NCBI GenBank assembly: GCA_947589185.1
Contig: CANQCK010000010.1
Coordinates: 1-54,117 of the forward strand
Origin: an uncultured Clostridia bacterium
GTDB taxonomy: Bacteria; Bacillota; Clostridia; Oscillospirales; Ruminococcaceae
Length of the DNA stretch: 54,117 nt
Reading direction: 5' to 3'
Every line of letters starts with the position of its first letter. Positions within the stretch are counted from its first letter, which is position 1. Positions 1-54,117 of this stretch are shown here, piece after piece. Made by a program: the position numbers and the translations under genes. The notes beneath the pieces are model-generated. The model did no database searches. It had not been told where the DNA came from and saw nothing but the letters and a program-made list of their open reading frames with translations.

Positions 1-4
1 GTTC

Positions 5-21
5 CACTCGTTTTTCGAGTG
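5..21. repeat. Inverted repeat at left edge, next to a leftward promoter
   Basis: CACTCG and CGAGTG are separated by five T. The repeat lies just downstream of the leftward promoter at 29-57, so it would form a hairpin at the very 5' end of that transcript or act as an operator. The arms resemble those of a CIRCE element (GCACTC/GAGTGC), but the gap is 7 rather than the conserved 9 bases, so I do not call it CIRCE. The gene it serves is outside the window. Confidence 0.5.
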
Positions 22-28
22 CCTGATT

Positions 29-57
29 ATTATATCACGTCACTTCTTCTTTGTCAA
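29..57 (-). promoter_or_regulatory. Sigma-A promoter firing leftward out of the window
   Basis: On the minus strand there is a perfect TTGACA (complement of 52-57), a 17-base spacer and a perfect TATAAT (complement of 29-34). It must drive a gene that begins left of the window, divergent from metK. Confidence 0.75.
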
Positions 58-204
58 GGGGTTTTTTAAAAAAATTTAAAAGTTTTTTAATCCATTATTT
101 TTTACATATAAAGTATAAAATTTTTGTTACTAAGCTGCTTAACTGCTAAAAGAATAATATGTGATACTTCAAATTTGCAATCATTAAAAATATCTTGTTT
201 TTTG

Positions 205-233
205 TTGACATATGGACAAAGGGGTTGTATAAT
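205..233 (+). promoter_or_regulatory. Sigma-A promoter of the SAM riboswitch-metK transcript
   Basis: A perfect TTGACA (205-210), 17-base spacer and TATAAT (228-233) are seen. The predicted start near 240 falls immediately before the riboswitch. Confidence 0.85.
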
Positions 234-242
234 TATATACGA

Positions 243-344
243 CCTTATCAAGAGCGGCGGAGGAAACAGGTCCTGTGAAGCCCGGCAACCTAATTTTCTT
301 ATTAAGGTGCTAAATCCTGCGGTAATAAAATCCGAAAGATGAGG
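243..344 (+). ncRNA. SAM-I (S-box) riboswitch controlling metK
   Basis: The S-box signature is present: CTTATCAAGAG at 244-254, the GGAGG/GAAGCCCGGCAACC core, GGTGCTAAATCCTGC near 306-320, and a closing P1 stem formed by 243-249 with 338-344. It is followed directly by an intrinsic terminator, so SAM binding should switch off transcription of metK, whose product is SAM. This is the classic feedback arrangement in Firmicutes. Confidence 0.95.
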
Positions 345-362
345 AATTTAGATGATAAATTC

Positions 363-394
363 AAGCGTTTCGGTTTTGAAACGCTTTTTATTTT
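363..394 (+). terminator. Riboswitch-controlled intrinsic terminator
   Basis: A nine-base-pair stem (363-371 with 378-386) is followed by a T-rich tract, ending directly before the GGGAGG ribosome site of metK. It acts as the expression platform of the S-box. Confidence 0.9.
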
Positions 395-407
395 GGGAGG
401 AATATAA

Positions 408-1592
408 ATGTCGAGAAACCTTTTTACTTCAGAATCTGTAACAGAGGGACATCCGGATAAAATCTGCGATCAGATTTCAGATTCTATTTTAGACGCAATA
501 CTTGAACAGGATCCTTTTTCTAGAGTTGCCTGTGAAACAGTTACTACAACAGGAATGATAATGTGTATGGGTGAAATAACCACAAAAGCACAGATTGATA
601 TTCCCGAAATAGTCAGGCAGACAGTAAATGAAATAGGCTATGATAACGATGCTTACGGCTTTAACGGAAACACCTGTGCAGTTTTTACTGCAATAGACAA
701 GCAATCTCCTGACATTGCACAAGGCGTTGATAACGCCTTAGAAGGTCGTGAAGAAAACCTAAACGACATAGGTGCGGGAGATCAGGGTATGATGTTTGGA
801 TACGCCTGCAATGAAACTCCAGAGCTTATGCCAATGCCGATCTCTCTGGCACATAAGCTAGCGTTGAAGCTAACAGAGGTCAGAAAAAACGGCACTCTCC
901 CCTATCTCCGTCCTGACGGAAAAACTCAGGTAACCGTTGAATATGACAGCAATAACAAGCCCTTTAGAATCGACGCTGTAGTTGTTTCTTCTCAGCACAG
1001 TGAAAACATTACACTTGAACAAATAAGAAACGACATTATTAAATATGTTGTAAAAGCTGTTATACCGAACGAGCTTCTGGACGATAAAACGCAGTATTTT
1101 GTAAATCCCACCGGCAGATTTGTTATCGGCGGACCTCACGGAGACAGCGGACTTACAGGCAGAAAAATTATAGTAGATACCTACGGCGGAATGGGACGTC
1201 ACGGCGGCGGTGCATTTTCAGGCAAAGACCCTACAAAAGTTGACCGCTCGGCAGCTTATATGGCAAGATATGTTGCTAAAAATATTGTTGCCGCTAATCT
1301 TGCAGATAAATGTGAAGTTCAGCTTGCCTACGCAATAGGGGTTGCATCGCCTGTTTCAGTTATGATCGATATTAATACATTCGGAACAAGTAATTTGAGT
1401 TCTGATAAATTAAGCGAAGCTGTAAGAAAGGTTTTTGATTTACGTCCGTCGGCTATTATTGAAACTTTAGGTCTTCGCAAACCGATTTATAAAAAACTAG
1501 CCGCATACGGTCATATGGGTCGTGAGGATCTAAACGTTGCTTGGGAGAAAACCGACAAAGTCGAGGAGCTTAAAAAGGCTGTTTTATTATAA
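408..1592 (+). CDS. metK: S-adenosylmethionine synthetase
   Basis: The enzyme makes S-adenosylmethionine from methionine and ATP in the cytoplasm. The 394-residue length is normal for the family. The N-terminus contains the substrate-binding segment [12 protein letters not shown], with GAGDQG near residue 123 and the phosphate-binding [13 protein letters not shown] and [14 protein letters not shown] motifs further on. The ATG lies 7 bases after GGGAGG. The gene sits under a SAM-I riboswitch, which independently supports the call. It probably ends its own short transcript or runs into the membrane-protein gene 42 bases downstream. Confidence 0.98.
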
Positions 1593-1634
1593 AATTAATT
1601 ATTTAACAGAAAAAATCATAAAGGGTGATGTGAA

Positions 1635-2363
1635 ATGAATTTATTCTTAATTCTGGCATTTTTATTTTTTATTGGCTCTGTTTCCGGCTGGCTTCTTGAA
1701 CTGCTTTTTCGGCGTTATTTTTCCAGTTCCAATCCGGAACGAAAATGGATCAACCCGGGATTTTGCATCGGTCCGTATCTGCCATTGTACGGCATCGGTT
1801 TATGCGTATTATATTTATTAGCTTCACTGAATATCTTTAATATGATTAATCCTGTTTTTAATAAGACATTAATTTTCATTCTAATGGCTGTATGTATGAC
1901 TGCCGTTGAGTACATAGCCGGAATAATAAGTGTAAAAGTATTTAAAATTCGTTTGTGGGATTACAGTAATGAGTGGGGAAACATTCAAGGAATTATCTGT
2001 CCAAAATTTTCGCTGATTTGGGCATTGCTTGGTTCAGTATATTACTTTCTTATTCACCCTTACATCCTCAACTCCTTGAAATGGCTTTCACAGAATCTTG
2101 CATTCTCCTTCGTTATCGGACTGTTTTTCGGCATTTTTATAATTGACGCCGTAAAATCTGCTCAGCTTATTACAAAACTCAAAAGATTCGCCGATGAAAA
2201 AGATGTTATCGTTAAATATGAACACCTCAAAGAATATATTCGCAAAAAACAGGAAAAAACAAGTCAGAAGCATTACTTTTTCCGTCCGTTTCATTCTAAT
2301 CAAACAATAACCGAAAATTTGAAAGAAATGTTTGAGTCTTTTGAAAAGCATAAAAAACACTAA
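1635..2363 (+). CDS. Membrane protein of the PF06541-type putative ABC permease family
   Basis: This 242-residue protein has several hydrophobic segments over roughly residues 1-175 and a basic, lysine-rich cytosolic tail. The N-terminal region with the segments SGWLLELLFRR and NPGFCIGPYLPLYGIG is typical of the family annotated as putative ABC transporter permease (CmpB-like, PF06541), whose function is unknown. No ATPase gene is adjacent, so a transport role is unproven. The ribosome site is AAGGGTGATG upstream of the ATG. It is co-directional with metK and ends at a strong bidirectional terminator. Confidence 0.75.
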   Translation: MNLFLILAFLFFIGSVSGWLLELLFRRYFSSSNPERKWINPGFCIGPYLPLYGIGLCVLYLLASLNIFNMINPVFNKTLIFILMAVCMTAVEYIAGIISVKVFKIRLWDYSNEWGNIQGIICPKFSLIWALLGSVYYFLIHPYILNSLKWLSQNLAFSFVIGLFFGIFIIDAVKSAQLITKLKRFADEKDVIVKYEHLKEYIRKKQEKTSQKHYFFRPFHSNQTITENLKEMFESFEKHKKH

Positions 2364-2380
2364 ATATAACTACAGAACTT

Positions 2381-2416
2381 AAAAAAGGCTGTCTGATTAT
2401 CAGGCAGCCTTTTTTA
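2381..2416. terminator. Bidirectional intrinsic terminator between convergent transcripts
   Basis: AAAAAAGGCTGTCTG and CAGGCAGCCTTTTTT form a long stem around ATTAT, with T-runs in both directions. It separates the metK side from gpsA, whose stop codon lies inside the hairpin. Confidence 0.9.
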
Positions 2417-3415
2417 TAATACTATTCTCTCATTCTCATTTGAACTCGGTCTTGTCATAAGCTCTTTTAATGCAATATCAACCTGCTTTCCCTCAAACAA
2501 AACCGAATAAAGCTGTTCAGTTATAGGCATCTCGACCCCCTGAGACTTTGCAAGTGCATATGCTGTTTTTGTACAGTAATAACCCTCAACTGTTCCAACC
2601 ATTCTAACAGCTTCTTCAGGAGTTCTGCCTTTTCCAATTAAAATCCCCGCACGTCGGTTTCTCGAATGCATACTGGTGCAGGTGACGATTAAATCTCCTA
2701 TTCCCGTAAGACCTGCAAACGTGCTGGTACTTGCCCCCAAAGACACTCCCAAACGTGCAATTTCACTGATACCTCTTGTCATAAGAGCCGCTTTTGTATT
2801 ATCACCAAAGCCCATACCGTCGCAGATCCCTGCCGCAAGAGCAATTATATTTTTCAGCGAACCGCCTATTTCACAGCCGATAATATCATCATTTATATAA
2901 ATTCTCAATACCTGACTTGAAATAGTTTTCTGAATATATTTTGCCGCCTCGTGGTCTTTTGAAGAAACAACAACAGTTGTAGGAATCCCCTTTGCAAGCT
3001 CCTCAGCGTGGGAAGGACCCGTAAGAACAACTACTCGGTTTTTATCAAAAACCTCAGAAACTACAACGCTCATACGCTTAAGCGTTCCGTTCTCTAAACC
3101 CTTTGAGGTGTTTACTATATATGTGTTTTCGCTCATATAAGGTTTTGCTGTTTCGCAGGTCTCCCTTACAAATGATGACGGTATACCCACAACGGCTATA
3201 TCCTTATCCCTAACGCAGGAAATATCAGTTGTAAGTTTAATGCTTTTAGGAATAATAGTTCCGGGCAGCTTTGCTTTTAGCTCTCCCGTTCTTTCAATTG
3301 CGTCAATTTCGTCTCTGAACTTCGACCACACCGTTACTTTATGTCCCAGCTTTTCACACATAACAGCAAGAGAAAGTCCAAATCCTCCCGAACCCAGTAT
3401 AACAATATCCGCCAT
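2414..3415 (-). CDS. gpsA: NAD(P)-dependent glycerol-3-phosphate dehydrogenase
   Basis: The enzyme reduces dihydroxyacetone phosphate to sn-glycerol-3-phosphate, the backbone for phospholipids. The Rossmann fingerprint GSGGFGLSLA is at residues 8-17. GPSHAEE and the C-terminal-domain segment GCEIGGSLKNIIALAAG contain the family's catalytic lysines. The length of 333 residues is normal. It is the last gene of the der-plsY-gpsA operon; its substrate product feeds PlsY, encoded directly upstream with a 20-base gap. Confidence 0.97.
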   Translation of the reverse strand: MADIVILGSGGFGLSLAVMCEKLGHKVTVWSKFRDEIDAIERTGELKAKLPGTIIPKSIKLTTDISCVRDKDIAVVGIPSSFVRETCETAKPYMSENTYIVNTSKGLENGTLKRMSVVVSEVFDKNRVVVLTGPSHAEELAKGIPTTVVVSSKDHEAAKYIQKTISSQVLRIYINDDIIGCEIGGSLKNIIALAAGICDGMGFGDNTKAALMTRGISEIARLGVSLGASTSTFAGLTGIGDLIVTCTSMHSRNRRAGILIGKGRTPEEAVRMVGTVEGYYCTKTAYALAKSQGVEMPITEQLYSVLFEGKQVDIALKELMTRPSSNENERIVL

Positions 3416-3435
3416 AATAATCCTCCAAAATATAT

Positions 3436-4092
3436 TTAGCTCTTACCCTTAAAACTCAACTTGTTTTCCTCGTGACTTTTAAGTCTGATTATATTAGCCT
3501 TATGCTTGTATATTATAAGAACTGCCAGCAAAACCGCAAACAGAACATTTATCCATACACCGTCATATTCCCTAAACAATTGAGTAATAACTGTCAGAAA
3601 CGGACAGAATGCCATAGATACTATAGATCCCAGAGAAACATATTTAGTAATTGATACAATAATAATAAACACAGCCAAACACAAAAGAGTTGTAACAGGG
3701 TCGACAGCAAGCATAGTAGTGCAGGCAGTAAGAACACCCTTTCCGCCCTTGAACCCATAGTATAACGGAAAAATATGTCCGAGCACTACACATACTCCCG
3801 CAACATATCCTATAAACAGACCGTCGCCGAAAAACTGAACGCCCAAAATGTCAGATACAACAAAACGTGCTAAAACTACCGCAATAACACCCTTGAACAG
3901 ATCGCACAAAAGAGTTATCAAAGCAGGCAATTTCCCGTAAACTCTCAGAACATTGGTAAGTCCTGCACTTTTACTGCCGTAATTTCTTATATCGTCGTGC
4001 TTCAGCAGTCTGCACACTATCAGTGCAGAATTAAAGCTGCCAAAAAGATATGAAGCTATTGCGGTAACAGCAATACATAAAAATTTAATCAT
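3436..4092 (-). CDS. plsY: Acyl-phosphate:glycerol-3-phosphate acyltransferase
   Basis: PlsY is an integral membrane enzyme that transfers an acyl group from acyl-phosphate to glycerol-3-phosphate, the first step of phospholipid synthesis. The conserved motifs are visible: an N-terminal membrane segment followed by GSFNSALIV, then GSKSAGLTNVLR (the family's GSGNPGATN region) and GHIFPLYYGFKGGKGV. The protein is 218 residues with about five membrane segments. It sits 14 bases after der and 20 before gpsA, whose product is its substrate. Confidence 0.96.
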   Translation of the reverse strand: MIKFLCIAVTAIASYLFGSFNSALIVCRLLKHDDIRNYGSKSAGLTNVLRVYGKLPALITLLCDLFKGVIAVVLARFVVSDILGVQFFGDGLFIGYVAGVCVVLGHIFPLYYGFKGGKGVLTACTTMLAVDPVTTLLCLAVFIIIVSITKYVSLGSIVSMAFCPFLTVITQLFREYDGVWINVLFAVLLAVLIIYKHKANIIRLKSHEENKLSFKGKS

Positions 4093-4106
4093 AATATACT
4101 CCCCGG

Positions 4107-5438
4107 TTATTTTGTGTCGTTTGCTCCTCTTTCTCTGATTATAAATCTCACCGGCGTTCCCTCCAAACCAAAGGTTTCACGAATCTGATTTTCCAGATAC
4201 CTCTGATATGAAAAATGAAACAGCTCCGCTTTATTTACAAATGTAACAAATGTCGGCGGTTTTGTTGTCGGCTGAGTAATATAGTATATTTTAAGCCGTT
4301 TGCCCTTATCAGACGGCGGCTGGACTCTGCTTGTCGCATAAGCTAAAACATCGTTCAGCTTGCCAGTTGAAATTCTTATGGAATTTTTTTCGGCTGACTG
4401 CTTGATAATATCAAATAGCTTATCAAGTCTTTGACCTGTCTTTGCTGAAATAAACACAAACGGAACATAGGACATAAAACTAAAATCGTTTTTCAGCTTA
4501 TTTGTGTATTCAGACATAGTGTTTGTGTCCTTTTCAACAGCGTCCCATTTGTTTACAGCCACAACGCAAGCCTTACCCTGTTCGTGAGCATAGCCCGCAA
4601 CCTTTGAATCCTGCTCGGTAAAGCCTACAGTCGCATCAATTACAATAACTGCAACATCTGCCCTGTCAACTGCCATATACGCTCTGAGAACACTGTATTT
4701 TTCTATACTTTCAAGCACTTTGGACTTTCTCCTGATGCCTGCTGTATCAATGAATATAAACTTTCCCTTTTCATTTTCAACTTCTGTGTCGGTTGCGTCT
4801 CTGGTCGTACCAGAAATTTCTGAAACGATAAGTCTTTCCTCACCGCAGATTTTATTTATAATTGATGACTTGCCTGCGTTTGGCTTTCCGATAACAGCTA
4901 CCTTAATAGTATTATCATCGTCAGCTTCTTCATCTGTATCAGGAAAGTATTTTATTACCTCGTCAAGCAAATCGCCCGTTCCGTGCCCGTGAATTGATGA
5001 AACGGCAATGGGATCGCCTATACCGAGATTATAAAACTCGTAAAACTCCGGTGGCGGATTGCCGACATTATCACATTTATTGACGCATAGAACAACGGGC
5101 TTTCCCGACTTCATAAGCATATTAGCTACATCATAGTCATTAGCAGTTACACCTGTTTTTATATCAGTTATGAAAATTATTACATCCGAACTTGTTATTG
5201 CCACCTCTGCCTGACGCTTCATCTGAGTAAGAATAACATCGTCGGTTTTTGTCTCGATACCGCCTGTGTCAACAAGCATAAACTGCTTGCCAAGCCATTC
5301 GCATTTAGAGTAAATTCTGTCTCTTGTAACTCCCGGTGTATCCTCCACAATTGACAGCTTTTGTCCTATCAATTTGTTAAACAGCGTGGATTTTCCAACA
5401 TTAGGTCTGCCGACAATCGCAGCTATCGGTAATGCCAT
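4107..5438 (-). CDS. der: Ribosome-assembly GTPase Der (EngA)
   Basis: Der has two tandem GTPase domains and acts in assembly of the 50S subunit. Both P-loops are visible, GRPNVGKST near residue 10 and GKPNAGKSS near residue 185, with paired DTGG/DTAG switch motifs and NKCD/NKWD base-recognition motifs. A C-terminal KH-like domain ends the 443-residue protein. I chose the ATG at 5438; a GTG one codon earlier is equally well spaced from AAGGAG. It leads the der-plsY-gpsA operon, possibly with the unknown gene upstream. Confidence 0.97.
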   Translation of the reverse strand: MALPIAAIVGRPNVGKSTLFNKLIGQKLSIVEDTPGVTRDRIYSKCEWLGKQFMLVDTGGIETKTDDVILTQMKRQAEVAITSSDVIIFITDIKTGVTANDYDVANMLMKSGKPVVLCVNKCDNVGNPPPEFYEFYNLGIGDPIAVSSIHGHGTGDLLDEVIKYFPDTDEEADDDNTIKVAVIGKPNAGKSSIINKICGEERLIVSEISGTTRDATDTEVENEKGKFIFIDTAGIRRKSKVLESIEKYSVLRAYMAVDRADVAVIVIDATVGFTEQDSKVAGYAHEQGKACVVAVNKWDAVEKDTNTMSEYTNKLKNDFSFMSYVPFVFISAKTGQRLDKLFDIIKQSAEKNSIRISTGKLNDVLAYATSRVQPPSDKGKRLKIYYITQPTTKPPTFVTFVNKAELFHFSYQRYLENQIRETFGLEGTPVRFIIRERGANDTK

Positions 5439-5468
5439 CACTTCTGTCTCCTTTATAATCTAATTTTT

Positions 5469-5924
5469 CTATAACTTTAATAAAGATTCAGCAATATCGG
5501 CGTATCCTTCGTGAGTTGTTGTATAAAACAAAGGATTTTTATCCTTATCCAAAAATGCAATATCATCAAGACCAAATTCCGTTTCTTCAACCACGTATTC
5601 TTCGCTTTCATTCACTCCAGCAAAAAAGAAAGATGAAAAACCACTCAAAAAATCCCAAAAAGTTTCATCATTATAATAAATTGAATAAAGATACTTTTCT
5701 CCTTTTGGATCTGACCACGTTCCAAGCCATTCATTAACCTTACACTTTTCAATAAGTCTAAGATGCTCATTTGCAAACTGAACAACCTTGTCATTCTTTA
5801 TATATTTCTTACTTAAACCACTAATTTGAACGATTTCTACATATACTGTTCTCTTTTTAACCCTGTTTAAAATATCTAAATACTGTTCATGAGATTTCAA
5901 CTCAACTGGAACCAATTTTTCCAT
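5469..5924 (-). CDS. Hypothetical 151-residue soluble protein
   Basis: I do not recognise this protein. It has no signal peptide or membrane segment, is acidic in the second half and rich in aromatic residues, with segments such as VNEWLGTWSDPKGEKYLY and FWDFLSGFSSFFFAG. It is co-directional with der with a gap of about 27 bases, and lies downstream of the rpmF terminator, so it may be an accessory gene inserted in front of the der operon. Small acidic proteins of this kind are often immunity or antitoxin-like, but nothing here shows that. Confidence 0.7.
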   Translation of the reverse strand: MEKLVPVELKSHEQYLDILNRVKKRTVYVEIVQISGLSKKYIKNDKVVQFANEHLRLIEKCKVNEWLGTWSDPKGEKYLYSIYYNDETFWDFLSGFSSFFFAGVNESEEYVVEETEFGLDDIAFLDKDKNPLFYTTTHEGYADIAESLLKL

Positions 5925-5970
5925 ACTTTAATCCTCAAAGTTATATTTAACTCGTAATAATTTTTATACG

Positions 5971-6006
5971 AAAAAAAGCAGAGAAGGAATAACTCCACCT
6001 CTGCTT
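5971..6006 (-). terminator. Intrinsic terminator after rpmF
   Basis: On the minus strand GCAGAG pairs with CTCTGC across a loop of about 15 bases, extended by A/T pairing, followed by seven T. It separates ribosomal-protein transcription from the hypothetical gene and der. Confidence 0.8.
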
Positions 6007-6019
6007 TACAAAGATGTTA

Positions 6020-6205
6020 TTAAGCGTTATCTTTCTTGATAACCTCTACACCTTTATAAAATCCGCAATTTTTACAAACTTTATGTGGAGCTGTAAGCTC
6101 GCCGCAATTAGAACATCTGCTTAATGCCGGTGCGTCTAATTTCCAAACAGCAGAACGTCTTTTATCACGTCTTGCTTTGGATACCTTTCTCTTTGGTACT
6201 GCCAT
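6020..6205 (-). CDS. rpmF: 50S ribosomal protein L32 (zinc-ribbon form)
   Basis: The 61-residue protein begins MAVPKRKVSKARRDKRR, the hallmark of L32. It has two CxxC pairs (CSNC and CKNC), showing the zinc-binding version rather than the Cys-less paralogue. It has a strong AGGAGG site and follows the DUF177 gene by 48 bases, the standard pairing in bacteria. Confidence 0.97.
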   Translation of the reverse strand: MAVPKRKVSKARRDKRRSAVWKLDAPALSRCSNCGELTAPHKVCKNCGFYKGVEVIKKDNA

Positions 6206-6253
6206 TGTGGCACCTCCTCTTTGGATATTTTTAACTAAGTATTGTTGCGGCTA

Positions 6254-6703
6254 TTAACTCTTTGAGCATTCGCAAGAAGCTTCGTTTAGGTTTTGCCCGC
6301 AAACGAAGCACAAGCCCTTGCAGTCTTCCTTACACAGTATCTTTGAAGGCAGCTGCAACAATAAATCAGAAATAGCCAACTCATTCAAGTCAAGAACCAT
6401 ATTTTCGCATACTATATGCTCATCGTCCTCTTTCTGAGAACTGCGAACGATCGTATGCTCAAAATCATAATGATATTCCCGCTCGAAATTTTTAAGACAT
6501 CTGTCACAAACGTGATTCAAAACAAAACTTACATGAATTTTTAATGTTACAATTCCCGCTCTGTTTTCGACTTCTCCGTTTATAGATACAGGTGTTTTGA
6601 ATGAAACCGCCTTATAACCGTCAAGCTCGTCAAGCGGTATTTTATAATCGATCTCTTTGCGTTCGCCAACAATATCAAACAGTTGTTTTAGTTGAATTTT
6701 CAT
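6254..6703 (-). CDS. DUF177 / YceD family protein, 23S rRNA accumulation factor
   Basis: This 149-residue protein is encoded immediately upstream of rpmF, where YceD family members nearly always lie. It has the family layout: a beta-rich N-terminal half, a CDRC motif near residue 90, and a cysteine-rich C-terminus (CKEDCKGLC followed by CGQNL and CEC). The family is linked to 23S rRNA and 50S accumulation, although the biochemical role is unclear. The co-transcription with L32 is supported by orientation and the 48-base gap. Confidence 0.9.
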   Translation of the reverse strand: MKIQLKQLFDIVGERKEIDYKIPLDELDGYKAVSFKTPVSINGEVENRAGIVTLKIHVSFVLNHVCDRCLKNFEREYHYDFEHTIVRSSQKEDDEHIVCENMVLDLNELAISDLLLQLPSKILCKEDCKGLCFVCGQNLNEASCECSKS

Positions 6704-6800
6704 CCTTACACCTCAAACATCACAAATTACATTATAACTATTATAATTTACATTGTCAATAGTTTTTATGTAATTTTAAAACAAACTCGTTTTTTAAGGC

Positions 6801-7202
6801 TTACATAAACGCTTTTACTCTTTCAGGAAGCTCCTGTGCATCAGTTGAAACGGTAAAAACTATATTAACGTCATTTGCGTGAGCATTCAGCTTTTCAAAC
6901 ATAGCTCCCAACTCGTCATAATCTCTTCCGCCGATTTTCAGAATACCGTCTATGAAAATCTCCTGAATATCATAGTTTCCTGCAAGCATACCTGTTACAA
7001 AGCCGTAAAATGTATCGTAACTGTCAATTGCATACTCATCTGCATCAACAAGTCTCACACTGTGAGGAAGATCATATGTGAGCTTCATTCCCTTTTCAAT
7101 ACAAACAACATTACCTGTTGCCTTATTTGAAGCCTCAGTAATTTTGTCAACTAAGATTTTCGTTTTTCCTGTTCCTTTTTTTCCTGTTATAATGCTGATC
7201 AT
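6801..7202 (-). CDS. Small P-loop ATPase/NTPase
   Basis: The Walker A motif GKKGTGKT lies at residues 7-14 and a Walker B-like segment EIFIDGIL is at about residue 82. The protein is only 133 residues, so it is a single minimal P-loop domain; relatives in clostridia are often labelled PilT-like or twitching-motility ATPases without evidence. I chose the ATG at 7202, which has GGAG 7 bases upstream; a TTG ten codons earlier is less likely. The gene stands between pgi and the DUF177-rpmF pair. Its role is unknown. Confidence 0.75.
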   Translation of the reverse strand: MISIITGKKGTGKTKILVDKITEASNKATGNVVCIEKGMKLTYDLPHSVRLVDADEYAIDSYDTFYGFVTGMLAGNYDIQEIFIDGILKIGGRDYDELGAMFEKLNAHANDVNIVFTVSTDAQELPERVKAFM

Positions 7203-7236
7203 AACAACACTCCGTTCCGCCCCTTCGGGCAAATTT

Positions 7237-7264
7237 ATTTTAACGGACAGACCTGTCCGAAAAT
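7237..7264. repeat. Short perfect inverted repeat upstream of the P-loop gene
   Basis: CGGACA and TGTCCG flank a four-base centre, with A/T pairing continuing outside (ATTTT with AAAAT). It lies between pgi and the start of the P-loop gene, so it may be an operator or a weak hairpin. There is no clean T-run. Confidence 0.4.
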
Positions 7265-7297
7265 GGATTAAAATAATAATTATAGTATAAATTCCTA

Positions 7298-8629
7298 TTA
7301 CTTCAGCTTTTCCTCAAGAGCTGCTTTTTGATCCTCATAGCCCGGTTTTCCTAAAAGTGCAAACATATTCTTCTTATAGCTCTCAACACCCGGCTGATTG
7401 AACGGATTTACACCAAGAATATAACCCGATACTGCACAGGATTTTTCAAAGAAATATACCATCTCACCGAAGTTTTCCTCATCAAGTGCGTCAACCTCTA
7501 TAACTACATTAGGTACTCCTCCGTCAGTATGAGCCAAAATCGTTCCCTCGAAAGCCTTTCTGTTTACATCAGACATATTCTGATTTGTAAGAAAGTTCAA
7601 GCCGTCTAAGTTTTCAGCGTCCTCCTCTAAGAACAGATCATGCTTAGGTTTCTTTATATCAACGACCGTCTCAAACATAATCCTTGAGCCGTCCTGAATA
7701 AACTGTCCCAGTGAATGAAGGTCAGTTGAGAAGGTAGCTGACGATGGGAATATGCCCTTGTTATCTTTTCCCTCACTCTCGCCGAATAGCTGTTTCCACC
7801 ATTCAGCCATCATTGTAAATGCTGGCTCATATGAAACAAGCATTTCAACCGACTTGCCCTTTCTGTTCAGTATATTTCTTATAGCTGCATACTTATAGCA
7901 ATCGTTGTCATCATTCTTAGAATATTTGTCCATTCCCTTCTTTGCACCTGACATTATTTTATCAATATCACAGCCGGCAACTGCAATAGGTAACAAACCA
8001 ACTGCCGTTAAAACAGAAAATCTTCCCCCGACGTCGTCCGCTATTACAAATGTCTCATAACCCTCTTTGTCTGAAAGCTCCTTTAATGTTCCCTTTTTAG
8101 CGTCAGTAGTTGCAAAAATTCTGTTCTTTGCCTCTTCCTTGCCGTACTTATCCTCAACAAGCTTTTTGAAAATCCTGAAAGCAAGTGCAGGCTCTGTGGT
8201 AGTTCCCGATTTTGATATAACATTAACACAAATGTCTTTTCCCTCACATATCGAGAGAATTTCCTGAAGATATGTCGGATTTATATTGTTTCCGACAAAA
8301 TATATATCCGGTGTGTCTTTCTTTAAGTTGTTATAAAACGGCGACTTCAAAAGCTCAATAGCTGCTCTTGCTCCCAGATATGAACCGCCGATTCCTATAA
8401 CTATTAGAATATCTGCCTTTTCCTTTATTCTTTCTGCCGCTGCCTTTATCCTTTCAAACTCATCCTTATCATAATTTTCAGGAAGGTCAACCCAGCCTAA
8501 AAAATCATTTCCCAAACCGCTTCTATTTTCAATAGTGTTGTGTGCTTCACTTATCTGCACTTTCATTGCTTCCATTTCGTGTTCTTCAATAAAAGAACCA
8601 AGATGTCTCATATTTAATCTTATTGCCAC
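7298..8629 (-). CDS. pgi: Glucose-6-phosphate isomerase
   Basis: The enzyme interconverts glucose-6-phosphate and fructose-6-phosphate in glycolysis. The 443-residue length matches the short Firmicute form. Visible motifs include [22 protein letters not shown] near residue 140, [18 protein letters not shown] and the C-terminal [14 protein letters not shown]. The start appears to be GTG, with an in-frame ATG six codons later. It follows the dacF-like gene with about 120 bases between. Confidence 0.97.
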
Positions 8630-8751
8630 TTTCCAATTTCCTTTCTATTTTTAACTAATATTATTTTACTATAAAACAAGTTTTTTTTCAAGTGCTCTTT
8701 TTGCAACTTTATGTAACAATTATGTTTTTGTGCAACTATTACAATTTTTAT

Positions 8752-9957
8752 CTAATTTCTTAGTAAACTTAACAAAAGTTTGCCAAATGCACTTACTAAA
8801 TCTATACGCTCTACTCCACTCTTTGTATATATATTGCGTTTTAATAATTCCTTTTTACCCATACGGTATACCAGCTCTCCTATTTTCGTTTTTTCAGCAA
8901 CTGGTGCCTCCAGCTTGTTCACTCTGTCGTATGTAACGCTTATATTACCTGCTGTTCCCCTTTTAATAACAACGCTTGCATTTCCGTCAACATAGGTATC
9001 GGTCTTTAACTCAAAACCGTGTGTTACATTAATAGGCTCAACTGCGTCTTTCGGAATTTCAGGTGAGTATAAGTCATAACCCTCAAATCCGTAATCGAGC
9101 AATTTCCTCGCATCAATTGCCCTGCTGTCGCTATCTTTAGTTTTAATTGCAACAGCTATCAAACTTAGCTTATTTCTTGATGCTGACGCGGAAATACAGT
9201 TTCCTGCCTTATCTGATGAACACGCTTTAAGTCCGCTTATACCTTTATAATTTTTAACAAGAGTATTGAGATTAACAAGCTCCGCTTTTCCTCCTCTTAC
9301 ACTGTCCATCCAGGTTGTGAAATATCTTTTCAGACTTTCATACTTTACAAGTTCAGCAGATAAAATGGCAATATCCTTAGCGGTGGAAATATTAGAAGAA
9401 CTTATACCCGTGCAGTCAACAAATTTTGTATTCTTCATTCCCAGTGATTTTGCACGGTTGTTCATTGCATTGACAAATGCCGCCTCGCTTCCGGATATAC
9501 CCTCAGCCAATACAACGCTTGCGTCGTTTGCATTTCCAATAGTAATTGACTTCAAAAGCTCCTTTATACTGATCTTCTCACCTACATCCAACCATATCTG
9601 CGAGCCTTTTCTGGAGTTAGCTTCGGCAGACGTTATGAGCTTTCTGTCAAGCGTGAAATCTTTATCAGTTTTCAGCTTTTCAGCCGTCAGAAGTATTGTC
9701 ATCAGCTTTGTAAGATACGAAACTGAAACCCTTTCATTTGCCTTTTTACCGAATATTACAGTCTTTGTTGACGCTTCATACAGCACTGCATTTTCTGCTG
9801 TAACAGATACCTCTGATTTTTTATGTTCCTTTCCAGAATTCAACGCCGCAGCGACGGCTTCTTCTGACCTTACACCGTCAGCAAACGCCTTTGTGAAAAA
9901 TAATGACATTGTTATTATGCAAAGTATAAGAGCAAATATATTTTTTACTATTCTCAT
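8752..9957 (-). CDS. DacF-like D-alanyl-D-alanine carboxypeptidase fold, catalytic motifs lost
   Basis: A signal peptide ends near residue 26 (AFADG), followed by a penicillin-binding S11 peptidase-like domain and a C-terminal beta domain with a final amphipathic membrane anchor. The overall alignment to DacF is clear (TKLMTILLTAEKL, NRAKSLGMKNTKFVDCTG). However, the catalytic SxxK tetrad position reads YLTK (81-84), SxN reads NAN (142-144), and KTG reads KAC (244-246). All three active-site motifs are therefore altered and it is probably a non-catalytic relative that binds cell wall or partners. A nearby Ser80 could in principle be out of register, but the other two motifs argue against activity. 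Confidence 0.85.
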   Translation of the reverse strand: MRIVKNIFALILCIITMSLFFTKAFADGVRSEEAVAAALNSGKEHKKSEVSVTAENAVLYEASTKTVIFGKKANERVSVSYLTKLMTILLTAEKLKTDKDFTLDRKLITSAEANSRKGSQIWLDVGEKISIKELLKSITIGNANDASVVLAEGISGSEAAFVNAMNNRAKSLGMKNTKFVDCTGISSSNISTAKDIAILSAELVKYESLKRYFTTWMDSVRGGKAELVNLNTLVKNYKGISGLKACSSDKAGNCISASASRNKLSLIAVAIKTKDSDSRAIDARKLLDYGFEGYDLYSPEIPKDAVEPINVTHGFELKTDTYVDGNASVVIKRGTAGNISVTYDRVNKLEAPVAEKTKIGELVYRMGKKELLKRNIYTKSGVERIDLVSAFGKLLLSLLRN

Positions 9958-10035
9958 ATGAATACTCCCCTTTAATCTATAACTTCATTTAACTTATTCT
10001 TTAATTAATTTTATGCTAAAGACAAGGGTTTATGC

Positions 10036-10113
10036 CCGGAGAGCCTCCGGCGGCTCTCTGCCTTTGATAAGTTTGTAAAATGTGTTTACTTTGTATAACG
10101 GCAGGCTATCACC
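10036..10113. repeat. Dispersed intergenic repeat copy
   Basis: A GC-rich hairpin (GAGAGCC/GGCTCTC) is followed by a stretch reading TGCCTTTGATAAGTTTG, then TTTACTTTGT and AACGGCAGGCT. The same pattern recurs at 39371-39590 (plus strand) and 31801-32050 (minus strand). The 220-base gap between the dacF-like gene and the Fn3 gene holds only this and the terminator at 10141-10171. Confidence 0.65.
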
Positions 10114-10140
10114 CGAAGTCAAAGGTAAGAAGTCAGAGGA

Positions 10141-10171
10141 AAAGAAAAAGCGTTCGGAATACCGAACGCTT
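10141..10171 (-). terminator. Intrinsic terminator of the subtilase/PrcB-like unit
   Basis: AAGCGTTCGG and CCGAACGCTT pair around AATA, followed on the minus strand by TTTTTCTTT. It lies just after the stop codon of the Fn3 protein. Confidence 0.9.
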
Positions 10172-10178
10172 CCTATGT

Positions 10179-11123
10179 CTATTTAACTTTTTTTGAAACC
10201 TTCTTTGACCATTTTCCTGTGTAGGTTTTATTTCCTATCTTTTGATACGCTCTTACTTTTATATAATACTTCTTTCCTGATTTAAGCCTTTTAAGAGTTA
10301 CTTTGTTTTTCTTGATATTCTTTTTAGTCTTTGCATTTTTCATGCCTTTCTTTAAAGAATATTTTACCTCATATTTTACTCCTTTTATGTTTTTCCAGCT
10401 CACTTTCAGTTGCTTTTTCTTTATTGATTTAACATTTAAATTTTTAACCTTATCTGATCCGGCAATGGTTGTGCTTGGGTTTGTCTTTTTTGAATTAGGG
10501 ACTATTTTTGAATTCGTAACGGAATTTGCATTCTTTGATGAAATTTTTACCATTTCAATGTTCACCTTTTTGTCAGGTATCGTTGATGGGTCAGGACTAA
10601 ATTCTATTCCATCAGGACCAAATAATTGTTCAGCCTTAGAGTAGGTTTGAGTAACATTTACTGTAATATCTGAAAAATCTACATCTGCTACATCAGATTT
10701 TTTAAACTCTATTAAATGAACATCATACACTATCTGATCCGCACCTATAAAAGACATATAAAATGTATAATCTAAAGTAAGCTTGCCATTATCTTTAGTT
10801 ATACTTGGATTTTTTTCATAACCTTCGCCGGTTCCGCCGTTAAAGTTTATCAACCAGTTTACTAAAAGAACATTTTCATCAAAAAATGATTTATCATAAC
10901 CGCTTATAATCTCGCTTTCATATTCTTTATATTTGTCATAATTATCAATATAAATATAACACCCTAAAGAATTATTTGGAATATTAAATGGTCTGTTACT
11001 AAAACCCCATTTACAGTTATAGTTCAATGTATCATCAGCATATGTGGAAAATGCAGTTAATAAAACAGATGTAAACAACAAAACAGCCGAAACAAAAACA
11101 CTTAATACTTTTTTCATTTTCAT
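10179..11123 (-). CDS. Secreted PrcB-like protein with C-terminal Fn3 domain
   Basis: A signal peptide ends near residue 30. Residues about 60-165 contain YDKSFFDENVLLV followed by KDNGKLTL and VHLIEFKKSDV, the pattern I associate with the PrcB_C domain of protease-complex subunits. A Thr/Ser/Asn-rich linker leads to a lysine-rich fibronectin type III domain (about 230-314) ending WSKKVSKKVK. I chose the ATG at 11123, which has GGAGGG 7 bases upstream; a TTG five codons earlier overlaps that site. It lies 65 bases downstream of a subtilase gene and shares its terminator, so it is probably a partner of that protease. The PrcB assignment is from memory of the motif and moderate. Confidence 0.7.
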   Translation of the reverse strand: MKMKKVLSVFVSAVLLFTSVLLTAFSTYADDTLNYNCKWGFSNRPFNIPNNSLGCYIYIDNYDKYKEYESEIISGYDKSFFDENVLLVNWLINFNGGTGEGYEKNPSITKDNGKLTLDYTFYMSFIGADQIVYDVHLIEFKKSDVADVDFSDITVNVTQTYSKAEQLFGPDGIEFSPDPSTIPDKKVNIEMVKISSKNANSVTNSKIVPNSKKTNPSTTIAGSDKVKNLNVKSIKKKQLKVSWKNIKGVKYEVKYSLKKGMKNAKTKKNIKKNKVTLKRLKSGKKYYIKVRAYQKIGNKTYTGKWSKKVSKKVK

Positions 11124-11188
11124 AAATTTTCCCTCCAATATTTTGTATAATTATTATACAGTATTTTTATAATTAAGTCAACACCTTA

Positions 11189-13018
11189 TCATAGGTCATA
11201 CCAAGCCGCAGATAATTTAAGGTTAGATGTACCATCATCTTCTCTCAAAAAATTAAAACTTAGATAATTATAGCTCACATTAGTACCCTGAAAAGCATTT
11301 GTAACTAATACTTCCGCCGAAGAATTAGGTAGATTTGTCCCTATATAATTATTACTATTTTTATCATATAATTCAAACTTAAAATTAGGAATTTCTATAT
11401 TACTTACAGTAGAAGCCAGTACTGGCCAAGTTAATGCACACTTACGATAATCAGAATTATTCCTAAGAATAACTTCCCTATTATTTCCTGTAGTATATAA
11501 TATAGTATATGTTCCAACAGATAAAATTTTAATAGCTCTTTGAGCATTTACAACTCCTGAACCCTCTTTTTCAGTTAATCCTTCAGTATAACTCTCAGAG
11601 CATTTTCTATCACAGGATGCTAAAATTATCGCCTTTACAGTATCTGGATGAAACGCAAGAGTAGGCTCTGTTTGAATAATTTGAGCACAAACACCCGTTA
11701 CAGCTGGTGCCGCAAAACTTGTTCCTTCATAGCCCAACTCTAAAACGTCATTGAAAGCCGCTTCGCAATCAGGTTTTGCGCAACCTTTTGCTCCACCGTT
11801 TGCATAGGATACACCAGTGTGAAATTCGTCATCTGATTTAATACTAGTATTTTTTGTATCTATTCCTCCAACGGTCAACACATTATAAGCTAAAGCACCA
11901 ATATTACAATTTATACCAGCAGTGCTTACATTCCCCGATGTCTTTACTATTAGAACATTGTGCACATAGCTAATGTAATCTAACCATTTTTCAAATGAGG
12001 TATAATAATCATTTGATCTAGTACCAAAATTTAAACTTATATTTATTAGTGAAACACCTTTACCAATTAGTGTTTCTATTGCTGATTCTGACGCTATATT
12101 AGAACATGAATAAATTTTAGCCTCAGGGACTATACCATAACTTCCCGCTAAAATTCTTGTGACCTTTGTCCCATGATAGGTTTCATAATCAACAGTTTTA
12201 TCAAGTACTGTAATATCAGTATTTTTTAAATCCGAATGATTTATATCTACTGTATCAGCATCAAAAACACCAATAGTAACTCCACTACCCTTTATACCCA
12301 GACTATTTGTAGTAATATCAACACTAATTGCAGATTTCCACGCAGTAGTGTAAGAAGTTGAAGATGCTGCTGTTGTTTCTGCTTCTGTTTTACTTATCTG
12401 GTTCTCTTCTGGAACAATTTTAACATCTTCGTGTATATCAATACTTTTTACTTTACTTTGTACAACAATATCATCAATTTCATTCTCTGTACATTCAGTA
12501 ATTACCATAGGTGAATAACTGCTGACAAATTCAATATTAGTTTTATCTATACCTGTTTGTTCAACATATTCTTCATTTTGTTTGTCATACAGCTTTTTTG
12601 CAATGCTACGTTCAGTCATTATTCTTTTATTGACTAAACTTTGAATATACTCTCTCTTGCTCTCTGTATTTTTAAAATACTTTGGCAAAAGAGTATCTAA
12701 TTCTTCGTTTGACGCATTATTTAATTCTTCTGAATTAAGATATTTATCCTCTAATTGTTCAATTTGCGTCAAGGTCATACCCGTTTGTTCATCAACCTTT
12801 TGCTCGATAAAATCTTTTTCTATGCCCTCAAATTCAACATAAATCGGAACCGTTTCATTCCTTTTTAGGTCGTCCATTTCTTTAAGCAAAACACTTGAAA
12901 TCTTTTTTTGCTTTGTTAATTCAAGAGCTGTTACACTATTACCATATGTACCAACAGAAAGTGTTGTGAATAATGATAATGTTACAATTAGTGAAATAAT
13001 TTTCTTATAAGTTTTCAT
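11189..13018 (-). CDS. Secreted subtilisin-like serine protease (S8)
   Basis: A signal peptide (about residues 1-31) precedes a long helical prodomain of about 190 residues and the S8 catalytic domain. The triad is visible: Asp253 in GVFDAD (in place of the usual DTG), His282 in YHGTKV, and Ser434 in GTSFAAP. The oxyanion Asn363 lies in TSGN. A C-terminal beta domain of about 110 residues ends in AAWYDL. The ATG has a GGAGG site. The next gene in the same direction encodes a PrcB-like protein, recalling the dentilisin complex of Treponema denticola, where PrtP is a subtilase and PrcB an accessory lipoprotein. The protein is probably extracellular. Confidence 0.92.
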   Translation of the reverse strand: MKTYKKIISLIVTLSLFTTLSVGTYGNSVTALELTKQKKISSVLLKEMDDLKRNETVPIYVEFEGIEKDFIEQKVDEQTGMTLTQIEQLEDKYLNSEELNNASNEELDTLLPKYFKNTESKREYIQSLVNKRIMTERSIAKKLYDKQNEEYVEQTGIDKTNIEFVSSYSPMVITECTENEIDDIVVQSKVKSIDIHEDVKIVPEENQISKTEAETTAASSTSYTTAWKSAISVDITTNSLGIKGSGVTIGVFDADTVDINHSDLKNTDITVLDKTVDYETYHGTKVTRILAGSYGIVPEAKIYSCSNIASESAIETLIGKGVSLINISLNFGTRSNDYYTSFEKWLDYISYVHNVLIVKTSGNVSTAGINCNIGALAYNVLTVGGIDTKNTSIKSDDEFHTGVSYANGGAKGCAKPDCEAAFNDVLELGYEGTSFAAPAVTGVCAQIIQTEPTLAFHPDTVKAIILASCDRKCSESYTEGLTEKEGSGVVNAQRAIKILSVGTYTILYTTGNNREVILRNNSDYRKCALTWPVLASTVSNIEIPNFKFELYDKNSNNYIGTNLPNSSAEVLVTNAFQGTNVSYNYLSFNFLREDDGTSNLKLSAAWYDL

Positions 13019-13141
13019 AAATATCCTCCATATTTTTTAATATTTCACAAATACTTTTGTGTATTTTTACTATACCACAAAATGAAAAATTTGTCAAGAA
13101 TTTTTTCAAATATTTGCCTGCAATTAGTTGCTCTTATATGC

Positions 13142-13172
13142 AAAAGAAAACGGTACAGCAAAAGCCGTACCG
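13142..13172 (-). terminator. Intrinsic terminator of the HPr-like gene
   Basis: On the minus strand CGGTACGGC and GCTGTACCG pair around TTTT and are followed by TTTTCTTTT. Confidence 0.9.
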
Positions 13173-13207
13173 CATTGTTTTCAAGTATTAAATTCAGTTT
13201 TTGATTA

Positions 13208-13435
13208 TTAAACTATAAATTTAGAAATCTGTGAGAATAAATCCTCTGCACTCTCAGTGTGAGCAACAAGTTCAATGGGATTGGTCAGATCCAGACTGAA
13301 AATACCCATAATCGACTTTGCGTCAACTGCATATCTTCCCGAAATTAAATCCACATCATAGTCACACAACGATACTGCACTTACAAATTCCTTAACATCA
13401 GAAATTGATTGCAATAAAACCTTTGCTTTTGTCAT
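13208..13435 (-). CDS. HPr/Crh-like protein lacking the phosphocarrier histidine
   Basis: The 75-residue protein aligns with HPr in its second half: VDAKSIMGIFSLDL is the region around regulatory Ser-46 (here Ser41). The GLHARPA motif with His-15 is absent, so it cannot relay phosphate from enzyme I. This resembles Crh of Bacillus, which keeps Ser-46 but lacks the histidine and acts as a corepressor for CcpA. It is a single-gene transcript with GGGAGG before the ATG and its own terminator. A role in carbon catabolite control is inferred. Confidence 0.8.
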   Translation of the reverse strand: MTKAKVLLQSISDVKEFVSAVSLCDYDVDLISGRYAVDAKSIMGIFSLDLTNPIELVAHTESAEDLFSQISKFIV

Positions 13436-13622
13436 AAAAAATTCCTCCCTAAAAAATGTTTTATTGTTGAAAACCCTTAGGAATTCAGAGAATTATTTAT
13501 CTTTTAATTCTCTAACTAAAATATAACATATTATTTTTAATTGTCAAGGGGTAATTGAAAAAAATAATTAAATATATTATAATGTTCAAGTAAAATAAAA
13601 TGCAAAAATTAAATTTGTAGAT

Positions 13623-13661
13623 TATGCACAATAATTATATTATTAATTGTGTAATGTGCAT
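13623..13661. promoter_or_regulatory. AT-rich inverted repeat upstream of mtaB
   Basis: ATGCAC and GTGCAT flank an AT-rich centre that continues the symmetry (AATAATTA against TAATTGTG). It lies about 30 bases before the mtaB start in a 256-base gap otherwise containing AT-rich sequence. It may be an operator; no regulator is suggested. Confidence 0.35.
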
Positions 13662-13691
13662 ATTATTTATTAAGATAAACGGAGTAAACAA

Positions 13692-15062
13692 ATGAAAATA
13701 TATTTTTACACTCTCGGCTGTAAGGTAAATCATTACGAAACCGAGTCAGTTAAGGAAAGTCTTATAAACTTAGGTCATAGCTGCACAAATTCAATTGCTG
13801 ACGCCGACGCTGCAATTGTGAATTCCTGCACTGTGACAGGACAGGCCAATCTGAAAAGCAGGCAGGTACTTCACAAGATAAGAAAACAAAATCAAAACTG
13901 CATACTTATTCTGACAGGCTGTTTTCCTCAGGCTTTTGAAGACGAAGTTAAAGACCTTGACATCTGCGATATTATATGCGGTTCTTCAAACAAAATGGAT
14001 ATTCCTAAAATGCTCGATGAATATTTGTCATATAATAATACTGACAATTGCAAAAAAAGAAAACAGATAATCAGAATTGAGAAACACAGAAAGACGGATA
14101 AGATAGAAGATATGTGCATCAGCGGTTACGATGACAAAACGAGGGCAAATGTTAAAATTCAGGATGGCTGCGATCAATATTGTTCATATTGCATAATACC
14201 GTATGCAAGAGGACATATTCGTTCAAAGAGCTTAAATGAAATAAAAAAAGAGATAACCGAACTTTCAAAAAACGGACACAAGGAAATTATACTTGTTGGC
14301 ATAAATCTCTGCTGTTACGGAAAGGATCTGGACGACGGCAAAAGCATAAGACTCATAGACGCTATAGAAACCGCCTGCTCGGTTGACGGAATTGAACGTG
14401 TTCGTCTCGGTTCAATAGAACCGGAAATGATTTCAGACGAGGATATAGAAAGAATGTCAAAGCTTGACAAGCTATGTCCGCAGTTCCATCTGTCGCTGCA
14501 AAGCGGCTGCGACAAAACCTTAAAAGAAATGAATCGCAAATACACTTCAAGTGAATACGAAACGCTGTGTAAAAAACTGAGAAAAGCCTTTCCCGACTGT
14601 GCAATTACAACAGATATTATGGTAGGCTTTCCGGGAGAGAGCGATGAGGATTTTGAAAAGTCGCTCAGCTTTGTAAGAAAAATAAAGTTTGCCAAAGCAC
14701 ATATATTCCCCTATTCTATCAGAGAAGGTACATCTGCGGCAAAACGCTCTGACCAAATTGACAAGCACACAAAAGAATGCCGTGCAAAGTCAATGGAGTC
14801 TGAGTGTAAAAAATCATCATATGAATTTCTTAAAGCTCAGGTAGGTAAAATCTGTCCCGTGTTATTTGAAAAGGAAAAGTCAACTGAATATTTTGAGGGA
14901 CATACACCAAATTTCACAATTGTAAAAATTCCGAGAAATAATCTTAAAACTCCTCAAAACAGTTTGCGAAAAAGGATTTTATATGTTAAAATAGAAAAAG
15001 CTGAAGAAAACTATTGTATCGGCAGTTTTGCTGACGATTTAACTCTAACAGAATCTATATAA
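13692..15062 (+). CDS. mtaB: tRNA threonylcarbamoyladenosine methylthiotransferase
   Basis: A radical-SAM enzyme that adds a methylthio group to t6A37 in tRNA. The N-terminal UPF0004 domain shows TLGCKVNHYET with the first cluster cysteine and further cysteines in NSCTV and LTGCF. The radical-SAM cysteines are in GCDQYCSYCIIPYARG near residue 155. TTDIMVGFPGE and the C-terminal TRAM-like region follow. The sequence fits MtaB rather than MiaB or RimO. The length is 456 residues. GGAG precedes the ATG and purL begins 22 bases after the stop, so the two are probably co-transcribed. Confidence 0.95.
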   Translation: MKIYFYTLGCKVNHYETESVKESLINLGHSCTNSIADADAAIVNSCTVTGQANLKSRQVLHKIRKQNQNCILILTGCFPQAFEDEVKDLDICDIICGSSNKMDIPKMLDEYLSYNNTDNCKKRKQIIRIEKHRKTDKIEDMCISGYDDKTRANVKIQDGCDQYCSYCIIPYARGHIRSKSLNEIKKEITELSKNGHKEIILVGINLCCYGKDLDDGKSIRLIDAIETACSVDGIERVRLGSIEPEMISDEDIERMSKLDKLCPQFHLSLQSGCDKTLKEMNRKYTSSEYETLCKKLRKAFPDCAITTDIMVGFPGESDEDFEKSLSFVRKIKFAKAHIFPYSIREGTSAAKRSDQIDKHTKECRAKSMESECKKSSYEFLKAQVGKICPVLFEKEKSTEYFEGHTPNFTIVKIPRNNLKTPQNSLRKRILYVKIEKAEENYCIGSFADDLTLTESI

Positions 15063-15083
15063 AATGTATAAGGAGTTGTAACT

Positions 15084-18000
15084 ATGCCAGTTTATCGAAT
15101 TTATGTTGAAAAGAAGCCAAGCTATGCATCACAGGCTGAAACTCTTCTCAGCGGAATTAAATCGGTTTTGAAAATTCCAGAACTCACGGGAATAAGAGTT
15201 GTCAACAGATATGACGTTGAGGGTCTGTCGGAAGATGATTTCAAGAAATGTGTTCCTGTTGTATTTTCCGAGCCTGCTGTTGACGTAACTTATAATGATA
15301 TTCCAAAGCTGCAGCCAAATGAAAATATCATAGCCGCAGAATATCTTCCGGGACAGTTTGACCAAAGAGCAGATTCTTGTGCTCAATGTATTTCTCTGCT
15401 GACCGGAGGAAACCGTCCTAATGTAAGATCGGCTACTATATATATTTTACAGGGAGATATTTCTGAAAAAGACATAAATGATGTAAGAAACTATCTTATA
15501 AACCCCGTTGAAAGTCGTGAAGCGTCTTTAAAACCTGTTGATACTCTTGACATCAAATATGATATTCCTGAAAGAGTTATTACTATTGAAGGCTTTATCT
15601 ATTCAAGCGATTCAGAATTAAAGTCTCTTATGACATCTTTAGGTCTTGCTATGGATTTCGACGACATAAAATTCTGTCAGGATTATTTTAAAAACACTGA
15701 AAAGAGAAACCCGACGATTACTGAAATTCGTATGATAGACACATATTGGTCTGACCATTGCCGTCACACCACCTTTTCAACTATCATTGACGAAGCAGAC
15801 ATTAAAACGCCTTATATTAATGAAACCTATAAAGACTACTTAAAAACCAGAAAAAATCTTTACGGAAACAGAACTGACAAGCCTATTACTCTTATGGATC
15901 TTGCGGTTATCGGTGCAAAGAAGCTGAAAAGCGAGGGCCTGCTGAATGATCTTGACGAGAGCGAGGAAATAAATGCCTGTTCGGTCAAGATTAAGGTCGA
16001 CGTCGACGGCAAAAGCGAGGACTGGCTGTTGATGTTCAAAAATGAAACTCACAACCACCCTACTGAAATAGAACCTTTCGGAGGTGCCGCTACCTGTCTC
16101 GGAGGAGCAATAAGAGACCCTCTGTCGGGACGTTCATATGTTTATCAGGCAATGAGAGTTACCGGAGCTTCAAATCCTCTTGTTCCATTTGAGGACACTG
16201 TTGCAGGAAAACTGCCTCAAAGAAAGATAACTGTCGGTGCGGCTAACGGATATTCCTCTTACGGAAATCAGATTGGTCTTGCCACAGGACACGTCAGTGA
16301 AATATATCATCCGGGATACGTTGCAAAAAGAATGGAAATAGGTGCGGTTATCGGTGCTGCTCCTGCTGAAAATGTAAGGCGTGAGCGTCCAAAGCCTAAT
16401 GACCTTGTTATTCTTTTAGGCGGTAAAACAGGTCGTGACGGCTGCGGCGGTGCAACCGGCTCTTCAAAATCCCACACTATGGATTCTCTTGAAACCTGCG
16501 GTGCAGAGGTTCAGAAAGGTAACGCTCCCGAAGAAAGAAAGCTGCAAAGACTTTTCAGAAAACCTGAAGTTACAAAAATGATAAAAAGATGCAATGATTT
16601 CGGTGCAGGCGGAGTTTCTGTTGCTATTGGAGAGCTAACCGACGGATTAGAAATAAATCTCGACGCTGTAACGAAAAAATACGACGGTCTTGACGGTACT
16701 GAGCTAGCAATTTCAGAGTCTCAGGAAAGAATGGCTGTTGTTATAGCAAAAAACGATGTTGACAAATTCTTATCAGAAGCTGAAAAGGAAAATCTTGAAG
16801 CTACCGTTGTCGCTCATGTAACAGACGACAGGCGTTTAAAAATGAATTGGAAAGGCAATGAAATAGTTAATCTGTCAAGAGATTTCTTAAATTCAAACGG
16901 TGCAGAAAAGCACACAAAAATTACAATTTCTGAGCCTTATTTCTTAACAGGCAGTAATATCGATAACAGCCCTGAAAAGTGGGAAGCTATGATCTCAAAT
17001 CTGAATATCTGCTCTCAGAAAGGTCTTGTTGAAAGATTTGATTCAACTATAGGTGCAGGAACGATTCTTATGCCTTACGGCGGAAAATATCAGAACACCC
17101 CAACTCAGGCAATGGCTGCCAAGATACCTGTTCTTCACGGTGAAACCTCTACTGCTTCTATAATGGGCTGGGGATATGATCCGTTTTTGTCTGAAAAAAG
17201 CCCTTATCACGGTGCGATTGCCGCAGTTGTCGAATCAATAGCTAAGGTCGTTGCAACAGGCGGAAAACATAAAAAATGCTGGCTGACTTTTCAGGAGTAT
17301 TTTGAGAGAACTCAAAATGATCCTAAACGTTGGGGCAAACCGCTTGCCGCTCTTCTTGGAGCATATAAGGCTCAAAATGAGCTTGGCTGTGCATCAATCG
17401 GCGGTAAAGATTCAATGAGCGGAACATTTGAAAAGATAGATGTTCCTCCTACACTTGTATCTTTCGCAGTTTCGGTTGCTGATTCTTTTGATATAACATC
17501 TCAGGAATTTAAAGAAGTCGGCTCTAAGGTTATTTATATGGCACCAGAATATGATGAAAACGGAATTGTAGATTTTGAAAGCGTTAAAAATATATTTGAA
17601 AAGGTCGAAAAACTCATCTGCGAGGAACAGGCATTGGCCTGCTGGGCAGTTTCATTCGGAGGTATTTCAGAGGCTGTAGCAAAAATGGGCTTCGGCAACA
17701 GAATAGGTTTTAAATTCACAAATGAAGTTACCCCTAAAGAATTATTCACACCCTGCTACGGTGCTTTCGTAATTGAACTTAAAAGCAATGTTGAAACCGA
17801 AGAAAGAGTCATCGGTGAAACTATCGGCGAATATAAGATCTATACATCTGATTATGAACTTGATCTTGAGCATCTTCAAACACTTTGGGAAAACAAACTG
17901 GAGCCTGTATTCCCTGCAAAAATTGAAAATGACCACGGCGTTGTAGATAAATATTCATATAGATCGGAAAATAAAATTAAACCTATTGCTCCTATTGCAA

Positions 18001-18800
18001 AACCAAGAGTTCTTATTCCTGTTTTTCCGGGCACAAACTGTGAATACGACACAGCAAGAGCCTTTGAAAGAGCAGGTGCTTTGCCTGAGGTATTTGTTAT
18101 TAAAAACTTCTCTGCCGAAGCTATTTCAGAATCGGTTGAGGAAATTGAAAAACTTATAAGACAGTCTCAAATCATTATGCTTCCAGGCGGTTTCAGCGGC
18201 GGAGACGAGCCTGACGGAAGCGGTAAGTTTATAACATCATTTTTCCGAAATCCACGTCTTACTCAAGCCGTTCATGAACTTCTGAAATACAGAGACGGTT
18301 TAATGCTCGGTATCTGCAACGGCTTCCAGGCACTTATAAAGCTGGGTCTTGTACCTTACGGAAAAATAGTTGATATGCGGGACGACTCTCCTACCCTTAC
18401 ATTCAACTCTATAGCACGTCACCAATCAAAAATGGTAAATACCAGAATAGCTTCAAACAAGTCTCCGTGGCTTGCTGAATGTAATGTGGGAGATATTCAC
18501 ACTGTTGCGATCTCTCACGGTGAGGGCAGGTTTGTTGCAAGTGAGGAGGAAATTGCAAGTCTTGCAGCTAATGGTCAGATCGCAACTCAATATGTTGATT
18601 TTGAAAATCGTCCGACTATGAACATTCACTGCAATCCGAACTCTTCAATGTCTGCAATTGAAGGTATCACTTCGCCAGACGGCAGAGTTCTCGGTAAAAT
18701 GGGACACTCCGAAAGAATCGGTGAGGATATTTCAAAGAACGTTCCCGGAAATAAAGACCAGAAAATATTTGAAAGCGGAGTTAAATATTTTACTGATTAG
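15084..18800 (+). CDS. purL: Phosphoribosylformylglycinamidine synthase, single-chain clostridial type
   Basis: This 1238-residue enzyme converts FGAR, glutamine and ATP to FGAM in purine synthesis. It joins a PurS-like N-terminus, the two AIRS-type ATP domains (DHCRHTTF near residue 228, ETHNHPTEIEPFGGAATCLGG near residue 325) and a C-terminal glutamine amidotransferase domain with FPGTNCEYDTA, GICNGFQ (nucleophile Cys) and HCNPN near the end. This is the long single-chain form of clostridia, so separate purS and purQ are not needed. It follows mtaB by 22 bases with AAGGAG and ends in a strong terminator. No other pur gene is in the window. Confidence 0.96.
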   Translation: MPVYRIYVEKKPSYASQAETLLSGIKSVLKIPELTGIRVVNRYDVEGLSEDDFKKCVPVVFSEPAVDVTYNDIPKLQPNENIIAAEYLPGQFDQRADSCAQCISLLTGGNRPNVRSATIYILQGDISEKDINDVRNYLINPVESREASLKPVDTLDIKYDIPERVITIEGFIYSSDSELKSLMTSLGLAMDFDDIKFCQDYFKNTEKRNPTITEIRMIDTYWSDHCRHTTFSTIIDEADIKTPYINETYKDYLKTRKNLYGNRTDKPITLMDLAVIGAKKLKSEGLLNDLDESEEINACSVKIKVDVDGKSEDWLLMFKNETHNHPTEIEPFGGAATCLGGAIRDPLSGRSYVYQAMRVTGASNPLVPFEDTVAGKLPQRKITVGAANGYSSYGNQIGLATGHVSEIYHPGYVAKRMEIGAVIGAAPAENVRRERPKPNDLVILLGGKTGRDGCGGATGSSKSHTMDSLETCGAEVQKGNAPEERKLQRLFRKPEVTKMIKRCNDFGAGGVSVAIGELTDGLEINLDAVTKKYDGLDGTELAISESQERMAVVIAKNDVDKFLSEAEKENLEATVVAHVTDDRRLKMNWKGNEIVNLSRDFLNSNGAEKHTKITISEPYFLTGSNIDNSPEKWEAMISNLNICSQKGLVERFDSTIGAGTILMPYGGKYQNTPTQAMAAKIPVLHGETSTASIMGWGYDPFLSEKSPYHGAIAAVVESIAKVVATGGKHKKCWLTFQEYFERTQNDPKRWGKPLAALLGAYKAQNELGCASIGGKDSMSGTFEKIDVPPTLVSFAVSVADSFDITSQEFKEVGSKVIYMAPEYDENGIVDFESVKNIFEKVEKLICEEQALACWAVSFGGISEAVAKMGFGNRIGFKFTNEVTPKELFTPCYGAFVIELKSNVETEERVIGETIGEYKIYTSDYELDLEHLQTLWENKLEPVFPAKIENDHGVVDKYSYRSENKIKPIAPIAKPRVLIPVFPGTNCEYDTARAFERAGALPEVFVIKNFSAEAISESVEEIEKLIRQSQIIMLPGGFSGGDEPDGSGKFITSFFRNPRLTQAVHELLKYRDGLMLGICNGFQALIKLGLVPYGKIVDMRDDSPTLTFNSIARHQSKMVNTRIASNKSPWLAECNVGDIHTVAISHGEGRFVASEEEIASLAANGQIATQYVDFENRPTMNIHCNPNSSMSAIEGITSPDGRVLGKMGHSERIGEDISKNVPGNKDQKIFESGVKYFTD

Positions 18801-18815
18801 TTTTAGTCAAATTAT

Positions 18816-18857
18816 AAAAACACCTTATGACAGATTTGTTCTTCATAAGGTGTTTTT
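18816..18857. terminator. Bidirectional terminator after purL
   Basis: AAAAACACCTTATGA pairs with TCATAAGGTGTTTTT, giving T-runs both ways. It ends the purL transcript and the converging membrane-protein gene. Confidence 0.92.
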
Positions 18858-18858
18858 C

Positions 18859-19599
18859 TTATAATCTTCTACGTCTGGAATTTCTTATCTCACGCCGTCT
18901 TAAAACATCATTTTTTATTCTAATCTCCTTCTGGCTTTCACGCTCGTTTTCTACCATAATTCCAAGCCTCTTTATTCTGTTTCGGCAGGTTAATGACAAA
19001 GCGATTATACCTAGCAATACAAAAATTAATATTACCTGAAATACAGATTCCCACAGCTCATAGGTGTTCTTTTCTTCAATAAGCCTTGAAATAATGCTGT
19101 CTCTTAGCGTTTTCTGCGAATCGCTTATATATTTAACACAAGAGGTGTACTCATTACTTGATATAAATTCCCTCGCCTTGTTTTGCTTTGCCTCTTGTAT
19201 CATTTTATTTAATGCGTTCTGTTCGGCAGGAGCTATATATTTATCCCAAGCACTGTCAATCTTTGATAAAATCTCTTTCTCACTTTTCTCAAGACCGATC
19301 GCAAGCATCATCTTTCTTGACAACGCCATATCTCCAGTAACAACATTTTCTTTCATATATTCCGAATAATAGTCTACATTTGATGAATCAACATATAAAT
19401 ACAGCAGGTTAGTTCTGTTAAGAAAGCACGAATGATACTGATTTGAATACTCTATCATATCATTAAGTTTATTATTAGCCGACATTGCAGCTCTGCCAAA
19501 GAAAAGATATACAAGCAAAATCAGCAGACTGAGAACACATAAAAAAATCATAAACGGTATCTTACTGAAAGAAACCATTTTTTTATTCAGTTTTGACAT
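18859..19599 (-). CDS. Two-TM protein with chemoreceptor-like extracellular helical domain
   Basis: A membrane segment at about residues 16-36 and another at about 184-204 bracket some 145 helical residues, the layout of a four-helix-bundle sensor such as the MCP ligand-binding domain. After the second segment there is only a short, very basic tail (rich in Arg/Lys, ending SRRRRL), with no HAMP, kinase or methyl-accepting signalling domain. It may be a truncated receptor or a stand-alone sensor that pairs with a partner elsewhere. The start chosen is ATG at 19599, eight bases after AAAGGA; a TTG directly precedes it. Confidence 0.65.
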   Translation of the reverse strand: MSKLNKKMVSFSKIPFMIFLCVLSLLILLVYLFFGRAAMSANNKLNDMIEYSNQYHSCFLNRTNLLYLYVDSSNVDYYSEYMKENVVTGDMALSRKMMLAIGLEKSEKEILSKIDSAWDKYIAPAEQNALNKMIQEAKQNKAREFISSNEYTSCVKYISDSQKTLRDSIISRLIEEKNTYELWESVFQVILIFVLLGIIALSLTCRNRIKRLGIMVENERESQKEIRIKNDVLRRREIRNSRRRRL

Positions 19600-19805
19600 C
19601 AAATCATTCCTTTCACAAGACTGAATTTATTTAAAATTCTGTATAATAAACTACTTATATATTATTTATGTATTAGTACAATTATACTTTATTCGACTGC
19701 TTATGTCAATTAATAATATTGACAAACCTGTCTCAATTTAATATACTTAATCAGACAAATAAAAGTCAATAGGCATAACGTAAAACTTTGAAACGGGAGA
19801 CTGAT

Positions 19806-20504
19806 ATGAAAAAAATATGTATAATAATAATCTGTGTTTTTATGTGCATTTTATCGGGATTTAATGCATTTGCTGAGGAAGAAATAAGATTCACTTTATC
19901 CGCTGAAGAGGTTGAAAACAATACTGCTGAGGTGATTTTGGTATGCGACCGAAATCCGGGAATATTAGAAGGAGAATTCAATATTCTTTACAATTCATCA
20001 ATTATAGGTCTAAGCGGTTATGAATTTGCTGTTGACGGCTTTACAACAGAGGAATTTTCTGACGAGGGACGTATCAATGTAAAATTTAAAAAAGCTGACA
20101 ATGATCTAAGTGCCGGCGGAAAAATATGCTCGCTGATGTTTGACATAAAAAACTCTGATGAAGATCTCGCAGGAGTGACAATTGAATTTACATCATTAAA
20201 GGACAACGACGGCAGCGAACTAAACCGGCTTGTTGAATCCTGCGAAATAAATATTCCCGATGGAATAGTGGAAAACACAGACAAGAATTCCGATACCAAC
20301 AGTAATAATAACACTGAACCCGAAACCAATGAAATACAATCTAAATCTGAAAATAGTGTCAGCGAAGCCGAAGACGCTGTTTCAAACTCAATTGAAAACG
20401 AAAATGATATTTCAGAAAAAGTTTTACTAATAATAGGCGGAGCAATGATAGTTTTAGGTGCAGGAGTTCTTTTTGCAAACTTTAAATCCAGAAACGGAAA
20501 ATAA
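19806..20504 (+). CDS. Membrane-anchored protein with cohesin-like domain
   Basis: A signal peptide (about residues 1-22, ending AFAEE) is followed by a beta-sandwich region of about 125 residues with the cohesin pattern: AEVILVCDRNPGILEGEFNI, YNSSIIGLSGYEF and GGKICSLMFDIKN. An acidic Asn/Glu/Ser-rich linker and a C-terminal membrane segment with a basic tail (FKSRNGK) complete the 232-residue protein. Cohesins bind dockerins in cellulosome-type complexes, and the terminal anchor would display the domain on the surface. The homology is remote. The ATG at 19806 is preceded by CGGGAGA; an upstream in-frame TTG is less likely. Confidence 0.6.
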   Translation: MKKICIIIICVFMCILSGFNAFAEEEIRFTLSAEEVENNTAEVILVCDRNPGILEGEFNILYNSSIIGLSGYEFAVDGFTTEEFSDEGRINVKFKKADNDLSAGGKICSLMFDIKNSDEDLAGVTIEFTSLKDNDGSELNRLVESCEINIPDGIVENTDKNSDTNSNNNTEPETNEIQSKSENSVSEAEDAVSNSIENENDISEKVLLIIGGAMIVLGAGVLFANFKSRNGK

Positions 20505-20516
20505 ATAATTATACTA

Positions 20517-20548
20517 AAACCTCTCGCAAGTACTTGCGAGAGGTTTTT
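20517..20548. terminator. Bidirectional terminator between the cohesin-like gene and dapL
   Basis: A perfect palindrome, AAAACCTCTCGCAAGT with ACTTGCGAGAGGTTTT, serves both converging genes. Confidence 0.92.
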
Positions 20549-20558
20549 AACTATGTTA

Positions 20559-21761
20559 TTAAAATTTCAGCTTTTTTATCCTTTCAACAGCTTCCTTTGT
20601 CTTTTCCCTGTCACCGAAGGCTGTAAGTCTGAAATAGCCCTCACCGTTCTTTCCAAAACCTGCACCGGGCGTTCCGACAACATTTGCCTCATTCAAAAGC
20701 TTATCAAAAAACTCCCAGCTTCCCATATTATTTGGGCATTTAAGCCATATATAAGGCGAGTTCTTTCCACCTGTATAATAAATTCCCAACTCGTCAAGAG
20801 CAGACGCTATAATTTTTGCGTTTTCCTGATAGTAGCTTAAATTTTCCTTTATCTGCTTTTGTCCCTCTTGTGAAAATACAGCGGCTGCTCCGCATTGAAC
20901 AGGATAGGAAACTCCGTTAAACTTAGTTGCCTGTCTCCTATACCATGTATCGTAAACTGAAACATCTTCTCCCGATTTATTTTTCATTTTGAGTTCCTTA
21001 GGAATAATAGTGTATCCGCATCGTGTTCCCGTAAATCCAGCTGTCTTGGAAAGCGAGCAAAACTCAATTGCACACTCTTTGGCACCATCAACCTCATAAA
21101 TACTGCAAGGAATATTATCCTCTGTTATGAATGCTTCATATGCAGCGTCATACAAAATAATTGCATTCTGGTTCTTTGCGTATTCGATCCACTCTCTTAA
21201 CTGCTCCTTAGTATACGCAGAGCCGGTAGGGTTATTAGGCGAACACAAATATATTAAATCAGCTTTTACATTCTTGTCAGGCATTGCTGCAAAGCCATTT
21301 TCTTCAGTTGAGTCTGCATACAGTATTTTTCTTCCGCTGATTATATTTGTATCTACATATACAGGATAAACAGGGTCTGTTACCAAAACTGTATTATCCT
21401 CATCAAAAATATCAACTATATTACCGCAGTCTGATTTCGCTCCGTCAGATACAAAAACCTCGTTTGGTGCAATGTCTACATTGTCCTTTGTCTTATAATA
21501 ATCTGCAATCGCCTTTCTTAAAAACTCATATCCGTCATAATCAGGATAACCCTTAAAAGTCTCCTTGTTGGCAAGTTCATCAACGCCCTTATGCATAGCA
21601 TCTATTACCGCAGGTGCCAAAGGCAGTGTAACATCACCTATTCCCAGTCTTATAACATCAGCATCAGGGTATGCCTTTGTGTAATCATTTACCCTCTTTG
21701 CAATCTCCGCAAACAGATAATTCGCAACAAGATTGTTAAAGTTGTCATTCATTAAAGCCAT
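20559..21761 (-). CDS. dapL: LL-diaminopimelate aminotransferase
   Basis: DapL converts tetrahydrodipicolinate directly to LL-2,6-diaminopimelate using glutamate, in lysine and peptidoglycan synthesis. The 400-residue PLP enzyme shows RLGIGDVTLPL at the N-terminus, SPNNPTG near residue 175, and the PLP-lysine in SLSKTAGFTGTRCGY near residue 240. The gene is 25 bases downstream of the carB-dapF fusion in the same direction. DapF acts on the product of DapL, so the operon encodes consecutive steps. Confidence 0.96.
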   Translation of the reverse strand: MALMNDNFNNLVANYLFAEIAKRVNDYTKAYPDADVIRLGIGDVTLPLAPAVIDAMHKGVDELANKETFKGYPDYDGYEFLRKAIADYYKTKDNVDIAPNEVFVSDGAKSDCGNIVDIFDEDNTVLVTDPVYPVYVDTNIISGRKILYADSTEENGFAAMPDKNVKADLIYLCSPNNPTGSAYTKEQLREWIEYAKNQNAIILYDAAYEAFITEDNIPCSIYEVDGAKECAIEFCSLSKTAGFTGTRCGYTIIPKELKMKNKSGEDVSVYDTWYRRQATKFNGVSYPVQCGAAAVFSQEGQKQIKENLSYYQENAKIIASALDELGIYYTGGKNSPYIWLKCPNNMGSWEFFDKLLNEANVVGTPGAGFGKNGEGYFRLTAFGDREKTKEAVERIKKLKF

Positions 21762-21786
21762 TTTATCAATTTCCCTTTCTGTTTTT

Positions 21787-24700
21787 TTATATAATAACCG
21801 TTCCCGTGCATACTGTTACAGCTTCGCCTGTCATATAAACTGTTCCGTCATCTGTGAATCTGATAACCAGATCTCCTCCACGAAGCTTAACTGTAATATC
21901 AGTATTTCTCTCACAGTATCCGTTTAAAATAGCCGCAACAGCAGCCGCACAGGCTCCTGTTCCGCAAGCCCATGTCTCTCCGGAACCTCTCTCCCACACT
22001 CTCATCTTGAGAGTTTTCTTGTCAATAACCTGAATAAACTCTGCGTTTACTCTTTCAGGGAAAATTTCATTTCTCTCGAACTTAGGTCCTACTTCCTCAA
22101 GCGGGAATGTATCTACATTGTTTACAAATGTCACGCAGTGAGGATTTCCCATTGATATGCAGGTAATATTATAATCCTTACCGCCTATATTCACCGTTCT
22201 GTCGATAATGCTGTCGCCGCTTAAAGCAACCGGTATCTTCTTAGGATCAAGTTCTGCCTTGCCCATTGTTACCTTTGCACCTACAACTTCGCCGTAATGC
22301 CTTTGAAGCTCAACATGGATTATTCCGCTTAAAGTTTCAATATCCATCTCGTCCTTGTCAACAAGACCGTTATCCCTCATAAACTTTGCAACACATCGTA
22401 TTCCATTTCCGCACATCTTGCCCTCAGAACCGTCGAGATTGAACATTCGCATTTTTGCGTCTGCAACCTTTGACCTCCTGATAAGTATAACTCCGTCGCC
22501 GCCAATTCCAAAATGTCTGTCTGATAAGCGTATGCTTAATCCCTCTGGATTGTCAAGCCGCTGGTCAAAGCAGTTGAAATATATATAATCGTTTCCGCAG
22601 CCGTGCATCTTGGAGAATTCCAGCTTCTGTTTTTCTTTTCGCATATCGTTTATGTCAACAAGCTCGGTAGATAATTCAGAATACTTGCTCTTTAAGCTGG
22701 ACGCAATTGCGTTAGCTGTGTCAATAGAAGTCAGACAAGGAATGTTTCTGTCAACTGTTTTTCTTCTTATCTTAACGCTGTCACGCTCAGGGTTTCTTCC
22801 CTTTGAGGAGGTGGATATAACATAGTGTATTTTACCGCTCTCGATAAGCTTCAAGGTGTTATTCTCACCCTCGTGAATTTTGTCTACAACTATAGCCTTG
22901 ATGCCGTTTTGTTCTAAAGTTTTAGCCGTTCCCCTTGTAGCGTAAATCTCAAAGCCAAGATCTTGAAATGCCTTTGCAGTCTCAGCAATCTCCGGTTTAT
23001 CTGAATCCCTTACAGTTATAAATACTCCGCCTTCTTTTTCAAGAGTGTAACCTGCGGCGATAAGTCCCTTATACAGCGATTCCTCAAGAGTGTTTGCAAC
23101 CGCCAAAACCTCTCCTGTAGACTTCATCTCAGGACCTAAGTGGTTATCAACATCAATAAGCTTTTCAAAACTGAACACAGGTACTTTAACAGCAATATAC
23201 GGCGAGTTTGGATAAAGTCCTGTTCCATAACCCATATCTCTCAGCTTTTCTCCCAGCATAGCCCTTGTCGCAAGCTCAACCATAGGCACGCCCGTTACCT
23301 TTGAAATATACGGAATAGTTCTCGACGAACGTGGATTTACTTCGATTACATAAAGCTCATCATGATAAATAAGATACTGAATGTTTACAAGTCCTTTAGT
23401 TTTAAGCGAAACCGCCAGCTTTTTAGAGCAGTCAACTATTCTTTCCATCAGCTTATCTGAAACATTCCAAGCAGGATATACCGCAATAGAGTCGCCTGAG
23501 TGAACACCTGCCCTCTCTATATGCTCCATGATTCCCGGAATGAGAATTTCCTCGCCGTCACATATAGCGTCAACCTCGATCTCAGGTCCCATTAGGTATT
23601 TATCAATAAGTATTGGGTTTTCAATCTCCTGTGCAAGAATTATTGCCATATATTCTTTTATATCGTCGTCATTGAAGGCAATAATCATATTCTGCCCGCC
23701 CAGAACATAAGACGGTCTCATAAGAACAGGATAATGTATTCTGTTAGCAACCTCTAAAGCTTCCTTTGTGGTCATAACGGTAAAGCCCTGAGGACGCTTG
23801 ATATTATGCTCTTCCAACAACTCGTCAAACCGCTCTCTGTCCTCGGCAGCGTCAATGCTGTCAGGCGGAGTTCCCAAAATATTAACACCGTTTTTAGCCA
23901 TATGCTTCGTCAGCTTGATAGCAGTCTGACCGCCGAAAGCAACAACTACTCCGTATGGCTTTTCTACATTGATGATGTTCATTACATCTTCATTAGTTAA
24001 AGGCTCAAAGTAAAGTCTGTCAGCCGTGTCAAAATCAGTTGAAACAGTTTCAGGATTGTTGTTTACGATTACAACGTCAAAGCCCTGTCTTTTAAGTGCC
24101 CATACACACTGAACAGACGCATAGTCAAACTCAATTCCCTGACCGATCCTTATAGGTCCGGAGCCGAAAACTATAACAGTTTTTCTGTCTCCCTCTTTAG
24201 AAGAATTTATAAACTGTTCTGCCTCGTCGTCCTCGTCAAAGGTAGAATAGAAATACGGAGTCTGTGCGGCAAATTCCGCAGCACAGGTATCAACCATCTT
24301 AAATGACGCATATTTCTTTTCCTCAATCTTACAGCCTGATACTTCTTCTATTACCTTGTCAAGATACCCCAGCTTTTTTGCTCTTAAATAAAGCTCGTTT
24401 GTCAAAACGCCTTTTCTGAGTTCCTTTTCGACATCTATAAGTTTATCCAGCTTATTTAAAAACCATTTATCTATCTTTGTTATTTCGTGAATTTCATCAA
24501 CAGAAACTCCACGTCTCATTGCCTCATATACAACGAACAGTCTCTCATCATCACAGCTGTGGAGCTTTTCTTTGATCTTTTCATCGCTCATTTGAATATG
24601 CTTTTCTGACAAAAGCGAGCTCAATCCTATTTCAGCACCTCTTACAGCCTTCATAATAGCCTGTTCAAAGGTAGTTCCGATAGCCATTACTTCTCCTGTA

Positions 24701-25839
24701 GCTTTCATCTGAGTGCCCAAAGTTCTCTTAGCATACACAAACTTGTCAAACGGCCACTTAGGCAGCTTAACTACAACATAGTCGAGTGCAGGCTCAAAGC
24801 AAGCGTATGTCTTACCTGTAACTGCGTTTTTGATCTCCGCTAAGGTGTAGCCTATAGCTATCTTAGCCGCAACCTTTGCAATCGGATAACCTGTCGCTTT
24901 TGAAGCAAGAGCCGAAGAACGTGAAACTCTGGGATTTACCTCGATAACTGCATATTCAAACGTATCAGGATTTAAAGCAAACTGACAGTTACAGCCGCCC
25001 TCAACCTTTAAAGCGTCTATTATTTTCAAAGCTGCAGAACGAAGCATCTGATACTCCTTATCAGCAAGGGTAACAGTTGGTGCAATAACTATTGAATCTC
25101 CGGTATGTACTCCGACAGGGTCAAAGTTCTCCATTGAGCAGACGGTTATCACGTTTCCCTCTTTATCACGCATAACCTCAAACTCTATCTCTTTCCAGCC
25201 GGCTATACACTTCTCTACCAGAACCTGTGTTATCGGAGAGAGATAAAGTCCGTTTCTTGCTATATCAATAAGCTCTTCTTCATTGTTTACAATTCCTCCG
25301 CCTGTTCCGCCAAGCGTGAATGCAGGACGGATTATAAGCGGATAGCCTATTCCCTCCTCATTTGCAAAGGCAACAGCATCTTCAACGGTATTTACTACTT
25401 TAGACGGTATGCACGGCTGACCTATAGACTCCATTGTGTCCTTGAACATCTGTCTGTCCTCAGCCTTGTCTATAGTCTCCGGGTTTGCACCTAAGAGTTT
25501 TACATTATATTTATCCAAAAAGCCCTCTTTTGCAAGCTCCATTGATAGGGTAAGTCCCGTCTGTCCTCCCAAAGTTGAAAGAACACTGTCGGGTCTCTCC
25601 TTCTTGATTACCCTCTTTACCGTTTCAAGCGTCAGAGGCTCTATGTAAATCTTATCAGCCATTGCTTTATCTGTCATTATCGTTGCAGGGTTAGAGTTTA
25701 TAAGTATAACCTCAAGCCCCTCCTCCTTTAAAGCACGGCACGCCTGAGTTCCTGCGTAGTCAAACTCAGCAGCCTGACCGATAACTATAGGACCTGAACC
25801 AATTACCAGAACTCTCTTTATATCTTTATTTAAAGGCAT
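21787..25839 (-). CDS. carB: Fusion of carbamoyl-phosphate synthase large subunit and diaminopimelate epimerase
   Basis: One uninterrupted reading frame of 1350 codons encodes two enzymes. Residues 1 to about 1065 are a complete CarB: two ATP-grasp halves beginning RVLVIGSGPIVIGQAAEFDYAG and TVIVFGSGPIRIGQGIEFDYAS, and a C-terminal MGS-like allosteric domain ending near GRNPERDSVKIRR and DTANAIAS. From about residue 1066 (ATG at 22644) a complete DapF follows, with FSKMHGCGNDYIY, the first catalytic Cys in MCGNGIRC and the second in WACGTGACA. No stop codon, frameshift or good internal ribosome site separates them. carA is directly upstream and dapL directly downstream. The fusion may be one polypeptide or may be cut; the sequence cannot say. 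Confidence 0.95.
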   Translation of the reverse strand: MPLNKDIKRVLVIGSGPIVIGQAAEFDYAGTQACRALKEEGLEVILINSNPATIMTDKAMADKIYIEPLTLETVKRVIKKERPDSVLSTLGGQTGLTLSMELAKEGFLDKYNVKLLGANPETIDKAEDRQMFKDTMESIGQPCIPSKVVNTVEDAVAFANEEGIGYPLIIRPAFTLGGTGGGIVNNEEELIDIARNGLYLSPITQVLVEKCIAGWKEIEFEVMRDKEGNVITVCSMENFDPVGVHTGDSIVIAPTVTLADKEYQMLRSAALKIIDALKVEGGCNCQFALNPDTFEYAVIEVNPRVSRSSALASKATGYPIAKVAAKIAIGYTLAEIKNAVTGKTYACFEPALDYVVVKLPKWPFDKFVYAKRTLGTQMKATGEVMAIGTTFEQAIMKAVRGAEIGLSSLLSEKHIQMSDEKIKEKLHSCDDERLFVVYEAMRRGVSVDEIHEITKIDKWFLNKLDKLIDVEKELRKGVLTNELYLRAKKLGYLDKVIEEVSGCKIEEKKYASFKMVDTCAAEFAAQTPYFYSTFDEDDEAEQFINSSKEGDRKTVIVFGSGPIRIGQGIEFDYASVQCVWALKRQGFDVVIVNNNPETVSTDFDTADRLYFEPLTNEDVMNIINVEKPYGVVVAFGGQTAIKLTKHMAKNGVNILGTPPDSIDAAEDRERFDELLEEHNIKRPQGFTVMTTKEALEVANRIHYPVLMRPSYVLGGQNMIIAFNDDDIKEYMAIILAQEIENPILIDKYLMGPEIEVDAICDGEEILIPGIMEHIERAGVHSGDSIAVYPAWNVSDKLMERIVDCSKKLAVSLKTKGLVNIQYLIYHDELYVIEVNPRSSRTIPYISKVTGVPMVELATRAMLGEKLRDMGYGTGLYPNSPYIAVKVPVFSFEKLIDVDNHLGPEMKSTGEVLAVANTLEESLYKGLIAAGYTLEKEGGVFITVRDSDKPEIAETAKAFQDLGFEIYATRGTAKTLEQNGIKAIVVDKIHEGENNTLKLIESGKIHYVISTSSKGRNPERDSVKIRRKTVDRNIPCLTSIDTANAIASSLKSKYSELSTELVDINDMRKEKQKLEFSKMHGCGNDYIYFNCFDQRLDNPEGLSIRLSDRHFGIGGDGVILIRRSKVADAKMRMFNLDGSEGKMCGNGIRCVAKFMRDNGLVDKDEMDIETLSGIIHVELQRHYGEVVGAKVTMGKAELDPKKIPVALSGDSIIDRTVNIGGKDYNITCISMGNPHCVTFVNNVDTFPLEEVGPKFERNEIFPERVNAEFIQVIDKKTLKMRVWERGSGETWACGTGACAAAVAAILNGYCERNTDITVKLRGGDLVIRFTDDGTVYMTGEAVTVCTGTVII

Positions 25840-25896
25840 AGAAATTTTCCTTTCTAAATTATAAGATTTTATTTGTCTATATCCTGTATTTTCTTT

Positions 25897-26979
25897 CTAA
25901 TCCAGCTTTCCTGTATTAATCAGCTTCATAAACCTGTCGAACAAAAATCCTGTATCAAGCGGTCCTCCGCAAGCCTCCGGGTGGAATTGTACCGAGAAAG
26001 CAGGCATATTTTTATAATCAACACCCTCGCAGGTCCCGTCGTTAGCATTTGTAAAGCTAAGTGCTGCATTTTCTCCTAGACTATCATTAACAACCGCATA
26101 TCCGTGATTCTGACTTGTTATATAAACCCTGCCCGTTTTCTCATCCTTAGCAGGCTGGTTTGCTCCCCTGTGACCATATTTCAGCTTTTCTGTTCTTGCC
26201 CCTTGTGATAATGCCAAAAGCTGATGTCCTAAACAAATTCCAAAAATCGGTATTTTTCTATCGCAGATTTTCTTTATCTCTTCAATTATGTCTACATTAT
26301 CAGCAGGATCTCCCGGTCCGTTTGAAAGCATAACTCCGTCGGGATCCATTTCAAATATCCTCTCTGCCTTTGTAAATGCAGGCATAACCGTTACCTCGCA
26401 GCCACGCTTTACAAGTTCACGGCAGATATTCGCTTTTGCTCCCAAGTCAAGAATACATATTCTTTTCTTGATTTCTCCCTCAGGCTTGTATGTAGTTTCG
26501 CTGTCACAGGTTGTGTTCTTTACAGCGTCAACTATCTTGTAGTTCTTTAGCTCAGTCAGACCGAAATCTGTCGTGCCCTCCATAAATATTTTTCCGTTCA
26601 TAACTCCCGATTCACGAACTATTTTCGTCAGGGCTCTTGTATCTATTCCGTAAAGCCCTATAATTCCTTCCTGCTTTAAAAAAGTGTCAAGATCACCCTC
26701 ACAACGAAAGTTGCTGGGCTCTTGACACCAATCTCTAACAATATAACCCTTAACATACGGGTGAGAGCTTTCAAAATCAGAAGGAATAACGCCATAATTA
26801 CCAATCAAAGGAAAAGTTTGAACAACAATTTGTCCATAGTAACTAGGGTCGGTCAAAGTTTCCAAATAACCGGTCATTGCCGTTGTGAAAACAATTTCTC
26901 CAACAGTCTCTCCGGTCTGCCCAAAGCTTTTACCCTCGAAAATTGTTCCGTTTTCTAACATCAGATACGCTTTCTGCAT
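25897..26979 (-). CDS. carA: Carbamoyl-phosphate synthase small subunit
   Basis: CarA hydrolyses glutamine and passes ammonia to CarB for carbamoyl phosphate, used in pyrimidine and arginine synthesis. The N-terminal domain begins AYLMLENGTIFEG, and the class I amidotransferase domain contains the nucleophile in GICLGHQLLAL and the HPEA motif near the C-terminus. I placed the start at the ATG at 26979, six bases after GGGAGG; the GTG at 26997 lies before that site. The carB fusion starts 57 bases downstream. Confidence 0.97.
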   Translation of the reverse strand: MQKAYLMLENGTIFEGKSFGQTGETVGEIVFTTAMTGYLETLTDPSYYGQIVVQTFPLIGNYGVIPSDFESSHPYVKGYIVRDWCQEPSNFRCEGDLDTFLKQEGIIGLYGIDTRALTKIVRESGVMNGKIFMEGTTDFGLTELKNYKIVDAVKNTTCDSETTYKPEGEIKKRICILDLGAKANICRELVKRGCEVTVMPAFTKAERIFEMDPDGVMLSNGPGDPADNVDIIEEIKKICDRKIPIFGICLGHQLLALSQGARTEKLKYGHRGANQPAKDEKTGRVYITSQNHGYAVVNDSLGENAALSFTNANDGTCEGVDYKNMPAFSVQFHPEACGGPLDTGFLFDRFMKLINTGKLD

Positions 26980-27041
26980 CTTAATCCTCCCATTCACTGC
27001 ATAAAAACCAAACCGTTTTTTAGTTATCTAATTAAGTATAC

Positions 27042-27069
27042 ACTATAATAAATATTTTGTCTATGTCAA
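27042..27069 (-). promoter_or_regulatory. Probable promoter of carA
   Basis: On the minus strand TTGACA (complement of 27064-27069), 16 bases and TATAGT (complement of 27042-27047) lie between the ANTAR gene and carA. No attenuator or PyrR-type leader is recognisable in the short space before carA. Confidence 0.6.
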
Positions 27070-27074
27070 AAATA

Positions 27075-27644
27075 TTAATTTTCATAAATTTTTATTATTT
27101 CAATTGCAACTTCCCGTTTTGTGATCCTTTTATCCATTGCCTGCTTTTCCAAATACTTATGAGCACGGTTTTCATCAAATCCAAGATACTGCATAAGTAC
27201 AAATTTCGCTCTGTTTACCAGCTTCATCTCCTCAATTCTGTTGTGCAGCTTCTGATTCTCCAGCCTAAGACCCGAAAGCCGGTTTCTTGACGCATTAATA
27301 AATCTTATCGCTTGTATGAATAAAGCCTTGTTTATGGGCTTTTGTATAGTCATAACTCCGATAGGCTCAACAGATTGGCTTACACTTTCAAAATGCTCGC
27401 TCTTTACTATCATCAGACAGCTTGCATTTGTAGATTCAACGCATATCTCAGCCAAATTGTGACCGTATTCGTCGCTTAGCGGAGCATTTATTACCGTCAA
27501 ATCAAAATCCGAATTTGACAGCAGTCTTTTTGCCTCAGAAGAGCTTTTTGAAATAGTGATTCTCGGCGTTGAATCCCCCTTGAACATTGCTGCAATCAAC
27601 GATGTCGCCTTATCATTAGACGATACTATAAGAACACTATCCAA
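27075..27644 (-). CDS. ANTAR-domain transcription antiterminator with degenerate receiver
   Basis: Residues 1-115 have a response-regulator receiver fold (VLIVSSND at the start, conserved Lys102 in QKPI). The phosphoacceptor position is Asn53 in VINAPLSD and the acidic pair near residues 8-9 is Ser-Ser, so classical phosphorylation is unlikely. Residues about 118-189 form a coiled coil and an ANTAR RNA-binding domain (AKFVLMQYLGFDENRAHKYLEKQAM, then KREVAIEII). The start is TTG with GAGGTG seven bases upstream. It lies at the end of the glutamate synthase-glnA operon. Three candidate ANTAR target hairpins in the window make it the probable antiterminator for nitrogen genes, like NitR-type regulators of clostridia. 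Confidence 0.92.
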   Translation of the reverse strand: MDSVLIVSSNDKATSLIAAMFKGDSTPRITISKSSSEAKRLLSNSDFDLTVINAPLSDEYGHNLAEICVESTNASCLMIVKSEHFESVSQSVEPIGVMTIQKPINKALFIQAIRFINASRNRLSGLRLENQKLHNRIEEMKLVNRAKFVLMQYLGFDENRAHKYLEKQAMDKRITKREVAIEIIKIYEN

Positions 27645-27714
27645 TCTGTTTCACCTCACTCTCGTTTTAATTCTCATTGCTTCTCAATACCAATTTGCCT
27701 AGCAACATATTTTA

Positions 27715-27835
27715 CAAACTTTTCAAAGTCAGATTGCATGCAGGGCACAGCCCTGTTCTTGCATCTTGCATCTAACTTCTTGTTTCTGATAGCAGATTGT
27801 GTGCAGGGCTTAGCCCTGCTCATGCATCTTACTTC
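27715..27835. repeat. Imperfect direct repeat pair with GCAGGGC hairpins
   Basis: Two units contain GCAGGGCNNAGCCCTG-type palindromes followed by CATCTTGCATCTAACTTC-like and CATCTTACTTCC-like tracts. They fill the 203-base gap between glnA and the ANTAR gene. The CTTGCATCTTG tracts resemble those of the palindromic elements at 39595-39803. Confidence 0.55.
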
Positions 27836-27847
27836 CGGTCTCAGCTT

Positions 27848-29164
27848 CTAAAGTGTTAGAAAATAAACTCTCTCGAAGGCGTCTTTATCATCAGTTTTAT
27901 TGTAATTTTCATACTGCTGTTTTTTTGATTTCAGGAAGAAATCTACAATTTCCTTTGGCATGTAAGTGTATAAAAACTTGCTGTTTTTAGCCAGAGCGAC
28001 CGCCTCATTCAGATCTGCAGGAAGTGTACTTATTCCCTTTAGCTCACTTTCATCTGCACTGCTTAGATTTATATTGACCGAACTGCACAGCTTTTCTTTA
28101 TGCTCCACACCATCAAGACAGGCATAGATCAGCAGTGCAATAGCAAGATACGGATTGCAGGCACAATCTGGAGAACGCAGAATAACACGGGCAGTATTAT
28201 CCTTATCCATAGGAACTAGAATAAGTTGGGCATGATTCTGATGAGACCATGTTATATATTTCGGGGCAAGATACTCGCCGAACCGCTTAAAACTGTTTAC
28301 TGTAGGATTTAAAAACACTGTCATATCCGCAACTCTGTTAAGAATACCTGCCACAGCACTGCTTCCCAGACTGCTGCCTTTGTCAGAAAAGTTCTCAAAA
28401 AGCTCCTTGCCGTTTTTAGACATAGAAATCCCAAAGTGAAGTCCGTTTCCGCTTTTATCATTGATAGGCTTCGGCATGAATGAAGCATATAAGCCGTTTT
28501 TGTCCGCCATATTTTTTACAACCGACTGAAAGGTCTGCAAATTATCTGCAGCATTCAAAGGATCGCTGTATTTAAAGTAAACCTCATTTTGTCCCGGTCC
28601 GCTTTCGTGCCTTGAAGATTCGGGTATTATATCCATCTGCTCAAGAGTAAGACAAATTTCACGGCGTACATTTTCCCCTCTGTCGATAGGAGAAGCGTCA
28701 AGATAGCCTGCGTTGTCGTTCGGTATCTTTGTCGGATTTCCGTCGTCGTCGCACTTAAAAAGATAAAACTCGCACGAAGTTCCGAATTTGAAAGTATAAC
28801 CAAGACTTTTAGCTTTGTCAACAGCATTTCTCAAAATAGCTCTTGCATCGCCACCAAACTCACTTCCGTCTATATTCTTTATGTCGCAGTAGAGCCTTGC
28901 AACTCCTCCGTGCTGAGGTCTCCATGGCAGCATTGCAAGCGTATCAGGATCTGGAAACAAAAGAAGATCAGAACGATTAAAGTTCATAAAGCCCTCAATG
29001 TGAGAAGCGTCAAATCTTATTCCGTCCGCAAAAGCACGTCTGAGCTCACAGCTGTTTATAGATATGTTTTTCTGATTGCCGAACATATCGGAAAATACCA
29101 GCTTGACAAATCTGACATCGTTTTCTTCAATAAACTGCAAAACATCTCTCTCGGTATATTTCAT
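27848..29164 (-). CDS. glnA: Glutamine synthetase, type I
   Basis: It condenses glutamate and ammonia with ATP. The 438-residue protein begins KYTERDVLQFIEEN with VKLVFSDMFGNQKN, and carries ESGPGQNEVYF, NGLHFGIS and the ATP-site region RVILRSPDCACNPYL. The Tyr of the adenylylation site of the proteobacterial type is not evident, consistent with the short Firmicute GSI. The ATG at 29164 follows AGGAGG. It lies 118 bases downstream of the GXGXG gene of glutamate synthase and ahead of the ANTAR gene, and a second, type III enzyme is encoded at 35377. Confidence 0.95.
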   Translation of the reverse strand: MKYTERDVLQFIEENDVRFVKLVFSDMFGNQKNISINSCELRRAFADGIRFDASHIEGFMNFNRSDLLLFPDPDTLAMLPWRPQHGGVARLYCDIKNIDGSEFGGDARAILRNAVDKAKSLGYTFKFGTSCEFYLFKCDDDGNPTKIPNDNAGYLDASPIDRGENVRREICLTLEQMDIIPESSRHESGPGQNEVYFKYSDPLNAADNLQTFQSVVKNMADKNGLYASFMPKPINDKSGNGLHFGISMSKNGKELFENFSDKGSSLGSSAVAGILNRVADMTVFLNPTVNSFKRFGEYLAPKYITWSHQNHAQLILVPMDKDNTARVILRSPDCACNPYLAIALLIYACLDGVEHKEKLCSSVNINLSSADESELKGISTLPADLNEAVALAKNSKFLYTYMPKEIVDFFLKSKKQQYENYNKTDDKDAFERVYFLTL

Positions 29165-29230
29165 TTTTAATCCTCCTATCGGAATATAATGACCTGATAA
29201 ATTGGTGTTATCCAATACCTGTACATAAAT

Positions 29231-29268
29231 TAAGGAATAAAACAGCAAAATGCTGAACTATTCCTTAA
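29231..29268 (-). terminator. Hairpin between glutamate synthase operon and glnA
   Basis: AAGGAATA and TATTCCTT form a stem enclosing an inner CAGCA/TGCTG stem, followed on the minus strand by AATTTATG. The T-run is weak, so it may be a partial terminator or a processing hairpin. The loop does not match the AxxGxx ANTAR signature. Confidence 0.45.
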
Positions 29269-29281
29269 AATTATACATTAT

Positions 29282-30004
29282 TTAATTTGCTGTGTAAAGA
29301 CGTTTATATGGATTTTTTGTGTCAGGAGTTAAAACATAGAATTTATGATCCATAACCTTTGCCTTATCAACTCCGAATTTTTTACAGTACTCGCTTATAT
29401 ATCCGTCAATTTCTTTGAGGTCGGCCTTAGTCGCTTCGTCTGCCTTAACCTGCTTTGGCAAATCAGCAGGATAGTTATCCGTTCTTAAAAATATCTTTCC
29501 GCCGTGCATTCCTGTTCCGCAGAAATAACCTACTATCTGCTCGTCTTCATAGCCCAAACCAAGTACTATAATGTATCCTCCTGCCTGATACTCGCCTAGG
29601 AAACTTCCTGCCTTTCCGCCAATGACAAGCACCGGTATCTTGTTCATATATGACTTCATATGTATACCTGCTCTATAGCCTGCATCGTCACGAACGTAGA
29701 TCTTTCCGCCTCTCATAGCGTAACCGGTTGCATCTCCAGATGAACCGTTAATAGTTATCGTACCGTCATTCATTGTATCGCCGGTTGCGTCCTGAGCACT
29801 TCCGTTTACAGTGATATTGCTTCCGTCAAGATAAGCCCCAAGTGCATTTCCCGGTGTTCCGTTTATCACAATATTTCCGCTTGAACGTCCTGCTCCAATA
29901 TATCTCTGCCCTAAGCATTTATCTATCGTAATTGTTTTATCCTTGCAAGCCTTCAGCTTTTTATTAAGAAGCTGAAAATGCATATCCCCTGCCGTAATAT
30001 TCAT
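29282..30004 (-). CDS. Glutamate synthase GXGXG (beta-helix) domain protein
   Basis: The 240-residue protein consists of the right-handed beta-helix domain found at the C-terminus of the large glutamate synthase chain. Regular turns with NITVNGSAQDATGDTMNDG and a long run of GG-K/G-x-G motifs are visible. In the standard enzyme it is a structural domain without catalytic residues; here it is a separate polypeptide, as in archaeal-type split glutamate synthases. It is preceded closely by the FAD-subunit gene and followed by glnA. Confidence 0.93.
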   Translation of the reverse strand: MNITAGDMHFQLLNKKLKACKDKTITIDKCLGQRYIGAGRSSGNIVINGTPGNALGAYLDGSNITVNGSAQDATGDTMNDGTITINGSSGDATGYAMRGGKIYVRDDAGYRAGIHMKSYMNKIPVLVIGGKAGSFLGEYQAGGYIIVLGLGYEDEQIVGYFCGTGMHGGKIFLRTDNYPADLPKQVKADEATKADLKEIDGYISEYCKKFGVDKAKVMDHKFYVLTPDTKNPYKRLYTAN

Positions 30005-30042
30005 AAGTTATTTCGCCCCAATTGGGAGCCTCCCCCTTTCAT

Positions 30043-31269
30043 CTACTTTGCCAAAAACTCTTTTCTGCTTTTCCTTGAAAATGCCATAAGCTGCGGCTTT
30101 TCTTTTATCAAGTCAAAGTCAATAGAGCTCAGCGGAGTGCGTTTTTTGATAAGACTAGTATAAATTCCCGCTCTCTTGACATCACCTATCATAATGTAAC
30201 CTTTAAGTCTGTTTGACTTGTAAAACAGTTTTTTATAGCTTTCTCCCTCACGGCTGACGTAACAATCGCCTTCATAAGTTCCTGCTGTGATAATGTGTAA
30301 ACCAAAAAAGCCAATAGCGTTCATAGGTATAGCGTTATCGTAGACAGCGTCTCCGCCTGCCATATTTATACCTGCTGTCTCACCCTGCATATATGCGTTA
30401 GGCAGCAACGCCATAACCTTATTCGTATTGCTTGAAACATCATGTGATTCTGTACAGTCGCCTGCTGCGTAAATATCCTTTATTGATGTTCTGCACTTAT
30501 CATCTGTAACTATTCCCCTGTTCACCTTACCGCCGATTTCGGAAATAAGCGAAACGCACGGACGAACTCCGACCGCAAGCACCAGTATGTCAAAATCAAT
30601 CTCAACTCCGCTGACAAGAGTTGCTTTGTTTTTCTCAAATGACCTTACACTGTCGCTTAAATGGAATTTTACACCCCTTGATTCTATATGCTCACGAACA
30701 ACTGCCGAGCCGTCAGAATCAAGTATAGACGGAAGAATTCGATCTGCTAAATCAACAACTGTTATACTTTCTACCTTGTCATTAATTCCCTCTGCACACT
30801 TTAATCCTATCAGTCCGGCTCCGACAATAAGTACCTTGCTCTGCGGTGTGATTGCCTTTTCCAGCTTATGAGCGTCGTCAAGAGTCATAAAGCTGAATTT
30901 TTTTCTGACCTTGTCAAGACCGTCCATAGGAGGAACAAAAGGTACAGAACCTGTTGCGACCATAAGCTTTTCGTAAGGCACTTCCCTGCCGTCTGAAAGC
31001 AAAATTTTCTTAGATTTTTTATCAATATTAGTAACTGTCTTACCCAGCATTTTTTTAACCTTATTGTCCTTATAAAAACTGTCGGGCCGGTATTTCATTT
31101 TCTGCTCATCTGTCTTTCCGTAGAGAAGATATGAGATAAGCGGCCTTGAATATGTGTGATGAGGTTCGGATGCAATAAGTGTTATCTCGCCGTCCTTATC
31201 AACGCTTCTAATTCCCTCAACACAGCCGATAGCTCCTGCCGAGTTTCCGATGATTACATACTTACTCAT
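30043..31269 (-). CDS. NAD(P)H-dependent FAD oxidoreductase subunit of split glutamate synthase
   Basis: A flavoprotein of the pyridine nucleotide-disulfide reductase fold (408 residues). The FAD-binding start reads VIIGNSAGAIGCVEGI, the NAD(P)-binding segment VLIVGAGLIGLKCAEGI lies near residue 145, and the second FAD motif IYAAGDC is near residue 270. By position it should pass electrons from NAD(P)H to the Fe-S subunit and the glutamate synthase core. It starts only 12 bases after the Fe-S gene ends. It could instead act as a general ferredoxin reductase, but the operon argues for the synthase. Confidence 0.88.
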   Translation of the reverse strand: MSKYVIIGNSAGAIGCVEGIRSVDKDGEITLIASEPHHTYSRPLISYLLYGKTDEQKMKYRPDSFYKDNKVKKMLGKTVTNIDKKSKKILLSDGREVPYEKLMVATGSVPFVPPMDGLDKVRKKFSFMTLDDAHKLEKAITPQSKVLIVGAGLIGLKCAEGINDKVESITVVDLADRILPSILDSDGSAVVREHIESRGVKFHLSDSVRSFEKNKATLVSGVEIDFDILVLAVGVRPCVSLISEIGGKVNRGIVTDDKCRTSIKDIYAAGDCTESHDVSSNTNKVMALLPNAYMQGETAGINMAGGDAVYDNAIPMNAIGFFGLHIITAGTYEGDCYVSREGESYKKLFYKSNRLKGYIMIGDVKRAGIYTSLIKKRTPLSSIDFDLIKEKPQLMAFSRKSRKEFLAK

Positions 31270-31281
31270 TTTTACCGCCCC

Positions 31282-31713
31282 CTATTCCTTTTCTTCATAT
31301 ATTATCGCTCTGTTCGGACAGCCCTCAACACAAGCAGGCTTCCCGTTGGAATTTTTTAAACAAAGTTCGCATTTCTGCACAACTCCGTCATCAGACGGCA
31401 TTATTGCACCGTATGGACAGGACATAATACAGGTATAACAACCAACGCATTTATCTCTGTCAATTTCAATTACCCCGTCAACTACGGACAATGCCCCTGT
31501 TATACAACCTTTAACGCACAGCGGTTCCTCGCAGTGGCGGCAGGAAACCGCAAATGATATTCCGTCTTTTTCCTCTATTTGAATTCTGGGATTGATCTTT
31601 ACATTCTTAAGTGCCTTTGACATATCGTCCTTTCCCGAATTTGCAAAAGCACAATTATATTCGCATAAATGGCAGCCTAAGCACCATTTTTCATCTACAT
31701 ATATTCGCTTCAT
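31282..31713 (-). CDS. Four-cluster ferredoxin-like subunit of split glutamate synthase
   Basis: This 143-residue protein is packed with cysteine motifs typical of a DMSO-reductase-type electron-transfer subunit: CLGCHLCEYNC, CRHCEEPLCVKGC, CVGCYTCIMSCPYG and CELCLKNSN..CVEGCP. These can hold up to four [4Fe-4S] clusters. It is encoded immediately ahead of the FAD subunit and after the FMN core gene, and probably links the two. Confidence 0.9.
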   Translation of the reverse strand: MKRIYVDEKWCLGCHLCEYNCAFANSGKDDMSKALKNVKINPRIQIEEKDGISFAVSCRHCEEPLCVKGCITGALSVVDGVIEIDRDKCVGCYTCIMSCPYGAIMPSDDGVVQKCELCLKNSNGKPACVEGCPNRAIIYEEKE

Positions 31714-31790
31714 AAATCTACCCTCCGCTACATTACAATTGATAATTTATAATGGATAATGGATAATTAATATCCATTGTAGGCTATCTC

Positions 31791-32050
31791 ATTTCCATTC
31801 GTACAACCTGTCTTTTCTCAAACTATAACCTTGTTCAAATTTATCAAAATCAGCAGAACTAACATCAGCATAGTTTTTTACATTTCCACTTTGTACAACC
31901 TGCCGTTTCTCAAACTATAACCTTGTTCAAATTTATCTAAATCAGCAGAACTAACATCAGCATAGTTTTTTACGTTTCCACTTTGTACAACCTGCCGTTT
32001 CTCAAACTATAACCTTGTTCAAGCTTACCAAAGGCAGCAGAACCAACGGC
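31791..32050. repeat. Three tandem copies of a 92-base repeat
   Basis: GTACAACCTG begins at 31801, 31893 and 31985, giving an exact 92-base period. Each copy holds AAACTATAACCTTGTTCAA and the first two continue with ATCAGCAGAACTAACATCAGC. The third diverges into CCAAAGGCAGCAG and a GC-rich CGGCGG/CCGCCG region. On the minus strand it matches the dispersed repeat at 10060 and 39371. It lies inside the glutamate synthase operon, between the core and Fe-S genes, with no open frame running through it. Confidence 0.85.
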
Positions 32051-32059
32051 GGCTCGCCG

Positions 32060-33565
32060 TTATTCGCCGGCGTGTTTTATACCGAGAATTTGTAACTCCT
32101 TCTCGGTTAAGCCGATGCCCCTGAGCATTAGCCTGTTACCCCTTAATGACTCGATAGAGTTGATACCCATACCGCCCATTATCTCTTTTATTTCGTGATT
32201 CCAAGCAGTAAGAAGGTTTACAAGTCTCTTGTAACCTATATCAGGATTAAGACGTCTAACCAGATCCTCTCTCTGAGTTGCAATTCCCCAGTTGCATTTA
32301 CCCTGCTGACAGCTCCTGCAAAGATGACAGCCAAGTGCCAAAAGTGCAGAAGTTCCGATATAAACTGCGTCTGCTCCGAGTGCAATTGCCTTAACAATAT
32401 CCGCCGATGAACGAATAGAACCGCCTACGACAATTGAAACCTTGTTCCTTATTCCCTCTTCACGAAGTCTCTGGTCAACGCTTGCTAATGCAAGCTCTAT
32501 AGGAATGCCAACATTGTCTCTGATTCTGGTAGGAGCAGCTCCTGTTCCTCCTCTGTAACCGTCTATTGCGATTATATCTGCTCCTCCTCTTGCAATACCC
32601 GAAGCTATAGCCGCAACATTATGTACCGCCGCAATCTTTACAATAATAGGCTTTTTATAGTCAGACGCCTCCTTAAGCGAATAAACAAGCTGTCTCAAAT
32701 CTTCAATAGAGTAAATATCGTGATGAGGTGCGGGAGAAATAGCGTCTGAACCTTCAGGAATCATTCTGGTCTTTGAAATATCATCGCCGACCTTAATTCC
32801 CGGAAGATGTCCGCCTATACCGGGTTTTGCACCCTGTCCCATTTTTATCTCAATTGCAGCACCTGCATTAAGATAATCCTTATGAACTCCGAAACGTCCG
32901 GACGCAACCTGCACAATGGTGTGAGGACCGTATTTGTAGAAATCCTTGTGAAGTCCTCCCTCGCCTGTGTTGTAATAAGTACCAAGTTCCTCAGCAGCTC
33001 TTGCAAGACTTTCGTGAGCATTATAGCTTATTGAACCGTAAGACATAGCCGAAAACATTATTGGTATATTAAGCTTTAACTGCGGTGTGAGATTGTTCTT
33101 TATCTCTCCCTTTGTGTTGAATTCGACCTTCTCAGGCTTTGCACCTAAGAAAACTCTTGTCTCCATAGGTTCTCTAAGCGGGTCAATTGACGGGTTCGTA
33201 ACCTGAGACGCATTTATAAGCATCTTATCCCAGTAAATGGGGTACTCCTTAGGATTTCCCATTGACGAAAGCAAAACTCCGCCTGTTCCTGCCTGCCTGT
33301 AAATTTCAGTGATATTCTCACTTTTCCAGTTTGCATTTTCTCTGAATGTATGATTGGTCTTTACGATCTTCAGAGCCCTGGTAGGACAAAGAGATACGCA
33401 TCTGTGACAGCATACGCATTTTGAATTGTCTGCTGTCATACAGTCTAAATCTTCGTCAAATTTATGAACTTCATTTGCACATTGGCGTTCGCATACACGG
33501 CAGCCTATACATTTATCTTTATCCCTTACGACTTCATATTCGGGATACAAAAAATCTATTGCCAT
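32060..33565 (-). CDS. gltB: Glutamate synthase core (FMN) subunit with N-terminal ferredoxin domain
   Basis: Residues about 15-60 hold two [4Fe-4S] motifs (CIGCRVCERQC, CVCCHRCVSLCP). The rest is the FMN-binding glutamate synthase barrel: FSAMSYGSIS, GEGGLH, GQGAKPGIGGHLPG, RGGADIIAIDGYRGGTGAAP and the 3Fe-4S-type CHLCRSCQQGKC. The length is 501 residues. This is the archaeal-like, split glutamate synthase, in which the amidotransferase and GXGXG parts are separate genes in the same operon. The product is glutamate from 2-oxoglutarate and glutamine-derived ammonia. Confidence 0.94.
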   Translation of the reverse strand: MAIDFLYPEYEVVRDKDKCIGCRVCERQCANEVHKFDEDLDCMTADNSKCVCCHRCVSLCPTRALKIVKTNHTFRENANWKSENITEIYRQAGTGGVLLSSMGNPKEYPIYWDKMLINASQVTNPSIDPLREPMETRVFLGAKPEKVEFNTKGEIKNNLTPQLKLNIPIMFSAMSYGSISYNAHESLARAAEELGTYYNTGEGGLHKDFYKYGPHTIVQVASGRFGVHKDYLNAGAAIEIKMGQGAKPGIGGHLPGIKVGDDISKTRMIPEGSDAISPAPHHDIYSIEDLRQLVYSLKEASDYKKPIIVKIAAVHNVAAIASGIARGGADIIAIDGYRGGTGAAPTRIRDNVGIPIELALASVDQRLREEGIRNKVSIVVGGSIRSSADIVKAIALGADAVYIGTSALLALGCHLCRSCQQGKCNWGIATQREDLVRRLNPDIGYKRLVNLLTAWNHEIKEIMGGMGINSIESLRGNRLMLRGIGLTEKELQILGIKHAGE

Positions 33566-33589
33566 AATAAACCTCCGTTTAGATATTAG

Positions 33590-33725
33590 ATATTAGAAGT
33601 TAGATGTAAGAGACTGAAGTTTATTGTTTCAGACTTCTAATATATAGTTTTAAATCTATGATCTCTTGCCACTTGACTTCTTGCAAAAGCATAGAACCTC
33701 CGGCGGCCCGCCGGTCTTTCTTCTT
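33590..33725. repeat. Intergenic repeat tract with GC-rich palindrome
   Basis: Repeats of TTAGATATTAGA, a TTCTAATA/TATTAGAA inverted pair, CTCTTGCCACTTGACTTCTTGC and a CCGGCGGCCCGCCGG palindrome fill the space between the core and amidotransferase genes. Elements of it resemble the repeats at 27715 and 39595. No ORF is apparent. Confidence 0.5.
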
Positions 33726-33729
33726 GTTT

Positions 33730-34830
33730 CTAAAGCTCTGCCATTGCCTTTGGCTGCAAGGTCGCTATAACAGGTTCTCCGCCCTTAGGTGACCATATCC
33801 TATCAAGCTCAGGTTCAATGATCCTTATAGCACATTCCTCACTTGCCATATAAACCATATCGTCCTTTTCACCTATAACCATTGACCTGAGTTTCAGCCT
33901 GTCGTTAAGTGCCATAAGTCCGCCTTCAAATCCCAGAATGATTGAAAAGGGTCCTGTTATAAGAAGTCCTGGAAATGCATTTCTTAAATAGTTCAGCTTA
34001 TCTCTTTCTTTCTTAGGCATACTCTCTATTGTAGACCAGAATGGTGCTGCTATAACATTTGCAGCATCCTCTAGAGAAAGCTTTTGCTTTCTCAACAAAT
34101 AATCTATTATATATGTAATAACTTCTGTATCTGTCTGCAAGGTGCATTTATATCCGTACATTTCAATGTCACGTCTGTTTGCATCGTAGCTTGAAATTTC
34201 ACCGTTGTGTACTATAGAATAGTCAAGCATTGCAAACGGGTGTGCTCCTCCCCACCAGCCAGGGGTGTTTGTTGGATATCTTCCGTGAGCAGTCCACGCA
34301 TATCCCTCATACTCGTCAAGCCTGAAATAATCACCTACGTCTTCAGGAAAACCAACTGCTTTGAATACTCCCATATTTTTTCCGCAGGAGAAAACATATG
34401 CTCCTTCTATATTTGAGTTTATATTTATAACGCTTCTTGTGACGAATTCCTTTTCATCAAGCTGACTGTCAGTAAGTTTAGTCGGCAGCGGATTTACAAA
34501 GTATCTCCAGATAAGCGGCTCAGCAGTAATAGTCTGGTTGGGCTTGACAGGAATCTTCGACAGGTTGATAATGTCAAAGTGCCTGTCTAAAAATCTTTCA
34601 CATTCCTCTCTGGACTTGTTTGAGTCATAGAATACATGAAAGGCGTAGAGGTCTTTATACTGCGGATATATTCCGTATCCTGCAAAGCCTCCGCCCAATC
34701 CGTTGGAACGGTCGTGCATCGTAGATATTGATTTAACGATTTTTGATCCGTTTATTTTCCTTCCGCTCTTTGATATCATTCCAGAAATCGCACAGCCTGA
34801 TGGAATTCTTATCTCTCCCTCTTTCAGCAT
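33730..34830 (-). CDS. Class II glutamine amidotransferase subunit of split glutamate synthase
   Basis: The 366-residue protein is the glutaminase part of glutamate synthase. The catalytic cysteine is in SGCAISGMIS at about residue 14, so a short propeptide would have to be removed to expose it. Other family segments are HDRSNGLGGGFAGYG, AWTAHGRYPTNTPGWWGGAHPFA and VHNGEISSYDANR. It is the first gene of the operon and has an antitermination leader upstream. Confidence 0.93.
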   Translation of the reverse strand: MLKEGEIRIPSGCAISGMISKSGRKINGSKIVKSISTMHDRSNGLGGGFAGYGIYPQYKDLYAFHVFYDSNKSREECERFLDRHFDIINLSKIPVKPNQTITAEPLIWRYFVNPLPTKLTDSQLDEKEFVTRSVININSNIEGAYVFSCGKNMGVFKAVGFPEDVGDYFRLDEYEGYAWTAHGRYPTNTPGWWGGAHPFAMLDYSIVHNGEISSYDANRRDIEMYGYKCTLQTDTEVITYIIDYLLRKQKLSLEDAANVIAAPFWSTIESMPKKERDKLNYLRNAFPGLLITGPFSIILGFEGGLMALNDRLKLRSMVIGEKDDMVYMASEECAIRIIEPELDRIWSPKGGEPVIATLQPKAMAEL

Positions 34831-34909
34831 ACAAGCTTCCTCCTGACTTATAAATTATAATGTATAATAATATTCAGTGTTTATCATATCTGTTCACAAA
34901 TTCTAATAC

Positions 34910-34970
34910 AAAAAAAGTATTCACAAAACAGCCGCAGTATAACCTGCCGCTTTAGTGAACACCATTGTCC
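34910..34970 (-). promoter_or_regulatory. Candidate ANTAR antitermination leader of the glutamate synthase operon
   Basis: On the minus strand GGAC-AATGGT-GTTC (complement of 34957-34970) forms a hairpin whose hexaloop has A at position 1 and G at position 4, the known ANTAR recognition pattern. Its 3' arm lies within the 5' arm of an intrinsic terminator (GTGTTCAC with GTGAATAC, complement of 34917-34962) ending in seven T. The two structures exclude each other, as expected of ANTAR antitermination. Confidence 0.75.
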
Positions 34971-34988
34971 CGAATATTAACCTTGTTC

Positions 34989-35017
34989 ATTCTATCATAT
35001 CACTAATTCAATGTCAA
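34989..35017 (-). promoter_or_regulatory. Promoter of the glutamate synthase operon
   Basis: TTGACA (complement of 35012-35017), 17 bases and TAGAAT (complement of 34989-34994). Transcription would start near 34982, just ahead of the ANTAR-type hairpin. Confidence 0.8.
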
Positions 35018-35262
35018 GCATTTTTGCAGAATTTTTTAATTAAAATTCATTTTTAGTATTTTTAACTATAAAATTAAATTGATTTACTAAAAAATTTGCA
35101 AGATGTATAATTTAAACTTGCAATAGATGAATATACTATAATAAATATATTCTTTTTTATTAAATGCTGTATGATTTGTTATTGAAAATAACTAAAACTT
35201 TATATCAAAGAGCTTTTTTAATTGAAAGAACATACAAATATTAAGAAAAACATAAAAAACAC

Positions 35263-35291
35263 TTGACAAAATAAAATAAAAAGAATATACT
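35263..35291 (+). promoter_or_regulatory. Promoter of glnN
   Basis: TTGACA (35263-35268), 17 bases and TATACT (35286-35291). The start would be near 35298, a few bases before the leader hairpin. The space from 35018 to 35262, between the divergent promoters, is AT-rich and shows nothing else. Confidence 0.8.
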
Positions 35292-35301
35292 AACAGTGTA
35301 A

Positions 35302-35347
35302 ACAGCAAAGGTGCTGTGGACGTTTTAACGTTCGCAGTGCCTTTTTT
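35302..35347 (+). promoter_or_regulatory. Candidate ANTAR antitermination leader of glnN
   Basis: ACAGC-AAAGGT-GCTGT (35302-35317) forms a hairpin with an A1/G4 hexaloop. Its 3' part is the start of the 5' arm of a 13-base-pair terminator (35310-35322 with 35329-35341), followed by six T (35342-35347). Formation of one excludes the other. Only one hexaloop hairpin fits between start site and terminator, whereas described targets usually have two. Confidence 0.78.
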
Positions 35348-35376
35348 AATTTATAATTGAAATGGAGGAAATTCAC

Positions 35377-37458
35377 ATGAGCAACATTCCTAAACTGTTT
35401 GGCGAAGATGTATTCAACCTTAAGGTTATGAAGCAGAGACTGCCGAAGGAAACATTCAAGGCTCTGAAGAAAACTATCGACAACGCTGAACCTTTAGATC
35501 TATCAGTCGCAAACGTTGTGGCAAACGCAATGAAGGACTGGGCTGTTGAAAAGGGTGCGACCCACTTCACTCACTGGTTCCAGCCGATGACCGGCTTGAC
35601 CGCTGAAAAGCACGATAGCTTTATCTCGCCTACCGCCGACGGCGGAGTAATAATGGAGTTAAGCGGAAAAGAGCTTATCAAGGGCGAACCTGACGCTTCA
35701 TCATTCCCATCCGGCGGATTGAGAGCTACATTTGAAGCAAGAGGTTACACAGCGTGGGATCCTACTTCCTTTGCATTTATTAAAGACGGTTCTCTTTGTA
35801 TTCCAACAGCTTTCTGTTCATACACAGGTGAAGCACTTGACAAGAAAACTCCATTGCTTCGTTCTATGGACGCTGTTTCAAAATCTGCACTTAAAATTCT
35901 CGATTTGTTCGGCGTAAAGGCTAACAGAGTTTCATCTACTGTCGGACCTGAGCAGGAATACTTTCTCATTGAAAGAGAGGATTACGCTAAGAGAAAAGAC
36001 CTTATCTATACGGGCAGAACATTGTTCGGTGCTCCTGCTCCAAAGGGTCAGGAACTTGAAGATCACTACTTCGGTTCTGTGAAGATGAGAGTTTCTGCAT
36101 ATATGAAAGACTTAGACGAGGAATTATGGAAGCTCGGAATTACCGCTAAGACAAAGCATAACGAGGTTGCTCCTGCACAGCACGAGCTTGCTCCTATTTT
36201 CTCAACAACAAACATAGCGTCAGATCATAATCAGCTTACTATGGAAGCTATGAGAAAAACAGCTAAAAAGCACGGCTTTAAATGTCTGCTTCACGAGAAG
36301 CCTTTTGCAGGCGTCAACGGAAGCGGTAAGCACAACAACTGGTCGCTTTCAACAGATACAGGCATCAACCTTTTAGATCCGGGTAAAACTCCTGCTGAAA
36401 ACGCACAGTTCCTGCTCTTTTTGACAGCGGTTATCAAGGCAGTGAACAAGTATCAGGATCTGCTCAGACTTTCAGTTGCAACAGCCGGAAACGACCACAG
36501 ACTTGGTGCTAACGAGGCACCGCCTGCTATAATTTCAATCTTTTTAGGAGACGAGCTGACATCTATCCTAGATGCTATCTGCAACGACGTAGATTACGAC
36601 AACGACGGCGTAGCTGATTTACAGATAGGCGTTGACGTTCTGCCGTCATTCCCTAAGGATAACACAGACAGAAACAGAACCTCGCCTTTCGCATTCACAG
36701 GAAACAGATTTGAGTTTAGAATGCCCGGTTCAAGACTTTCAGTCGCCGGACCTAACACAGTACTTAACACGATAGTTGCAGATGTTTTAGACGAGTTCGC
36801 TGAAAAGCTGACAGGCGTTGACGACTTCCAAGGAACTCTCCACGAACTTATAAAAGAAACTATCAAGGAAAACCAAAATATAATCTTTAACGGAGACGGC
36901 TACAGTGCTGAGTGGCCTAAGGAAGCTGAAAAGAGAGGTCTTTTGAACCTAAGATCAACTCCTGAAGCTATACCTCATATGGCTGATCCAAAGAACATAG
37001 AAGTTTTTGAAAAGCACGGTGTTTACACCAAAACTGAAATTCACTCAAGAGTTGAAATTCTATTAGAAGAATATGTAAAGATTCTTAACATTGAAGCTCT
37101 TACTATGATAGATATGGCTAAAAAGGATATTCTTCCTGCTGTTTCATCATATGTGAGAAAGCTGAGTCAAACTGCAAAACTTGCCAAGGAGTGCGGTGCT
37201 GACCCTGCTTATGAAATTGATCTCGTTAAGAAGCTGACAGACTTGGAAAAAGAAACCTACAAGAATCTTCAGAATCTTGAGGATATAACTGTTAAGGCTT
37301 CAGGCATTGAGGATATGAGAGAAGCAGCAAACTTCTATCACGACGAAGTCCTCACTGCAATGGGTATGCTCAGAGCTCCTGCCGATCAGCTTGAAACTCT
37401 TGTCGGCGAGAAATACTGGCCTTACCCAACTTACGGAAAGATGCTTTTCTACGTTTAA
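35377..37458 (+). CDS. glnN: Glutamine synthetase, type III
   Basis: GSIII makes glutamine from glutamate and ammonia. The 693-residue size is that of type III rather than type I (about 440). Visible segments include [44 protein letters not shown] (the metal/substrate region), [12 protein letters not shown] and [17 protein letters not shown] chose the ATG at 35377, eight bases after GGAGG; the earlier ATG at 35362 overlaps that site. It is followed by amt-PII and preceded by an antitermination leader. Confidence 0.95.
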
Positions 37459-37483
37459 TATAAAGTACAATTAAATAATTCTA

Positions 37484-37540
37484 GTACAAAGAGGTACAAA
37501 TTCCAAAGGCTTACCGCCCTACGGAATTTGTACCTTTATT
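37484..37540 (+). promoter_or_regulatory. Candidate ANTAR antitermination leader of amt
   Basis: GTAC-AAAGAG-GTAC (37484-37497) has an A1/G4 hexaloop. Its 3' arm lies in the 5' arm of a 12-base-pair terminator (37493-37504 with 37523-37534) followed by TTTATT. I see no strong promoter between glnN and this site, so it may control read-through from glnN. Confidence 0.72.
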
Positions 37541-37574
37541 AATATTAATACCAACAAATAAAGGAGAGATTATT

Positions 37575-39335
37575 ATGTTAACTTTAGCTGAAAGCAGCAG
37601 CATTCTGGAAACGGTAATGTCTGAAACCAGCGGTCTGATTTTCGGAGTATGGTTTCTGATTGGTGCGGCTTTAGTATTCTGGATGCAGGCAGGCTTTGCA
37701 ATGGTCGAAACGGGCTTTACAAGAGCAAAAAATGCCGGAAACATTATTATGAAAAACCTGATGGACTTCTGTATTGGTACGGTAATGTTCATCTTTATCG
37801 GTTTCAGCCTCTTATTAGGCGAGGATCTGGTCGGCTTTATCGGCAAGCCGGGATTGGATATTATAACTGCCTATGAGAGCTTTGACTGGTCAAACTTCGT
37901 GTTTAACTTAGTGTTCTGCGCTACGACCGCAACAATCGTTTCGGGCGCTATGGCTGAAAGAACTAAGTTCCTTTCTTACTGTATCTACTCAGGAGTCATT
38001 TCTGCTCTTATCTACCCTATCGAGGCTCACTGGATCTGGGGCGGCGGCTGGCTTTCACAGCTCGGCTTCCACGATTTCGCAGGTTCTTGTGCTATCCATA
38101 TGGTAGGCGGTATCTCGGCTCTTATCGGTGCTAAAATACTCGGTGCCCGTATCGGAAAATTCACAAAAACAAAAGACGGTAAGATCAAGGTTCACGCTAT
38201 TCCGGGACACAACCTCACTATCGGTGCTTTAGGCGTGTTCATTCTCTGGCTCGGCTGGTATGGATTCAACGGTGCTGCCGCAACAAGCGTTGAACAGTTA
38301 GGTTCTATTTTCCTTACAACAACAGTTGCTCCTGCTGTTGCAACTGTAGCTTGTATGATTTTCACTTGGATTAAATACGGCAAGCCTGATGTTTCAATGT
38401 GTCTAAACGCTTCACTTGCAGGACTTGTCGGTATTACGGCAGGCTGTGACGTTGTTGACTGTACAGGTGCTATTATAATCGGTCTTGTCGCTGGACTTTT
38501 AGTTGTGTTCGGAGTTTGGTTCTTAGACTACGTTCTTCACATTGACGACCCTGTAGGTGCTGTTGCAGTTCATATGTTTAACGGTATCTGGGGAACGATC
38601 GCTGTTGGTCTATTCGCTACAGATTCTGTTCCCGGAAATGATTTAGTCGGTCTTTTCTACGGCGGAGGATTTTCACTTCTCGGCAAACAGCTAACAGGTT
38701 TTGTTTCTGTTGCCGCTTGGACAGCAGTTACTATGACAATCGTATTCTTACTTATTAAAGCAATTGTAGGCTTAAGAGCAACAAGACAGGAGGAAATCAT
38801 CGGTCTTGACACTACAGAGCACGGTCTTGTATCGTCTTACGCTGACTTCGCTCCGGCAGTTTCTGCTATATCGGCTTACACCTTAGACGACGCCCAAAGT
38901 GTTGAAAAAGTTACACCGCCTCCTACTCCTACAGTTCCTGTAAACAAGGCTGTAGAGGTTGAAAACTACACAGTCGGCAATCCTAAGATAACAAAAATCG
39001 TCGTTGTATTCAAACAACAAAAACTTCAAGACTTTATCGCCGCTATGGAGAACATCAACGTAACCGGTATTACCGTTACAAACGTACTCGGCTGCGGTAT
39101 GCAGAAGGGTCAGGCAGAATTCTATCGTGGAGTTGAGGTTGAGGCTAATCTGCTTCCTAAGGTCAAGGCAGAAGTCGTTGTATGCAAGGTTCCTGTAAAC
39201 ACCGTTGTTGACGCAGCTAAGTCGGCTCTTTACACAGGTCACATCGGCGATGGTAAGATCTTTATTTATGATATTGAAAATGTAGTAAAGGTTCGTACCG
39301 GTGAGCAGGGCTATGACGCTCTTCAAGACGACTAA
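37575..39335 (+). CDS. amt: Ammonium transporter fused to a PII signalling domain
   Basis: Residues 1 to about 425 form an Amt/Rh ammonium channel with about 11 membrane segments; WMQAGFAMVETGF, AHWIWGGGWLSQLG, HMVGGISALIGA and HMFNGIWGTIAVGLF are family segments. A proline-rich linker (about 445-465) leads to a complete PII domain of about 112 residues: KITKIVVVFKQQKLQDF, GMQKGQAEFYRGVEV and TGHIGDGKIFIYDIENVVKVRTGEQG. The T-loop tyrosine uridylylated in proteobacterial PII (Tyr51) is Val here, so control must be by ligands such as ATP, ADP and 2-oxoglutarate. The fusion would gate the channel directly. The ATG follows AAAGGAGAG. Confidence 0.95.
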   Translation: MLTLAESSSILETVMSETSGLIFGVWFLIGAALVFWMQAGFAMVETGFTRAKNAGNIIMKNLMDFCIGTVMFIFIGFSLLLGEDLVGFIGKPGLDIITAYESFDWSNFVFNLVFCATTATIVSGAMAERTKFLSYCIYSGVISALIYPIEAHWIWGGGWLSQLGFHDFAGSCAIHMVGGISALIGAKILGARIGKFTKTKDGKIKVHAIPGHNLTIGALGVFILWLGWYGFNGAAATSVEQLGSIFLTTTVAPAVATVACMIFTWIKYGKPDVSMCLNASLAGLVGITAGCDVVDCTGAIIIGLVAGLLVVFGVWFLDYVLHIDDPVGAVAVHMFNGIWGTIAVGLFATDSVPGNDLVGLFYGGGFSLLGKQLTGFVSVAAWTAVTMTIVFLLIKAIVGLRATRQEEIIGLDTTEHGLVSSYADFAPAVSAISAYTLDDAQSVEKVTPPPTPTVPVNKAVEVENYTVGNPKITKIVVVFKQQKLQDFIAAMENINVTGITVTNVLGCGMQKGQAEFYRGVEVEANLLPKVKAEVVVCKVPVNTVVDAAKSALYTGHIGDGKIFIYDIENVVKVRTGEQGYDALQDD

Positions 39336-39370
39336 TCGGCGAGCCAGCAGGGGGTGACCCCTGCACTCAG

Positions 39371-39590
39371 TGCTGCCTTTGGCAAATTTGCAAAATGTAT
39401 TTACTTTGTTAAACGGCAGGCTAGTACTTTGGTTATAAAATCACGAACCGCAATGATAAACCCTGCTTGCGGTGCTGCCTTTGAAAAGTTTGCAAAATGT
39501 GTTCACTTTGTTAAACGGCAAACTAGTACTTTGGTTATAAAAAATCACGAACCGCAATGGTACACCCCTGCATACCGTGCTGCCTTTGGG
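39371..39590 (+). repeat. Two and a half copies of a 102-105-base repeat
   Basis: TGCTGCC begins at 39371, 39473 and 39578. The first two copies continue with TTTGCAAAATGT, ACTTTGTTAAACGGCA and AGTACTTTGGTTATAAAA, then AATCACGAACCGCAATG. A 112-codon open frame runs through it, but its sequence just repeats with the DNA and has no good start signal, so I treat it as repeat. It is the plus-strand relative of the repeats at 10060 and 31801-32050. Confidence 0.8.
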
Positions 39591-39594
39591 CGGC

Positions 39595-39803
39595 TAGAAG
39601 CAAGAAATTTAGAAACAAGAAACAAGATATTATTATCAGAACTTTTGTGGAAAATTAGATCTTGCATCTTGTCTCTGGTCTCTTGCCTCTAATAGGTCCA
39701 TCTAGAAGCAAGAAATTTAGAAACAAGAAACAAGATATTATTATCAGAATTTTTGTGGAAAATTAGGGCTTGTATCTTGTCTCTGGTCACTTGCCTCTAA
39801 TAG
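39595..39803. repeat. Two tandem copies of a 101-base imperfect palindrome
   Basis: TAGAAGCAAGAAATTTAG begins at 39595 and 39703 (108-base spacing) and each copy ends CCTCTAATAG. The left arm (TAGAAGCAAG...CAAGAT) is an imperfect inverted copy of the right arm (ATCTTG...CTTGCCTCTA), so each unit could fold on itself like a MITE. No transposase is present. 39804-39899 holds nothing else I can identify. Confidence 0.75.
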
Positions 39804-39899
39804 GGCTGGCTTTATTAAGAGCAATAAAATTTAGATTATGAGTGATGAGAGCAACCTCCCAAACATTTTACTTTGCCCCCATCCCACTTATAAATTATT

Positions 39900-39941
39900 G
39901 CAAAACGCACTCAGGCTTTAATTAGCTTGGGTGCGTTTTGC
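39900..39941 (-). terminator. Possible terminator at the downstream end of the toxin array
   Basis: GCAAAACGCAC and GTGCGTTTTGC form an 11-base-pair stem with a long inner region. It lies just downstream of the third, decayed RHS tip in the direction of its transcription; the T-run is within the stem only. Confidence 0.5.
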
Positions 39942-39954
39942 ACAGGCGAACCGG

Positions 39955-40420
39955 CATGGGTCTACCCTGCTATAAATACCTAGCAAAAAAGATGTAACTA
40001 ATAACGCGAGCATAAATATTAAATCCTTCATTTTATTCAGTAAGGCAACTGTGCCACCGCATACAGTACCTATAACAATAGCACTTTCTCTATTAATATC
40101 AATTTACATTATTGGATTATTGTCGCAATAACAATACAGATTCTTAACATCATTTTTTAACACTTGGAGGTCATCCGCATTAATAAACCTACCAATATTA
40201 GCATCATAATATCTCGATTGCAGATAATATAAATTTGTATCACTATCGTAATAATATCCTCTATACCTCAAAGGATTTGTATAAGCTATACTGTTTGTAT
40301 CATATGTAATCGTGCAGTTTCCCTATGAGTCATATTCATACTCTGCCATTAAATTACCGTTCACATCAAGTATTGCTATTATATCTCCCTGTAGGTTGGT
40401 GATAAAATACTATTTATTGT
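39955..40420 (-). pseudogene. Decayed RHS core end with a third C-terminal tip
   Basis: Read on the minus strand, this encodes the RHS core end: LQGDIIAILDVNGNLMAEYEYDS, then a stop (TAG where the intact copies have the Trp codon TGG), then GNCTITYDTN, NPLRYRGYYYDSD and RYYDANIGRFINAD. A second in-frame stop follows NNPIM. Beyond it the frame encodes a hydrophobic tip with GTVCGGTVALLNK and LIFMLALLVTSFLLGIY, unlike the tips of the two other copies. The 5' side ends abruptly beside the stop codon of the leucine-rich-repeat gene. This is a relic of a third toxin cassette. Confidence 0.85.
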
Positions 40421-40435
40421 AGTATTAAAAATGTT

Positions 40436-41857
40436 TTAATCAATTTCTTTAAAATCAATATCGAATATTTCTGCATATTTTTCTGCAAAAGAATTTTTTT
40501 TACCAACAATTTTAAGGTTTTCACTATTATCGAATGCTTGAGGGTGAATATACTTTACAGAGTCGGGAATTGTTATTTCCAAACCGTCAATATCGCTGAA
40601 TGCATACCTTTCTATTCTTTCTACAAAGTTTGGTATTTTGCACTCTTTCATCTCATAACATTCAGCAAATGTTCCCTCTTCTATTGTTTTAATTTTCTTA
40701 GGTATGTTGATTTTTTTTAGATTGGAACTTATAAAAGCATACTTTTCTATTTTTTCCAAACTATCAGGCAATATTAAATTACTGATAGTTGAAAAGTTAA
40801 AAGCATTTTCTCCTATTGTCTTTATGTTATCTTCTAAAACTAATTCTTGAACATTGCCTTTACTGTATCTTACAAGCTTTGTTTTATCTTTGTTATATAA
40901 AATTGTTCCATTATCAATAACAAAAATATCATTTCCGTCTTCAATATTATATATTGAAACATTAGTCAAATCAATATCGGGTGAAATATACTCGAGGCTC
41001 TTCGGTAATGTTAAAACTGAAAGATAAGGCACATTTTCGTCATCTTCGTCATAATCGTAAAAATCACAAAGCAAATGAGTTATTCCATCTGGGATTTTAT
41101 ATTGCTGTCCCACATTTTCTGTTTCTTTTATCAAAAATTTTCCGTTTATTATAACCTCACCTTTTTGTTTTCTATACCATTTTGTTTCAGATACAGAATC
41201 AGCCTCCATATGTTTTAAAGAATTTGGGAAACTAATATTTGTAAGTTTCTTGCATCCTAAAAAAGCATTATGTTCTAATGTTTCTACACTTTCTGGAATA
41301 ACTACCTTTTTTAGATTTTCAGCATTAGAGAAAGCATTTTCTGCAATTGTTTTTACTCCGTTTGGAATTATATAATCTTCAATTGTCCTTGATGAGTCAT
41401 AACTTATTAAAATTTTTCCATCACTTGAAAACACTGCATTGTCTGTTACCTTAAAATCAGGATTGTTTTTCAGCAGATTATATCGGCTTACTTCTTTCGA
41501 TGCCAAATTACTTTGACCTACAATTTTAATAGTATTAGGAACATTTTTTATATGTATTTCATTTTGACCAGTAAATACATCATCACCGATTTCCTCTAAA
41601 CATTCTGGGAGCTTTAATTTCTCAATTGAATACACATCATTAAAAGCAGCGTCTTCAATTCTTATTACTTTTTTTCCATTATATTCATCAGGTATATCAA
41701 TACTTTCAATATATTTTTCATCTGAAATATATCTATAAAGCTCAACTCCGTTTTTATAATCGACGTAAACAAATGGCGATATGTTTTTATTATTTGTACA
41801 GTTTGATAGTACACATACACTAACGATTGTTGAAACTATTAAAAAAATTTTTTTCAT
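40436..41857 (-). CDS. BspA-type leucine-rich-repeat lipoprotein, candidate immunity partner of the orphan RHS tip
   Basis: The N-terminus is a lipoprotein signal peptide with lipobox LSNC at about residues 17-20. The remainder of the 473 residues is a series of LRR_5 (BspA/TpLRR) repeats with the pattern IxxxAFxxxxxLxxVxIPxSVxxIxxxAF, interrupted by a non-repeat stretch at about 225-325. Such proteins are surface binding proteins. It starts only 11 bases after the orphan RHS stop codon, the place where RHS immunity genes normally lie, so it may neutralise that tip at the cell surface. That role is inferred from position only. Confidence 0.8.
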   Translation of the reverse strand: MKKIFLIVSTIVSVCVLSNCTNNKNISPFVYVDYKNGVELYRYISDEKYIESIDIPDEYNGKKVIRIEDAAFNDVYSIEKLKLPECLEEIGDDVFTGQNEIHIKNVPNTIKIVGQSNLASKEVSRYNLLKNNPDFKVTDNAVFSSDGKILISYDSSRTIEDYIIPNGVKTIAENAFSNAENLKKVVIPESVETLEHNAFLGCKKLTNISFPNSLKHMEADSVSETKWYRKQKGEVIINGKFLIKETENVGQQYKIPDGITHLLCDFYDYDEDDENVPYLSVLTLPKSLEYISPDIDLTNVSIYNIEDGNDIFVIDNGTILYNKDKTKLVRYSKGNVQELVLEDNIKTIGENAFNFSTISNLILPDSLEKIEKYAFISSNLKKINIPKKIKTIEEGTFAECYEMKECKIPNFVERIERYAFSDIDGLEITIPDSVKYIHPQAFDNSENLKIVGKKNSFAEKYAEIFDIDFKEID

Positions 41858-41867
41858 CTCTTACTCC

Positions 41868-43667
41868 TTAATATGGGTATGCCCATTTATTATAACTATA
41901 TTTCAATACCTTCTTACCGAAAAATATATATTTCTTCCCCCAATAACAGTCATAAATATGAGCAGAATTAGGTATATATATATTCTTTGTATTTCTGATT
42001 TTTTTATTCTTAGAGTTATCATATTTTCTCATCATATCTATAATATAGTTTGCTTCACGAGGCATAGTCGCCAAATTTATGATTTTTGCAATTTTACTTA
42101 ATGCACTAGCTAATTTAGAAACAGAAGGTTCTGCATCCCATACTGGATCACCCAGTTCAAGTTCAAGTTGATTAAAAAACTTATTTACGGATTGCAATTT
42201 TCCATATTTATCCTTTATATACTTATACCATTGTTTTCTTGTTTTTTTAATTACATAATATTCTGTTTTATAGAAATGAGTTTTTTTAGTTGAGGTAAAC
42301 GTATAAATAGTTGAATTACCACTTTTTCTTGAACCAGAAAAATAATTTAAAGTAGCATACCGTTTTTTATTCAATCCACTATTCTTTATGGACCAAGTAA
42401 TAATATCTAAATCTTTTGCTGTAGGTGCTGCCATTATCTTTTGAGAGCCGGTTCCATAAGGATCATTATACATTATATAATTATTTGAAGTATATGAAAA
42501 CAAATTTTCATCATCATGCTGAACCATCTCAACCTCATCACTATTAATAAACCTACCGATATTACTGTCATAGTAACGGCTCTGCAGATAATACAACCCT
42601 GTATCACTATCGTAATAATAGCCTCTATACCTCAAAGGATTTGTATTAGCTATATTATCTAAATTTTGTAGTATAGTGCAGTTTCCCCATGAGTCATATT
42701 CATACTCTGCCATTAAATTACCGTTCACATCAAGTATTGCTATTATATCTCCCTGTAGGTTGGTGATATAGTAATAATGGTTATTATTGTAATCAAAGCC
42801 TATCGGATTGCCGTCTTTATCATAGTAAAAATACAGTGTGTTTCCATGCCATGTCTGTCCTGTCAGCTTATCTCCGTTCCAATAATAATTAAATTGTATT
42901 CCACTTATGACTTTTCGTGTTCTTAGTCCGTCTACATTGTATGCGTAGCTTATATTTGCGTTTCCATTCTTTACTGACTTCAGCCGTCTTCCCATTGTCC
43001 AGCTGAACTTCATTCCGTTGTAGTAGGTCAACGGGTTGCCTATTTCATCATATGTGATTTTATTGCCGTTATATGCAGTCAATAAATCTTTCCAGTCGGA
43101 ATTCCCATACGTATAAGTATTTGTTTGTGTAAGCTTGCCGTTTACATACTTCTTTAACTCGGTTATATTTCCGCCCTTATCATATGTATATTTTCTGTTT
43201 AATCTGCCTATCTCATTGGTTTCACTTATTAACTGCCCTGCTTCATCATATCCATACTTTATACCGTCTATTTCTGATATGTTTCCGCTTGCGTCATATC
43301 CGTATTTTATTGTTCTGTTATATCCGCCTGTATATGTTATTTGTGAAACCCTTTCAGAGGTTTTTCCGCTTCCGCTTGATTCATAGCTGTATTCTTTATT
43401 ATATATATCATAATCAGAAGTTTTGTTGTTTCTGATAACTCTTTCACTTGCTGTTCTGCCGAATTTATCTGTGTTTTTAAAGAAAGTTGAGTAATAGTTA
43501 TTTACTAAATATCTCGTCTTAGTTGTATAATCATCATCTGTTATTGTTTCCGTTGTCCTTGTCTTGTTGTCTATTGTCTCTACTTTCTCATTCTCTGTTT
43601 CGTAGTATTTATGATATATTCCATCACCTGTTTCTTCTATTATATCCTGACCGTCAGAGTTTGTCAA
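41868..43667 (-). pseudogene. Orphan RHS core with an alternative C-terminal tip
   Basis: The frame encodes about 400 residues of RHS/YD-repeat core nearly identical to the end of the full-length gene, from NSDGQDIIEETGDG to the GRFINSDE motif. A distinct tip of about 195 residues follows (from GTGSQKIMAAP to the final WAYPY), which I do not recognise. There is no signal peptide, no credible start (only TTG, with an in-frame stop three codons before) and no promoter, and a strong hairpin lies just upstream. It is therefore a silent or displaced cassette of the Rhs-orphan type rather than a normal gene; recombination through the core would place its tip on the full-length protein. Confidence 0.85.
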
Positions 43668-43671
43668 ATTT
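42545..43671 (-). repeat. RHS core direct repeat, copy 2
   Basis: About 1.13 kb that matches 45290-46424 with only scattered differences, in the same orientation. The match stops sharply near 43671 (after TTTGTCAAAT) and fades at the GRFIN motif, where tips diverge. The spacing between copies is about 2.75 kb. Confidence 0.9.
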
Positions 43672-43699
43672 GCTCATTTTTCAACTTTCTCTTCAAAAG

Positions 43700-43740
43700 A
43701 AAACAGGCACATAGATTTTTACTTCTATGTGCCTGTTTTT
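43700..43740. terminator. Strong hairpin between the Fn3 gene and the orphan RHS
   Basis: AAAACAGGCACATAGA and TCTATGTGCCTGTTTT form a 16-base-pair stem. T-runs on both sides allow termination either way, ending the full-length RHS-Fn3 transcript before the orphan. The inner CACATAG/CTATGTG part recurs at 50214-50234. Confidence 0.85.
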
Positions 43741-43783
43741 AAAACTATTAGTATTGTATACACTTGAATAAAATTCACTTAAA

Positions 43784-44566
43784 TTAGTCAAGAACTAAAT
43801 AAACTGTAATATAATCATTTTTATCTTTATACTTTGATACCATAATTTCTCTCGATACAGTCTTTATTGAGACATATTCTGTTATTTTTTTTGAACAAAA
43901 AAGATGATAGTACTCTTTTAGCTGAGATTTTTTTAAATCCCACCAATCACAATCATAATTATATTGTGTTTCAGCCCCCATATAAGAATTAGGCTTTTTT
44001 ATAAACTTATGTTCTTTAATAATTTTTCTAAGTTCTTTTTTCTTTATTTTTATCTTAGCTTTAATATCATAAGTAACTGCATTATCATATTCTTCATATA
44101 CCCACTCATTACGAGTATATTTTATAAATTTAACATCTTCTGAGAAATTTATACCTGTCAATTCTTTTACTTGTTTTCTTCTTACCTTATCTATTTCATT
44201 AACCTTAGTTATCATAGATTTAGCCTTACTCCAATTTCCATAAATCTTTTTACCTTTTATCTTTTTATAAGCTCTTACTTTTACATAATATTTTTTTCCT
44301 TGTCTTAATCCAGAGATTGTTTTTTTTATTTTTTTTGCAATATATGTCTTGGTTTTAGAAAAATTTTTATTTGTTGAAAGACTAATCTCATAACCAGAAC
44401 ATTTTTTTGATTTTTTTATTTTAACGGTCAACTTTCCAGGTTTAGTTGAATGAATTTTGGTTATCTCGGATTTATCATTTATGCTTACTGAAGATACATA
44501 AAGAGAACTTGTCATAGTTATTATTGTTACAATAACAGTACACAATGAAATTAATTTTTTCTTCAT
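43784..44566 (-). CDS. Secreted Fn3-domain protein, candidate immunity partner of the full-length RHS toxin
   Basis: The 260-residue protein has a signal peptide (about residues 1-27), a lysine-rich fibronectin type III domain (about 40-120, ending YYVKVRAYKKIKGKKIYGNWSKA) and a C-terminal domain of about 135 residues that I do not recognise, with acidic and aromatic stretches (EWVYEEYDNAVTYD, YDCDWWDLKKSQ). It begins 17 bases after the RHS stop codon and is followed by a terminator, so it is translationally and transcriptionally coupled to the toxin. The position is that of an immunity gene; the signal peptide says it acts outside the membrane. Confidence 0.8.
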   Translation of the reverse strand: MKKKLISLCTVIVTIITMTSSLYVSSVSINDKSEITKIHSTKPGKLTVKIKKSKKCSGYEISLSTNKNFSKTKTYIAKKIKKTISGLRQGKKYYVKVRAYKKIKGKKIYGNWSKAKSMITKVNEIDKVRRKQVKELTGINFSEDVKFIKYTRNEWVYEEYDNAVTYDIKAKIKIKKKELRKIIKEHKFIKKPNSYMGAETQYNYDCDWWDLKKSQLKEYYHLFCSKKITEYVSIKTVSREIMVSKYKDKNDYITVYLVLD

Positions 44567-44582
44567 ATTAAAACCTCTTTAC

Positions 44583-47500
44583 TTAAAACTTAACTAGTCC
44601 ACAACTTTTTAAATAATTTAATATTGAAGGCATAGTAATTGTATATAAATTGGTAGAATACCATGTAGTAGTTACATATTTCTTTCCATAAACGCTTCTA
44701 TACAAAACCCAACCCCAATTATTACTCCTTTTATTATTTGCAATTTTTAAAAATGTTTTATCATTCCTAGATTCAAAATAAGGTTCACGTACAATTTTAG
44801 AATTATAAGGATATGTCGACTCCGAATAAATAGTACCATCACTAGCAACAACTGTACCTGTAATACTTAATGAAAAATTATATGCAACATTATTCCATAT
44901 ATAATTATAGTGACCTGCATTACAACCTAATATAATTAAAGCCTTACATTTTAGTATACATAATTTATTAAATATCTTATTCCTTGTTAAATCATCAAAA
45001 ATTTGTTTTTGATCAGCGTGAGCATTCAAAACAATTACATCCGCAGATTTTATTGCATTCCATTTTTTAATAAATTTCTTTGCAGAATTTAACTTATATA
45101 AGTTACTTGATAGATTATTTTTAAAGTATCTCTTTAAACTATCCCTAATATATTTTGATTCGTTATAAAATTGAGCATTTGAAAATATATAAGCTCTATA
45201 ATATCCATTTGAATCAACATACATTATTGGATTGCAAGCACAGTAACTAAATAGATTTAACGCATTTTTTGATATCATATCAGCAGAATCCGCATTAATA
45301 AACCTACCGATATTAGCATCATAATATCTTGACTGCAGATAATATAAATTTGTATCACTATCGTAATAATAGCCTCTATACCTCAAAGGATTTATATCTG
45401 CTATATCATTTGTATCAAATGGGATTGTGCAGTTTCCCCATGAGTCATATTCATACTCTGCTACTAAATTACCGTTCACATCAAGTATTGCTATTATATC
45501 TCCCTGTAGGTTGGTTATATAGTAATAATGGTTATTATTGTAATCAAAGCCTATCGGATTACCGTCTTTATCATAATAGAAATACAGTGTATTTCCCTGC
45601 CATGTCTGTCCTGTCAGCTTATCTCCGTTCCAATAGTAATTAAATTGTATTCCGCTTATGACTTTTCGTGTTCGCAGTCCCTCTGCATTGTATGCGTAGC
45701 TTATATTTGCGTTTCCGTTCTTTACTGACTTCAGCCGTCTGCCCATTGTCCAGCTGAACTTCATTCCGTTATAGTAGGTCAATGGGTTGCCTATTTCATC
45801 ATATGTGATTTTATTGCCGTTATATGCAGTCAATAAATCCTTCCAGTCGGAATTCCCGTATGTATAAGTATTTGTTTGTGTAAGCTTGCCGTTTACATAC
45901 TTCTTTAACTCGGTTATATTTCCGCCTTTGTCATATGTATATTTTCTGTTTAATCTGCCTATCTCATTGGTTTCACTTATTAACTGCCCTGCTTCATCAT
46001 ATCCATACTTTATACCGTCTATTTCTGATATGTTTCCGCTTGCGTCATATCCGTATTTTATTGTTCTGTTATATCCGCCTGTATATGTTATTTGTGAAAC
46101 CCTTTCAGAGGTTTTTCCGCTTCCGCTTGATTCATAGCTGTATTCTTTATTATATATATCATAATCAGAAGTTTTGTTGTTTCTGATAACTCTTTCACTT
46201 GCTGTTCTGCCGAATTTATCTGTGTTTTTAAAGAAAGTTGAGTAATAGTTATTTACTAAATATCTCGTCTTAGTTGTATAATCATCATCTGTTATTGTTT
46301 CCGTTGTCCTTGTCTTGTTGTCTATTGTCTCTACTTTCTCATTCTCTGTTTCGTAGTATTTATGATATATTCCATCACCTGTTTCTTCTATTATATCCTG
46401 ACCGTCAGAGTTTGTCAAATAATTTATAACCCTACCTGTAGTATTATCATCAACAGAGGTCAGCACGCCGTCCTCGTCATAATTATAACCATAAAGTATT
46501 TTGCCGTCCTGACTGACTGCTGAACTGTTTCCATCATCGTTATACTCATAATCTATTGTCTGACCGTTACCGTAGCTGGCAGATGTTAAAACTCCTTCGC
46601 TGTCATAACCATAATTTATCAGGTTATTGCTATCTGATATAATTGATTCAAGCAAACCGAACTCAGTATAACCAAAGTAGTAATTAAATCCGTTATGGGT
46701 AATTCTGCTTAATCTGTCACCGCTGTCATAATCATACGAATTTGTAATAGATGTTCCATTACTCAAGCCTGAAACATTCTGCGATGCGCTAGTTATATTT
46801 CCCATTAAATCATAGCTGTAATTAGTAGGATTATTATTAACATTTACAGTATAAAGATTTCCGGTATTCTCGTTATAGTTATATGATGTCTTAACACCTG
46901 AAGAATCGGTTGAAGATTTGAGATAATTTCCGCTAGAAGAATACTCATTGCTGTCTGACATAGTAACGCCATCAACTACAGTAGCATTTGACAGATTATT
47001 GCCGTACTTATCTTCAACAGTAATAGTATTAATACCATCATTTTCGTCAACTGTAGTGGTACTTCCGTCAGAATCAGTAGAGGTTGTGGGTTCAGGGATT
47101 TCCTCGTCAGTATTTGTATCATTATCTGATCCTGAATCTACATTCTCATCGACTGCATTTTCGGCTTTGTAAACAACAACACCATCAAAGTAAGCACAAT
47201 TAATCTGATTTGAATAATTTATAGTAACAAAGAAATGAGTATAATCTCCGTCAGCCTCGACATTTTTCATTACATACTGCCAATTAGTGCAATATGGATT
47301 AAAGTTAATAATATGCGAACCTACAGAATTTGTTGCATTATAGAATGAAACTGTAATATTAATCGGATACTGAGGTGAAGCATTTGCATTTACCCAACCC
47401 CCTATATCGTAAGTATCGCCTTTTGTTCCTGATACATCTATTTCCTGAAAAACAATCGCATCTGGATTCCCTTTTAATTCTATAGAACCGCCGTTTCCTG

Positions 47501-50087
47501 GATGACCATAACTGCTCCATAGATGATTTGCTCCATTAACTTGAGTCCAGCCAGACAAATTATTTTCAAATTCTCCGTTTTTAATTAAATTAGTTTCACT
47601 TTTCTTATGTTCAAAAGTATTTACAAGACTGTTTACACCGTGAGTTCCAGAACCTTTTGCATACTCATTAGCGGTGACTTGACCCTGTGAATTATATGTT
47701 GATATTAAATCTCCTTCATTGCTGAATACCAAAGTTTCAGTGTCACCAGTATTATTATTTTTATACTTTGTTTGATAAGGAGAATACGTTACACTTATAT
47801 CTGTGCCCTTTGTTCCGTTACTTCCGTATTCTTTAATAGAGCTTATTCTTCTTTGTTTGCTTAAATCATAACCGGTATAAGAAAAGTTTACACGATAGCC
47901 GTCAGTATTAGTAACAGAAACCAAATTACCTGTATTCCAGCTATAGCTTACAGATTTACCGTCAGGATATGTTACCTTTTTGAGGTTTGAGCCGCTATAC
48001 TCATATGAAACCTTTCTTAAAACTGAAGATGACTTTCCATAGTATGAAATATCCGTCAGCTTTCCGTTTGTATAGTTGAAATCATATTTTCTCCCTGAAC
48101 CATCTATTATATAGTCTATTTCAAAAATATTAGTATAGTCTCCCGTGTATACAACTGTAATTTCTGGTCTTGCAGTTCCCTGCGTACCTACTATTTTTGA
48201 AAGTCTTCCGTACTGATCAAAATAATGTTCATCTCCATTTGGATCGGTAACAATTATATTATTATATCCTGATGTAGTATTATCCTTATATTTGAAGCTA
48301 TACCCTCTTTCACTTCGGTCTATATACTCTCCGGTTTCATCATCATAGTCAAAGTATATGACACTTCCATCTCCACAATAATATTCATAAAACTCATTTC
48401 GACCCATATCACTTCTAAAACTTATTAACTGAGAATAATTTGTTTTAAATCCAAATCCGAATTCTGTACTGTTAAAATAGTTTAAATTATATATCATAGA
48501 GATATTTACAGGCATAACATTACCATCGAAGCCTATATCTTCTCTTGTCAATACAACATTTCCGGTGAAATCGTTTATTGTTACTGTTCCTGCTCTGCCA
48601 ATATCGATAGTTCTGCTATTTTCAAGCTGCATTGCTGATATTGTCTTATACTCTATTGACAAATACGGTTTATCAGCAGCATTTGCAGTTTCTGATGAAT
48701 AAAATATTGACTCACTATTTTGAGCATATGGTGATGAGAGCTGAATTCCGTAATTCTTTCCTCCGCAGTACCAATCATTTACAGCGTTTGTTATATCCCA
48801 ATTCACTCTTGCGTTTTTGATTGCAGGTATATAACATACATCAAGTATTGTACTGCTCACTGATGGAAGATTAGATTTAATGTTGCTTGCCTCCCAGTCA
48901 GAAGTTATTTTATACGCATTAATCTTGTTACTTACATTTGTAGCTGTCTTTAAGTTAAGTTTGGCATTTGAAATTGTCCACAATTTATCCATTACAGGCA
49001 AGCCCTTAAAATTTATATACGCATCCATTATGCAATCTCTGTTAGATAGAGCACCTACATATAGGGTAGTAAATGTATCATAATTATATGGTGCAGCACT
49101 AAATACTGATGTGTCGACTATTTTATCAGCATATAGTGCTGAAGTTATTGTTGGATCAATAGTAACAGGATATGTTCTGTTTTCATCTGACAACCATTTA
49201 TAGTTCGGAGTATATGTCAAAATATACCCTGAACCATCTTTCTTTAGATTTGTTTTTATATTATCTGAAAATTCAAAACCCTCATCATACATATACGGTG
49301 CCGGAATAGTAAATACTTCTTTTTTGTCTTCATTCAGCAATTTAATTGAATTATCTTTATTCTGTTTTGCCGTCAATCCGTCAGCGTTAATTCTAAATGA
49401 ATATTTTTGCTTCTTATCGGGTATTTTTGAAAGAACAATATTCTCTTTCAACTTACTTCCGCTGAATATATATTCTATATTTGTATCATCATCTTGACTA
49501 TATTCTACCTTCCCGTCAAGCACTGAATCTGATACATAATCCTCCAAATCATATTTTTTAAGATCCGTGACCTTATCACTTTTTATATTTTTCTTATCAT
49601 TTATCTTTTTTGATGCAGAAGACTTTATATCAATCGGAGTTATTGATACCTTATATCCATCTGCTTCAACTTCTATATTACTTTGCTCGTCTATGTTCTT
49701 TGGCAATGATACTTTCATATCCGAGCCTGTTTCATTGCTTTCATATGCTTCAGTTTTTTCATTATATGAAAGACGGTTATCGTATTCCTGCCAAACTTCC
49801 TTATTCTCATCATAAAAGTGGACTGGTTCCTCTAATACAACTGCCACACGGCTTCCGTCTGATTTTTCATAGGTTTTGCTGTTTTCTGTTCTCAGTTCCT
49901 CAACTTCACCTGTAATATATACAGACCCATCAGAAGTTGTCTGCTCATCATTCTGTAAAGAAGAGCCTGCCTGTTCTGAAACAGGACTTCCATTAAAAAC
50001 CTCGGCGAACACTTTTGGTGCTGTACCTGTTGCAATCATAGAAATTACTATCAGCATACTTATGATTCTTGATTTTAAGTTTTTCAT
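44583..50087 (-). CDS. Secreted WapA/RHS-family YD-repeat polymorphic toxin
   Basis: The 1834-residue protein has a signal peptide (about 1-28), an N-terminal region with a DNRLRE-like beta domain (about 300-490), the RHS encapsulating region beginning near ITINDFTGNVVLTRED, a carbohydrate-binding-like insert (about 830-990, GEFENNLSGWTQVNG), an acidic Thr-rich linker, and about 20 YD repeats. The RHS core ends NPLRYRGYYYDSD and GRFINADS. The variable tip (about residues 1631-1834) contains ADVIVLNAHAD and KALIILGCNAGHY, a His/Cys pair after hydrophobic strands that recalls clan CD cysteine peptidases; this is a weak inference. The start has AGGAGG and a good promoter. Gene order toxin-partner-orphan tips is typical of RHS arrays. 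Confidence 0.92.
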   Translation of the reverse strand: MKNLKSRIISMLIVISMIATGTAPKVFAEVFNGSPVSEQAGSSLQNDEQTTSDGSVYITGEVEELRTENSKTYEKSDGSRVAVVLEEPVHFYDENKEVWQEYDNRLSYNEKTEAYESNETGSDMKVSLPKNIDEQSNIEVEADGYKVSITPIDIKSSASKKINDKKNIKSDKVTDLKKYDLEDYVSDSVLDGKVEYSQDDDTNIEYIFSGSKLKENIVLSKIPDKKQKYSFRINADGLTAKQNKDNSIKLLNEDKKEVFTIPAPYMYDEGFEFSDNIKTNLKKDGSGYILTYTPNYKWLSDENRTYPVTIDPTITSALYADKIVDTSVFSAAPYNYDTFTTLYVGALSNRDCIMDAYINFKGLPVMDKLWTISNAKLNLKTATNVSNKINAYKITSDWEASNIKSNLPSVSSTILDVCYIPAIKNARVNWDITNAVNDWYCGGKNYGIQLSSPYAQNSESIFYSSETANAADKPYLSIEYKTISAMQLENSRTIDIGRAGTVTINDFTGNVVLTREDIGFDGNVMPVNISMIYNLNYFNSTEFGFGFKTNYSQLISFRSDMGRNEFYEYYCGDGSVIYFDYDDETGEYIDRSERGYSFKYKDNTTSGYNNIIVTDPNGDEHYFDQYGRLSKIVGTQGTARPEITVVYTGDYTNIFEIDYIIDGSGRKYDFNYTNGKLTDISYYGKSSSVLRKVSYEYSGSNLKKVTYPDGKSVSYSWNTGNLVSVTNTDGYRVNFSYTGYDLSKQRRISSIKEYGSNGTKGTDISVTYSPYQTKYKNNNTGDTETLVFSNEGDLISTYNSQGQVTANEYAKGSGTHGVNSLVNTFEHKKSETNLIKNGEFENNLSGWTQVNGANHLWSSYGHPGNGGSIELKGNPDAIVFQEIDVSGTKGDTYDIGGWVNANASPQYPINITVSFYNATNSVGSHIINFNPYCTNWQYVMKNVEADGDYTHFFVTINYSNQINCAYFDGVVVYKAENAVDENVDSGSDNDTNTDEEIPEPTTSTDSDGSTTTVDENDGINTITVEDKYGNNLSNATVVDGVTMSDSNEYSSSGNYLKSSTDSSGVKTSYNYNENTGNLYTVNVNNNPTNYSYDLMGNITSASQNVSGLSNGTSITNSYDYDSGDRLSRITHNGFNYYFGYTEFGLLESIISDSNNLINYGYDSEGVLTSASYGNGQTIDYEYNDDGNSSAVSQDGKILYGYNYDEDGVLTSVDDNTTGRVINYLTNSDGQDIIEETGDGIYHKYYETENEKVETIDNKTRTTETITDDDYTTKTRYLVNNYYSTFFKNTDKFGRTASERVIRNNKTSDYDIYNKEYSYESSGSGKTSERVSQITYTGGYNRTIKYGYDASGNISEIDGIKYGYDEAGQLISETNEIGRLNRKYTYDKGGNITELKKYVNGKLTQTNTYTYGNSDWKDLLTAYNGNKITYDEIGNPLTYYNGMKFSWTMGRRLKSVKNGNANISYAYNAEGLRTRKVISGIQFNYYWNGDKLTGQTWQGNTLYFYYDKDGNPIGFDYNNNHYYYITNLQGDIIAILDVNGNLVAEYEYDSWGNCTIPFDTNDIADINPLRYRGYYYDSDTNLYYLQSRYYDANIGRFINADSADMISKNALNLFSYCACNPIMYVDSNGYYRAYIFSNAQFYNESKYIRDSLKRYFKNNLSSNLYKLNSAKKFIKKWNAIKSADVIVLNAHADQKQIFDDLTRNKIFNKLCILKCKALIILGCNAGHYNYIWNNVAYNFSLSITGTVVASDGTIYSESTYPYNSKIVREPYFESRNDKTFLKIANNKRSNNWGWVLYRSVYGKKYVTTTWYSTNLYTITMPSILNYLKSCGLVKF
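45290..46424 (-). repeat. RHS core direct repeat, copy 1 (inside the full-length toxin gene)
   Basis: Partner of 42545-43671. The encoded stretch from TNSDGQDIIEE to YDSWGNCTI differs at only a handful of residues (for example NAEG/NVDG, TWQG/TWHG, NLVAEY/NLMAEY). Such identity implies recent duplication or gene conversion. Confidence 0.9.
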
Positions 50088-50148
50088 ACTTATTTCCTCC
50101 TAATTTAAATAATAAATCTCCTTATTATTACAAACTTCCAATATTTTA

Positions 50149-50177
50149 ATTGTATCATTACATCTAAATGTTGTCAA
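50149..50177 (-). promoter_or_regulatory. Promoter of the RHS toxin gene
   Basis: TTGACA (complement of 50172-50177), 17 bases and TACAAT (complement of 50149-50154), about 60 bases before the start codon. Confidence 0.75.
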
Positions 50178-50213
50178 ATATTTATTTTTTACCAATTAAT
50201 TTAAAATAAAAAA

Positions 50214-50234
50214 CACATAGATTTTTTCTATGTG
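50214..50234. repeat. CACATAG hairpin upstream of the RHS toxin
   Basis: CACATAG and CTATGTG pair around a T-rich loop and are followed by CC and a T-run. The sequence repeats the core of the hairpin at 43700-43740. Confidence 0.5.
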
Positions 50235-50263
50235 CCAAATTTTTTAATATTTTAAGCAAATCA

Positions 50264-50386
50264 AAACCACCACTAAAGTGGTGGTTTGCATAGCCCCTAG
50301 AAGGAGCAAATACAGGCTCAACCCCTAAAAGGGGTTATTGAATGTTTGACTTAGCATTACTATCTCGGGTAGCCGCTAATGCGGCT
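50264..50386. repeat. Cluster of three perfect hairpins, resembling an IS200/IS605-type end
   Basis: Stem 1 is AAACCACCAC/GTGGTGGTTT with loop TAAA (50264-50287). Stem 2 is AACCCC/GGGGTT with loop TAAAA (50320-50336). Stem 3 is AGCCGC/GCGGCT with loop TAAT (50371-50386). Such GC-rich stems with TAA-type loops in AT-rich DNA are typical of subterminal hairpins of IS200/IS605 elements and their small palindromic derivatives. No tnpA or tnpB is present. Stem 3 could also serve as the end of the flavodoxin transcript. Confidence 0.55.
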
Positions 50387-50389
50387 GTC

Positions 50390-51049
50390 TTACAAATCAA
50401 GACCTTCTACCCAGTTCTTAACATCGTCTTCTGATGCTCCCGACTGGAATCTTTCGCCCTCCTGCCAGTTACCTGTTCCAGCTTCCTTTGCTAAAAGCTC
50501 TCCGCTTTCACCAATTCCGGAACTGGACGAAGTACAAAACGGTATCACAGTTTTTCCGGTAAAATCGTTTGCAGTAATAAATCCATTTACCGGCCATGCG
50601 GCGATTCCCCACCAAATAGGATAGCCTATAAACACAGTTTTGTAGTCTTCCCAATTCTCAACAGCAGTTGAAGTAAGCTCTACATTCCTCAAATCGGTGT
50701 TGTCATGCTCACGTGACACACGACTTTTCTCATTAGTCCAATCCAGATCATCATCGCTATATGGTTCTTTAGGTATCAATTCAAATGTATCAGCGTTAGC
50801 TGCGTCAGCGATATAACCTGCAACAGACTTGGTATTTCCCGTTGCTGAAAAATAAACTACTAAGGCTTTACTGCCTGCCGTTTCTGAATTTTCAGCGGCT
50901 GCTTCATTGGTTTTATTTTCTGTTTGTGATTCTTTACTTGTACTTGTTTCAGATGAATTATCTGACGAACTATCATTAGTATTCTGACTGCACGCAGTAA
51001 AAGAAACTGCTATAAGCAAACTTGTAAATAATGCAATTACTTTTTTCAT
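50390..51049 (-). CDS. Flavodoxin-domain lipoprotein
   Basis: A lipoprotein signal peptide with cysteine in FTACSQN (about residue 20) leads to a Ser/Glu/Asn-rich linker and a flavodoxin_4-type domain of about 155 residues. The FMN phosphate loop reads YFSATGNTKSVAGYI, with GYPIWWGIAAWPV and CTSSSSGIGES as later FMN contacts. It is thus an extracytoplasmic, membrane-tethered flavoprotein. I chose the ATG preceded by AGGTG; an in-frame GTG 13 codons earlier lies inside the ECF gene. The gene abuts the ECF gene and ends the four-gene cassette. Confidence 0.88.
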   Translation of the reverse strand: MKKVIALFTSLLIAVSFTACSQNTNDSSSDNSSETSTSKESQTENKTNEAAAENSETAGSKALVVYFSATGNTKSVAGYIADAANADTFELIPKEPYSDDDLDWTNEKSRVSREHDNTDLRNVELTSTAVENWEDYKTVFIGYPIWWGIAAWPVNGFITANDFTGKTVIPFCTSSSSGIGESGELLAKEAGTGNWQEGERFQSGASEDDVKNWVEGLDL

Positions 51050-51050
51050 A

Positions 51051-51629
51051 TTAATCACCTGTATTTTTATTTTTAATATTTTCCACACGGTAAATTATTA
51101 ACGGCAAAAGTGACCATTGGAGTACCAGACCAAAAATACCTGCACTAATACTATTCCAAATAGCTTCTACCTTTATACTGTCATTACCAAAAGCATAAAC
51201 TGCTATCAAAATAGCTGCCACACGTATCACACGACCTGCAACCTGTACAGCTAAAACCTTTCCTATTGTTGGTATCTTTACATTGCGGAGCAATCCTGCT
51301 GAAAGACCGTACACACATAGTTCAATCATCATAAACGGCAGCATAACAGCTCCTGGCATACCAGAAAGTGCAAAGCTCATAAGAGGTCCGAGCAGTCCTG
51401 AAATTGCTCCGGCATATGGACCTGCCAGAAGACCGACTAAAACAATCGGAAGATGCATTGGCAAGAATGTCTCGCCAAGAGCCGTTCCAAGCCCAGAAAC
51501 TGCACCAAGCAAGTGAAACAACTGCGGAACAGCAACCGCTCCAGCGATAGCTAAAATAGTTGCTATTGTCTGTACTTTAACCGACATACGGGGTTTTTCT
51601 ATTGTTCTGATAATTGTTGTATTAGACAT
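51051..51629 (-). CDS. ECF-type transporter S component
   Basis: The 192-residue membrane protein has about six membrane segments and a layout typical of ECF substrate-binding (S) proteins: ALGETFLPMHLPIVLVGLLAGPYAGAISGLLGPLMSFAL near residues 50-90. The family is often annotated as uptake protein for a vitamin or metal-related compound; the substrate is not deducible. No A/A'/T (EcfA, EcfT) genes are in the window, so it may use a shared module. It lies between the permease gene and the flavodoxin gene. Confidence 0.75.
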   Translation of the reverse strand: MSNTTIIRTIEKPRMSVKVQTIATILAIAGAVAVPQLFHLLGAVSGLGTALGETFLPMHLPIVLVGLLAGPYAGAISGLLGPLMSFALSGMPGAVMLPFMMIELCVYGLSAGLLRNVKIPTIGKVLAVQVAGRVIRVAAILIAVYAFGNDSIKVEAIWNSISAGIFGLVLQWSLLPLIIYRVENIKNKNTGD

Positions 51630-51650
51630 AATAAAATCCTCCTTATTAAT

Positions 51651-52562
51651 TTATATCACAATATTAACAATAAATCCAGTTAATAGTGAAAATACGATAA
51701 CAAAAGCTAAATAAAGCAAAAACCGCTTTACGCCGAGTACGATTTTAAGCGCACCTAGATTGGTTATTTTAGTAGACGGACCAGTCAGCATAAATGCTGC
51801 GGCACTTCCCATACTCATACCTGAGTAAAGCCACTCCCTCAAAAGCGGAATAGTTCCTCCGCCACAAGCGTATAGCGGTACACCGATAGTCGCCGCCATT
51901 AACACACCAAATCCCTCGTTTCCTTCTCCAAAAAGCTTGGCAAACGAATCTGCCGGTACATACCGCTGAAATAGTGCCGAAAGCAATACTCCGATCAGAA
52001 ACCATAGAGCAGTTGCCTTGATATTTCTGCCGATATTTTTAAGAAGTCTTAGCAATAAGTTCGGGTCTGTGTCGTGATTATGCGGCTCATCAAAGCCTGT
52101 GAAGTTAAAGAAGCTCTTATTTCTATAAAATAATCTAATCAAAAGTCCTGCAACAATTCCGCATACAAAGCAGGATACCAGTCTGACTGTCAAAGCTACA
52201 CTGCCCAAAGCAGTGCTATACATAATAAGCTGAGGATTGAGCAAAATAGAACTCATCATAAACGCTGCCAACCAATCATCACGTATACCGCTTCTTGAGA
52301 ACGATGCTGCCAGAGGTATTGTGCCGTACATACATAGAGGCGAAGCAATGCCGAGAATACTTGCAGGAATTACTCCAAGTACACCTAGTTTTTTGTTTCC
52401 TAATGCACGGAACAAGCCGTGTATACGATTCTTGACAAATACCGAAATTACGCTGCCAAGTACAATACCCAGCACATAATAAGGAGCAATCTGACTAAGC
52501 TGAAGCACAAAATAGTAACGCAGATAAACAAATTCACGCTGTAAAACTTCTAATATCTCCAT
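51651..52562 (-). CDS. ArsP/YraQ-like permease (DUF318 family)
   Basis: The 303-residue protein has about eight membrane segments in two repeats, each with the family's small-residue motif: SPLCMYGTIPLAASFSRSGI in the first half and VPLYACGGGTIPLLREWLYSGMSMG in the second, plus TGPSTKITNLGALK. Members include the ArsP organoarsenical efflux permeases; several others are of unknown substrate. The cysteine in each motif and a His-rich loop (EPHNHDTD) may point to metal or thiol binding, but no function is proven. It is 19 bases after the DUF362 gene and 22 before the ECF gene. Confidence 0.85.
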   Translation of the reverse strand: MEILEVLQREFVYLRYYFVLQLSQIAPYYVLGIVLGSVISVFVKNRIHGLFRALGNKKLGVLGVIPASILGIASPLCMYGTIPLAASFSRSGIRDDWLAAFMMSSILLNPQLIMYSTALGSVALTVRLVSCFVCGIVAGLLIRLFYRNKSFFNFTGFDEPHNHDTDPNLLLRLLKNIGRNIKATALWFLIGVLLSALFQRYVPADSFAKLFGEGNEGFGVLMAATIGVPLYACGGGTIPLLREWLYSGMSMGSAAAFMLTGPSTKITNLGALKIVLGVKRFLLYLAFVIVFSLLTGFIVNIVI

Positions 52563-52580
52563 ACAAATCGCTCCTCAACT

Positions 52581-53975
52581 CTAATTATCTATTGAAACAA
52601 GCTTATAACTTCTGCTGCCAAGACCTATTTTCTCGCCTGCCTCCAAAACGTGTTGTGCATTTTGTCCTTCCATTCTGCGCACAAAAGAAGCATTGCCCTC
52701 TGCCTTGTAGATTAGGTCTACACATGCCTGGTCGAGTGCTACAGGGTCTGTTGATGCAAGTATTCCAATATCGTGGATATCCGGCTCCGATGGATTACCG
52801 TCGCAATCGCAGTCAATAGAAAGCCTATTCATAACATTGACATACAGTATGTTGCCGTTTAAAGCGTCCACTACAGATTTTCCTGCATCAGCCATTGATT
52901 CCAAAAATGCATCCTGATTACCTCCCCAAGGACTGGTATGACTTTGTCCTGCTGTGTGTATCAGACATTTTCCCTCTTTAGAACCTATACCTATTGAAAT
53001 ATTCTTTATCGCTCCTCCAAAGCCTGCCATTGCATGACCCTTGAAGTGTGAAAGAACCAAGAACCCGTCAAAATCTGCGAAATGCTTGCCTACATAGTTT
53101 TCGGAAAGACGATTTCCGCCGTTTACCGGTATTGTCATTGAACCGTCTTCGTCCATTATTACAACGTCTGCAATATCGGTAAATCCGTGATCCTTAGCCA
53201 CCTGATAGTGCATAGCCGTTTCAGAACGTGAACCTCCGTAAGCCGTGTTGCACTCGACAATAGTACCATCAACATGCTGAACAAGATCTTTTATCAGATT
53301 CGGGTCAAGATAGTTACTTGCAGGCGGTTCTCCTGTAGATAGCTTGACAGCAATATTGTTCCCTGTCAACTCAACGCCTAAAGCCTTATATGCTGCCATT
53401 AAACCGTCAGATGAAATATCAGTTGTCATATACACTATAGAATCCGTGTTATTATCCACATCTCCTGATGATGTAGAAGCTGTAGTAGGCTGTATAGTTG
53501 GCTGGGTGGTAGTTGGACTCTTACTTTCCGATGGTGTTTCTGTGCTTTCATTAGCAGATGTAGTTGCATCTGGATTTGTCATGCTGGAAGTTATGCCGGC
53601 AGTTGTTATTATAGAAGTTGGAAATCTCGTAGTTGCCAGCGTAGTAGACAAAGCTGATTTTTTCTTCTTAACTGTAACCTTGCACTTTAATTTCTTTTTT
53701 CCAACACGAGCGGTAATAACTGCCTTTCCTTTTTTCTTAGCTTTAATTACTCCCTTTTTAGATACTGATACTACAGACTTCTTGTTTGATGACCACTTTA
53801 CCTTCTTTTTAGTGCCTTTTACCTTTAGTCTCTTTTTTTGCCCTACAACTAAAGTGATCTTAGTCTTATTCAGTCTCACTTTACTTGCTGCCTGCACGCT
53901 TCCGGCACTGAATACCATAGGACATATCAATGCCACTATCAGAAGAAGTATTGTAAGCTTTTTACGAAACATCAT
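52581..53975 (-). CDS. Secreted Ig-like (Big_2) protein with DUF362 domain
   Basis: A signal peptide (about residues 1-28, ending SVQAAS) is followed by a lysine-rich bacterial Ig-like domain (about 30-105: LNKTKITLVVGQKKRLKVKG, WSSNKKSVVSVSKKG), a Ser/Thr-rich linker (about 110-175) and a DUF362 domain (about 180-464) with ECNTAYGGSRSETA, LSHFKGHAMAGFGGAIKNISIG and DPVALDQACVD. DUF362 proteins are usually cytosolic and carry ferredoxin-like cysteines, which are not obvious here except CDCDG. Secretion and an Ig-like module are unusual for this domain. The ATG at 53975 is eight bases after AAGGAG; an upstream TTG is less likely. First gene of the cassette. Confidence 0.85.
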   Translation of the reverse strand: MMFRKKLTILLLIVALICPMVFSAGSVQAASKVRLNKTKITLVVGQKKRLKVKGTKKKVKWSSNKKSVVSVSKKGVIKAKKKGKAVITARVGKKKLKCKVTVKKKKSALSTTLATTRFPTSIITTAGITSSMTNPDATTSANESTETPSESKSPTTTQPTIQPTTASTSSGDVDNNTDSIVYMTTDISSDGLMAAYKALGVELTGNNIAVKLSTGEPPASNYLDPNLIKDLVQHVDGTIVECNTAYGGSRSETAMHYQVAKDHGFTDIADVVIMDEDGSMTIPVNGGNRLSENYVGKHFADFDGFLVLSHFKGHAMAGFGGAIKNISIGIGSKEGKCLIHTAGQSHTSPWGGNQDAFLESMADAGKSVVDALNGNILYVNVMNRLSIDCDCDGNPSEPDIHDIGILASTDPVALDQACVDLIYKAEGNASFVRRMEGQNAQHVLEAGEKIGLGSRSYKLVSIDN

Positions 53976-54027
53976 AGAAATTACTCCTTTCAATTTTTAT
54001 AGCCTAAAATTTATTTATACACTTATA

Positions 54028-54117
54028 TTATAAACCGCCACCGTATGCAAGCATTACATTTTGTCCGACTTTGGCAAGCTCTGAGGATAGATTTTTCTGG
54101 GCTGCTTTCTCACCGAA
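54028..54117 (-). pseudogene. Truncated iron-containing alcohol dehydrogenase fragment
   Basis: The frame entering from the right encodes FGEKAAQKNLSSELAKVGQNV followed by MLAYGGGL and a stop. This is the N-terminal cofactor-binding region of iron-dependent alcohol dehydrogenases, where LLVYGGGS is normal near residue 40, so the gene stops about 350 residues early. It is a broken remnant, the start lying beyond the window. Only 30 codons are visible, so the call is moderate. Confidence 0.5.

Follow-up and report, generated by a model that had tools for sequence, protein, structure and literature searches.

According to Zhang et al. (2012), all but a few of the immunity proteins then known for polymorphic toxins were cytoplasmic and were inferred to act inside the cell (PMC3482391). 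The exported immunities that these authors name include Imm65, a lipoprotein found with Tox-JAB-1, and secreted or transmembrane partners of L,D-peptidase tips, for which a site of action at the cell surface had been predicted (PMC3482391). The same source describes Tox-Caspase, a domain with H and C that is sometimes C-terminal in polymorphic toxins, with RHS repeats and Firmicutes listed for it and with Imm36 and Imm57 listed as its immunities (PMC3482391). Outward-facing immunity has been described in Streptococcus intermedius, where TelC, a lipid II phosphatase and T7SS LXG toxin, is countered by the membrane-anchored protein TipC (PMC6193138). Runs of several paralogous immunity genes are on record as well (PMC9484751).

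In Salmonella, a full-length rhs gene is followed by an orphan cassette of core, tip and immunity gene (PMC3967940). A segment of 522 bp at 95% identity is available there for recombination, and promoters lie internal to the rhs frame (PMC3967940, PMC7043789). The locus described here lies in a 54,117-nucleotide stretch of DNA from an uncultured Clostridia bacterium (the whole stretch analysed, hereafter the window), and it resembles the Salmonella locus in having a main gene plus orphan cassette, a high-identity segment and promoter matches in frame. The Salmonella locus differs in being Gram-negative, and the available portions of its descriptions make no mention of exported partners or of an anchored immunity domain (PMC3967940, PMC7043789).

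Three RHS units are arranged in series on the minus strand of the window: the full-length gene RHS1, an orphan core and a decayed copy (Table 1). The reading frames sit where the initial annotation had placed them, and its description of a full-length toxin, an orphan core with a different tip and a decayed tip holds. It had also given gaps of 17 and 11 bases between each of the first two tips and the gene that follows; the coordinates yield 16 and 10 nt. RHS1 (1834 aa) begins with a hydrophobic segment that reads like a signal peptide and continues through RHS repeats and an Rhs-associated core, which stops at residue 1628 and is followed by a variable C-terminal tip, as in RHS/WapA polymorphic toxins. 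The orphan (599 aa) has an Rhs_assc_core as in RHS1 and is 95.6% identical to RHS1 over 1127 bp, a stretch that includes 486 identical bp. Tips 1 and 2 show no sequence relationship to each other, the best blastp piece covering 23 residues at E 0.24, and Pfam gave no match to either tip at E<=5.

Table 1. Features of the RHS array in the window, in descending order of position.
Feature	Position	Strand	Remarks
Main RHS1 promoter candidate	50149..50177	-	TTGACA-17-TACAAT with TG; behind terminator-like hairpins 50212-50287
RHS1, full-length RHS toxin	44583..50087	-	N-terminal export segment, DUF6531, RHS repeats, Rhs_assc_core
Promoter match within RHS1 reading frame	46390..46418	-	same TTGACA-17-TATAAT as at the orphan; consensus match
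Tip 1, 205-residue toxin domain	44586..45200	-	caspase-like cysteine peptidase (predicted); W47, H61, C93, H97 conserved
Exported partner of tip 1	43784..44566	-	export segment, weak Fn3-like domain, C-terminal putative WWDL immunity domain
WWDL immunity domain (putative)	43787..44188	-	shared with four other genomes, where it is in the partners of homologous tips, and with an SLH protein in a fifth
Hairpin terminator ending operon 1	43700..43739	-	16 pairs, 8-nt loop, T-rich tail; fold z-score -6.9
Promoter match, first bases of orphan core	43639..43667	-	perfect TTGACA-17-TATAAT; consensus match
Orphan RHS core with tip 2	41868..43667	-	lacks an export segment; identical to RHS1 over its first 162 codons
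Tip 2, 194-residue basic domain	41871..42452	-	pI 9.9; one relative found, L013
BspA-type LRR lipoprotein after tip 2	40436..41857	-	LRR_5 match; immunity role unproven
Third RHS core, decayed, with tip remnant	39955..40430	-	2 TAG and 2 TAA in 40098-40430

Eleven further tips related to tip 1 were found in nine other genomes, giving a family of 12 tips in ten genomes with the window included; members L018, L019 and L032 are truncated or decayed. When export was called by a simple hydropathy rule rather than SignalP, with one family start codon (that of the partner L035) set by eye and the first start used for control partners, an N-terminal export segment was present in all 12 family partners versus 9 of the 24 partners of unrelated RHS tips (Fisher p 2.6e-4). 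Restricting the count to single-segment proteins gave 12/12 versus 6/24 (p 3.0e-5). The controls were 24 RHS tips of the same class, at loci containing neither a tip-1 family member nor the WWDL domain described below. The recurrence of an exported partner with homologous tips in distant relatives suggests that the toxin attacks the surface and not the cell interior, and exported immunity is, on these sequence comparisons, well supported for tip 1.

No relative of either tip or of the partner domain was found on viral contigs, and the L031 tip gave no match among plasmids. A scan of the genome contigs with A4 returned a single locus (L036), on the same contig as L023. The family tree has weak support, and tips with WWDL partners do not form a single clade in it.

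In five family pairs (window, G702, G657, G572 and G775) the partners are homologous at the C terminus, where each carries the WWDL domain. The pairing of tip 1 with the gene behind it, which the initial annotation had drawn from position and coupling, recurs: the C-terminal domain of this Fn3 protein adjoins homologous tips in four other genomes. A profile of five WWDL domains, with that of the window left out, had one genome-wide match, which lies at the C terminus of the Fn3 protein and has 20.7 bits and E 5.6e-4, and in a directed test this protein scored 16.0 bits, the best of 3,600 shuffles reaching 11.3; both scores are modest, and two chance matches with a related profile reach 18.8 and 18.9 bits. 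As for the protein having been called a secreted Fn3 protein, a crude hydrophobicity rule finds the export segment, but the Fn3 match falls short (18.7 bits versus a Pfam cut-off of 25). The WWDL domain has no match over cut-off in Pfam-A, and the window's tip-1 partner has none in NCBIfam. The single-sequence model of the partner domain (pLDDT 52) lacked the quality needed to search for folds, and the WWDL profile gave two matches at E<=10 among solved structures, with no TipC chain. A single-sequence search with the C terminus of the Fn3 protein in 247 family genomes returned, besides itself, a chance match in a release-factor-like gene (L015); weak matches at L010, L011, L080, L081, L020, L021, L022, L071 and L072 proved on inspection to be unrelated genes.

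Copies of the WWDL domain sit behind differing export or anchor modules: a membrane helix, Fn3-like, copper-amine-oxidase N and SLH. The SLH module (72.9-bit match) precedes a sixth copy, which sits after S-layer domains and has no tip. Because the same domain follows an export segment plus SLH or copper-amine-oxidase N modules, we argue that it lies outside the cell. A search of 138 genomes for partners widespread without tips found four real carriers: three adjoin a tip, and one lies in a series of genes, most of them for exported proteins, that includes a short remnant of an RHS gene, an arrangement seen in G626. Export is common to the partners of all 12 tips, but a one-to-one pairing is not, as 7/12 family members are followed by exported proteins of other kinds, in which no kinship to the WWDL domain was detected (L036, L024, L025 and L026 by HMMER and hhalign; L033 and L034 by HMMER).

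Could the exported partner instead be an accessory that folds, anchors or displays the RHS protein, with immunity encoded elsewhere? Surface anchors of the SLH, copper-amine-oxidase N and Fn3-like kinds fit display, and a display role had been put forward in the initial annotation. However, within the window the partner changes along with the tip although the core is common to both units, and the WWDL domain accompanies two kinds of RHS protein, one that starts with an export segment (window) and one that is WXG100-like (L075). Retention of exported partner genes at places that have lost the tip also speaks against a display role, and we regard the accessory reading as highly improbable.

The likeliest identity of tip 1 itself, judging by its conserved residues and its structure model, is that of a cysteine peptidase of the caspase-like type. 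C93 is kept in 11/11 and H61 in 10/10 of the family rows that reach the site (alignment without fragment L019), and L034 is the one member without H97. In the model, which is of moderate confidence (pLDDT 64.5, pTM 0.70), strands and helices alternate, and predicted strands 53-60 and 85-92 are followed at once by H61 and C93, with pLDDT <50 at residues 62-64 and 95-98 flanking the dyad. In clan CD peptidases, His and Cys stand at the ends of neighbouring core strands. Among the fold matches a caspase-6 chain comes only at Foldseek rank 17 (E 0.077); clan CD chains are not prominent in the VIA-align list for the model, a result that proves nothing. When the tip profile was compared with solved structures, one weak DUF4347 chain (E 0.73) matched, with both the His and Cys sites collinear. 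DUF4347 (PF14252) itself gave 16.2 bits with the best family member versus a cut-off of 24.6 (E 0.009, one member). Tip 1 has no NCBIfam match and no Pfam-A match over cut-off.

Generic flavodoxin- and receiver-like Rossmann folds outrank any peptidase among the fold matches, and no peptidase family reaches its Pfam cut-off. These results would suit an exported toxin-immunity pair in which tip 1 is another alpha/beta envelope enzyme, acting for example on lipid, glycan or teichoic acid. A conserved His and a conserved Cys, each placed behind a predicted strand, and the collinear, if weak, DUF4347 match speak against this alternative, which we consider unlikely. Most caspase-like domains in polymorphic toxins are assumed to be releasing peptidases (PMC3482391), and a releasing or autoprocessing tip 1 would make its partner an inhibitor that silences it during export. 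Yet tip 1 is C-terminal-most, at the place where the orphan has tip 2, with nothing behind it to release, and Zhang et al. take some C-terminal versions as toxins (PMC3482391); such a role is very doubtful. The putative peptidase toxin resembles Tox-Caspase as a C-terminal domain with H and C, predicted to be caspase-like, on an RHS protein of Firmicutes, but differs in its partners: these are predicted to be exported in 12/12 cases, whereas Imm36 and Imm57 are listed for Tox-Caspase.

For tip 2, exported immunity is unproven. The adjoining gene does encode the LRR lipoprotein that had been claimed (LRR_5, 167 bits; N-terminal export segment and lipobox-like cysteine by a crude hydrophobicity rule), but its pairing with tip 2 has no backing beyond position. 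Across sets of 247, 325 and 97 genomes, which overlap in part, one relative of tip 2 was found, L013, whose neighbour is a polytopic membrane protein and not an LRR protein. BspA-type LRR matches are common, with LRR_5 at 69 places in this genome. It is quite possible, at somewhat less than even chances, that the lipoprotein is an ordinary BspA-type surface protein there by chance or the replacement of an earlier immunity gene. Against this, tip 2 and the LRR gene lie on the same strand 10 nt apart, lipoprotein-like export is also seen in the other RHS-linked partners examined in this genome, and an Imm-LRR class is on record (PMC3482391).

Two further features had escaped the initial annotation. 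A strong hairpin terminator, absent from the consensus-scan list, divides pair 1 from the orphan, and the homology of the orphan to RHS1 begins within 3 bases of the promoter match at 43667-43639. Contig C6 of the same genome carries a cassette without a toxin, in which the promoter match and an intact lipoprotein gene are kept; retention of this gene after loss of the toxin is the behaviour expected of immunity. A strong promoter match at the orphan junction was found in 0/12 other arrays from 11 genomes (best 9 of 12, G657). The junction promoter as a general cassette rule was rejected, being seen in this genome only (the window orphan, RHS1 and the C6 remnant).

We think it probable that RHS1 is an exported polymorphic toxin with an envelope-acting peptidase tip and that the next gene encodes its exported surface immunity. 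RHS1 would be exported by the Sec route, as a toxin of the WapA/RHS kind, and tip 1 would stay outside the cytoplasmic membrane of the cells that it harms, where it would cut a protein of the surface or envelope. The product of the next gene would be exported as the cognate immunity, its WWDL domain binding and blocking, on the outer cell face, tips that come from sister cells or leak from the cell's own secretion, and its N-terminal part would serve only to put that domain there. Together, the orphan core with tip 2 and the LRR lipoprotein may form a reserve cassette, which homologous recombination through the identical 486 bp could move into RHS1. A promoter of its own may allow this cassette to go on expressing its immunity gene, provided that the promoter is active and the LRR protein protects.

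By analogy, TelC/TipC would be the nearest mechanistic precedent for the tip 1 pair. Both concern a Gram-positive polymorphic toxin with action outside the cytoplasm (predicted for tip 1) and an adjoining immunity gene, whose product is anchored by its N terminus and turns its inhibitory domain outward (predicted here). They differ in that TelC is an LXG phosphatase, whereas tip 1 is peptidase-like and rides on an RHS protein with a Sec-looking route, and the WWDL domain has several alternative anchors. Imm65 and the partners of the L,D-peptidase tips share with the tip 1 partner an immunity placed outside the cytoplasm (predicted for tip 1), in the L,D-peptidase case also one that suits a toxin with a predicted surface target, but they belong with other toxins, and kinship of these immunities to the WWDL domain, judged through Pfam-A alone, gave no match over cut-off.

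More tentatively, the family may reflect a contest fought wholly outside Gram-positive cells, between RHS-borne cysteine peptidases that never enter the target and inhibitors displayed on the membrane, wall or S-layer. The inhibitor domain would be conserved while its anchors are swapped (TM helix, Fn3-like, copper-amine-oxidase N, SLH), other exported scaffolds would also be recruited as immunity (beta-propeller, perhaps LRR), and cells without the toxin would keep islands of exported immunity genes. Our best reading is a family of RHS toxins that act on the envelope and are countered by immunity anchored at the surface, a variant of polymorphic toxins that would be new as far as the open-access literature was searched. 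A tip family with exported immunity would show the site of conflict even before the identity of the target, which may provide a search rule: where the partner is exported, the tip acts on the envelope. The swapping of anchors around one inhibitor domain would likewise be a natural experiment on the position that immunity requires in the Gram-positive envelope.

The window spans the whole of contig C10, which carries the RHS array and is part of a 1.9-Mb draft genome. The array described in the initial annotation, spanning 39955-50087, was confirmed at the sequence level. Beyond the Rhs_assc_core domain, the full-length toxin (RHS1) and the orphan RHS protein end in basic tips (pI 9.7 and 9.9) of 205 residues (tip 1) and 194 residues (tip 2), respectively. 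These tips share no sequence similarity and gave no Pfam match at E<=5. NCBIfam matches to both RHS proteins were confined to the core and repeats, and none was obtained for the Fn3 protein encoded after tip 1. Downstream of the decayed RHS copy lie two direct-repeat families (103 and 82 nt), possibly a short dispersed repeat; a similar piece also occurs on contig C1 of the same genome. Flavodoxin genes closely precede RHS material in two different places of this genome, and their products are 38.9% identical over window residues 14-232. The copies on contig C6 are two long ORFs in tandem, with an end that, by eye, is aldo-keto-reductase-like.

Features of the array, related loci and tip 1 relatives
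Feature	Location	Coordinates	Strand
RHS1: DUF6531, RHS repeats, Rhs_assc_core to residue 1628, signal-peptide-like start	window	44583-50087	-
Fn3 protein: small, exported, weak Fn3 match	window	43784-44566	-
Orphan RHS core, tip other than RHS1's	window	41868-43667	-
LRR_5 lipoprotein	window	40436-41857	-
Decayed RHS copy	window	about 39955-40430	-
Direct repeats	window	39359-39804	
Promoter match inside RHS1	window	46418-46390	
Flavodoxin gene	window	50390-51088	
Flavodoxin tandem pair	C6 (L087)	188-3001	
Cassette remnant	C6 (L087)	3261-3943	
Exported genes among RHS core remnants	C1 (L028)	8024-9656	
Repeat-like piece	C1 (L028)	11249-11306	
Run of 13 ORFs	G626 (L073)	8799-18152	+
RCC1-like protein	L073	14671-15789	
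RCC1-like protein	L077	6333-7340	
Small membrane protein genes	G161 (L027)	5723-7645	opposite to RHS
Tip 1 relative	G208 (L009)		
Tip 1 relatives, two tips in series	G425 (L017/L036)		
Tip 1 relatives	G247 (L018, L019)		
Tip 1 relatives	six genomes (L030-L035)		

Relatives of tip 1 were sought in three overlapping genome samples: 247 family genomes with the single sequence, 325 order genomes with a two-row profile and 291 class genomes with a five-row profile. The resulting family comprises 12 tips in ten genomes, window included; nine of these tips are complete and attached to an RHS core. Of the remaining three, the L018 tip is cut short, the L032 tip has decayed and L019 amounts to a weak fragment (E 0.002) without a join to a core. 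Two matches from the 247 family genomes (L010 and L011) sit in unrelated genes and were rejected. In an alignment of 11 rows (L019 left out), C93 is invariant, and so is H61 in the ten rows that extend to its position. Residues W47, H97, A106, D121 and G163 are near-invariant, with N replacing H97 in the L034 tip.

An AlphaFold2 model of tip 1 built from three rows (pLDDT 64.5, pTM 0.70) has strands alternating with helices, and places H61 after strand 53-60 and C93 after strand 85-92. Clan CD peptidases carry a His/Cys dyad at such post-strand positions. Fold searches with the model returned generic flavodoxin and receiver folds and, at rank 17, a lone caspase-6 chain (E 0.077). A DUF4347 chain aligned to the tip 1 profile at both the H61 and C93 sites (E 0.73), and DUF4347 matched one family member, below the cut-off. 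With generic fold matches and a sub-cut-off DUF4347 match, tip 1 is a putative caspase-like (clan CD) peptidase.

The initial annotation proposed that the exported partners confer immunity. In all 12 members of the tip 1 family, the partner product encoded downstream of the tip has a single N-terminal hydrophobic segment. The control set consisted of 29 RHS core loci from further genomes of this class (58 places listed, reduced to 30 loci, minus the window's own); it contains no tip 1 family member and no WWDL domain (see below). A downstream ORF was obtained under the rule in 24 and none in four, and at one locus the pattern picked up no core. Nine control partners were called N-exported (three with a second segment; the calls for L044 and L055 look doubtful), four polytopic and eleven neither. 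The difference between 12/12 and 9/24 gives a Fisher p of 2.6e-4 (7e-4 with the two G247 members left out), to be read with the crudeness of the hydrophobicity rule and the non-independence of related tips in mind. By these counts, non-cytoplasmic partners are not rare in clostridial RHS arrays; in the tip 1 family, the partner is non-cytoplasmic in every case seen.

The partner of L033 is an RCC1-like beta-propeller, and that of L034 starts with a region that only by eye resembles a copper-amine-oxidase N domain and has no Pfam match. RCC1-like beta-propellers with an export segment sit directly after an RHS tip or apparent tip remnant at L077 and L073.

A domain of ~122 residues with a WWDL motif is common to the partners of tip 1 relatives in G702, G657, G572 and G775, which is the recurrence of tip and partner that the initial annotation had proposed to look for. 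A four-row profile of this domain scored 16.2 bits on the Fn3 protein, above 3,200 shuffles (best 12.0), and a five-row profile (the four partners and a fifth copy, window left out) scored 16.0 bits, above 3,600 shuffles (best 11.3). Across the whole window genome at E<=10, the sole match to the five-row profile was the Fn3 protein C-terminus (20.7 bits, E 5.6e-4). Partner genes common without tips had been named as evidence against the pairing. Among 138 class genomes, a profile including the window found four real carriers, of which three (window, G572 and G657) adjoin tips and one (G626) does not; two further matches (18.8-18.9 bits) were ascribed to chance.

In G702, G657 and G572, the WWDL domain follows a single membrane helix. 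Elsewhere it is preceded by an export segment plus a second module: an Fn3-like part in the window, a copper-amine-oxidase N domain in G775 and SLH domains (72.9 bits) in G626. The anchors vary, whereas the domain is retained and so is its predicted position outside the cell. The other seven tip 1 family partners have no detectable kinship to this domain. On a weakly supported tip tree, WWDL partners require two changes, and 18 of 500 shuffles gave as low a number. Judged from sequence, exported immunity seems the right interpretation for tip 1 and the Fn3 protein, on evidence far better than position.

The same claim for tip 2 and the LRR lipoprotein did not fare as well. Searches of 247, 325 and 97 genomes yielded a sole tip 2 relative (L013 in G161), which is the tip of a full-length RHS protein; the gene overlapping it encodes a multi-pass membrane protein. 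This relative has a membrane-protein partner, and the window's genome contains 69 places with an LRR_5 match, so that the pairing is left with spacing only and is unproven. L013 contains a mildly hydrophobic stretch, and our guess is that tip 2 is a membrane-acting toxin. G161 also has two small genes for membrane proteins that resemble each other, possible immunity paralogues, on the strand opposite to this RHS gene and separated by another ORF.

The RHS1 start is Sec-type. The RHS protein of G657 has a WXG100-like N-terminal domain (E 2.4e-4, below cut-off), and genes for YukD and FtsK/SpoIIIE (with an FHA domain) lie ~2 kb from the RHS gene of G702. The tip 1 family therefore seems to be carried on the Sec route and probably also on type VII routes; whichever applies, the partner is predicted to be exported.

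According to Zhang et al. (2012; PMC3482391), immunity proteins were cytoplasmic with few exceptions, and no beta-propellers had been found among them. The authors assign Imm36 and Imm57 to Tox-Caspase. They further describe an Imm-LRR class, a single immunity lipoprotein (Imm65) and, for some of the L,D-peptidase tips, secreted or TM partners. The best mechanistic precedent in the sources consulted is TipC, in which an N-terminal TM segment is joined to an outward-facing domain inhibiting the lipid II phosphatase TelC (PMC6193138); another is EsxX with ExiCD, which acts against the extracellular form (PMC12744356, as excerpted). Because of these examples, exported immunity is an already known kind. 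The literature searches run did not return the tip 1 toxin family, the WWDL domain or the exchange of anchors.

A strong hairpin terminator (z-score -6.9) closes operon 1. Homology between the orphan and RHS1 starts, within 3 bases, at the TTGACA of a perfect promoter match, and an identical match lies inside RHS1. The C6 remnant also has this match and the upstream flank. Six perfect matches were seen in all, versus 0.06 expected under a first-order model of the window; 12 other arrays in 11 genomes had no strong match at the orphan junction. The orphan and RHS1 do not differ in their first 162 codons; beyond these, differences grow tipward, a pattern that would fit recent exchange or duplication. 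A crossover in the identical stretch would place tip 2 and the LRR gene behind a full-length export part. Such crossover has been proposed, with evidence, for Salmonella rhs (excerpt of PMC3967940), and internal promoters are known in Salmonella rhs frames (excerpt of PMC7043789).

The initial annotation offered the alternative that the partners help to display the tips. The C6 cassette retains its upstream hairpin, promoter match and core stub, and has lost its toxin part; the intact lipoprotein gene that follows is probably an orphan exported immunity gene. On contig C1, two small exported genes alternate with remnants of RHS cores, and all five RHS-linked partner genes examined in this genome encode an export segment. 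The SLH protein of G626 belongs to a run in which ten of 13 ORFs have an N-terminal hydrophobic segment, including SLH, copper-amine-oxidase N and RCC1-like proteins. The run also contains a short ORF, by eye a remnant of an RHS core, and after it a gene for an RCC1-like lipoprotein; no tip of the tip 1 family was found in this 19-kb locus. The run resembles an island of exported immunity genes. Because exported partner genes outlast the toxin, a display role is disfavoured, and their persistence is the behaviour of immunity genes.
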